NCBI GenBank assembly: GCA_013141375.1 | Contig: JABFRC010000017.1 | Coordinates: 1-37,197, forward strand | Direction of reading: 5' to 3' | DNA length: 37,197 nucleotides | From: Methylococcaceae bacterium | Lineage (GTDB): Bacteria; Pseudomonadota; Gammaproteobacteria; Methylococcales; Methylomonadaceae | Part shown: positions 1 to 37,197 of the stretch, piece after piece | Layout of the letters: each line of letters opens with the position of its first letter | Numbering within the stretch: the first letter of the stretch is position 1 | The notes under the pieces: model-generated | Seen by the model: the letters and a program-made list of their open reading frames with translations, nothing else | Told to the model about the DNA's origin: nothing | The model's database searches: none | Program-made: the position numbers and the translations under genes

Positions 1-551
1 GCACCGTCATCACGTCCAAACGAGCCAGCCGAGGTGCCGTCGGATTTGATGGTCAAATTGTAATCGGCAGATTCAAACGGTGTACCGGCTGAAAATATAT
101 TGTAAATAGCACTGTAAAATGGACCGTTCATTTCGCGGCGTTCAGCAGGCACCAACATCCGCCCAACCCACAAGTTGTACATAGGATCAATTTCAAATTT
201 GCCGATAGCATCCAGCACCCTGACTTCGCCACCGTTGCTGCATGTCTGGCAATCGGTGTTGAATTCAACTTTAAGATATTTGTGAATTTGACCGTTTAAA
301 TACAAACGAATGTTGTCCAGAGCAAAATCATTGTTCCACTTTTGAGCACCTGGATTACCTGCTGCTTCCTCTTGCGCCCTAAAACTGGAGCGCAATCCGG
401 CGCCGACACTAACCCACTTAGTGTCGTCGATTTTGAAAGTCGCTCCGGCATAGGAATTGGACGCCTGGCCTGCAGCCAGTGCAGTCAATACTGCAGTGCA
501 GAGCAGCCTGACATTGCGTCCGCTTACTGCCTGTTCAATATAACTATTCAT
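1..551 (-). CDS. Porin-like outer-membrane protein, N-terminal part (cut by window start)
   Basis: The reading frame opens with ATG at 551 and runs off the window edge without a stop, giving 183 visible residues. An AAGGGGA ribosome-binding site lies just upstream of the ATG. The N-terminus has a long leader with a hydrophobic stretch (LLCTAVLTALAAGQAS) that looks like a signal peptide. The mature part contains the pattern NDFALDNIRLYLNGQ followed by alternating polar and hydrophobic strands, as in phosphate-selective-porin-like (OprO/OprP type) or related carbohydrate-independent porins. Two cysteines occur close together (CQTC, not a haem motif because no His follows). Likely role: an outer-membrane channel. 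The substrate cannot be told from this fragment. It is divergent from the gene at 736. Family call moderate; signal peptide and outer-membrane location fairly sure. Confidence 0.6.
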   Translation of the reverse strand, partial: MNSYIEQAVSGRNVRLLCTAVLTALAAGQASNSYAGATFKIDDTKWVSVGAGLRSSFRAQEEAAGNPGAQKWNNDFALDNIRLYLNGQIHKYLKVEFNTDCQTCSNGGEVRVLDAIGKFEIDPMYNLWVGRMLVPAERREMNGPFYSAIYNIFSAGTPFESADYNLTIKSDGTSAGSFGRDDG

Positions 552-658
552 CTAAAGTCCCCTTGTTCATAACAATGTGAATGCACTCGCCGAAGCGATG
601 CCGCCAAAAGCTGGCGAGGAGATTGTTAAATTTGCAGCGCATTCGCACAATCCGTCAG

Positions 659-674
659 ATGACTCATCAGTCAT
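659..674. promoter_or_regulatory. Operator-like palindrome between divergent genes
   Basis: ATGACT-CATC-AGTCAT is a perfect 6-bp inverted repeat with a 4-bp spacer, and the flanks extend it loosely (CA...TG). It sits in the 184-bp gap between the porin-like gene (minus strand) and the gene at 736 (plus strand). That is where an operator shared by the two promoters could lie. No consensus promoter hexamers were securely recognised around it. Confidence 0.25.
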
Positions 675-735
675 TTGACGTATGGCAGTAAAACGATGGC
701 TTACGTAGAGTGAAGCCACACCATAGGAGAACACC

Positions 736-1497
736 GTGAGCCTGATTGAACTGAAAAAAAATATTGCCCATTTCGCTCTGCTGGGCTTTGTTACAACGCT
801 TGCCTTGCCCGTGCTTGCAAGTGAAAAGCCGACTGTCACGGTCGATAAAACGTCCATCACACAGATAAAATTTGAACTTGCCGATGAACATCTGGACCAA
901 TTTGGTTTTCCCCTGCCACTTCAACAAATACTTGAACGCGTCAGTAAAAACCTGTCCGAATGGCACTATCCCGTCAGCGTCTCAGGATTGGCTTATTCGC
1001 ATTCGCTAAAAGCCACGCTAGGAGCAATAGCCAATCAAGCGACACCCGTGGGATTTTCTTTTACCAGTGGAAACTCGGATCCACGCGCCTCTGGTTTTCA
1101 AAAAGCCGATGTACTGCCTATCAGCTGTCAATTAATCAGTACCGATGGTTCAACCGTTTTTGCGGAACACCATACGACGTTTAGCGTGCACGAATTATCC
1201 AGCGATTCGAGCCAGAACAAGCGTGTGGATAAACTGGTTGATCATCTAAGCACCGCATGCTTTACATTGCTGGATGATCTGAAATTGCCGGTGGCGGCAG
1301 ATAAAAAATCTGAAAGTACCTCGTTTAAACCGGGCTGGATGCCGGAAGTACGGGTAGAGGTTCGAGAGGTTCCGGCTAAGGTCGATGCCCATGGAGTTGC
1401 TCCGCCGGATGCTGTTGCGGATGAGCCAAAGAAAGAGATTATTATTCATAATCAGGGGACGCCGATGATATTTCAGTTTGGGCATGAACGGCGGTGA
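736..1497 (+). CDS. Secreted protein of unknown function
   Basis: The gene starts with GTG at 736, preceded by AGGAGA at 725-730 at good spacing; 253 residues. The N-terminus is a probable Sec signal peptide (hydrophobic stretch FALLGFVTTLALPVLA, likely cleaved before SEKP). The remainder is a mixed alpha/beta globular sequence with two cysteines (about residues 135 and 174) that could form a disulfide. A proline- and acid-rich C-terminal third (VREVPAKVDAHG) ends in a basic ERR. I recognise no family. It is expected in the periplasm. The gene ends only about 7 bp before a large repeat element and is divergent from the porin-like gene. No function is proposed. Confidence 0.7.
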   Translation: MSLIELKKNIAHFALLGFVTTLALPVLASEKPTVTVDKTSITQIKFELADEHLDQFGFPLPLQQILERVSKNLSEWHYPVSVSGLAYSHSLKATLGAIANQATPVGFSFTSGNSDPRASGFQKADVLPISCQLISTDGSTVFAEHHTTFSVHELSSDSSQNKRVDKLVDHLSTACFTLLDDLKLPVAADKKSESTSFKPGWMPEVRVEVREVPAKVDAHGVAPPDAVADEPKKEIIIHNQGTPMIFQFGHERR

Positions 1498-1503
1498 TGT
1501 TTT

Positions 1504-1757
1504 TGTGTCGCTGTCGCGACGGGTTATTTAGAAATCGGTTCTCGGACCGACGGCCGAGATACTTTCTTTTGCTTCGCCAAAAGAAAGTATCCAAAGAAAA
1601 GGCGACCCGCATTCCGCCTTTATCCTGCGCTTCTCGCTTTTGCCGAGGGTTTTCAGAAGGGGCTTCCCAGCCCCTCTGAAAACGAGCGGCCTCCCTGCCG
1701 CTCCCCTAACGGGCTGATCTCGCCAAAAGCTCCGATGCTCGGGGCGGAATAACGGGA
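1504..1757 (+). repeat. Left arm of a large inverted repeat (~253 bp)
   Basis: This arm begins with TGTGTCGCT, runs through the palindromic TCGGTTCTCGGACCGA and a hairpin (ACTTTCTTTTGCTTCGCCAAAAGAAAGT), and ends in GGGCGGAATAACGGGA. Read in reverse complement, the stretch 2014-2266 is the same sequence with scattered substitutions (nearly identical over 1630-1757, more diverged around the hairpin, where the stem sequence changed but stayed self-complementary). Short open frames inside it are artefacts of the repeat. It looks like a dispersed non-coding (REP/MITE-like) element rather than an insertion sequence, since no transposase is encoded. Confidence 0.8.
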
Positions 1758-1817
1758 GTAATCCCGTCACTTGACGAAATCCAGTTAAATGATTATGCAA
1801 GCTAGATTATGAGTGCT

Positions 1818-1852
1818 GTAGGATGTGCTGAACGTAGTGAAGCGCATCCTAC
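1818..1852. repeat. REP-like hairpin in the core between the inverted arms
   Basis: The stem GTAGGATGTGCT pairs with AGCGCATCCTAC (12 positions, one G-T wobble) around an 11-nt loop. The 256-bp core 1758-2013 also contains a second repeat-like stretch near 1940-1974 that ends in GTGCCCACCCTAC. I see no gene in this core. The sequence type resembles short palindromic intergenic repeats of proteobacteria, from memory. Confidence 0.55.
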
Positions 1853-2013
1853 GGGCTTAAAAACCCTTTGACGTTTTTAAACCCAGATATGCCATGTTCA
1901 TTCTGTAATGCTATAAAAATGGCAAAGCAAATTAGTTTTCCTGCGTGGTCACAAAAAGCATGTGCCCACCCTACATTTTTTAGCTTATTGTTTGAGTTTG
2001 GGGATGGTTTAAT

Positions 2014-2266
2014 TCCCGTTATTCCGCCCCGAGCATCGGAGCTTTTGGCGAGATCAGCCCGTAGGGGAGCGGCAGGGAGGCCGCTCGTTTTCAGAGGGGC
2101 TGGGAAGCCCCTTCTGAAAACCCTCGGCAAAAGTGAGAAGCGCAGGATACAGGCGGAATTCGGGTGGCCTTTCTTTTGGTGACTTTTCTTTGGCCACGCA
2201 AAGAAAAGTCACTCGGCTGTCGGTCCGAGAACCGACATCTAAAACAATCGTCGCGCTAGCGACACA
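2014..2266 (-). repeat. Right arm of the large inverted repeat (~253 bp)
   Basis: This is the reverse-complement counterpart of 1504-1757. It carries the hairpin GTGACTTTTCTTTG...CAAAGAAAAGTCAC and the palindrome TCGGTCCGAGAACCGA. The outer boundary is at 2266, only 9 bp before the start codon of the kinase gene at 2276, so the leader of that gene is made of repeat DNA. Confidence 0.8.
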
Positions 2267-2275
2267 TTAAAAACA

Positions 2276-5200
2276 ATGAAAACCATCCATCAAAATATTG
2301 CCAAAATCCGCCGCGACTATAACGCGCTGGTCGCCAATGAGACCATGGAAGACTATGCGCTTCGCTATGCGCCGCGCAGTTTTCGCAAATGGTCGGAGTT
2401 TGAAGTAGCCAATACCGCGTTTGGTTCGACGTCATTTCTGGTACTGGAAGCCATTGGCGGTTTTTTGTCGATCAATTACGGTTTTACCAATGCCTTTTGG
2501 GCGATTCTGATTGTCGGCGTGGTGATATTTATCACCAGTCTGCCGATCAGTTATTACGCGGCCCGTTATCATATCGACATTGATTTACTGACCCGCAGTG
2601 CCGGGTTTGGCTACATCGGTTCGACGATCACATCACTGATTTACGCGTCATTTACCTTCACGCTTTTTGCGCTGGAGGCCTCGATCATGTCTCTGGCTAT
2701 CGAGTTGTATTTCCATATTCCGTTGTCCATTGCCCATATCGTCAGTGCAGTGATCGTAATTCCGCTGGTGACTTTCGGCATCACCACCATCAGCCGTATG
2801 CAGTTATGGACGCAACCCCTCTGGTTGCTTTTATTGATTGCGCCTTATGTTGCTGTATCACTGCAGGAGCCGGAAGCGCTGCTAACCCTGAAAAGCTATT
2901 TCTGGATTGCCGGTAGCGGCCAGGGCTTTAATTGGCTGTTATTCGGGACGGCCACCACCGTGGCATTTTCGATGGTGGCGCAGATTGGCGAACAAGTCGA
3001 CTTTTTGCGCTTTATGCCTGATAAAACGGCAGCCAACAAATGGCGATGGTGGTCTGCGATGCTGGTTGCAGGCCCCGGCTGGATTGTGTTCGGTGTGGCC
3101 AGGCAGTTGGGCGGCGCATTGCTGGCGCATTTAGCCATCCGTCACGGCATCAGTCCTGAACACGCTCACGAACCCACTCAAATGTATCTGGTGGCTTATA
3201 ACGAATTGTTTGAAAATCCCGAGTTGGCGTTAGCGGCCACGACGCTGTTTGTCATCCTCAGCCAGATTAAAATTAACGTCACTAACGCTTATGCGGGCTC
3301 GTTGGCCTGGTCCAATTTTTTTTCCAGACTGACACACAGCCATCCGGGACGGGTGGTGTGGTTGCTGTTTAATGTGTTGATCGCCTTATTGTTAATGGAG
3401 TTCGGTGTGTTCGGTGCCCTGGAAAAAGTGCTGGGGCTGTTTTCAAACATGTCGATCGCCTGGATCAGCGCGGTGGCCGCCGAATTGATGATTAACAAAC
3501 CGCTGGGCTTGAGTCCTAAAATCATCGAATTCAAACGCGCGTATTTGCCGGACTTGAACCCGGTCGGGATTATTGCCACGGCCTGTGCCTCTGTTGTATC
3601 GATCATGGCTTATGTCGGCTTGTTTGGTGAATACCCCAAGGCATTTTCGGCATTTATCGCACTGGGCTTAGCCTTTGTATTGGTGCCTGGCATCGCTTAT
3701 TTTACTGCCGGACGACATTATCTCGCCCGTGATCGCGAGGAGAATAATCACCAATCGCATAATAAATGTTCCATTTGTGAAAACGAATTCGAGCATGAAG
3801 ACATCGCCTATTGCCCGGCCTATGCAGGCAGTATCTGTTCTCTTTGCTGTACGCTGGATGCCCGTTGTCTCGATGTTTGCAAAACGGGCTTTCGTTTTGA
3901 TGATTACCTGGAGTCGCTGGCCAGCCGTTTTTTACCGGAAAGAATGGGCATCAATGCCCGGCTGCGCATATTAAGGTTTGCATTGATGTTCATGTTCCTG
4001 TCGGTGTTGTCAGGCATTTTTGTCAGCATCATTTATTACCAGGATTTATTGAGTGTTCAGCGCGATGTCAGCGCGTTTAATCTGTTACTCAACAACTTTT
4101 TTAAAATTTATGCCTCGCTATTGGTGTTTATTGGCTTATGTACCTGGTGGCTGATTTTAAACGCTGAAAGTCGACGGGTGGCCCATGAAGAAACCGCCAA
4201 ACAGACTCAGCTCCTGTTACAGGAAATCGAGGAACATAAAAAAACAGACCAGAAACTTCAGCAGGCGATGAAAATGGCTGACAGCGCCAATCTGGCCAAA
4301 AGTCGATTTCTTAGCAACATGAGTCATGAAATCCGCTCGCCGCTGAACAGTATCATCGGCTATGCCCACATCCTGCATCAGGACCCGGCTATTCCCGAGC
4401 ACCGCAGACAAGCGGTAGAAACCCTTAAACGCAGTGGCGAACATTTGGGTTCATTGATAGAAGATATTCTGGATATTGCCCGCATCGAAGCCCGCAAGTT
4501 CGAACTGGTGATGGAACCTATCCACTTCCCAAGCTTTATTGAACATTTGGTGCAGATATATCAATCACAGGCCGAAGACAAGGGCTTGCGCTTTGTTTGC
4601 CAGTTTACCAATACCCTGCCGCAACGGGTGCGCGGTGATGAAAAACGGGTAGGTCAGATCCTGATCAATTTGCTGAGTAATGCGATCAAGTTTACGGCCA
4701 GTGGCGAGATTACCTTACGCATTGCCTACAGTGGCGGCGTTGCCAATTTTCAGGTAATCGATACCGGCAGCGGCATCAATGAAGAACAACTGCAAAATAT
4801 TTTTCAACCCTTTACCCGGATTCACCACCCCACCGGCGATGCCATTGCCGGTAGCGGCTTAGGCTTGACTATCAGTAAAGTGCTGACCGAAATGATGGGC
4901 GGAGAGTTGACGGTACAAAGTCAGCCGGGGGAAGGTTCTACGTTTGTGCTGCGCTTACTCTTGCCCAGTCTCAGTAACGAAACCGAGCAAGTGCCGCTGG
5001 GCAATATCATCGGTTACCAAGGGCAACGACGTAAAATTTTGATTGTTGATGATCAACGTGAACATCGCGAATTGTTGCTGGCAATGCTGGAGCCATTGGG
5101 TTTTTATTTGAGCGAGGCGTGTTCGGGTGAAGAGTGCTTATTGAAAGTAAGCGAAAATCTCCCCGACCTGATTTTGCTGGATATTTCGATGACCGGCATC

Positions 5201-5647
5201 GACGGTATTGAAACGGCCCTGCAATTGCGACAACAAAACTGGAGCATGCCGGTAGTGATATTAAGTGCCAATGCCTACCCCAGCGACCGACTCGCAGCCT
5301 TGAAAGCGGGCTGCAACGATTTTCTGGCCAAGCCGATACGTGTAGCTGATCTGATGACGAAGCTGCAAATATATTTATCGCTGACCTGGCAGTATCAACT
5401 GGACGCTAATTCGAAACCTGAAACCCTGTCTGATGCCATCGAAATACCACCGGCATCCCTATTACAGCCTTGCATTGAACTGGTGAAAATCGGGGATATT
5501 TTGGGCTTAAAAAAGCTGTTGGAACAACTCAGTGACACCGAGTCGCAATACGCCGCCTATTTTGCCAAAATCATCACGTTGTCTAATCAGTTTAAAATCG
5601 CAGAAATCAGGAAACTGCTTAACATAAGCAAACAGGAGTCGTCATGA
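2276..5647 (+). CDS. Hybrid sensor histidine kinase with NCS1-permease-like sensor domain
   Basis: 1123 residues. Residues about 30-480 are a multi-spanning membrane domain resembling NCS1 (cytosine/purine permease) transporters, probably used as a ligand sensor. A linker carries eight cysteines (C498-x2-C501, C513, C521, C524, C525, C531, C535), which may bind metal. Two further membrane segments (about 565-590 and 610-640) and a coiled coil follow. The kinase core shows the H-box with His684 (SHEIRSPLN), N-box (LINLLSNAIKF), G1 (DTGSGI) and G2 (GSGLGL). A receiver domain carries Asp969 (LILLDISM), followed by an alpha-helical tail. The stop overlaps the next gene's start by 4 bp. No clear Shine-Dalgarno precedes ATG 2276, and the leader is repeat DNA. 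The ligand is unknown. Confidence 0.88.
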   Translation: MKTIHQNIAKIRRDYNALVANETMEDYALRYAPRSFRKWSEFEVANTAFGSTSFLVLEAIGGFLSINYGFTNAFWAILIVGVVIFITSLPISYYAARYHIDIDLLTRSAGFGYIGSTITSLIYASFTFTLFALEASIMSLAIELYFHIPLSIAHIVSAVIVIPLVTFGITTISRMQLWTQPLWLLLLIAPYVAVSLQEPEALLTLKSYFWIAGSGQGFNWLLFGTATTVAFSMVAQIGEQVDFLRFMPDKTAANKWRWWSAMLVAGPGWIVFGVARQLGGALLAHLAIRHGISPEHAHEPTQMYLVAYNELFENPELALAATTLFVILSQIKINVTNAYAGSLAWSNFFSRLTHSHPGRVVWLLFNVLIALLLMEFGVFGALEKVLGLFSNMSIAWISAVAAELMINKPLGLSPKIIEFKRAYLPDLNPVGIIATACASVVSIMAYVGLFGEYPKAFSAFIALGLAFVLVPGIAYFTAGRHYLARDREENNHQSHNKCSICENEFEHEDIAYCPAYAGSICSLCCTLDARCLDVCKTGFRFDDYLESLASRFLPERMGINARLRILRFALMFMFLSVLSGIFVSIIYYQDLLSVQRDVSAFNLLLNNFFKIYASLLVFIGLCTWWLILNAESRRVAHEETAKQTQLLLQEIEEHKKTDQKLQQAMKMADSANLAKSRFLSNMSHEIRSPLNSIIGYAHILHQDPAIPEHRRQAVETLKRSGEHLGSLIEDILDIARIEARKFELVMEPIHFPSFIEHLVQIYQSQAEDKGLRFVCQFTNTLPQRVRGDEKRVGQILINLLSNAIKFTASGEITLRIAYSGGVANFQVIDTGSGINEEQLQNIFQPFTRIHHPTGDAIAGSGLGLTISKVLTEMMGGELTVQSQPGEGSTFVLRLLLPSLSNETEQVPLGNIIGYQGQRRKILIVDDQREHRELLLAMLEPLGFYLSEACSGEECLLKVSENLPDLILLDISMTGIDGIETALQLRQQNWSMPVVILSANAYPSDRLAALKAGCNDFLAKPIRVADLMTKLQIYLSLTWQYQLDANSKPETLSDAIEIPPASLLQPCIELVKIGDILGLKKLLEQLSDTESQYAAYFAKIITLSNQFKIAEIRKLLNISKQESS

Positions 5648-6573
5648 GTGAAACCCCGTCAAGTAAAGGCACCGTGTTAATCGTCGATGACACCCCGGGA
5701 AACCTGGCATTGTTATCGGACACCCTCTCTGAAGCCGAATACCGGGTATTAGTCGCCACTGACGGCTGCTCGGCAATTGAACAAATTCAGTACATTAAGC
5801 CGGACATTATTTTGCTGGATGTGATGATGCTAGGCATAGACGGGTTTGAAACCTGTAGTCGCCTGAAAGCCAACCCGGTCACCGCATCGATTCCGGTGAT
5901 CTTCATGACCGGCTTGAGCGAGCTGGATGATTTATTACGTGGTTTTGGGGAAGGCGCGCTGGATTACATCGTAAAACCCATTCGTCCGGCTGAAGTGTTA
6001 GCGCGAATTGAAGTCCATCTGGCCCAAATTAGAAATTTGCAGCGCGCAGAACGCTTATTGGATCATGGCGATTTTGCGGCAGTAACGGTCAATGAAAACG
6101 GAGGGATTGTCTGGTTAACGTCGGCAGCGGCGCACTGGCTTAAGGATTTTAATGGTCAGCAAGGTTTGTCAGCCGAAAGTCATATAGATGAATTTTTGCC
6201 GCAAATTATTCTGGCTTGGTTTCAGCATTGGCGCCAAGGGGCGGGCCACACTGATACTGAATCCGAAGCATTCGAACTTGCGCCCGGCTATAGCGCCCGG
6301 ATTAGTCCATGCCAGCAACCCGGTGAATATTTATTGCTGTTGCAACGTGAAACCCTGCCCTGGAATCCTGAAAGCTTGCGTGAAAGCTTGAAACTAACCT
6401 TCCGTGAGGCGGAAATATTGATGTGGATTGCTCGCGGTAAAACCAATAAGGAAATCGGCATTATCCTCAGCACCAGCCCCAGGACGGTTAACAAGCATCT
6501 GGAACATATTTTCGAGAAATTGGGTGTGTCGACGCGAGCAGCAGCCGTGGCAATGGTGCTACAAGCAAATTGA
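5644..6573 (+). CDS. Two-component response regulator, REC-LuxR
   Basis: 309 residues. An N-terminal receiver domain (about 8-125) has the acidic pocket (IVDDTPGN), phospho-acceptor Asp59 (IILLDVMM) and the conserved Lys near 'YIVKPIRP'. A middle segment (about 140-235) may be a degenerate PAS-like module. The C-terminus is a LuxR/NarL helix-turn-helix (FREAEILMWIARGKTNKEI ... STSPRTVNKHLEHIFEKLG). The start overlaps the stop of the hybrid kinase (ATGA), so the two are translationally coupled and almost certainly cognate partners. Target genes are not evident. Nothing downstream on this strand is co-transcribed, since the next genes are on the minus strand. Confidence 0.93.
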   Translation: MSETPSSKGTVLIVDDTPGNLALLSDTLSEAEYRVLVATDGCSAIEQIQYIKPDIILLDVMMLGIDGFETCSRLKANPVTASIPVIFMTGLSELDDLLRGFGEGALDYIVKPIRPAEVLARIEVHLAQIRNLQRAERLLDHGDFAAVTVNENGGIVWLTSAAAHWLKDFNGQQGLSAESHIDEFLPQIILAWFQHWRQGAGHTDTESEAFELAPGYSARISPCQQPGEYLLLLQRETLPWNPESLRESLKLTFREAEILMWIARGKTNKEIGIILSTSPRTVNKHLEHIFEKLGVSTRAAAVAMVLQAN

Positions 6574-6687
6574 CAAACAAACCCAAATAACACGTCATAG
6601 TCAGTCGCCATTTCATTATCTTGAAATTGAGCGCATCCTGCAGTGGATGTGAAGACTTAAAATTAACTTCTGAGAACGAAATGGTGG

Positions 6688-7350
6688 TTAGCCTTTTTTA
6701 GGTGAAGATTTGCTATTAGTTTCGCTCGCATTTGCAGCGGATGAGGTGGGTTTGGATTGAACTTGTTTTTTTCTGGCGCTTACCTTTTTCTTGGCACGAG
6801 TATCAACATCCTTGATATCAGCGACAACCGAGTGAAGAGTATTTCTGCAGTCGGCAAAGTCATTGTAACGCTCCTTAAAATGAATGGCCGACACCGCAAC
6901 TCGGGTTTCTTCCATGTTGAAAGGTTTAGCTTGTCTGTAATAAATAAATGTGGGGAATTGGCCTTGTAGTAAGGCATCGATCATCGTTTCCGCAACCTGT
7001 GCATAGGACGATAAGCGTGTATAGCCGCCTATGTCAGTTGAGGAATCCAGATAGACTTGTTGATCAACGGCATTGGCAGCCTCATGTATCCATGGTGCCG
7101 ACATTACCCTTAAACTCGCCTTTACCACCATCGATTTATGCCTCTGCTCTTGCAAGGAAAAGCGTAACGGCCCACCCACACTCTGCACAAACTCGGCAAC
7201 GCCGTAGGTGTCAATAGCTTGCCTTAAGAAACAAGCTGATTGGGTACGAGTGACTTCCCAGTTGGCTTCTTGCAGTGGCGCTTGATAGTAATCTGCCCAA
7301 CTGTGCCCACTGCAACAAAGCAATAGAAGAGCGATAATCGGTGTTTTCAT
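6688..7350 (-). CDS. MotY N-terminal-domain-like periplasmic protein
   Basis: 220 residues with a signal peptide (MKTPIIALLLLCCSGHSWA). The mature N-terminus (YYQAPLQEANWEV, then SACFLRQAIDTYG and QSVGGPLRFSL) matches the pattern of the N-terminal domain of the sodium-type flagellar protein MotY, which places stator units around the motor. The usual C-terminal OmpA-like peptidoglycan-binding domain of MotY is missing. In its place is a lysine/serine-rich low-complexity tail (from about residue 185). It may be a stand-alone MotY-N family member rather than a working motor protein, and no other flagellar gene lies nearby. It precedes no gene on the same strand closely enough to claim an operon. 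Confidence 0.6.
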   Translation of the reverse strand: MKTPIIALLLLCCSGHSWADYYQAPLQEANWEVTRTQSACFLRQAIDTYGVAEFVQSVGGPLRFSLQEQRHKSMVVKASLRVMSAPWIHEAANAVDQQVYLDSSTDIGGYTRLSSYAQVAETMIDALLQGQFPTFIYYRQAKPFNMEETRVAVSAIHFKERYNDFADCRNTLHSVVADIKDVDTRAKKKVSARKKQVQSKPTSSAANASETNSKSSPKKG

Positions 7351-7412
7351 TGTCTTTTGCCAATAATCAGAGGTTACCTCTGCTATCGGCCATTGCGGGC
7401 TTTTTTTTAGCT

Positions 7413-8186
7413 TTATTTAAAACAGAATGCTTCAACTGCGGCAATAAATGCTTCTGGATTTTGGACATGCACCCAATGCCCTGCATCCGGAATGATAGTG
7501 ATTTCAGCGCCTGGAAATAACACGTCTGCATTACCCGGCTGAAAGTAATTCGAATCGCCCCCGGCAATAAACAAAGCATCACCAGCAAAAGGAGAAACGC
7601 CATGTTGCTCTGGAAAGGCAATGATATTGGCGGCTGTGCGAAAAAAAATATCCAGATTGATGCGCCAGCTATATTCACCGTCATTCAAAATCAAATTCTG
7701 TAGCAAAAACTGCCGGTAACTCAACTCAGGTATTGATTCGGCAAGCCAAACTTCCGCCTGTTTTCGATTGCTGAGTTGAGTTAATGGAAGCGCTTTAAGC
7801 GCCAGAATTAAGTCATCAAAACTATGTTGATAACTCACCGGAGCGATATCAACCACTACCAATTTAGCGATCAAGTCAGGGGATTCAAGTGCTAAGCACA
7901 TAGCGACTTTACCCCCCATGCTATGGCCGAGCAGACTGACCTTTTCCAAGCCAAGCCTGCGTATAAATTGCCGAACATCCTCAGCCATCGCAGGATAATC
8001 CATCACCGGGTGATGCGCAGAAACACCGTGGTTGCGCATATCCAACACATACACATGGAAATTAGCCGATAGCTTTTCAGCTATCTGTCGCCAATTTCGC
8101 GATGACGCAAAAAAACCATGCAAAATCAGAAGCGGCGGAGCGTTCTCGTTGCCAAACTCATCAAACGCCAGATTGACAGCAACCAT
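7413..8186 (-). CDS. Alpha/beta-hydrolase, YbfF-like esterase
   Basis: 257 residues from ATG 8186. The frame is open further upstream, but this start is preferred because it overlaps the stop of the DUF445 gene by one base (TGATG) and gives the normal family N-terminus (VNLAFDEFG). Visible: the oxyanion-hole region ILHGFFASSRNW, the nucleophile elbow GHSMGG with its serine, and the catalytic histidine in DAGHWVH near the C-terminus. The acid is likely the Asp in the preceding strand (ALFIAGGDSNY region). The protein is cytoplasmic, with no signal peptide. The family hydrolyses short acyl esters or acyl-CoA thioesters; the natural substrate is not known. Confidence 0.85.
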   Translation of the reverse strand: MVAVNLAFDEFGNENAPPLLILHGFFASSRNWRQIAEKLSANFHVYVLDMRNHGVSAHHPVMDYPAMAEDVRQFIRRLGLEKVSLLGHSMGGKVAMCLALESPDLIAKLVVVDIAPVSYQHSFDDLILALKALPLTQLSNRKQAEVWLAESIPELSYRQFLLQNLILNDGEYSWRINLDIFFRTAANIIAFPEQHGVSPFAGDALFIAGGDSNYFQPGNADVLFPGAEITIIPDAGHWVHVQNPEAFIAAVEAFCFK

Positions 8187-8908
8187 CAGGCAAACACAAA
8201 CAGCGCACCCATCAGGCCGCCGAAGATACCGCCCCAAACCACCAACCAGCCTAAATGCTCGCTGATAATCAACTGCACCATCTCTTTCACCATTTGCGGG
8301 GTCAACTCACTCAAACGTTTATCAATAACGATTTCAATTTTACTGACAATATCTTCACTGATTTTATTGGCATCCAAGCCTTGTTGCAGTGCGGCCTTGA
8401 AGCGATCAGACTCGACCATTTCATACAAGGTATGACGCATTTTTTCAGTAAAGGGTTCTTTTAAGGGCAACAACGCTTCTTCACCGCCCATCATCAACAG
8501 CATACCGCCGAAAGAAGAGTTCATGATTGACGATACCAAGCCTTGATAAATCCGCTCATAATCCACCGCGTGCAATAATGGCTCCAAATCCAGCACCTTA
8601 CTGCCCTGCTGTTCTTCGGTTTCAATGAATTGTTCAATATTTGCCACGGTAAAAAACTGCTGCATCATCAGCTGCTTGATAGAGTGCTTAAACTCCTGAA
8701 AACGATTGGGAATGACACCCGAGCCATAGAGCAAGGGTACTTTTTCAAACAACATGTAGATCGCCAGCCAGTTGGTAATCGCACCTGACAGTGCAAAAAA
8801 ACCGATGGATTTAACCAGTTCCTGCTGGTATGGACAAACATAACCAACAATGATGATTAACACCGACACCAGATTGGTAACAAAACTTTTATTCAATAAT
8901 TTCTTCAT
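8186..8908 (-). CDS. DUF445 family membrane protein
   Basis: 240 residues with an AGGG ribosome-binding site just before ATG 8908. An N-terminal pair of membrane segments (FVTNLVSVLIIIVGYVCP and a following stretch with the family signature GAITNWLAIYMLF) is followed by a helical soluble region (about 70-215). A C-terminal membrane helix (LGWLVVWGGIFGGLMGALFVFA) closes the protein. This layout and the signature are those of DUF445. Biochemical function is unknown. It is translationally coupled to the downstream esterase gene. Confidence 0.85.
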   Translation of the reverse strand: MKKLLNKSFVTNLVSVLIIIVGYVCPYQQELVKSIGFFALSGAITNWLAIYMLFEKVPLLYGSGVIPNRFQEFKHSIKQLMMQQFFTVANIEQFIETEEQQGSKVLDLEPLLHAVDYERIYQGLVSSIMNSSFGGMLLMMGGEEALLPLKEPFTEKMRHTLYEMVESDRFKAALQQGLDANKISEDIVSKIEIVIDKRLSELTPQMVKEMVQLIISEHLGWLVVWGGIFGGLMGALFVFA

Positions 8909-8941
8909 GACCCTTTATTATTTGAACCGTTAAATGAAAAT

Positions 8942-9805
8942 TTAATAGCTATTTTGCCTCATCCACTTGGTTGCGATCCATTTATCACCGGTAATAATGG
9001 GTTCTCCACCATGCAAGGTCGCAGGATCAATCTGACCAAGCGAGTTACAGTAAGAAAAATAGACCGCGGATCCTTGACGCGGAACCACCTTTAGTCCGAC
9101 CTCCGGAAATATGGTTTCACCGCCCGATTCGACGTTATTGAGATACATAACCAATGTCGCAACCCTCTGTCCGCCTGTTGCTATGTGCTGCGTGCTGCCC
9201 GTTTGTTCAACTGGAAAATAATCAAAGTGCGGACGATATTCGCCGCCAAGTGAATAATGCAAAATTTGTATGCCTTCACCATTTTCTACAGGCCAGTTCA
9301 TTAATTCTGAAATTCTTGTATCCAGTTTTTTAATGAACTCATCTTCTTCACGTTGAAAATAACATCCTTCACTGGATCTTTCGTGAATTATCACCGACTC
9401 GCCTGTGACCGGGTCAATAACCTCAGACCGTTCCAACTTAACCTTTGATAACGCAATCAGTGTTTCACATTCTTCAGTGGTCAAAAAATTATCAACTACC
9501 ACGATGTCAGGTTGATCGACACGCAACGACACATTGACCTTTTGATCAGTTAATTGAATCGTATTGCCTTGAGCTATACGGCTGCCCTCATAAATAAAGT
9601 TGCCCGATGCGACAGGCTTGTCACTAGCTATATTTATCGCATGTGCTGCAGCCACTTCTGCTATATATGCCACCGCAGATGAATACGAAAAATTATTTTG
9701 CATCATTGCTTCAACTAGAGCAGCTTGGGTGCAACCCTGTTGTAAATTTTCAACCAGCCATTTTCGCCATACTGAGGTCAATATCATTTTTGATTGTGTT
9801 GTCAT
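8942..9805 (-). CDS. 2-oxoglutarate/Fe(II) oxygenase, prolyl 4-hydroxylase type
   Basis: 287 residues. The C-terminal two thirds form the double-stranded beta-helix oxygenase. The iron ligands are seen as H-x-D in YRPHFDYFP and the distal His in LHGGEP. The 2-oxoglutarate-binding Lys lies in GDKWIATKW, and GGETIFPEVGLKV is the classic strand. The N-terminal ~60 residues are helical (QAALVEAMMQNNFSYSSAV), and this region is not catalytic. The family hydroxylates prolyl residues of proteins or peptides; the target here is unknown. No clear Shine-Dalgarno is seen before ATG 9805, and a second in-frame ATG (9787) is possible. The gene is 33 bp upstream of the DUF445 gene on the same strand, so co-transcription is plausible. 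Confidence 0.88.
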   Translation of the reverse strand: MTTQSKMILTSVWRKWLVENLQQGCTQAALVEAMMQNNFSYSSAVAYIAEVAAAHAINIASDKPVASGNFIYEGSRIAQGNTIQLTDQKVNVSLRVDQPDIVVVDNFLTTEECETLIALSKVKLERSEVIDPVTGESVIIHERSSEGCYFQREEDEFIKKLDTRISELMNWPVENGEGIQILHYSLGGEYRPHFDYFPVEQTGSTQHIATGGQRVATLVMYLNNVESGGETIFPEVGLKVVPRQGSAVYFSYCNSLGQIDPATLHGGEPIITGDKWIATKWMRQNSY

Positions 9806-10180
9806 GAAAAGTGTCCGTGTTTAACTAAATATTTAAAGGTAAGAATCCAGATAGTAAAAATTTTTGAAATTGCGCCAACTCAGCTGGCATTTTCCTATCT
9901 CGTATATGTGTCAGGAAATTAACAAGTAACTTTAACTGCCAGTGACCAGATTACAGAATCAAACTGCAAAGGGATGTGACTAAATCCAGATTTTTTGCCA
10001 GACAAAAACAAATCGATTTCAGCCGAGTCTGGGTCGGTATATGATGAGTGGAACGGAATCCATCTGAAATCCAACTTCCGGCATTTCGGGTATTTTAATT
10101 TAGCCCGACTAATTTTTTAAAACTAACTGTTTTATTACTCCATCGCCACATTTCCCTTTATGTATTTAGGACTATTCATT
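9806..10180. other. Intergenic region, no gene seen
   Basis: This is a 375-bp AT-rich spacer between the divergent oxygenase gene and the OmpA-like lipoprotein gene. No open frame of note, tRNA or strong hairpin was recognised. It should hold the promoters of both flanking genes, but I could not assign hexamers with confidence. Confidence 0.5.
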
Positions 10181-11077
10181 ATGAAAAAACTACTACCTCT
10201 AAGTATCTGCTCGATTCTTTTGTATGGCTGCGTAACCGATCCCTACACAGGTCAGTCAACTATAGGAAATACCGCTAAAGGCGCTGGAATTGGTGCCGTT
10301 GTTGGTGCTGGTGCTGGCACATTATTTGGCGGTAACGATTATAAAAACGCCGGATTTGGAGCACTAGCAGGCGGTGTAGTCGGCGCAGCAGTGGGTGCTT
10401 ACATGGATCATCAAGAACAAGAAATGCAGCAATCGCTGCAAGGTACTGGCATTGAAGTACAGAGAACTGCTGAAAACACCCTTAATTTAACCATGCCCAG
10501 CAGCATCACTTTTGGCCTTGATTCCGCCGAATTGACGCCACAAGCTCGGACTGCTCTGGACTCAGTAGCCAAGGTCTTAAATCAATACCCGGAATCGACC
10601 ATTACTATTACTGGTCATACTGATGACTTGGGTTCTGACAGCCATAATCAAAAACTATCGGAAAGCCGTGCCGCCAGCGTTGCCGGTTATCTTGGACAGC
10701 ACGGTGTAAATTATGCTCGTTTGACTCAACAAGGTTTAGGCGAAAAATCTCCGAAGTTTCCTAATACTGACGAGACTAATCGCTCACAAAATCGTCGCGT
10801 GGAATTAGCGATTACTGCCAATCAAAATGCCGGCAACCCTCAGGGAGTGCCACAACAGCCCAATTCTCCGCAACAGGGTTATCCTCAGCAACCCAATTAC
10901 CCGCAACAGGGCTATCCTCAGCAGCCAAACTACCCGCAACAAGGCTATCCACAACAGCCAAATTACCCTCAACAAGGCTATCCTCAGCAACCCACTTACC
11001 CGCAACAGGGCTATCCTCAGCAGCCAAACTACCCGCAACAAGGCTATCCACAACAGCCTAACTACTATCCGCGTTAA
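10181..11077 (+). CDS. OmpA-family outer-membrane lipoprotein with Gln/Pro/Tyr repeat tail
   Basis: 298 residues from ATG 10181. An earlier ATG at 10160 is in frame, but the later start places a normal lipoprotein signal ([17 protein letters not shown], lipobox LYGC) and has AGGA upstream. Next comes a glycine-zipper segment (about 35-80: [18 protein letters not shown]) that probably inserts in a membrane. An OmpA-like domain (about 110-215) follows, with [14 protein letters not shown] and [11 protein letters not shown], and [13 protein letters not shown] and NRRVEL complete the peptidoglycan-binding signature. The C-terminal ~75 residues are six copies of an 11-residue unit, [11 protein letters not shown]. 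Likely role: anchoring the outer membrane to peptidoglycan. The repeat tail is an unusual addition. Confidence 0.87.
10853..11050 (+). repeat. 33-bp in-frame tandem repeat (6 copies)
   Basis: Six consecutive 33-bp units encode QQP(N/T)(Y/S)PQQGYP at the end of the OmpA-like gene, with a partial seventh (QQPNYYPR) before the stop. Units differ mostly at third codon positions. Adjacent pairs are more alike than distant ones, which suggests recent expansion by slippage or unequal crossing-over. The opposite strand is open only because of this repeat. Confidence 0.9.
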
Positions 11078-11091
11078 TATCCTTCTTGGGT

Positions 11092-11127
11092 TATCTTAGG
11101 TTGCTATATCCTTGGCAACCTAAGATA
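11092..11127. terminator. Perfect 13-bp hairpin downstream of the OmpA-like gene
   Basis: TATCTTAGGTTGC pairs exactly with GCAACCTAAGATA around a 10-nt loop, 15 bp after the stop codon. No uridine tract follows on the plus strand, so it is not a textbook Rho-independent terminator. It may stop transcription less efficiently or protect the 3' end of the mRNA. Confidence 0.5.
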
Positions 11128-11245
11128 CAAAGCCGCTGAGCAGACCAAATCATCCGACCTAATGTTACGAAATGATTACATCTACGCCGGATGGGCTTAT
11201 TTCATGTCAAAATAGTCACCTCTTATTATTCATCGAGCACGTTTA

Positions 11246-12172
11246 ATGAAAATTGCTGTACTTTCCCGCAATCCCAAGCTTTATTCAACCCAACGCCTGG
11301 TTGAAGCCGCTGAAGCAAGGGGCCATGAAGTCCGAGTTCTGGATGTGTTGCGGTGTTACATGAACATCACTTCACATAATCCGTCCATTCACTATCGAGG
11401 TGAAGACTTAACTGGATTTGATGCCGTCATTCCCCGAATAGGAGCGTCAGTCACCTTTTACGGCACAGCAGTGCTTAGACAATTTGAAATGATGAATGTG
11501 TTTCCTCTCAATGAATCGGTGGCCATCTCACGATCTCGGGATAAATTACGTTCAACGCAATTGCTTGCCAGAAAGGGCATAGGCTTGCCGGTCACCGGTT
11601 TCGCTAAAAATCCGGATGATATTGAAGATTTAATTGCTCAGGTAGGCGGAGCTCCGCTGGTGATCAAACTACTCGAAGGTACTCAGGGCATTGGAGTGGT
11701 GCTGGCAGAAACCCATAATGCAGCAGAAAGTGTTATTCAGGCATTTATGGGCTTAAAAGCTAATATCATGGTGCAAGAATTCATTAAAGAAGCGGGTGGT
11801 AGCGATATTCGATGCTTTGTGGTGGGCGACAAAGTCGTTGCGGCCATGAAAAGACAAGGCGCAGAGGGCGAATTTCGGTCTAACTTACACCGAGGCGGCT
11901 CGGCAAGCTTGATCCGCTTAACGCCCGAAGAGCGCTCAACGGCGGTCCGCGCCGCAAAAATCATGGGTTTGAATGTCTGTGGCGTTGATATGCTGCGCTC
12001 CAATCACGGTCCGGTAATCATGGAAGTCAACTCATCACCCGGCCTTAAAGGCATTGAGCAAGCCAGCGGCAAAGACATTGCAGAAATCATTATTTCTTTT
12101 ATCGAGAACCGTATCACGGCTCAGGAAACAGCCAAGGATAAAACTCTGACGCGCACTCGCGGCAAAGGCTAG
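11246..12172 (+). CDS. rimK: RimK, ribosomal protein S6 glutamate ligase
   Basis: 308 residues, close to the usual length. The N-terminus [18 protein letters not shown] and the segments [27 protein letters not shown] and [15 protein letters not shown] are characteristic. The ATP-grasp domain shows the glycine-rich loop [26 protein letters not shown] and the metal-binding end [15 protein letters not shown]. RimK adds glutamate residues to the C-terminus of ribosomal protein S6 in an ATP-dependent reaction, and some homologues also make poly-alpha-glutamate. It lies alone on the plus strand and is convergent with selO, with 10 bp between the two stop codons. Confidence 0.95.
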
Positions 12173-12182
12173 CGCAAAAAAA

Positions 12183-13790
12183 CTAAGAACTACAAGATAG
12201 CATTGAACAACCCGCCCGTTGCCGCGCCCAATCCGGGCGTTTTTCGGCAAATTTTTCTTTATCCGGCTGCTCATCGTAGGGGGTGCGCAGCAATTCCAAT
12301 AACTCGCCAACCAGCTGATAATCACCCTGCTCTGCCTGGTCTATCGCCAACTGAGCTAAATAATTGCGCAGTACATATTTTGGATTAACCGCGTTCATAC
12401 GCCGGCGACGTTCAGCACCTGAGACAACATTGCGCTGAGTGCGTTTTATATAGCCCCTAAGCCAGCGGCAAAATCGAGTTTTATAGGCTACAGTGAGCTG
12501 CTCCGGGACATAAAACGCCTCGATTAATGGCGTCATAAGCAATTCGTCGGCAAGCTCCGTATTCATTTCAACCAGCGCCAGACGACGGTAGAAAATGGAC
12601 ATATCCGTTTCAACATCCTGCAAGAGTTTTTGCAACTCCTCAATTAACTGATCATCACTACCGGTATCGAAGACCTCAAACCCAAGCTTTTCCGCCATCA
12701 TCGTTTGCCAGCCTTGCGCAAAGGCTTCACCATAACTGTCGATGGCCTGCTGTAAAGATTCAATATTACCAATCAGCGGGTAGATGGCATTGGCAAGCTG
12801 ACCTAAATTCCAGAATGCAATTTGCGGCTGATTACCGAAACGATAGCGCTTGCCACCCGCATCGGTAGTGTTGGGTGTCCAACCGGGATCGTAATTTTCA
12901 AGCCAGCCATAGGGGCCGTAATCAATGGTAAGCCCAAGAATCGACATATTGTCGGTATTCATTACACCATGCACAAAGCCCACCCGCTGCCAGTGCACAA
13001 TCATCTGTGCAGTACGGCGGCACACTTCTTCAAACCAGGCCACATAAACACTCGGCGATGGCGCGCCTAAATGCGGAAAGTCAGTCCGGATCGTGTAATC
13101 GACCAATTTTTTTAAGTTATCGACATCGCCGCGTGCTGCAAATATTTGAAAATTACCAAAGCGGGTAAACGAAGGGGCAACCCGGCAAACCACAGCACCA
13201 GGCTCATACTTGGGATTGCCATCATAAAACATATCTCGCTTGACCCACTCGCCGGTAGTGATAAGGCTCAACGCTCGGGTTGTTGGCACGCCAAGATGAT
13301 GCATGGCTTCACTGCATAAAAACTCTCGAATTGATGAACGCAAGACCGCTAATCCATCCGCGGTTCTTGAGTAAGGTGTCAGCCCCGCACCTTTAAGTTG
13401 CAAGGCCCATCGCTGGCCTTGTTGATTGACAACTTCGCCTAAATTGATTGCCCGGCCATCACCTAATTGACCGGCCCATTGACCAAACTGATGGCCGCCA
13501 TAACACATGGCATAGGGCTCCATTCCCGCAACTAAACGGTTACCGACAAAGGTATTTATAAACTCATCGGATTCACAAACCTCAACCGACAAGTCCAATA
13601 ATGCAGCGACTTCTTTAGAAAAAGCCACTAGCTTGGGGCCGGAAACAGGGGTGGGACTTACTTTGGAATAACAGGAGCCAAACACCTGTCTACGAGAATT
13701 TACAGATTCAGGATCAGCCGGTAATTCACGAACAAAGCGATTATCAAAAATCAGCTGATCAAGATGACTAATCAAATTAGGCGGGGTCAT
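12183..13790 (-). CDS. selO: SelO (YdiU) protein adenylyltransferase
   Basis: 535 residues. Family signatures are clear: CYGGHQFGQWAGQLGDGRA, LQLKGAGLTPYSR, SSIREFLCSEAMHHLGVPT, VHGVMNTDNMSILG and IDYGPYGW, which form the nucleotide and metal sites of this pseudokinase-fold enzyme. SelO transfers AMP from ATP to Ser, Thr or Tyr of target proteins and is linked to redox homeostasis. The C-terminus ends with the conserved cysteine motif CSMLSCSS, whose final Cys aligns with the selenocysteine of eukaryotic SelO. It is an ordinary Cys codon here. ATG 13790 gives the normal N-terminus. It is separated from the ccm operon upstream by a hairpin at 13802-13836. Confidence 0.95.
   Translation of the reverse strand: MTPPNLISHLDQLIFDNRFVRELPADPESVNSRRQVFGSCYSKVSPTPVSGPKLVAFSKEVAALLDLSVEVCESDEFINTFVGNRLVAGMEPYAMCYGGHQFGQWAGQLGDGRAINLGEVVNQQGQRWALQLKGAGLTPYSRTADGLAVLRSSIREFLCSEAMHHLGVPTTRALSLITTGEWVKRDMFYDGNPKYEPGAVVCRVAPSFTRFGNFQIFAARGDVDNLKKLVDYTIRTDFPHLGAPSPSVYVAWFEEVCRRTAQMIVHWQRVGFVHGVMNTDNMSILGLTIDYGPYGWLENYDPGWTPNTTDAGGKRYRFGNQPQIAFWNLGQLANAIYPLIGNIESLQQAIDSYGEAFAQGWQTMMAEKLGFEVFDTGSDDQLIEELQKLLQDVETDMSIFYRRLALVEMNTELADELLMTPLIEAFYVPEQLTVAYKTRFCRWLRGYIKRTQRNVVSGAERRRRMNAVNPKYVLRNYLAQLAIDQAEQGDYQLVGELLELLRTPYDEQPDKEKFAEKRPDWARQRAGCSMLSCSS
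12225..12244 (+). terminator. Possible rimK terminator inside the selO 3' end
   Basis: CGCCC-AATCC-GGGCG followed by TTTTT reads as a small intrinsic terminator on the plus strand, 53 bp after the rimK stop. It overlaps the coding 3' end of the convergent selO gene. The stem is only 5 bp, so support is weak. Confidence 0.35.
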
Positions 13791-13801
13791 AGTTGAATAT
13801 T

Positions 13802-13836
13802 CCGGTTACGAGCTATCGATAATAGATCGTAACCGG
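13802..13836. terminator. Hairpin between ccmI and selO
   Basis: CCGGTTACGA pairs perfectly with TCGTAACCGG (10 bp, 15-nt loop), just after the ccmI stop in the direction of transcription and just before selO. The T-tract on the minus strand is poor. It may be a weak terminator or attenuator separating the ccm operon from selO. Confidence 0.45.
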
Positions 13837-13858
13837 TGGGGATGGGACTAACAATCAA

Positions 13859-15127
13859 TTATTTGACGGTGTCGGCAATCACGATGCTTTTAACACCTAC
13901 TCTGTCCGCGCCTTTGAGTTCAATACTGCCAATCGGCTCACCGGGTTCCGGCGTTGCGGTTCCGGCAGCACTCACTCTGGCCGTCACTTTAATATTTTCC
14001 ACGGACGATACTGTCATACTTGGAATCATTGCCATGCTGTCATCCAGAATCACTTGAATAGGCAGCTCTTTGACTTGATGCTTAACAACGGCTAATGGCG
14101 CCTTGGGGCCAGTGATTGCTTGAGCATAAATAAAAACATAGTCATCAGGCTTCACTTTAGCTTTAAACGCTTCGCTCAACTCGACTTTAACCGTGACGCT
14201 ACCTGAGACTTTAGCATTTTTCTGAGGCTCTGGCTTTGACGCATCGACTGGCTTTTGACCTTGTTGAGCCGCAACTGGTGCTTTGCCAGACCTTTCATTA
14301 GCCAAATCAATCAATTGTTGGGCTTCCTGGTAGGCTTGTTCACCTGGCTGATAGTGCGCCTGCAACTTAGTCCAGGCATTTAGTGCTTCAGCATAATTGC
14401 CCTCACCGGCCTTAGCCATACCAAACAACCACAAAGCCATCTCATTATCAGGAGCCAATTTAATGGCTTTGGTAACCAATTCAGTTGCCTCACCCTTTAA
14501 TGAGCCGCCCTTTTCCATCGCGATGGCATCAGCCAGTTCCAACAATACATCGGCTTCATCGCCCAGCAGAGCATAGGCTTTTCGCAAGGCCGCTACGGCC
14601 TCCGGATAACGCTGCAACACCTTATAAGAGTGGCCCAGCATTTTCCAGCCTTTGGCATCATTGGGTTCTTTTTCCAGACGCTTAGCCAGCTTGTCTACCA
14701 TAGTAGATATCTCTGCCGCTTTACCTGGATCAGCCTGGGTATTTTGTACTTGCGTTTGGGCGTTACTATCAAATGCTCTTTTATCGCCAATAATGCTATA
14801 GAGTGCCAAAGCGATTAAGGGTACAAAAAGAACCAAAGGAATAGCCAGCCAGCGGCCTTTGTTTTCATCAACACTTAGCAACACATCGGCCTGAAGATCA
14901 TGATACAGACTGACTTCCAGCTCTTCTTTTGCCAATGCATATTGCTCTTGAGTCAGATTGCCGGCAGCTAAGTCATCGTCCAATTCGCGCAATTTCTTTT
15001 GCGCTAACAATACATTGGTACGATCCTCGTTACTTTTAGGCAGGCTTCGCGCCGTCCACAGCGGAATCAAAATGACACACAGCGCAACCAACAGCAGCAG
15101 GGCCGCAAAAATCCAGAATTGAAACAT
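13859..15127 (-). CDS. ccmI: CcmI (CycH), apocytochrome c chaperone
   Basis: 422 residues. Two N-terminal membrane helices (about 1-25 and 95-115) flank a cytoplasmic loop with the typical leucine-zipper-like segment (LLAQKKLRELDDDLAAGNLTQ). A TPR region (about 140-290: AKGWKMLGHSYKVLQRYPEA) binds the C-terminus of apocytochromes. The C-terminal beta-rich domain (about 310-420: SVTVKVELSEAFKAKVKPDD, VFIYAQA) is the CycH-type C-domain. It delivers unfolded cytochrome c to the CcmFH haem-lyase complex. The start overlaps the ccmH stop by one base (TAATG). It is the last gene of the operon. Confidence 0.93.
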   Translation of the reverse strand: MFQFWIFAALLLLVALCVILIPLWTARSLPKSNEDRTNVLLAQKKLRELDDDLAAGNLTQEQYALAKEELEVSLYHDLQADVLLSVDENKGRWLAIPLVLFVPLIALALYSIIGDKRAFDSNAQTQVQNTQADPGKAAEISTMVDKLAKRLEKEPNDAKGWKMLGHSYKVLQRYPEAVAALRKAYALLGDEADVLLELADAIAMEKGGSLKGEATELVTKAIKLAPDNEMALWLFGMAKAGEGNYAEALNAWTKLQAHYQPGEQAYQEAQQLIDLANERSGKAPVAAQQGQKPVDASKPEPQKNAKVSGSVTVKVELSEAFKAKVKPDDYVFIYAQAITGPKAPLAVVKHQVKELPIQVILDDSMAMIPSMTVSSVENIKVTARVSAAGTATPEPGEPIGSIELKGADRVGVKSIVIADTVK

Positions 15128-15579
15128 TACTCGCTCTTCCTATCTAATAAGTCGTTGATATGCTGCCGATCTATTTCGGTTAATTGCTCTTGAACCTGAT
15201 TTCGCCGTCTTAAAACCACCCAAAAACCCAAACCACCCAGCAACACTGTCAGCACGGGTGCCAGCCACAAAATCATGGTTTTGCTTTTCAATGGTGGTCT
15301 ATACAGCACGAAATCGCCATATCGATTGGTCATATAAGAGATGATCTGGTCATCGGTTTCACCGACCATGAGCTTTTCATACACCTTACTGCGCAAATCT
15401 TGCGCAAGTTCGGCATGAGAATCGGCGATATTCTGATTTTGACAAACCAAACAGCGCAACTCCTCAGTCAAGGCTTGATAACGCAGTTCAAGAACAGGAT
15501 CTTTGAAATCGTAAACCTTAATTTCCGCTAAAGCGATTTGGCAAAATAGTACCAATAAAAACATTACGATCTTCTTCAT
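15127..15579 (-). CDS. ccmH: CcmH, thiol-disulfide component of cytochrome c haem lyase
   Basis: 150 residues with a signal peptide (MKKIVMFLLVLFCQIALA) and the family motif LRCLVCQNQ, whose two cysteines (about 43 and 46) reduce or hold apocytochrome thiols. QDLRSKVYEKL and MTNRYGDFVLYRPP follow, then a C-terminal membrane helix (TMILWLAPVLTVLLGGLGFWVVL). This is the short form, with CcmI encoded separately, not the fused enterobacterial CcmH. One-base overlaps with both neighbours (TAATG) show tight coupling. Confidence 0.95.
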   Translation of the reverse strand: MKKIVMFLLVLFCQIALAEIKVYDFKDPVLELRYQALTEELRCLVCQNQNIADSHAELAQDLRSKVYEKLMVGETDDQIISYMTNRYGDFVLYRPPLKSKTMILWLAPVLTVLLGGLGFWVVLRRRNQVQEQLTEIDRQHINDLLDRKSE

Positions 15580-16109
15580 TAGCCTGCCTCGCCATTTAAT
15601 GTTTGTACAATAGGAAGAATGACTGTTTCCAGTATCACCGGATCCACAGGACCAGTTTGTTTGTGACGAATCAAGCCTTTTTTGTCTATAACAAAGGTTT
15701 CAGGCACGCCATAAACTCCCCAATCCAGACCCGCTGTACCTTCTAAATCGGTAATGCTCAATACATACGGATTACCCAATTGACTCAGCCATTTTTTGCC
15801 ATCCTGGGGTTCATCTTTGTAATCAAGCCCGACTACTTCAACGACACCGGTGCGAGCAAACTCAGTCAAGTACACATGCTCTTGCCGACAAGACACGCAC
15901 CAGGATGCCCACACATTTAACAGCCAAACCTTTCCTTTCATTTGTTCGGGAGAAAAACTCTTCTCTGGAGCATGCAATTGCGGCAAGTTAAATTGAGGAG
16001 CAGGCTTGCCAATCAATGGCGACGGCACTTCATGAGGATCAAGTTTTAGGCCGATACCTAAAAAAATCACCAAAACAATAAATATTCCTAAGGGTAATAA
16101 ATAACGCAT
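15579..16109 (-). CDS. ccmG: CcmG (DsbE), periplasmic thioredoxin of cytochrome c maturation
   Basis: 176 residues from ATG 16109 (TGATG overlap with the ccmF stop). A GTG three bases upstream is an alternative. An N-terminal membrane anchor (LLPLGIFIVLVIFLGIGL) is followed by a periplasmic thioredoxin fold with the active site WASWCVSCRQEH and the cis-Pro region YGVPETFVID. It passes electrons to CcmH and apocytochrome thiols. The thiol motif is CVSC, unlike the CGPC of the second, CcmG-like protein at 21820-22362. Confidence 0.94.
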   Translation of the reverse strand: MRYLLPLGIFIVLVIFLGIGLKLDPHEVPSPLIGKPAPQFNLPQLHAPEKSFSPEQMKGKVWLLNVWASWCVSCRQEHVYLTEFARTGVVEVVGLDYKDEPQDGKKWLSQLGNPYVLSITDLEGTAGLDWGVYGVPETFVIDKKGLIRHKQTGPVDPVILETVILPIVQTLNGEAG

Positions 16110-18058
16110 CACGCCACCTGTTGCTTTCTGTCTTTGCGATAGCGTTTATCGGCAACCGCCAACAATCCACCCATGGCCATAAACAAACCGCCCACCCAAA
16201 TCCAGCGCACGAATGGTTTAAAGTAAACCCTTAAGGCCCAGTCTCCAGAATTATCTAATGGTTCGCCCAAGGCGACGAACAAGTCGCGTGTGACCGTTGC
16301 ATCAATACCGGCTTCAGTCATCGGCATGCCTGAGGCACGGTATATTCGTTTTTGCGGATGCAATTCAGCAATTGATGCACCATTTTTAGTTACAGACACA
16401 TGTCCTTCACTGGCATCATAATTAGCACCGGCAACTTTGTTTACCCCGTGAAACACAAAGTCATAACCAGCCAATTGCATCGACTGACCAGGTGATAAAC
16501 GAATATCTTTTTCCAAGGTGTAAATAGACGTTAAGGTAATGCCGACAATGAAGACAGCAATGCCGAAATGCGCTACTGACATAGCCCAAATACTCAATGG
16601 CACTTCAGCTAAGGCCGCCAGTTTGTCGGTTTTATCTTTTATGCGAGCCAGAATCGTGGTCCATGAAGTCAGCCCCGTCCAAACTGCAAGCGTCAAACCA
16701 ATCAGCGCACCCCAGGAAAAGAATTCTTGTAATAAAGACAACACCAGACCAGCGGTAATACTCACAAGCAATGGGAGCCAGAGTAATGATGCAAATCGGG
16801 TTACATTATCCTGACGCCAGCGCGCCAACATGCCAACGCTAACAAAACATGCCAGCGGTGCTGTTAAAGGAATGAATACACTATTGAAATACGGAGGGCC
16901 TACGGAAATTTTGCCTAATCCCAGTGCATCAATCACTAGCGGATACAGGGTACCCAATAAGATGGTCGCAGCCGTTGAAACCAATAAAACGTTATTGACC
17001 AGAATTAACGATTCGCGAGAGACGATTTCGAAATGCCCATCGGTGTGAATCTTCGGACCGCGCCAAGCAAACAGCGTTAATGATCCGCCGACAACTACAC
17101 CCAGGAATACCAATATAAAAATACCGCGAGTTGGATCGCTGGCAAAAGCATGCACAGAGGTCAATACGCCGGAACGCACCAAGAATGTACCTAATAAACT
17201 TAATGAGAACGCAAAGACTGAAAGCAAAATGGTCCAGTTTTTGAACATGCCGCGCTTTTCGGTAACCGCCAATGAATGTATCAATGCGGTGCCCACCAAC
17301 CAAGGCATAAATGAGGCATTTTCAACTGGATCCCAGAACCACCAGCCACCCCAGCCTAATTCGTAATAGGCCCACCAGCTGCCCAACACGATGCCGGTCG
17401 TTAAGAACGTCCAGGCCATTGCTGTCCAGGGACGCGTCCAACGCACCCAGGCAGCATCGAGTTTGCCATTCAACAATGCGGCAATAGAAAAGGCAAAGGC
17501 CACAGAAAATCCAACATAGCCCATGTAGAGCATGGGCGGATGTATCGCCATACCCGGATCTTGCAACAACGGATTTAAATCCTTACCTTCAGCGGGTATT
17601 GGAAACACCCGTAAAAAAGGGTTCGAAGTAAAAACAATGAACAACATGAAACCGACAGCAACAGCGCCCATCACTGCCAAGACTCGGGCACTTAATTCAA
17701 TGGGTAAAGCTTTGCTGAATATTGCTACCGCTGTTGTCCAAATTGACAAAATCAACACCCACAACAACAACGAGCCTTCATGCGAGCCCCACACTGCGGC
17801 GATTCGATAAATGAATGGCAGATGGGTGTTGGAATTTAGAGCGACATATTCGATAGAAAAATCATGCGTAATAAACGCATAAGTCAGACACAAATAAGAC
17901 AGCAACACAAATGCCAACTGACCAATCGCAACCGGTTTGGCGACGGCGATCCATTTGGCAATGCCCTTATGTACGCCAATTTGCGGCACGATGGCCAAAA
18001 CCAGCGACATGCATAACGCGATGATTAAAGAAAAAAGTCCTATTTCCGGCAAAATCAT
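16109..18058 (-). CDS. ccmF: CcmF, cytochrome c haem lyase subunit
   Basis: 649 residues, the normal size, with about 15 membrane helices. It contains the haem-handling WWD domain (GWGGWWFWDPVENASFMPWL), LWGSHEGS-like AAVWGSHEGSLLLW, and histidines around LIHSLAVTEKRG and at VRSGVLTSVHAFASDP. A large periplasmic loop near the C-terminus precedes the final helix (WIWVGGLFMAMGGLLAVAD). It ligates haem delivered by CcmE to CxxCH cysteines. It overlaps ccmE by 4 bp (ATGA) and ccmG by one base. In this locus it would serve the many multihaem cytochromes encoded just upstream. Confidence 0.97.
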   Translation of the reverse strand: MILPEIGLFSLIIALCMSLVLAIVPQIGVHKGIAKWIAVAKPVAIGQLAFVLLSYLCLTYAFITHDFSIEYVALNSNTHLPFIYRIAAVWGSHEGSLLLWVLILSIWTTAVAIFSKALPIELSARVLAVMGAVAVGFMLFIVFTSNPFLRVFPIPAEGKDLNPLLQDPGMAIHPPMLYMGYVGFSVAFAFSIAALLNGKLDAAWVRWTRPWTAMAWTFLTTGIVLGSWWAYYELGWGGWWFWDPVENASFMPWLVGTALIHSLAVTEKRGMFKNWTILLSVFAFSLSLLGTFLVRSGVLTSVHAFASDPTRGIFILVFLGVVVGGSLTLFAWRGPKIHTDGHFEIVSRESLILVNNVLLVSTAATILLGTLYPLVIDALGLGKISVGPPYFNSVFIPLTAPLACFVSVGMLARWRQDNVTRFASLLWLPLLVSITAGLVLSLLQEFFSWGALIGLTLAVWTGLTSWTTILARIKDKTDKLAALAEVPLSIWAMSVAHFGIAVFIVGITLTSIYTLEKDIRLSPGQSMQLAGYDFVFHGVNKVAGANYDASEGHVSVTKNGASIAELHPQKRIYRASGMPMTEAGIDATVTRDLFVALGEPLDNSGDWALRVYFKPFVRWIWVGGLFMAMGGLLAVADKRYRKDRKQQVA

Positions 18059-18519
18059 TTAGCACTCTCCTTATTTTGTGCCGTTTTCATACTGCCGGCC
18101 ACTTCTGGCGGCATATAGTTTTCGTCATGCTTGGCAAGAACTTCCTGAGCCACAAACACACCGTTTTCGGTCAATTTGCCATTGGCAATGATGCCCTGCC
18201 CCTCGCGGAACAAGTCCGGCAAAATGCCTGTGTATTCCACCGGCACCTCTTTAGCCATGTCTGTCAGGATAAATTTAACGGTAAGTCCTTCACCAGGGCG
18301 TTGAACCGTACCTTTTACTACCATGCCGCCTAATCTGAACAAATGGTCTTTTGGCGCTTTGCCTTCAACCACATCGGATGTGGAAAAGAAAAACATCAAA
18401 TTCTCATTGAATGAGCGCAAGCCGAACCAGGCCGCGACTGAAACACCGGCAACCATCAGCAAGATTAATGACAAGCGCGCCCTGCGTATTGGTTTCATTT
18501 TAAATGCACTACTCATCAT
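18055..18519 (-). CDS. ccmE: CcmE, periplasmic haem chaperone
   Basis: 154 residues. A GGGAG ribosome-binding site lies before the ATG pair at 18519/18516, so the longer start is kept. An N-terminal anchor (ARLSLILLMVAGVSVAAWFGL) is followed by an OB-fold beta-barrel (LFRLGGMVVKGTV, VKFILTD, VPVEYTGILPDLFREGQG). The haem-binding tail KHDENYMPPEV has the covalent His and the axial Tyr. It takes haem from CcmABCD and hands it to CcmF. It overlaps ccmD by 4 bp and ccmF by 4 bp. Confidence 0.96.
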   Translation of the reverse strand: MMSSAFKMKPIRRARLSLILLMVAGVSVAAWFGLRSFNENLMFFFSTSDVVEGKAPKDHLFRLGGMVVKGTVQRPGEGLTVKFILTDMAKEVPVEYTGILPDLFREGQGIIANGKLTENGVFVAQEVLAKHDENYMPPEVAGSMKTAQNKESAK

Positions 18520-18674
18520 CGTTTCTCCCGTTGACGCTTAAGCTTTAATTCACGCAGTTGCTGTTTATGCAAAATTAAAGGCTTGAATATACCGAACAGC
18601 ATTATTAAAAATGCTATTCCGTAAGATGACCAAACATAAAGGGCGTAACCGCCCATGTGTAAAAATTCGCTCAT
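18516..18674 (-). CDS. ccmD: CcmD, small haem-export membrane protein
   Basis: 52 residues, translated by hand from ATG 18674. It begins MSEFLHMGGYALYVWSSYG, continues with one membrane helix (IAFLIMLFGIF), and ends in a strongly basic tail (LRELKLKRQREKR). This is the standard CcmD pattern: an aromatic GGYALYVW N-terminus, one helix and a basic C-terminus. It overlaps ccmC upstream by 4 bp (ATGA) and ccmE downstream by 4 bp. CcmD helps release holo-CcmE from the CcmABCD complex. It is easily missed because of its size. Confidence 0.93.
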   Translation of the reverse strand: MSEFLHMGGYALYVWSSYGIAFLIMLFGIFKPLILHKQQLRELKLKRQREKR

Positions 18675-19408
18675 ACTTTCTCCAATACCTCATCTAACCA
18701 ACGACTGCCTTGTTCACGCTGAACCAACTCATTTCTACAACGTAGCAACAGCGCAATTGCGTAATAAATCTTGAATGCGACCGCCATGACCAATAGTGGA
18801 ATCAACATATCGATATGAATGGAAGGTTTAGCAAATTTGGTGACCGTAGGCCCCTGGTGCAGGCTGCTCCACCATTCAACTGAATAATGAATAATGGGGA
18901 TATTGACTACTCCTACCAAGGCCAATATGGCTACGGCTCTGGATGCGGTACGGTTATCTTCAATCGCGTTATACAAGCCGATTACACCTAAATATAAGAA
19001 GAACAAAATCAATTCGGAAGTAAGACGTGCATCCCAAACCCACCACGTTCCCCACATGGGCTTACCCCAAAGCGAACCGGTAACTAACGCTAACAATGTG
19101 AAGCTGGCACCGATCGGCGCACTGCTAATCGAAACGATTTCCGCCAATTTGATACGCCAAATCAAACCAATACCGCCACTGACCGCCATGACCATGTAAA
19201 TAAACATGGACATCCACGCGGCAGGCACATGGACATAAATAATACGGAAGCTATCGCCTTGTTGATAATCAGCCGGAGCGGTTACCAAGCCGCCATAGAG
19301 TCCATAAGCCAACAGCACCAAAAATAATGCCGTTAACCAAGGTAGCATTCGTCCACTGATAGAATAAAAATACGGCGGGGAAGAAAACTTATGTAGAAAT
19401 TTCATCAT
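18671..19408 (-). CDS. ccmC: CcmC, haem handling/export membrane protein
   Basis: 245 residues from ATG 19408. The open frame extends upstream into ccmB, but this ATG follows the ccmB stop by 5 bp and gives the normal N-terminus. Six membrane helices are seen. The WWD signature is WGKPMWGTWWVWDARLTSE, and the flanking haem-ligand histidines are in YVHVPAAWMS and IIHYSVEWWSSLHQGP. CcmC loads haem onto CcmE. The stop overlaps the ccmD start. Confidence 0.96.
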   Translation of the reverse strand: MMKFLHKFSSPPYFYSISGRMLPWLTALFLVLLAYGLYGGLVTAPADYQQGDSFRIIYVHVPAAWMSMFIYMVMAVSGGIGLIWRIKLAEIVSISSAPIGASFTLLALVTGSLWGKPMWGTWWVWDARLTSELILFFLYLGVIGLYNAIEDNRTASRAVAILALVGVVNIPIIHYSVEWWSSLHQGPTVTKFAKPSIHIDMLIPLLVMAVAFKIYYAIALLLRCRNELVQREQGSRWLDEVLEKV

Positions 19409-19413
19409 AATAA

Positions 19414-20097
19414 TTAACCTAAACTCATTTTTAATGCAGCCGCTGTCGGCCAAGGGGTTAATGTGATGGCCAAAAATAAAATGGCGCTCATCATGTACAG
19501 CTGACCTGAAATTGGTAATCCGGATGCCGCCGAATCAACAGCAGCACTGGCAAAAATCAATACAGGGACATACAACGGTAACACCAGAATTGCCAGCAAT
19601 ACGCCGCCTTTTCTTAATCCTACCGTTAACGCAACGGCAATTGCGCCGATCAAACTTAATACAGGGGTGCCTAACAACAAGGTCAATAACAGCACCCAAA
19701 TTACATCGACATCAATATCAAACATCAGAGCCAATAAGGGTGTAATTAACAACAAGGGCATACCGGATAACAGCCAGTGCGCAACCACCTTGGCCAGCAC
19801 TAATACAGAAAGCGGATGCGGTGTCATCACCATCAACTCTAAGCTGCCGTCTTCAAAATCCGAGCGAAATATGGCATCCATCGATAACAACGAAGCCAGC
19901 AAGGCGGCAACCCAAATCACGCCGGGGGCGATACGTCTTAACAATTCAACATCTGCTCCCACAGCCAATGGAAACATAGATACGACCATGACAAAAAAAG
20001 CCAGTGGGTTAACCAGTTCGGAACGATGCCGGTAAGCCAATAACAAATCGCGGCGAACGACAGATAAAAAAGCGCTAAACAAAGAATGTGAGGTCAT
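19414..20097 (-). CDS. ccmB: CcmB, ABC transporter permease of haem maturation
   Basis: 227 residues, about six membrane helices. Family features: an N-terminal FLSVVRRDLLLAYRHRSELVNPLAFFVMVVSMFPLA, the segment SLLSMDAIFRSDFEDGSLE, and LMVMTPHPLSVLVLAK. The C-terminus ends ALKMSLG. It works with the ATPase CcmA to release holo-CcmE. It is coupled to ccmA by an ATGA overlap. Confidence 0.95.
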   Translation of the reverse strand: MTSHSLFSAFLSVVRRDLLLAYRHRSELVNPLAFFVMVVSMFPLAVGADVELLRRIAPGVIWVAALLASLLSMDAIFRSDFEDGSLELMVMTPHPLSVLVLAKVVAHWLLSGMPLLLITPLLALMFDIDVDVIWVLLLTLLLGTPVLSLIGAIAVALTVGLRKGGVLLAILVLPLYVPVLIFASAAVDSAASGLPISGQLYMMSAILFLAITLTPWPTAAALKMSLG

Positions 20098-20717
20098 GAC
20101 TGTAATTCGATTTTCTTTACTATTTTACTGGGTAGTCCGGTGTCGTGATGTGATGTCATTATCACAATCCCACCTTCAGCGACATGATCCTCAATATAAT
20201 TTTCAAACATTTTGATACTGGCTTTATCCAGAGAAGTAAAGGGCTCATCAAGTATCCACAGGTGTTTTCGGGTACATAACAACCTAGCAAGTGCCAGCCT
20301 CCTTCGCTGACCAGCCGATAAAAACCTGATCGACGTTGTTTGATAGCCGTCGAGCCCCACTTTGCGCAAACTATCATCAATACCCAAGGCTGCAATAGCC
20401 AGCGCCTGGGCAAATTTAAGATTCTCTTCCACACTCAGATCGTCTTTCATGCCATTCATGTGCCCCACATAGGCCACATCTTGGTAAAAAGCCGCTTCCA
20501 GTTCGCTAACGGCGGATCCACACCAAAATAACTCTCCGTCATCCGGATTTCTAAGTCCGGTCAGAATCCGCAGTAATGAGGTTTTGCCGCTGCCGTTTGG
20601 ACCTTCGATCAGTAAAACCTGGCCGCCATTGACCTCAAAGTCGAGACCACTGAACAATACCCGATCATCCCTGATGCAAGCTAGCTGACGGGCTTCAAAA
20701 AACAAAGGTGTGTTCAT
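20094..20717 (-). CDS. ccmA: CcmA, ATPase of the haem maturation ABC complex
   Basis: 207 residues, the usual short form. Walker A is GPNGSGKTSLL, the ABC signature is FLSAGQRRRLALARLL, and Walker B is LWILDEPFTSLD. The switch His is in MTSHHD. It energises release of haem-loaded CcmE from CcmCD. It is the first gene of the ccm operon. A plausible sigma70-type promoter lies at 20769-20797 upstream. Confidence 0.96.
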   Translation of the reverse strand: MNTPLFFEARQLACIRDDRVLFSGLDFEVNGGQVLLIEGPNGSGKTSLLRILTGLRNPDDGELFWCGSAVSELEAAFYQDVAYVGHMNGMKDDLSVEENLKFAQALAIAALGIDDSLRKVGLDGYQTTSIRFLSAGQRRRLALARLLCTRKHLWILDEPFTSLDKASIKMFENYIEDHVAEGGIVIMTSHHDTGLPSKIVKKIELQS

Positions 20718-20768
20718 AGTAATACAGAAAAAATCAGAGAATTAAGGAACGTGGGCTCGGGAATGGTA

Positions 20769-20797
20769 TTTATATTGCGTGTAAAATTTCATTCTAA
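20769..20797 (-). promoter_or_regulatory. Candidate sigma70 promoter of the ccm operon
   Basis: On the minus strand, TTAGAA (20797-20792) and TATAAA (20774-20769) are separated by 17 bp. This lies about 50 bp upstream of ccmA and downstream of the terminator hairpin at 20809-20849. The -10 matches the consensus well and the -35 moderately. Confidence 0.4.
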
Positions 20798-20808
20798 CAT
20801 ATTTAAAC

Positions 20809-20849
20809 AAAGGGTCCGTTATGACGAATTAAGGTAAAACGGGCCCTTT
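20809..20849 (-). terminator. Terminator hairpin ending the cytochrome operon
   Basis: In minus-strand sense, AAAGGGCCCGTT pairs with AACGGACCCTTT (12 positions, one wobble) around a 17-nt loop. It is followed by TGTTTAAAT. It lies 31 bp after the stop of the PpiC-like gene and before the ccm promoter, so it marks the boundary between the two co-directional operons. Confidence 0.65.
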
Positions 20850-20880
20850 GAGAATGCTTATAAACCGCCTTCTATTACGA

Positions 20881-21774
20881 TTATTTTTCAACCGCTTGTA
20901 ACGCCTTATTACCACCACCTTTAGAGATTTTGGCCTTACTCTTCAAGGTTTTTATATAGTCCTGAAATTTCTCCAGACGCAAATTGGCAGACAATTTACC
21001 CTTAATCTCTTCAAAAGCTGGCGCATCCTGAATTCGGGAATCTTCCAGTAAAATCACATGCCAGCCATATTGGGTCTGTATTGGTTGCGAAGCCACATCG
21101 CCCTTGTTCATATTGGCTAGTGCATGATCGAAAGCCGGGCCCAGGGTTCTTGGATCAACCCAACCCAAGTCACCACCTTTACCTTTGCTGCCCTCATCCT
21201 GAGACAATTTAGTTACCAGTGCGCCAAATTTTTCTCCCTTAGCCAGTCTGGTCAGCGTGGCTTTTGCTGAGGCCTCATCATCAAGCAAGATGTGCCTTAG
21301 CTTGAATTGCTTTGACACTAAATTGGGCTTTTTCTGTTCGTAGCTTTTACGTAATTCATCGTCAGTAATAGTCAACGATCTCATGTAATGATCGGCAGCG
21401 ACTTGTGAATACGCAGCTCTCAATACATTGTTCAGTTGCTCTTGGGTCAACGCATCTTTGCTGGTGTCTTTCGTCAAGAAATCCTGCCAGATTAATTCGC
21501 GAGCAACCACTTCATCCAGCAATTGCTCTTCAGTCGGCTGATTCGGCGCCTGTTGATGAGGGGGGATCGCGGATTTTGCAATGGCATGCCCATTTACCGT
21601 TGCCAGCACCTGTTCCGGCTTGAGATTGATTGACGCAGGAATCTGACGATTTGCGAGCGTAGATGATTCTGGCTCACTGGTTGTTGCACAGCCTCCTGCT
21701 AATAAGGCAGCAAATAAACTAAGTGGCATCAACATCTGATTTTGTTTGTTTTTCAAGGCTTTCATATTTTCCAT
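20881..21774 (-). CDS. PpiC-type peptidyl-prolyl isomerase lipoprotein
   Basis: 297 residues. The N-terminus has a lipoprotein signal (LMPLSLFAALLAGGC). An in-frame ATG at 21765 is an alternative start, and neither start has a strong ribosome-binding site. A helical SurA/EpsD-like N-domain (about 60-150: LLDEVVARELIWQDFL) is followed by one parvulin domain (about 155-255: KQFKLRHILLDD, GGDLGWVDPRTLGP, QTQYGWHVILLED). It should catalyse Xaa-Pro isomerisation at the periplasmic face of a membrane. It is 45 bp downstream of the thioredoxin gene, the last gene before the terminator. It is therefore probably a folding helper for the cytochromes or barrel protein of this operon (inference). Confidence 0.87.
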   Translation of the reverse strand: MENMKALKNKQNQMLMPLSLFAALLAGGCATTSEPESSTLANRQIPASINLKPEQVLATVNGHAIAKSAIPPHQQAPNQPTEEQLLDEVVARELIWQDFLTKDTSKDALTQEQLNNVLRAAYSQVAADHYMRSLTITDDELRKSYEQKKPNLVSKQFKLRHILLDDEASAKATLTRLAKGEKFGALVTKLSQDEGSKGKGGDLGWVDPRTLGPAFDHALANMNKGDVASQPIQTQYGWHVILLEDSRIQDAPAFEEIKGKLSANLRLEKFQDYIKTLKSKAKISKGGGNKALQAVEK

Positions 21775-21819
21775 GGCGGTTGGTTAAGGTTATATTTGTA
21801 CTTCATTAATTTGACAGCA

Positions 21820-22362
21820 TTATTGACTGACATGTTGTATTTGCTTTTTCATATCATTCCAAACAGGTCGAGTTAGCGCACCGATGTGCCGGGCACGAAT
21901 GATGCCTTGTGCATCGACTAAATAGGTTTGCGGCAAGCTAAAAACATCCAGCGGCAAACCGGTCGCTGCTGCACCATCAAACATTACCCAGGTAAAAGGA
22001 TCTCCATTTTGCTGAAGCCAGGTACGGGCAACAGCGGCATCGTCTTGATAATTAACACCGTATATTTTCACGCCCACTTCTTCAGCGATGCGCTTTAACT
22101 CGGCATGCTCTTCCCGGCATGGACCACACCAAGACGCCCACACATTGATAATTGCCGGGCCATTAATCGATGACGACTCTAAAACAATATCAGGGCTGAA
22201 TAATGAAGGTAGCCTGAACGCCGGGACTGGTTTATTGATCAGCCGGGAAGCAGATTTATTCGGGTCGTTAGTTAGCCCGTAAAAATACAGCAATCCCAAA
22301 ACAGTAAATAAGACTAAAGGCAAAGCCAATAGTAGCTTGGGAGCCGGTTTGTCTACGCTCAC
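21820..22362 (-). CDS. CcmG/TlpA-like membrane-anchored thioredoxin
   Basis: 180 residues, starting at GTG 22362, which overlaps the stop of the 14-haem cytochrome by 4 bp (GTGA). An N-terminal anchor (LLLALPLVLFTVLGLLYFYGL) is followed by a thioredoxin domain with active site WASWCGPCREEH and cis-Pro segment FSLPQTYLVD. It closely follows the CcmG pattern (NKPVPAFRLPSLF). It is thus a second CcmG-like reductase, besides ccmG at 15579-16109, dedicated by position to the cytochrome operon. Expected role: keeping CxxCH cysteines reduced in the periplasm. Confidence 0.9.
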   Translation of the reverse strand: MSVDKPAPKLLLALPLVLFTVLGLLYFYGLTNDPNKSASRLINKPVPAFRLPSLFSPDIVLESSSINGPAIINVWASWCGPCREEHAELKRIAEEVGVKIYGVNYQDDAAVARTWLQQNGDPFTWVMFDGAAATGLPLDVFSLPQTYLVDAQGIIRARHIGALTRPVWNDMKKQIQHVSQ

Positions 22363-25010
22363 TTTAAATAATCCACGCCAATACTTCTCACCAATTTGGG
22401 ATCATGGTAATACTTGAATTTGGTTTGCGCTTCTAATCCATGGCAATCAACACAAAATGTGCCTTTGATGCCTTTCGTGCGCAGAAAACTGTTTAATGCC
22501 GTACCTTCCACGTTTTCCTTATTCCCCACTGCAGTCACTGACTTGGGTTGCTGTTTTGATTGGGCCAGTTTGTCGGCATTCCAAAAATGGGGATCATGAC
22601 AGGTAATACAAGCGATTTCGCCAAACTCTTCGGCTTTCTCCTTTTTATCCAGCAAGGGCATTATTTTTTTATCGGAGCGAAGCACGACATCTTTATGTGG
22701 GTGTGTAAAGGCCTTGACCACTTTCTTTTCGGCAATACCGTTTTTTTGATGACAATTAATACATAACTGATCTTCTTTAAGCTCGCTATGCTGTAGCTCT
22801 TTGTCTTTCGCGTCCGCAGCAACGGCTAAAGCGGAATACATGTGCGGTACTTTGTTTTCCCCTCTGTGCAAAGTGTGACAAGTGCTGCACACGCCGGCAC
22901 TGGGCTTTTCTTTAAAACGATTGAGTTTGTCTTTCGCCGTGATGCGCAAATCATGGTCGCTACCGACTATCGCCTGTTTACCGGCATGGCAATGTGAACA
23001 CAATTGACCATCTTGATGTTCTTCGACAAGTGCAGGTGTGTTCGCTTTGCCGCTATGGACGGCATGGCAAGTCAAACAACCGATTTCCCGCGTCTTTTTA
23101 CCATCGATTTCCACTTCATCATCCATTTTCATATTGACCGGATGCACGCCTTTTTTAAAGGCATCGTCTTTGTCCTTTGCATCCTGGCGATCATGGCAGG
23201 TATGGCAAAGTGCTTCTGCATCCTTAATGCCTTTTTCCAGCAAGGCCGTGCCAAGTTTGCCATCATGCACGCTATGGCAAGACTGACAACTGACAAAGCT
23301 TACGTCCTTATCATCCTTCTTCATCGGTTTATCAGGCTTGATATTGACCGGATGCACGCCTTTACGCCGCGCATCTTCCTTATTTTTAGAGGCCTGCCGT
23401 TCATGACAGGCCATACAAAGTTCGCCTTTATCATTTTCCAGGGCTGTCAGTTCACGATTATCATGACCGCCATGCACTTGATGGCAGGACTGACAAACCA
23501 AAGTTTGCTCATGCCCAAGCACGCCACCTTTGTCGGCGAGATCTTTCGGCAAGCCATCATGCAAGTTTTTATCTCGCGCAAAACCCAAAGCATCCGGCTT
23601 GGGAGGCACGGCTAATTTAATTGCCAGCGGGTGATTGAGGCCGCGATTTTTAGGATCCAACTCGCGCGCCTGTTTAATTTTTGACTCATGACAACGCTCA
23701 CACATATCCCCGCCTTTATTGGGCGTCCTTAACCAAGCATTTTTATGGCCTTCGTATAAGGTTTCATTACCCTCACCCTTCGTATGTGGTGTGTGGCAAC
23801 TGGTACAGGGCAGCTCTTTTTTATCAGTGCGTGGAAAAATATCCGGCAATTTATCTTTACGCGCATCTTTGCCAAAACTGGCTCGGTATTGCTGATGACG
23901 CTTTTCCTTTAGCTCATCCTTATCATAAACACTGGCGTGCTGGCCGTTTTTACCGATGCGTAAACGCGAATCCAGCACTGCACCGTTATGACAGCTGTAA
24001 CACATCAAAAAAGAGGCTTCGGGTAATACTTTGTGGTCATCCGGCGCATTACCCTCTTTAGCCCAGGATAAATGACACAGTTGGCAATTTTTTTGCGACG
24101 GCTCAGCGCTGGTTTCATGACCGGTAACGGCAGGTACATTATCAAGGCCATTAATACTTAAAGCCATGACCCGGTTGGCAAATGTCTCGGCAATAAACAG
24201 TTTATCTTTGTGCCATGCCAATCCGGTCGGGGATTTGAATTTTACCGGCTGACCATCAATGCCGGTCAATTCACCCAAGGCTTCACCGGCACGAAACATT
24301 TTAATGGTGCCGAAATAGCTGTCACTGACAAAAACCAGGTCATGCTGACTATCGATGGCAATACCGTTGGGCCTAAACAAATCTGCCGGGCCGGAACCAA
24401 AATGACCAATCTGGTAAACAAATCGCCCCAGTTTATCGAACACTTGAAGCCTGGCATTAAGGATGTCAACGACATGTAAATAGCCATCGCGATCAAATGC
24501 CATTTGGTAGGGATATTGAAACTCACCATCAACCTCGCCGCGCTTACCGAAACAATCCAATGCCGCCTGTTTGGCAAGGTCAAAGCGACAGATTCGATGA
24601 TTGGCGCGATCCGCCCAGTAAATCACTTCCTGATACACGGCTATCGCCACCGGTTCCGGCGGCGATTTGCTTTCGGCCGTGTTGGTCACGTCAATGACTT
24701 GCTCTATTTTACCGACATTATTCAGTCGTATCAGTCTGCGACCCAGCGGATCGGCTGCAAACCATTGGTCTTTATAATTAAACAAATCCAGAGCCGTGCC
24801 AGGCACACCAAAATCCGACGAAGCGGACTGTCCTTCCGGATCGGTAAGTCGCAAGCCTTTTGCATCCAGCACACCCAGCTTCCCGACAGCATTAACGGTA
24901 ACCGCAACGGGTTGTTCAAGATTGCTCAGCACCGGCCGTTGGACAGCGACATTCAACGCAAATGCTTGGTAAGTCCATACCAGAAAAAAAATAACGATGA
25001 AACGAAACAT
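22359..25010 (-). CDS. NHL beta-propeller fused to a 14-haem cytochrome c
   Basis: 883 residues from ATG 25010. A TTG six bases upstream is also open, and the upstream gene ends at 25017. A signal peptide (FIVIFFLVWTYQAFA) is followed by NHL-type propeller repeats (about 30-290), e.g. FQYPYQMAFDRDGYLHVVD and FRPNGIAIDSQHDLVFVSD. Fourteen CxxCH motifs lie between C309 and H857. They fall in seven pairs of the doubled-CxxCH type, each C..CHxxH....L-C..CH. The middle pairs share the linker KKGVHPVN, which points to internal duplication. The product is expected in the periplasm or at the cell surface as an electron wire with a docking propeller. No lipobox was seen. It is the largest haem carrier of the operon. 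Confidence 0.93.
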   Translation of the reverse strand: MFRFIVIFFLVWTYQAFALNVAVQRPVLSNLEQPVAVTVNAVGKLGVLDAKGLRLTDPEGQSASSDFGVPGTALDLFNYKDQWFAADPLGRRLIRLNNVGKIEQVIDVTNTAESKSPPEPVAIAVYQEVIYWADRANHRICRFDLAKQAALDCFGKRGEVDGEFQYPYQMAFDRDGYLHVVDILNARLQVFDKLGRFVYQIGHFGSGPADLFRPNGIAIDSQHDLVFVSDSYFGTIKMFRAGEALGELTGIDGQPVKFKSPTGLAWHKDKLFIAETFANRVMALSINGLDNVPAVTGHETSAEPSQKNCQLCHLSWAKEGNAPDDHKVLPEASFLMCYSCHNGAVLDSRLRIGKNGQHASVYDKDELKEKRHQQYRASFGKDARKDKLPDIFPRTDKKELPCTSCHTPHTKGEGNETLYEGHKNAWLRTPNKGGDMCERCHESKIKQARELDPKNRGLNHPLAIKLAVPPKPDALGFARDKNLHDGLPKDLADKGGVLGHEQTLVCQSCHQVHGGHDNRELTALENDKGELCMACHERQASKNKEDARRKGVHPVNIKPDKPMKKDDKDVSFVSCQSCHSVHDGKLGTALLEKGIKDAEALCHTCHDRQDAKDKDDAFKKGVHPVNMKMDDEVEIDGKKTREIGCLTCHAVHSGKANTPALVEEHQDGQLCSHCHAGKQAIVGSDHDLRITAKDKLNRFKEKPSAGVCSTCHTLHRGENKVPHMYSALAVAADAKDKELQHSELKEDQLCINCHQKNGIAEKKVVKAFTHPHKDVVLRSDKKIMPLLDKKEKAEEFGEIACITCHDPHFWNADKLAQSKQQPKSVTAVGNKENVEGTALNSFLRTKGIKGTFCVDCHGLEAQTKFKYYHDPKLVRSIGVDYLK

Positions 25011-25016
25011 AAGCAA

Positions 25017-25838
25017 TTAACGCAGCATCTCGCGAATGGTTATATGCTCATCATCCTTTTTGTAACGGCGGATAAATTGAGGAATTATATGCTTGGCCAT
25101 TGCCTGACTTTGTTCAGCCGTCGCCCCCAGAGCTTGTAGATTTAGCAGGCTTTTTTGTTCGTCATGGCACCCCTGGCACTCAGGTCCTTTCTTTTCCAGC
25201 GGAAGATGCAGCTTGGCACGCAACAGCACTTTAGCGCTGGTATCTGCCTTATCCCATTGATCGGCAATCTCTTTGGAAAAGCTTTGGTCTTTAAACGCAA
25301 TCACCGGCAGGCCATCCTTGAAAGGCGCAATTTTAGGGTTAGCGGGTCTTTGCTTGGCGTTATCGATTTCCTGACCAATTCTGAATAAGCCCTGGCCATT
25401 AACCGACTGTTGCTTGTCATAATCCAGCCACTGATAGTCAAACTCCACATCCTTGGGCCGAAAGTGACAGGTTTCACAGGCTATAAAACGCACATGCATA
25501 TTATTAAAGCCACGAGTACGCAGCTGACTTCGATGCGGTAACGGGCTATGACAATTGCGGCAAAACGTATTCGGAGCTGTTTCCAGCTCACCCGACTGTT
25601 TATGAAAATTCGGCACTGCAAATTTGTCCAAAATTTTGATGTTCTTGTGCTCGCGCAACATTTTCTCAGAATGCGCCAGCGCTTCCTGATCAGGCACTGC
25701 TTGCTCTGCCCTTTGTTGATAAAGTGAGATCTTTTCTACTGGGTTGACTGGTGGTGTCTGCGCCAAAATCAAATTGCTGACACATCCAGAAAACCAGACA
25801 CAAATAAGTAATGGCTTTAACAGACCCCGCAAGCTCAT
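25017..25838 (-). CDS. Three-haem cytochrome c, possible lipoprotein
   Basis: 273 residues with a GGAGGA ribosome-binding site, overlapping the upstream cytochrome gene by 4 bp. The N-terminus (LLKPLLICVWFSGCVSN) is a signal sequence with a Cys at the place of a lipobox (FSGC). The match to lipobox rules is imperfect. Haem motifs are CRNCH, CETCH and CQGCH. The spacing between the second and third is long (about 100 residues), and extra His residues could be axial ligands. A helical C-terminus (EQSQAMAKHIIPQFIRRYKK) follows. If lipidated, it would sit on the outer membrane or be exposed at the surface. No close family recognised. Confidence 0.85.
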   Translation of the reverse strand: MSLRGLLKPLLICVWFSGCVSNLILAQTPPVNPVEKISLYQQRAEQAVPDQEALAHSEKMLREHKNIKILDKFAVPNFHKQSGELETAPNTFCRNCHSPLPHRSQLRTRGFNNMHVRFIACETCHFRPKDVEFDYQWLDYDKQQSVNGQGLFRIGQEIDNAKQRPANPKIAPFKDGLPVIAFKDQSFSKEIADQWDKADTSAKVLLRAKLHLPLEKKGPECQGCHDEQKSLLNLQALGATAEQSQAMAKHIIPQFIRRYKKDDEHITIREMLR

Positions 25839-27175
25839 GAATCATCCTCCGAATAATCTATTGGGTCTGCCGAAGTTGCTGCATCAGGCAGTACCGATTC
25901 CTTCTTTTTAGGCGCAAAACGACTTAAGCCATTTTTGATATTGCGTTTAATAATCTCCCACCGGCCTTCTTTGACCCTGGCCTTGTTCTGCTTCGTCCCG
26001 ATGATAATGCGCTGAAACTTATCCGCACCCAGCACCGAGTTATTATTGTTTTTGCTCAGTTTGCTGCGATCTCCAGCGACCCACCAAAACACACTGCCGC
26101 AGAAAAAAACCAATGCCAACACGCCAAAAACAACGGAGCCCACATACCAGTTTGACGTCGTCTTCTGTAATTCGGACAGTTTGGCTTGAAGACCAACCGC
26201 AATCGTAGATGCACTGTGCATTTTGGTAGTCAAAAAGCCATTATTGGCCAGCACTTTGGCATAGCCTTTATGACAACCGGATTGCCCGCAGGTATCTGCC
26301 AAGTGAGCTTCGTTCACTGAAGATCGCTGATCTTCATCACGCATAATGCCGTGATGCAATCCGGTCGGCGCATGGCATTCAATACAGGATGCGCCATGCA
26401 TGCTGCCATCTTTTATTAATCGACCATGCAGGGTTTTGTCGTAGGATTCGCTTGAATGAACAAACTCAGGACTGACAGGTTTCTTTTCTTTAGTAACCGG
26501 ATCTTCCTGTTCAACCTTAGACATCCTTTCAATATCACCATGGCAATCCGCGCAGATTTTATTGGAGGTCGGCTTGTTGATCCTATTACCGATATAGCGG
26601 CGCAAAATATGGCCGCTGAACTGTTCCCGCCAGACATCGCCTGCATGACAAGTGCCGCATTCGGCATCATTGTGTTCGAAGGCCTCTTTAAAAGCGGCCA
26701 TCTGGCTTTCAGCAATATAGGGTTCGTTGACATGACAGCGTCGGCACGATGGCAAGCTTGAATCCTTATCTTCCTTGATTCGATTACCCGCCGCAAAATC
26801 CTTGGTCAAGCCCTTGCCATGAGCGGACGTTTGAAATTCTTTGGCAATCTCTTTATGCGTAAAGGCTTTACCGTCTGAAGGCTCCTTAACATGGCAGCTT
26901 TCAGCACAATCCACCAAGCCATCTTTTTCTTCGTGAGGATAATCAGTGATTTTTCGATGGCAATCCTTGCAAGGCACCGAGCCGTGTAAAGAGCCATAGT
27001 AATCAGCCTTCAGAATGGTTGCCGACCGTATTTGACCTTGATCGTCGATGTATTTCAAATCAGGCAAACCATGGCAGGAAAAACAGCCATCCGGATCAGG
27101 ATGGCGTTTTTCAGCGTAAGCACCGCCGAAAAGCAGCCCTGCCATCACGAGCATAAAAAATGTAATCGACCGCAT
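25835..27175 (-). CDS. Membrane-anchored multihaem cytochrome c (6 canonical + 2 atypical motifs)
   Basis: 446 residues from ATG 27175. A TTG at 27178 precedes it, but ATG gives a clean signal peptide, MRSITFFMLVMAGLLFGGAYA. Canonical motifs: CFSCH (C31), CKDCH (C69), CRRCH, CGTCH, CADCH and CIECH. Two unusual ones: C90-AES-C94-H95 (CX3CH) and CGQSGCH (CX4CH). A single membrane helix follows at about 342-364 (SVVFGVLALVFFCGSVFWWVA), then an ~80-residue basic, presumably cytoplasmic tail. NapC/NrfH-type anchors are N-terminal; here the anchor is C-terminal. It sits immediately downstream of the NapH-like gene. This suggests that the pair takes electrons from the quinone pool to periplasmic cytochromes (inference). 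Confidence 0.9.
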   Translation of the reverse strand: MRSITFFMLVMAGLLFGGAYAEKRHPDPDGCFSCHGLPDLKYIDDQGQIRSATILKADYYGSLHGSVPCKDCHRKITDYPHEEKDGLVDCAESCHVKEPSDGKAFTHKEIAKEFQTSAHGKGLTKDFAAGNRIKEDKDSSLPSCRRCHVNEPYIAESQMAAFKEAFEHNDAECGTCHAGDVWREQFSGHILRRYIGNRINKPTSNKICADCHGDIERMSKVEQEDPVTKEKKPVSPEFVHSSESYDKTLHGRLIKDGSMHGASCIECHAPTGLHHGIMRDEDQRSSVNEAHLADTCGQSGCHKGYAKVLANNGFLTTKMHSASTIAVGLQAKLSELQKTTSNWYVGSVVFGVLALVFFCGSVFWWVAGDRSKLSKNNNNSVLGADKFQRIIIGTKQNKARVKEGRWEIIKRNIKNGLSRFAPKKKESVLPDAATSADPIDYSEDDS

Positions 27176-27224
27176 CAAAACAAGTAGTCCCTAACCTTTG
27201 TGTATTTTTATTTTTAAAAAATGC

Positions 27225-28271
27225 TTAGTGAATCGCCAAGCTCGCGGTAACCAGCAAAGTAAAGCCGACTACCAACACGCCGTTAATAACCCTGCCCCAC
27301 TGAATTTCACGATGATTTATCGTAGGCTCAAGTCGGGGCTTGAAGGTGATCACCTGCCAATCCGGTTCCGGGAATATCTCGGTGCCTTTTTTGATGCGTT
27401 TTGGGTTTTTGTTGCGTGAGCCGGTCGTCCATTCAATCGCATTCCAGTCGCACACATCAACGCATTCATGGCAATCCATACAGGAAGATTGCTGAACCGT
27501 GGCAATTTTATCGACCATTTTTATCGCGCCGCACATACAGTTACGTGCGCAAATATTGCAGCCGGTGCAACGCTCCTTGGCGACCCGAATTCGGTGCGTA
27601 CTGCGAAAACGAGAACCCAAGCTGTTGACTATTCCGTCAATCGCGCCGATCGGACACATAAACTGGCAATACGCCCTGCCCTTGCTGGCAAAAAAACCCA
27701 GTAATAACAACAAGGATAAATTCACCAGGCCAACGGCTGAAAAAATAAACGCCAAGCCGCCGGCACCGCCAGACATCGACTCAACCAGGCGAGGCACGGT
27801 AATAAAATTACATAAAGTACATGCGCTGACGCCAATGGCCGGTAACACGATCATATACGTCGCCAAATATCCGTAGCGAATCTGAAATTGCGGAAGCCAT
27901 CGGTATTCAATCTTCCAGCGATCATTTAATAGTCGACTGACCAGTTCGCTAAAGCCGCCGACTGGGCAAAGATAGCCGCACCAGATCCTGCCAAAAAACA
28001 ACGTGGTCAACAGAATCAAGGCAAAGGCGATCACACCGATCATCGCGGCTGAGGCATGGGTTGCAAAATCTTCAACCGTCATGCCTGGGAAATATAAGTA
28101 AAAACGGCGCATACAAAGACGACCGCATAAATCACTGTTGCCTGCCAATTTAGGCAAAATCGTCAACGGACCCAAAAACAAAACACAGGAAATAAAAATG
28201 GTGATGTAGCGAAACCGCTGCACTTTAGGTTGCTCAAGCCATTCTGTATACCAAGCTTTCAGTATTTTCAT
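27225..28271 (-). CDS. NapH/NosR-like 4Fe-4S membrane protein
   Basis: 348 residues with a GAGGGCG ribosome-binding site. Five or so membrane helices: about 20-45, 75-100, 130-155, 178-205, and a C-terminal one, VINGVLVVGFTLLVTASLA. Signature CX3CP motifs WCGYLCPVGG and YCQFMCPIGA are those of the NapH/NosR/RdxA group. Two ferredoxin motifs follow: CTGCNICARNC and CMDCHECVDVC (each CX2CX2CX3C). The family moves electrons between quinol and membrane or periplasmic partners. Its place beside a membrane-anchored multihaem cytochrome suggests a quinol-oxidising entry module. A further C-x2-C pair (ACTLCNF) is in the membrane region. The CMDCH string is part of a ferredoxin motif, not a haem site. 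Confidence 0.92.
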   Translation of the reverse strand: MKILKAWYTEWLEQPKVQRFRYITIFISCVLFLGPLTILPKLAGNSDLCGRLCMRRFYLYFPGMTVEDFATHASAAMIGVIAFALILLTTLFFGRIWCGYLCPVGGFSELVSRLLNDRWKIEYRWLPQFQIRYGYLATYMIVLPAIGVSACTLCNFITVPRLVESMSGGAGGLAFIFSAVGLVNLSLLLLLGFFASKGRAYCQFMCPIGAIDGIVNSLGSRFRSTHRIRVAKERCTGCNICARNCMCGAIKMVDKIATVQQSSCMDCHECVDVCDWNAIEWTTGSRNKNPKRIKKGTEIFPEPDWQVITFKPRLEPTINHREIQWGRVINGVLVVGFTLLVTASLAIH

Positions 28272-28326
28272 ATCATCGCCCTCGCGGATTTATCGGGTTT
28301 GCTTACACGCTTTAAAATTAAATTGT

Positions 28327-29241
28327 TCATCGGTCAAACTCATGACAACTCAAACATAATTGGCCGTTTTTGGCCGGCAATCTCAATAACACTTCAGACT
28401 TGATGCGTTTATAGGGCAGCTCAACACGTTCTCTAGTTGTCTGCTCCAGTAAGGTTAAACGTTCCTGCTTGTCAGCCTGATAAACCTGATCCCAGGAATG
28501 CTTAACATATTCGACACCCTTTTCGACATCGCCCAGCACCTGCCGGCCTGCAGGATTTTTCTTACCGTCAATCACCCCGTCCGGATGCGGCGAATGGCAA
28601 CTGACGCACATCACTTTGCCGGCATTTGACAGCGGTAAGGTGATGCCATGTTTCTCTGCCTCGACCTTCATGTGCTTTTTCATCTCGTCCTTGGGTTTGG
28701 CTTCCTGATGCTCCGGCGCGTTCAAATGCGGTGTTTTCAAATGACAGCCCAGACATACATTTTCAATTGGCAGACGCAGCTTTAAATCGGCTGGCTTGCG
28801 CGGCTTTTCCCGCTGCTCGTTAACTTCTTCATGACAATACAGGCAGTTCTGCTTTTTTATCTCGCCATTTTTTTCCAACATGACGTGGATATTCGGCCGC
28901 TCATTGTCTTTTTTGTTATGACACTGATAGCAAAAGGCTTCAAAATCCGGATAAGGCCCGCCACGCAAAAAGTCTGGCGCATCTTTATTCACTTTGTCAT
29001 AAGGAATTTCATCCATTTTTTCCAGACCATGACAGGTTTTGCATTGCAACAATCGTCCGGTCTTCAAGACAAAATCCTCAGGCGGCATCATAGCTTCCAA
29101 CAGTTTTACATCAACGGCATGGTGCAAATCCGGCAAGCGTTTGGACTGTTTGTAGGATTGCCTTTGCCAATCGTCCTCTCCCGCGAGACTGATAGTCCAT
29201 GGCATCAACAGCAATACCCATAGTGACAGAACCAGCTTCAT
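28327..29241 (-). CDS. Six-haem periplasmic cytochrome c
   Basis: 304 residues with a Sec signal peptide (LVLSLWVLLLMPWTISLA). Haem motifs in order: CKTCH, CYQCH, CLYCH, CLGCH, CVSCH and CLSCH, the last four residues from the C-terminus (CLSCHEFDR). Doubled-CxxCH-type spacing is visible, e.g. CVSCHSPHPDG. Lysine/glutamate-rich helices separate motifs four and five. No membrane anchor or lipobox, so the protein should be soluble in the periplasm and act as an electron carrier. The start overlaps the stop of the 8-haem gene by 4 bp (ATGA). The next gene is 55 bp downstream. Confidence 0.9.
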   Translation of the reverse strand: MKLVLSLWVLLLMPWTISLAGEDDWQRQSYKQSKRLPDLHHAVDVKLLEAMMPPEDFVLKTGRLLQCKTCHGLEKMDEIPYDKVNKDAPDFLRGGPYPDFEAFCYQCHNKKDNERPNIHVMLEKNGEIKKQNCLYCHEEVNEQREKPRKPADLKLRLPIENVCLGCHLKTPHLNAPEHQEAKPKDEMKKHMKVEAEKHGITLPLSNAGKVMCVSCHSPHPDGVIDGKKNPAGRQVLGDVEKGVEYVKHSWDQVYQADKQERLTLLEQTTRERVELPYKRIKSEVLLRLPAKNGQLCLSCHEFDR

Positions 29242-30278
29242 AAGCCTTTTTGTACCCGTTCGCCATGACTATGGCAGGTCACGCAATCCGCTCCGTCATT
29301 GAAATGCACACCATTTAAACCATTGCCAGTATCCTGGGCACCGCCGGAAAGCTTTCTTTCCTGATCAGTCACATTCATGCTGTGGCATAACACGCATAAT
29401 TGGCTGTAGTCACTTTTAGGAACAGACTCTCCATTGGTGTTTACACCATCAAATATTTCAGCCTTGTAGGCTTCTTTGCGAAATTGAGCATCCAGGTGAA
29501 ATACGCCTTTTCTCGAATCATCAATAATCAATCCCGGATTTTTTGTGCCATGCATCGTGTGACAATCGACGCAATCGACAATACTTTTGTACTGATAGCC
29601 CTCTCGCAGGCCCGGATACAACGCTCTTTCAACTTCCGCGCCATCAGTAACGCCATGTTTATCAATTTTAAGAAAGTCATTTTCGGCAGCGATGGACTGG
29701 TCGCGTTTCCCTGCATTTTTTATTTTATGTTTCTTTTGCTGATGATCCCGATTATGACAACGAATGCAAAAGTCATTCACATCCACATACGCACTCTTGC
29801 CAACTAACTTGTCATTAAACATCGTCAAATCTTGCTTAATCTCAAACGTCCCATCCATATCTGAGCCGACATGGCACACCTCACACTGCGCACTCGTTGT
29901 GGGCAAATCTTTTTTCAAATTAAAATCGTGCCGATGTTTGCCGGTTCGAATCGGGTTTACCGGTAAATCGTTAACATTGTGGCAAACCAAACACTGCCGA
30001 GCCGCCTTGGTGCCATTGCTGCCATGACAGCCGGTACAGGTTGAAAAACCTTTTTTTTCAACGATGACCTTAATTTTCGGCACTGTATTGTGCAGACGCG
30101 ACATAAAGTGACAACTGCTGCACTTGGATTTCCCCCAGGCCTCACCCTGACCATGACTGGGCGTCAATAGTAAATTACCCGACGCCATCGACACATCTCT
30201 GGCATGCACCTGCGGCATCAAAACCAACAGCAAAAGCCAGAAAACAAGCTTTATCTTTAAACAATTACTGAGCGGCAT
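29238..30278 (-). CDS. Eight-haem cytochrome c
   Basis: 346 residues from ATG 30278. The frame is open further upstream within the preceding gene, but this start yields a proper signal peptide (LKIKLVFWLLLLVLMPQVHA) and overlaps the upstream stop by only 14 bp. Eight CxxCH motifs in order: CSSCH, CTGCH, CLVCH, CEVCH, CIRCH, CVDCH, CVLCH and CVTCH. Paired-motif features include CVDCHTMHGTKN. The seventh and eighth hold the C-terminus, which ends in VQKGL. No lipobox or anchor is seen, so it should be soluble in the periplasm or secreted. Its haem count matches porin-embedded cytochromes such as OmaB, but sequence assignment to that family cannot be made by eye. Confidence 0.9.
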   Translation of the reverse strand: MPLSNCLKIKLVFWLLLLVLMPQVHARDVSMASGNLLLTPSHGQGEAWGKSKCSSCHFMSRLHNTVPKIKVIVEKKGFSTCTGCHGSNGTKAARQCLVCHNVNDLPVNPIRTGKHRHDFNLKKDLPTTSAQCEVCHVGSDMDGTFEIKQDLTMFNDKLVGKSAYVDVNDFCIRCHNRDHQQKKHKIKNAGKRDQSIAAENDFLKIDKHGVTDGAEVERALYPGLREGYQYKSIVDCVDCHTMHGTKNPGLIIDDSRKGVFHLDAQFRKEAYKAEIFDGVNTNGESVPKSDYSQLCVLCHSMNVTDQERKLSGGAQDTGNGLNGVHFNDGADCVTCHSHGERVQKGL

Positions 30279-30909
30279 GGCAATCACTGCAGTAAAGCTC
30301 GTTATGGCAACGCCCACATCGGGCCGGATCCATCCGGGACTCCAAACCATGCAAGGTTCTGTAACCCAATGGGTGATAACCTTGACCAGAGGTATCCCGC
30401 CGCATGTGACAATCGGTACAAAAATTCATATCCAGATGGCAGGTTTCGCAATTTTTTTCATTTTGCCGGGCAATCTCACCATGATGATTTTTGTAATCTG
30501 ATCGATGATCGGCCGGCCAGATTTTTTCTTTGTTGTCATGGCAAAGATCACAACGCCAGGGTGCCCGCTTTTCTTCAACATGACAGCTATGGCAAATCGG
30601 CTTGAGTGCTTCATTGGCAATCAGTGTCACTTGCTTCAATTTTTTGGCATCTGCAACATCGCTCTTGGTAAAGCTGTGGCACAACAAACAACTGTCGCCT
30701 TCCTGCTCCATCACTTCCAGATGCGCGTTATGTGGATAATAAATATCCGAACGCTTATCTCGTAACTTCCACCATTTTTTATCTTCGTCGTGGTCCGGCA
30801 GTAGTTGCTTGTGTTCCTGCACAGCAGTCACGTCTTTCAGTGTTGATGTTTCAGCAAATCCCGGAGCAAATACACTCCAAAGCAAAATTAACATGACCAG
30901 CCTCATCAT
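30265..30909 (-). CDS. Seven-haem cytochrome c
   Basis: 214 residues with a signal peptide (LVMLILLWSVFAPGFA). Seven CxxCH motifs: CLLCH, CHSCH, CDLCH, CETCH, CTDCH, CGRCH and CSDCH. Several follow each other with only about 8-10 residues between (e.g. CETCHLDMNFCTDCH and CGRCHNELYCSDCH). Haem density is about one per 31 residues, typical of molecular wires. It lies directly after the barrel gene (4-bp overlap), the position expected for a cytochrome that threads or docks to that barrel. Two adjacent ATGs (30909, 30906) are possible starts. Confidence 0.92.
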   Translation of the reverse strand: MMRLVMLILLWSVFAPGFAETSTLKDVTAVQEHKQLLPDHDEDKKWWKLRDKRSDIYYPHNAHLEVMEQEGDSCLLCHSFTKSDVADAKKLKQVTLIANEALKPICHSCHVEEKRAPWRCDLCHDNKEKIWPADHRSDYKNHHGEIARQNEKNCETCHLDMNFCTDCHMRRDTSGQGYHPLGYRTLHGLESRMDPARCGRCHNELYCSDCHAAQ

Positions 30910-32321
30910 GGCTGACTGGCCTGAAAGCGATCGAAATAATAAGTCAGCTGCAAGGCTCCTAAATACTCGTTGTTTATCTTGCTGTTATCGATATAGCTGG
31001 CCTTGAATGCAAAGACCAAATCATTCTGGAACATGTATTGCCATTCGGTTTCAATACCCTTTGCCAGATTCTGCCCATAAAGAGACTTGTTTTCTTCACG
31101 CAGCGACAGATTGAGTGAATAATGGATCTTGGCATTTAAAGCGTGAGCACCAGACATATAAAGACTCTTGGCATTTTCACCGCTACTTAACTCCAAGTAA
31201 TCCAAAGTTCCCGATAAATTCACGCTCGGCGCTAAGGCATAATTTACCCCGCCATTAAATCCGAAACCGGCATAACCTTTGTCACGATTCGCGTATTGCG
31301 TTCCCACTGAATAGCGCAATTTGTCATTCCAGCGCTGCTCGACACTTCCTCGCCAAACTTCTTGCTCACCCAGGGCATACGCCGAATAAAATCGATCGCG
31401 GAAGGTCACAAAGCGTTGTTTGGGACGGTAGGCTTCGTAATAACTGCGCAAGCGCACGTTTTTAACCACATCCCACCAGCTTTCAACAAAGGCATTTTCC
31501 AGCTGATTTTTATCCATCGCATAGGAGCCCTTGATAAACGTCTCCATAGGTTTGTCTCGCCCCAACAAATGTCCTGCCAAACGCGCAGCGCCGTTCAAAC
31601 GGTAGGTGCTGATGGTCGAGACCTGGCTTGAACCGGCTTGCTGTTGTTCAATCACGTCGCCATTGATATCAACACCTTGTGACACCAGAACGTCATCCGT
31701 CACCTCGGTTAAATCCCGTTGTGCCGTCTGAAACCCGGCGCGCAAATCCAGATTGTTGATATGCGCCCAGCCTTTGCCAAATGTCCATTCAGGCGTCAAC
31801 GACATGATCGCTTCTGCACCGGCCACATAATTGCCGAACACCGAACGCACATGATCAACTCGTAAAGGTCTGCCCGCATAAACTTCGACTGTCAACGGAC
31901 GCCCGTTAAATCTATAAGTCGCCTGCCCGCCATCCAGGAGATAAAGTCCGAGGTTATCGCTTTTTTCAAAACGCCCGGCGCGGACAACCAATGGCAAGGA
32001 CTTAAAATCTTTTTCAAGATAGCTCTGGTAAATCTGCTGTTTTTTACGATAAATATCAGTGCTCAATCTGCCCAGCAAACTGATTCTGGCTTTAAGTTGT
32101 AACTCAGGATTATCGTAAAAAAGCTGCCCCCAACTCTCGCCGGTGTAATCGCCATCTTTATCGTAACGATTATCCGTTTGAACTTTGGTTCTGATTGAGC
32201 CTTTCCAGGTATCCGCCAATGCCGTCGTCGATTCAACGCCTAACAGAGTCAACAGGATGAGTGGAGAAAAGACGTTTAAACATCTAAAACCACCCTCGGT
32301 ATACTTAACGAATTCCGTCAT
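30906..32321 (-). CDS. Outer-membrane beta-barrel protein of a porin-cytochrome complex
   Basis: 471 residues with a signal peptide (VFSPLILLTLLGVESTTALA). The mature protein is made of alternating beta strands with aromatic girdles (e.g. LFYDNPELQLKARISLLG, YLGALQLTYYFDRF), long turns rich in D/N/G, and no haem motif. This is typical of an outer-membrane barrel of about 18-22 strands. Surrounded by cytochrome genes, it resembles the barrel partner (MtrB/PioB/OmbB/ExtD role) that holds a cytochrome across the outer membrane. I cannot assign it to one of these families by sequence. The start overlaps the end of the small Cys-rich gene by 17 bp. Confidence 0.82.
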   Translation of the reverse strand: MTEFVKYTEGGFRCLNVFSPLILLTLLGVESTTALADTWKGSIRTKVQTDNRYDKDGDYTGESWGQLFYDNPELQLKARISLLGRLSTDIYRKKQQIYQSYLEKDFKSLPLVVRAGRFEKSDNLGLYLLDGGQATYRFNGRPLTVEVYAGRPLRVDHVRSVFGNYVAGAEAIMSLTPEWTFGKGWAHINNLDLRAGFQTAQRDLTEVTDDVLVSQGVDINGDVIEQQQAGSSQVSTISTYRLNGAARLAGHLLGRDKPMETFIKGSYAMDKNQLENAFVESWWDVVKNVRLRSYYEAYRPKQRFVTFRDRFYSAYALGEQEVWRGSVEQRWNDKLRYSVGTQYANRDKGYAGFGFNGGVNYALAPSVNLSGTLDYLELSSGENAKSLYMSGAHALNAKIHYSLNLSLREENKSLYGQNLAKGIETEWQYMFQNDLVFAFKASYIDNSKINNEYLGALQLTYYFDRFQASQP

Positions 32322-32589
32322 CCGTTCTTACTTCAAATGGCTCAAGCCCTTGTTCTAAGAGTTTCTTACGATCTTTCCGGCTTTTAATTGCCCATCCAGC
32401 CAAGGTTGCTACAGCCACAACACAGCTGCCGCAGCCTACACATTTACCGATTTTCGGCACCGAGCAACCTGTCGCCAGAAACGCTTGTCCTGACGCCATT
32501 CCGGAGCCAGCCAGCCATGGTCCAACCTTATCAAATAAATTAAATTTCACAATTGACTCCGATTGAGTGTCGATATCAGGCATTGCCAT
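32305..32589 (-). CDS. Small Cys-rich protein of unknown function
   Basis: 94 residues from ATG 32589, which has GGAGGA upstream; an ATG two codons later is also possible. The protein has no signal peptide. A Gly/Ala/Ser-rich segment precedes C42, and GKCVGCGSC (C50, C53, C56) is followed at once by a short hydrophobic stretch (VVAVATLAGWAIK). A charged, probably cytoplasmic C-terminus ends the protein. The CX7CX2CX2C pattern could ligate an iron-sulfur cluster or metal, and the hydrophobic segment may associate with the membrane. It lies between the large cytochrome and the barrel gene with 18 bp and overlapping spacing, so it belongs to the operon. No family recognised. Confidence 0.75.
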   Translation of the reverse strand: MAMPDIDTQSESIVKFNLFDKVGPWLAGSGMASGQAFLATGCSVPKIGKCVGCGSCVVAVATLAGWAIKSRKDRKKLLEQGLEPFEVRTDDGIR

Positions 32590-32607
32590 CGCACGATCCT
32601 CCGTTCA

Positions 32608-35247
32608 TCATTTCTTTTTGGCCTTTTTCAGATCAACCAAAACCAGCTGTTCAGGTAACCTGTCAACACTAACGAGCACATAACCTGGGTTAACAGACGT
32701 TCCCGGTTTAACGCCAATAAACTCGGCTTTCATTACCGTTAACGGGGCGAGTTGATTGTCATTGAGTACGCGAGTTTCGAACAATTCGACTTTGCCGGCG
32801 TCTTTTGCTCGTCCGGCATAAGGCAACCTAACCAATAATTTTGATGCGCCCAAAGAATCAACCGATTGTCGCTGCTGGTCTTGCAATTGAAAATTGAACA
32901 CCGGACTGGTAACACTCCCTTGAGCAATCAGGTTGCTGGCTTTCTTGGGTTTTTTACCTGCAGGCGTCAGCTTGTAAGTCAACCAATCATTCAAAGCGAC
33001 TTCCAAACGATAATTGGGAACGATAGTCTTACTGGCACTGGTAAAGTCCAAGGCGATTGCAAGCTTGCCGACTTTATCCCCGGAAATGAGGTTGTTAAAC
33101 AAGAACACTTTGGGTGTCAATTTAGCGCTGGCAGCGCTAAAGATTGCCGCATCATCCTGGGCAACTATCTCTAAGGCCTCACCTTTGGTAACTTCCTTAA
33201 ACTCACCAGTCGCCACATCTTTAGAATTGAGCTTAAGCACCGAAGTAAAAGGATCCATCTTGGTTTCGTAAAGCACTTCATCGACATTTTCGATAATCTT
33301 GCCGTCTTTACTCACTTCAAAATACGGCATATCAAGCTTAACTACACCATCCTTCACCAAGCGGGCATAAGCGGTGGTATCGGTTATTTCCGAGACCACA
33401 CTGACATTCTTCTTACCTAAGATGCGATCCGGTTCGACAAGTGAACTTACCGAACCATTTTGTTTGCGCGCATGACATTCTTCACAAGGCATGGCGGACA
33501 CGGCAGGCCGGGTATTATGACTTATCAGATACTCGTTGGACTCCGTCCAGATCATCTGCACATCAGGCTTTGCGTAGTTTTTGCTTAACAGCAAATCATC
33601 GAAAGCCACTTTTAATGCCAGAATTGCCTGGTAAGTCTGCGGAGCACTTTCCACACCCTTGTTAACGGATAAAATCTCCTGACGGGTAATCACGCGCTTG
33701 CTGATTTTGTCCATCCAGTAATAGCGACTAGCCGGTTTGTAAGGCATCATTTTCAAACTGCCGTCTTCAGCTTCACGATAGCGATAGCGAATCTTCAAGT
33801 CTTTGCCGTCAGCCTTCAACTTGGTGATATGGCAGGTTTGGCAAGCGATCACATCAAGATGGACCTGCGTTACCTTATTTAAGGAGTTTGCAGGATAGCC
33901 CACCATGTCACCATTGGTTTTCCATAACTCACGGTGCGCATCCAGAATATTGTCATGACCTGATGGCAGTGCAGGTTTAGGCGCGCCACCAAACTTGGGA
34001 CCGTTGTGGCAATATTCGCAGGACAAGGGACCAGGCTGAAAATTAAGATCCTTACGCACATCTTCATCGGAATTACCGATCAGGAAATTATGATCAGCAT
34101 CAAGGTCTACGTTGCGAAAGGTGTCTTTATAGTATTGTTTGCTATGGCAGGAGTTGCAGTTTTCCATATAACGCGCACGGCCTTGGTCATTCCAGAGCTT
34201 GCCTTTATGCACATCATCCTGGTAATCGACGATCAATGTCCCATCAGGCGCTTTTTCTTCTTTTGATACCTCACCAAATCCATAAAAGCCGCGGCGGTTG
34301 TGGCTGGTTTTATGGCATTGCATACAATTGGTGTCACCAGGAAAGCGCAACATCGGAATTTGCACCTTCAAATTACTGTCGAAAGCGGCAGCGTTCCATT
34401 GCAATACAGGCTGGCCCTCTGCATCATTGCCACCCGGCACAGTCAACAAAGTCTTCCCATCAGCGCTTGAAGGAGACACATTCAGGAACGCAAAAATGGC
34501 TGAATTGGCGTATCGAAACAAGCCCTTATTAATGAATTGTTTGGTACGCAAATCTGTCCACTCATTTGCGGGCTTTTTAAACTTGGCAAAATCAGCATGA
34601 CAAATCATACAGTCAGGCTCAATCACACCGCTTTTTTGCCAGTTCCATTTACTTAAAACATTGCCGGGATTGTTGCTGCTGTCGCCAGTCAGCCAGTCAA
34701 AATAATCGCCATCCAATGGCTTAATTTCTGATGCCGTCATCTTTTGGTATTGATTGCCATCACGGTCTTTTTCAGCGAACCCGCCACCGTTATGGCATTC
34801 CGCACAATTTTTAATCAGGCCGGGCGCACCATAATCCAAAAATTCATTTTCGGATGCATTCACTTTTTTGGCCAGCCATTGAGGTGTATTCAATTGTCCG
34901 GGGTTATAACCACAGTTATAACCGCCGAAAAAACCGGGTGACACCAATTGATCCAGACCCAGCTTTTTGCCGTAACCATCTGCCGCCTCATCCCTGCCCA
35001 TTTCAAAATGATAGGCATGACTGATCTTGTCAATATCATGGCAACCACCACCTTCGCCGTTACCACAACTCATCCTGGTGCTGTAGGGCTTTTTGCTGTT
35101 GACTACATGCTGACCCTCTTCATCCACCAGCGGGATGGACGGATGCAATACAGGTTGATCGAACACATTTTGACCTGCCATCACAGCCAGTGACGACACC
35201 AGTAAAAACAACCCCATCAACACAACAAAAAAATGCGCCCTTTTCAT
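32608..35247 (-). CDS. Large multihaem cytochrome c (7 CxxCH plus one CX7CH) with C-terminal beta domain
   Basis: 879 residues with a signal peptide (FFVVLMGLFLLVSSLAVMA). Canonical motifs: CAECH, CMICH, CMQCH, CNSCH, CEYCH, CQTCH and CEECH (C588). Near the N-terminus, C61-GNGEGGG-C69-H70 stands where a first haem site would be expected (followed by DIDKISHAYHFEMG), but has seven residues between the cysteines. About 285 residues after the last haem contain no Cys-haem motif and look beta-rich (YRLEVALNDWLTYKL, VTSPVFNFQLQD). This part could be a substrate- or partner-binding domain. First gene of the operon. No convincing Shine-Dalgarno before ATG 35247. Function: probably an electron-transfer or terminal reductase/oxidase subunit; substrate unknown. 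Confidence 0.9.
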   Translation of the reverse strand: MKRAHFFVVLMGLFLLVSSLAVMAGQNVFDQPVLHPSIPLVDEEGQHVVNSKKPYSTRMSCGNGEGGGCHDIDKISHAYHFEMGRDEAADGYGKKLGLDQLVSPGFFGGYNCGYNPGQLNTPQWLAKKVNASENEFLDYGAPGLIKNCAECHNGGGFAEKDRDGNQYQKMTASEIKPLDGDYFDWLTGDSSNNPGNVLSKWNWQKSGVIEPDCMICHADFAKFKKPANEWTDLRTKQFINKGLFRYANSAIFAFLNVSPSSADGKTLLTVPGGNDAEGQPVLQWNAAAFDSNLKVQIPMLRFPGDTNCMQCHKTSHNRRGFYGFGEVSKEEKAPDGTLIVDYQDDVHKGKLWNDQGRARYMENCNSCHSKQYYKDTFRNVDLDADHNFLIGNSDEDVRKDLNFQPGPLSCEYCHNGPKFGGAPKPALPSGHDNILDAHRELWKTNGDMVGYPANSLNKVTQVHLDVIACQTCHITKLKADGKDLKIRYRYREAEDGSLKMMPYKPASRYYWMDKISKRVITRQEILSVNKGVESAPQTYQAILALKVAFDDLLLSKNYAKPDVQMIWTESNEYLISHNTRPAVSAMPCEECHARKQNGSVSSLVEPDRILGKKNVSVVSEITDTTAYARLVKDGVVKLDMPYFEVSKDGKIIENVDEVLYETKMDPFTSVLKLNSKDVATGEFKEVTKGEALEIVAQDDAAIFSAASAKLTPKVFLFNNLISGDKVGKLAIALDFTSASKTIVPNYRLEVALNDWLTYKLTPAGKKPKKASNLIAQGSVTSPVFNFQLQDQQRQSVDSLGASKLLVRLPYAGRAKDAGKVELFETRVLNDNQLAPLTVMKAEFIGVKPGTSVNPGYVLVSVDRLPEQLVLVDLKKAKKK

Positions 35248-35811
35248 TATTTAATTATTTATATCAACCTGTGAAAAAACAGATAAAGCACATGCAATAT
35301 AAATACCAATTCCCCCGCATGCATGCATTTAAATTCTTACATATTGATTTACCGACATAAATGGTCAGGTACCTCAACTTTTTATTCGTACAAACCCGCC
35401 TGAGTACAGACTAAAAACAAACTGCTCAGTAAAAAGTGTGTGATATGACCTGTTTTATTAAAAAAAGTGCGTGATATGACACACTTTTCATTTTTGCAAA
35501 ATCAATACCCTATTAAAACAGTAAGTTATAGATCGTGTCATAAGCATGAAAATAAGGGATATGACCTATATACAAAAGAAATCCGCAAAAATACTCGACT
35601 AAAAAGCCAAATCTACCAAGCCGTCCCGCTCTCGCCAATCCTCACTCCAAAGTCATAACAACCCCCAAGAGATTGATAAATAAACCAATTCAATCCCTCC
35701 AAGAACTTTGAGATAGTTCGCATATTATTGGAATAATATTTGCTAACAAGATTATTCTAAATCCAAAAATTTAGAGAAGAACTTCTTAAAAAACGATATC
35801 GGGAGAGATAT
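35248..35811. promoter_or_regulatory. Divergent control region with five TATGAC-core sites
   Basis: This 564-bp AT-rich spacer has no gene. Cores lie at 35444-35449 and 35475-35480 (plus), 35537-35542 (minus), 35560-35565 (plus) and 35652-35657 (minus). The first two are inside a 19-bp direct repeat, AAAAAGTGyGTGATATGAC, at 35431-35449 and 35462-35480, exactly 31 bp apart (three helical turns). The second copy is part of a near-perfect palindrome at 35463-35488: AAAAGTGCGT, then GATATG, then ACACACTTTT, with one mismatch. A self-complementary GCATGCATGCAT lies at 35317-35328. A transcription factor controlling both the cytochrome operon and the PKD gene probably binds here. Confidence 0.55.
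35708..35739 (+). promoter_or_regulatory. Candidate promoter with an AT palindrome upstream of the PKD gene
   Basis: TTGAGA at 35708-35713 and AATAAT at 35732-35737 are separated by 18 bp, a possible sigma70 promoter. The -10 lies in a perfect palindrome, ATATTATT-GG-AATAATAT (35722-35739), which could also be an operator. The distance to ATG 35812 is about 75 bp. Confidence 0.35.
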
Positions 35812-37197
35812 ATGTCACAAAATAAGTTAAGGTCGACTAAGCGACCCGGCAGGCTTGCACTGCTGACGCTTACGCCGATCATGGCGGCTATGTTAACGGG
35901 AGCACCGATCAGCGCATCGGCTGCTGCCGTTAGCGCTTCCGTCAAATACGACAAAAAATTAGATGTTGTGGTCGTTACCGGCAAAACCGACAAGACCATT
36001 ACTGCCAATTCCAAGGTTTCTGTCTACGACACTGCCAACCAAGTGTTGCTCTATACCATCAACACCAACAGCACCGGAAAGTTCAAGTTTAACTTACCGA
36101 CCACCGGCGGTGACTATGTGCCTTGCTCAGTCAGGGTTGAAACAGTCAATGCCAAAGATAATACGCAATCAAAAGTTGTACTCCCTGTAGCGGGTTCGAC
36201 CTCTTGTGCGACCTCCGTGGCTTGCGCGATTAGCAAACCTTTACAAGATACTGAAATCACTGTTGGCAGCTCCGTTGACTTTGCCGCGACCATCAAAGGT
36301 AAAAAAGGTAATACTCCTACTATCGTATGGAAGCTCGGCGATGGTTCTGCCGATCAAAAAACCAATCTGGTCAATCATAAGTTTGACCAGGTCGGCAGAT
36401 ATAGAGTCACGCTAAATGCGCTTGACACGAATGGCCTCACGCAATGTTCTGATGACGTAATCGTTTCGGTCATTCCGCCGGCTACAGCCAATCCAGGCAA
36501 AGTAACTGAACTTGATAAACCCGGCATAGCAGCTGCGATGCCTAAAGCCGATGGCACTAATGATAAAGATGCTTATGTGGTTTTGCCATTTGAGGAAATG
36601 GGCATGCAGGGCGGTAGTCAGGTTCATTTGCCCTACAACGCGATGATTAACTACAACTCATTGAATGCTCAGGTTATTCAAAAGAAAGAGCACAAGCCAC
36701 CTATCGTCACTAATACTGGTGTTGAAGTAACTTACTCAGCGGCATCTAACGCGAATGACCCTATCGCTAAGGACTCCATCAACTCCACCAGTCAAAACCT
36801 ATTCAGCGATGGTGATGTCGGTGCCAATTATGATCCCGTCACTACGATTTATGACGCAACATCCAAATTGCCTACTGATCTCAAATTTGTCGAAGGACAC
36901 GACTATAACCAGGCAATTATCCGCAAAACCGAGCAATGGGATAGACTCAAACAACCCTTTGCAGCTGCAACCGGCAAAAAACAAACCGGTACCGCCTTTG
37001 CTGAAAGACAAAGCACTTTTACTCCGGCTAAACCCGCAGAAAATCCAGATGAAGGCGTACGTGGTTATGTAGATAATGGAGCAGGTAATCGCAAGATGCC
37101 GGGCTCAGCCAACCCATACATTATTAACGAACCACAAAAACTTGATTTCAACAGCTATCAGGATGCCTTCGTTGCGCAATTTATCCCCGCCAGCGAC
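35812..37197 (+). CDS. Exported PKD-domain protein, N-terminal part (cut by window end)
   Basis: ATG 35812 follows GGGAGAGA. I translated the frame by hand for 462 codons to the window edge without a stop. The signal peptide is long: a basic start (KLRSTKRPGR), then LALLTLTPIMAAMLTGAPISASA. A beta domain follows (about 45-115: VVTGKTDKTITANSKVSVYD), resembling Ig-like surface modules. Next is a PKD domain (about 120-220) with the diagnostic WKLGDG and HKFDQVGRYRVTLNA. The region after about 225 is Asn/Thr/Pro-rich with no recognised fold. There is no CxxCH in the visible part, though C-terminal haem sites cannot be excluded. It is divergent from the cytochrome operon and shares its control region. 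Likely a secreted or surface protein; function unknown. Confidence 0.85.
   Translation, partial: MSQNKLRSTKRPGRLALLTLTPIMAAMLTGAPISASAAAVSASVKYDKKLDVVVVTGKTDKTITANSKVSVYDTANQVLLYTINTNSTGKFKFNLPTTGGDYVPCSVRVETVNAKDNTQSKVVLPVAGSTSCATSVACAISKPLQDTEITVGSSVDFAATIKGKKGNTPTIVWKLGDGSADQKTNLVNHKFDQVGRYRVTLNALDTNGLTQCSDDVIVSVIPPATANPGKVTELDKPGIAAAMPKADGTNDKDAYVVLPFEEMGMQGGSQVHLPYNAMINYNSLNAQVIQKKEHKPPIVTNTGVEVTYSAASNANDPIAKDSINSTSQNLFSDGDVGANYDPVTTIYDATSKLPTDLKFVEGHDYNQAIIRKTEQWDRLKQPFAAATGKKQTGTAFAERQSTFTPAKPAENPDEGVRGYVDNGAGNRKMPGSANPYIINEPQKLDFNSYQDAFVAQFIPASD

Follow-up and report, generated by a model that had tools for sequence, protein, structure and literature searches.

Anodes and anoxic sediments both harbour aerobic methanotrophs, and the route by which electrons leave these cells is at issue. 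The OmbB-OmaB-OmcB and Ext complexes of Geobacter follow the same general plan as the locus studied here. The closest described system is the Methylococcus capsulatus operon MCA0424-0433, which was reported in 2015 as 11 genes with 58 CxxCH motifs, was proposed to pass electrons outward, and showed higher expression without copper (PMC4831470). Extracellular electron transfer by M. capsulatus was measured in 2018 as formate-driven reduction of ferrihydrite and of an anode (PMC6281684). Deletion of MCA0421, which encodes a c553o cytochrome beside the operon and not a core gene, gave a current of 86 versus 118 nA per cm2, a loss of about a quarter, and that study, in its available text, observed no growth on Fe(III) (PMC6281684). 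Porin-cytochrome conduits of unknown type were mentioned in Methylobacter (PMC6344600), and a 2026 paper, in its available text, described Mtr-like conduits as unreported in aerobic methanotrophs (PMC13322032).

The locus analysed here lies in a window of 37,197 nucleotides (contig JABFRC010000017.1 of a Methylococcaceae bacterium) and is the counterpart of MCA0424-0433, not a new kind of system. From MCA0421 to MCA0433, M. capsulatus (Bath) carries the same genes in the same order, with c553o genes alongside (PMC4831470, PMC6281684, PMC517821), a likeness assessed from the Texas strain of M. capsulatus (L065) and from Methylococcus-group genomes, with locus tags matched by order and counts. 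The Methylococcus-group locus L042, which has two g01 copies, contained an eleven-gene operon with eight cytochromes and 7+7+7+8+6+6+3+14 = 58 CxxCH motifs. A first-pass annotation of the window had raised the possibility of a distinct type; the set does stand outside the MtrAB family, but it was not unreported, as the Methylococcus operon had been described (PMC4831470). What is new is the finding that g01-g10 form one module whose gene order is kept across loci, the modelled 22-strand barrel with no MtrB/PioB match, the likely g07 and g08 entry with its fusions, and the extra cysteines of g07 and g02.

All twelve ORFs from 20881 to 35247 (94-885 aa) were co-directional on the minus strand, in agreement with the first-pass annotation, and its count of 51 canonical CxxCH motifs in seven multihaem cytochromes was reproduced (7, 7, 8, 6, 6, 3 and 14 per protein), far above the mean of 0.01-0.06 per protein (maximum 2) obtained from 2000 residue shuffles of each. 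One extra CxxCH, outside the 51, sits inside the NapH-like ferredoxin motif of g07, and the total would be 54 if the three atypical sites (CX3CH and CX4CH in g08, C..CH in g01) all bind haem. ATGA/GTGA overlaps, previously assigned to most junctions, were less common, with four-base overlaps at only 4 of the 11 junctions from g01 to g12; one junction was abutting, four had gaps of 18-55 nt, and two had overlaps of 17 and 86 nt, the latter probably a start-call artefact of g05, whose translation probably starts some 25 codons after the listed ATG. At the terminator placed after the operon, the g12-ccmA gap contained a hairpin and a short T run; the fold had a z of -1.7, with 7 of 200 shuffles folding equally well, and a consensus terminator scan did not list it. 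The divergent c553o-type gene and the ccm operon were neighbours missing from the earlier annotation. Seven sigma-54-like sites were found in the window against 3.4 expected, and none with an alternative form of the pattern, which is too near chance to claim; two of the seven preceded genes of interest, one the c553o gene and the other g01.

Table 1. Features of the locus and its neighbours, with positions in the window.
Feature	Position	Strand	Description
g01	32608..35247	-	7 CxxCH and one C..CH site of variable spacing; probably the terminal cytochrome at the surface
g02	32305..32589	-	small protein; cysteines C42, C50, C53, C56; possible Fe-S site
g03	30906..32321	-	22-stranded outer-membrane beta-barrel (model, mean pLDDT 81.7)
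g04	30265..30909	-	7-haem cytochrome, haem-dense; candidate wire inside barrel
g05	29238..30350	-	8-haem cytochrome
g06	28327..29241	-	6-haem cytochrome
g07	27225..28271	-	NapH-like membrane Fe-S protein; 16 invariant cysteines
g08	25835..27178	-	periplasmic cytochrome, 6 CxxCH, CX3CH and CX4CH; one C-terminal membrane helix; cytoplasmic tail
g09	25017..25838	-	3-haem cytochrome
g10	22359..25016	-	NHL-type propeller, then 14 haem sites
g11	21820..22362	-	DsbE/CcmG-type thiol-disulfide oxidoreductase; second copy besides that of the ccm operon
g12	20881..21774	-	parvulin-type PPIase (PF00639); possible lipobox (pattern)
ccmABC, ccmE, ccmF, ccmG, ccmH-like, ccmI	13859..20717	-	haem-attachment operon directly downstream (NCBIfam)
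c553o-type gene	35812..37197	+	surface cytochrome, N-terminal part with PKD domain; divergent from g01; contig ends inside gene

Gene content and order, CxxCH counts, fusions, conserved cysteines and the predicted barrel fold were obtained directly. Genes g01-g10 form one module, also found outside Methylococcales, and gene-neighbourhood comparison found this set recurring in fixed order across loci: in 50 of the 51 named loci, the genes detected among g02-g10 all pointed the same way and followed the window's order, and 25 of the 51 had the full ten-gene core on the examined stretch. The kinship with methanotrophs given in the first-pass annotation was supported. One locus labelled Desulfuromonas (L070) grouped with a Methylococcaceae locus and may be mis-binned. 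Around the module, no further gene (ORFs of at least 100 aa) was widely recurrent, and the largest outside family reached only 6 of the 51 named loci. The PPIase gene g12 is accessory and outside the conserved core, with one occurrence among the 51 named loci and one among the 20 loci of a second set (L032-L051). Searching 349 genomes of the phylum with g02 returned its own genome and two weak matches, 299 genomes searched with g07 at E<=1e-40 returned its own genome only, and 321 genomes of the class searched with g04 returned 10 matches, of which three were weak (about 1e-3); the viral contigs searched gave no match. The second set comes partly from the same genomes as the named loci (e.g., L043 = L065), and the two were pooled only for the CxxCH tallies across relatives, in which some genomes are counted twice. 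Of the complete named rows that passed a length filter, 25 of 33 went into the g08 alignment, 29 of 37 into that of g01, and 18 of 31 into the g07 profile; all such rows were used for the barrel (46), g04 (39), and g02 (43), and the g07 cysteine count took every one of the 37 named rows that reached 300 aa.

Taken as a whole, the locus is probably an outward trans-envelope electron conduit. We infer its direction, cofactor loading and barrel-filling cytochrome, what each soluble cytochrome does, and the function of the locus in the source organism. In the periplasm, the soluble multihaem cytochromes g05, g06 and g09 would ferry electrons; complete family members had 8 CxxCH motifs in g05 (47/54), 6 in g06 (57/57) and 3 in g09 (41/41). 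The thiol-disulfide oxidoreductase g11 scored 134 bits against TIGR00385 (cut-off 123.15), placing it in the DsbE/CcmG family, and could help in haem attachment together with the adjacent ccm genes. The ccmH-like protein scored below the cut-off of its NCBIfam model; ccm genes were near the cluster in other loci too.

Comparison with the Mtr families placed the conduit outside MtrAB. PF11854 (MtrB_PioB) matched 0 of 47 barrel rows and nothing in the window's own genome, the latter search having no positive control (0 of 14 control genomes over the cut-off). TIGR03508 (DmsE/MtrA) reached at best 62.6 bits, on g10, against a cut-off of 192.2 and gave no match to the seven-haem g04, while TIGR03507 (OmcA/MtrC) gave at most 25.0 bits among the ten proteins scanned (cut-off 209.3). 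Membership in MtrB, MtrA or MtrC was thus rejected by these three models; nonetheless, PF22113 (MtrC/MtrF domain II/IV, cut-off 30 bits) matched four of the seven cytochromes (g01 37.2, g05 39.0, g06 41.3, g08 32.6), for which CxxCH spacing alone may suffice. The first-pass remark that no MtrA or MtrC was recognisable held for TIGR03508 and TIGR03507, both far below cut-off, with the PF22113 matches pointing the other way; its picture of a barrel and multihaem conduit with an inner-membrane module was supported, as one outside the MtrAB family.

On the surface side, g01 had 7 CxxCH in 54 of 56 complete members and kept its C..CH site, with variable spacing, in 30 of 30 aligned rows; its counterparts MCA0424 and MCA0426 were detected in the Methylococcus surface fraction (PMC4831470). 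The gene at 35812 showed the features of a c553o gene: a PKD domain, 8 haem sites and similarity to the gene that adjoins g01 in Methylococcus, whose family name was assigned by position from PMC4831470 and PMC517821. The rest of the 35812 gene, with 8 CxxCH, is on contig C57, and the protein was 46% identical over 465 positions to the product of an 8-CxxCH gene directly upstream of g01 in a genome of the Methylococcus group. Seven of the 51 named loci had genes like c553o, and relatives of g10 had 12 to 20 CxxCH. In an outward conduit, g01 and the divergent c553o-type protein, possibly with g10, would transfer electrons to acceptors at the cell surface. The conduit could instead be a cell-surface metal reductase for nutrition, by which Cu(II) or Fe(III) is reduced outside the cell for copper or iron uptake and not as a respiratory outlet. 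The Methylococcus genes rise under copper limitation, the copper-responsive cluster MCA0421-0447 includes TonB-family genes, and a FUR box was predicted upstream of MCA0424 (PMC4831470). However, formate-driven reduction of the anode and ferrihydrite shows electron export (PMC6281684), 58 haems are in our judgement a large number for scavenging, and no uptake gene recurred widely among ORFs of at least 100 aa on the stretches around the loci. We consider a nutritional role unlikely.

At the inner membrane, the 16 cysteines of g07 were invariant in 38 of 38 rows, and 12 of them aligned with those of E. coli NapH, accounting for 12 of the 12 Fe-S cysteines of NapH. Despite this, we regarded g07 as a NapH-like relative rather than NapH because its score against the NapH model TIGR02163 was 79 bits, under the cut-off of 213.05. 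The four extra cysteines, C49, C53, C151 and C154, are predicted to lie on the periplasmic side. In a survey of NapH-like proteins covering E. coli NapH and the matches L143-L150, all sixteen cysteines were present in the three strong matches (L143-L145), and none of the four extra ones in E. coli NapH or the weak matches L146-L150 (0/6). The number of CxxCH motifs in g08 was constant in 50 of 50 complete members and its CX3CH and CX4CH stayed the same in all 26 aligned rows; judged by these motifs, g08 is probably octahaem. The four cysteines of g02 were invariant in 44 of 44 rows and are followed by a hydrophobic stretch; hydropathy marked only residues 47-68, and a weaker stretch ahead of the cysteines is a by-eye reading. 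Fusion of g07 and g08 into one protein was found in 5 of the 37 named loci holding both and in L143-L145, and in none of 18 second-set loci. Three of the 33 complete named rows, from Methylococcus and two other lineages, had g08 fused to a full-length CysJ-like NADPH diflavin domain.

The inner-membrane entry is likely to be g07 and g08, perhaps with g02, which would take up electrons there by what looks unlike a textbook entry device. The earlier proposal that the locus has its own quinol entry was sound as to an inner-membrane module of its own, but not as to quinol as sole entry, as g08 is joined to an NADPH diflavin reductase in some relatives. The window g08 carries no flavoprotein, and therefore quinol would be the default entry there and the most likely donor, while in the Methylococcus/Methylothermaceae form, the fused flavoprotein could let NADPH feed the same module. 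The only diflavin protein found in the window's own genome was on contig C294, beside a glutamate-synthase-like frame. As a stand-alone partner for the window g08 it was rejected, as it looks by reading like ordinary CysJ, and because similar proteins occur in relatives without the barrel (e.g., G051 of the same genus).

We suggest, only tentatively and as a possibility we hold at low confidence, that g02, g07 and g08 constitute a new inner-membrane wire, in which electrons would pass from cytoplasmic NADPH through flavins (where fused) and an Fe-S ladder to the g08 haems, the ladder including one cluster in g02 and, on the periplasmic side, one that the four extra cysteines of g07 would form. 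By coupling extracellular electron transfer directly to NADPH, such a wire would act instead of or besides the quinol pool. The conduit could also run inward and supply quinone or NADP with electrons drawn from Fe(II), from minerals or from partner cells. The step from NADPH to haem is expected to be downhill in the outward direction, which argues against such uptake. The analogous PioAB and MtoAB have been suggested for Fe(II) oxidation (PMC6344600), but Methylococcus yields anodic current on formate (PMC6281684), and we find electron uptake very improbable.

The single outer-membrane barrel of the first-pass annotation was backed by the model of g03, which is predicted to be an outer-membrane beta-barrel, as a porin-cytochrome conduit needs. 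By VIA-align, TonB-dependent receptor barrels were its best structural matches (Z 18.8 over 359 residues); by Foldseek, pilus-usher barrels ranked first (E 7.6e-10, TM about 0.4), and because of this the fold match was taken to name no function. MtrB was absent among the 50 matches listed by each search, an absence that excludes nothing. All 56 complete members of the g04 family had 7 CxxCH, and g03 and g04 adjoined at the loci in which both were detected. The structure model of g04 was unusable (mean pLDDT 47), and gene order and size only make it a candidate for the inside of the barrel. A PDB sequence search with the barrel, g04, g01 and g02 gave nothing meaningful. That the cytochromes are a periplasmic electron store or detoxification chain, with the barrel a separate transporter without bound cytochrome, would fit the transport and usher barrels listed for g03, but g03 adjoins g04 wherever both were found and the g01 counterparts are on the Methylococcus surface (PMC4831470), and we gave this the least credence of all.

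Under the outward conduit that we favour, g04 inside the g03 barrel would be the outer-membrane wire. With its ten-gene module, the locus offers well-defined targets for genetics, and the two fusions make electron entry biochemically testable.

MtrCAB, MtoAB and PioAB likewise combine a barrel, multihaem cytochromes and a surface cytochrome, and the locus would work like them. The MtrB barrel has 26 strands, whereas g03 was modelled with 22 and had no PF11854 match. The four-gene porin-cytochrome conduit of Methylobacter is also from Methylococcales, with a patchy distribution and a proposed role in electron export (PMC13322032). It is set apart by its description, which gives a decahaem MtrA-family cytochrome, an MtrB/PioB-family barrel and two monohaem cytochromes, and the main text of that paper, as available, contains no MCA locus tags (PMC13322032). 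One ANME-2c genome has NapH followed by an 8-haem cytochrome, similar to g07-g08 (PMC9012536); in contrast to NapH and ANME-2c, the four extra cysteines, the g07::g08 fusions and the diflavin fusions belong to the g07 and g08 families. Compared with MCA0421-MCA0433, the window has one g01 instead of two, 51 CxxCH motifs, a g08 without flavoprotein, a c553o gene that is divergent rather than co-directional, and, downstream, a PPIase gene and the ccm operon.

The twelve co-directional genes with 51 CxxCH motifs claimed in the first-pass annotation were borne out as open reading frames in the window (g01 to g12 in order of transcription). The motifs did not arise by chance, as residue-shuffled proteins gave averages of only 0.01-0.06 each, and as read from the sequence the total probably underestimates the cluster's haem sites. 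In g08, a CX3CH and a CX4CH were both invariant (26 of 26 aligned rows), while g01 kept a C..CH site in all 30 aligned rows, spaced as CX7CH in the window, CX4CH in most relatives and CX2CH in one (L061).

Positions, strands and contents of features in the window
Feature	Position	Strand	Content
Cluster g01-g12	20881-35247	-	twelve genes
g01		-	7 CxxCH
g02		-	94 aa, four cysteines
g03		-	barrel
g04		-	7 CxxCH
g05		-	8 CxxCH
g06		-	6 CxxCH
g07		-	NapH-like
g08		-	6 CxxCH, C-terminal anchor
g09		-	3 CxxCH
g10		-	NHL-type propeller and 14 CxxCH
g11		-	DsbE/CcmG type
g12		-	parvulin PPIase
g01/c553o intergenic region	35433-35567		3 copies of a 19-nt element
PKD-bearing gene	35812-37197		divergent from g01
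Hybrid histidine kinase	2276-5647	+	1123 aa
Response regulator	5644-6573	+	LuxR type

The barrel g03 was present in 33 of 201 genomes of the order Methylococcales and was not found in G051, the sole other genome of the window's genus searched. A scan with g04 yielded 51 named loci, covering many Methylococcales, Methyloprofundus, Bathymodiolus symbionts, Methylothermaceae and M. capsulatus Texas, together with MAGs labelled Chromatiales or Gammaproteobacteria, for some of which isolate names such as HyVt may point to a vent origin. An independent g04 search gave matches in five genomes from other orders of the same class (E <= 5e-62). The detected g02-g10 genes were co-directional and in the window's order in 50 of the 51 named loci, the exception (L073) having g05-like copies upstream, and all ten core genes lay on the fetched stretch in 25. 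As g12 occurred in one named locus and g11 in eight (in L101 among ccm genes), neither belongs to the core; no further widely recurring genes were found around the module on the stretches fetched. The g05-like octahaem genes were duplicated close to the barrel in L073, L085, L086 and L087. One record labelled Desulfuromonas (L070) held a Methylococcales-type copy, which may reflect a binning error.

At the inner membrane, g07 shared with E. coli NapH all 12 of the latter's Fe-S cysteines. It carried four more, C49, C53, C151 and C154, which were conserved in every one of 38 rows and at whose positions E. coli NapH has S, L, W and I. These four were absent from five of five distant relatives that retain the CX3CP cysteines, and hydropathy predicts that they lie where helices 1 and 3 reach the periplasmic side. 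The g07 and g08 proteins were one in 5 of the 37 named loci holding both, and likewise in L143-L145, with all 16 cysteines present; the genomes with such fusions were several Gammaproteobacteria belonging to other orders than the window's. Because c-type haem attachment is periplasmic and g07 can be fused to g08, their topology is fixed, with the g07 dicluster cytoplasmic. Tunnelling limits leave the two membrane faces too distant for one electron hop, so a quinone or other cofactor may sit between the Fe-S sites of the two faces. The four cysteines of g02, invariant in 44 of 44 rows, directly precede a hydrophobic stretch, and we read this protein as a membrane hairpin.

The g08 of three relatives, M. 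capsulatus Texas (L065), a LaPlata Methylococcaceae (L076) and a Methylothermaceae (L084), did not end after the membrane helix but ran on into a flavodoxin-FAD-NADPH reductase. This fused state took one change on a quick, unrooted 43-row tree. The g08 flavoprotein of the Methylococcus-group locus L042 aligned over its full length with CysJ, the flavoprotein of sulfite reductase (6efv, E 2e-143); the match took in the last tyrosine and the SRDQ..KVYVQ stretch, which we take to select NADPH. The two fusions thus join NapH-like, octahaem and NADPH-flavin parts in one likely entry device. For the window's organism, the quinol entry claimed earlier stood as the putative default, since g08 there lacks the flavoprotein and the one diflavin protein found in the genome is CysJ-like; given the relatives' reductase fusion, it is one of two possible entries. 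Several genomes of the order (L123, L124, L125, L126) encoded a further diflavin reductase, about 740 aa long and with 61-63% identity to the g08-fused domain; its additional N-terminal domain, about 200 aa in size, may resemble molybdopterin-dinucleotide-binding or FwdD-type proteins. PMC9012536 likens a NapH followed by an 8-haem cytochrome in one ANME-2c genome to quinol:cytochrome c oxidoreductases, and PMC517821 notes a flavodoxin-domain gene within the Methylococcus region. Open-access main texts held no mention of the g08 flavoprotein fusion as an entry for extracellular electron transfer (EET), nor of sulfite reductase flavoprotein, multiheme cytochrome and EET together, and "flavodoxin" was absent from the main text of PMC4831470 and PMC13322032. 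Among these texts, MCA0431, the Methylococcus g08-flavoprotein, was named in a single paper; other papers could hold a mention of the fusion.

The outer-membrane barrel proposed for g03 was supported by a structural model (47-row alignment, mean pLDDT 81.7) with 22 strands, excluding one three-residue strand. By VIA-align the closest fit was to TonB-dependent receptor barrels, with Fiu at Z 18.8 and an rmsd of 4.8 over 359 residues, and the top-ranked Foldseek matches were pilus ushers (E 7.6e-10, TM about 0.4). The modelled strands started immediately past the signal peptide, so that g03 would have no plug domain. TonB receptors carry a plug inside the barrel, which implies space for a small protein in a barrel of this sort. 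The product of g04, which adjoins g03, is about 195 residues when mature and is by adjacency and size a candidate for a cytochrome inside it. PF11854 (MtrB_PioB) matched none of 47 barrel rows and nothing in the window's own genome, with control genomes likewise giving none over cut-off. The suggestion that the cytochromes were not MtrA/MtrC-like held in part: cluster proteins scanned with the NCBIfam MtrC and DmsE models stayed far under cut-off, but g01, g05, g06 and g08 exceeded the 30-bit cut-off of PF22113 (MtrC/MtrF domain II/IV). We take these matches as haem-spacing likeness, with distant kinship to MtrC-type domains possible.

The PKD-bearing gene, separated from g01 by 564 bases, ran past the contig end, its remainder lying on contig C57 with 8 CxxCH. 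It shared 46% identity over 465 positions with a Methylococcus-group gene of 8 CxxCH that immediately precedes g01, the position to which PMC4831470 and PMC517821 map cytochrome c553o relative to the g01 counterpart. The closest named locus (L052) had a layout identical to the window's from c553o to ccmA. Additional c553o-like or PKD-bearing genes lay on contigs C292, C206, C150, C112 and C363 of the same genome, the large frames of C292 and C206 having 8 CxxCH each; in a Methylococcus-group genome (L128, 4179-9946), a second c553o-like frame seemed, by eye, split by a long transposase-looking frame. The intergenic element (core GATATGAC) was absent elsewhere in the window; its 3 matches compared with 0.7 expected, 3 of 100 shuffles reached 3, and two copies lay inside an inverted repeat whose arms are 21 nt apart, making a regulator site possible. 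Elsewhere in the window, the N-terminal ~480 residues of the hybrid kinase resembled a multi-helix transporter by eye, with no Pfam match there at E<=1e-5. Downstream of g12, on the same strand, lay a ccm operon (seven of eight tested genes above curated cut-off, a ccmH-like one below); the hairpin in the gap makes the terminator claimed there plausible, short of proof.

Taken together, the cluster is probably an outward electron conduit. In Methylococcus, PMC6281684 describes anodic current and ferrihydrite reduction driven by formate, stronger under copper starvation, in cells that did not grow by such electron transfer; deletion of MCA0421, a c553o gene adjoining the operon, lowered current from 118 to 86 nA per cm2. 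A nutritional metal reductase would be consistent with copper control and is unlikely. Inward electron flow is highly improbable, and a barrel unconnected to the cytochromes slightly more so, the outward conduit being likelier than either.

The cluster has a close counterpart, as Methylococcus-group loci keep g03-g10 in the window's order and differ in having two g01 copies flanking g02. In L042, the CxxCH of eight cytochromes sum to 58, the figure given for an 11-gene operon in PMC4831470. The earlier suggestion that the set may be a distinct type is therefore not quite right, as both the porin-cytochrome conduit as a kind and this operon in Methylococcus are already known.
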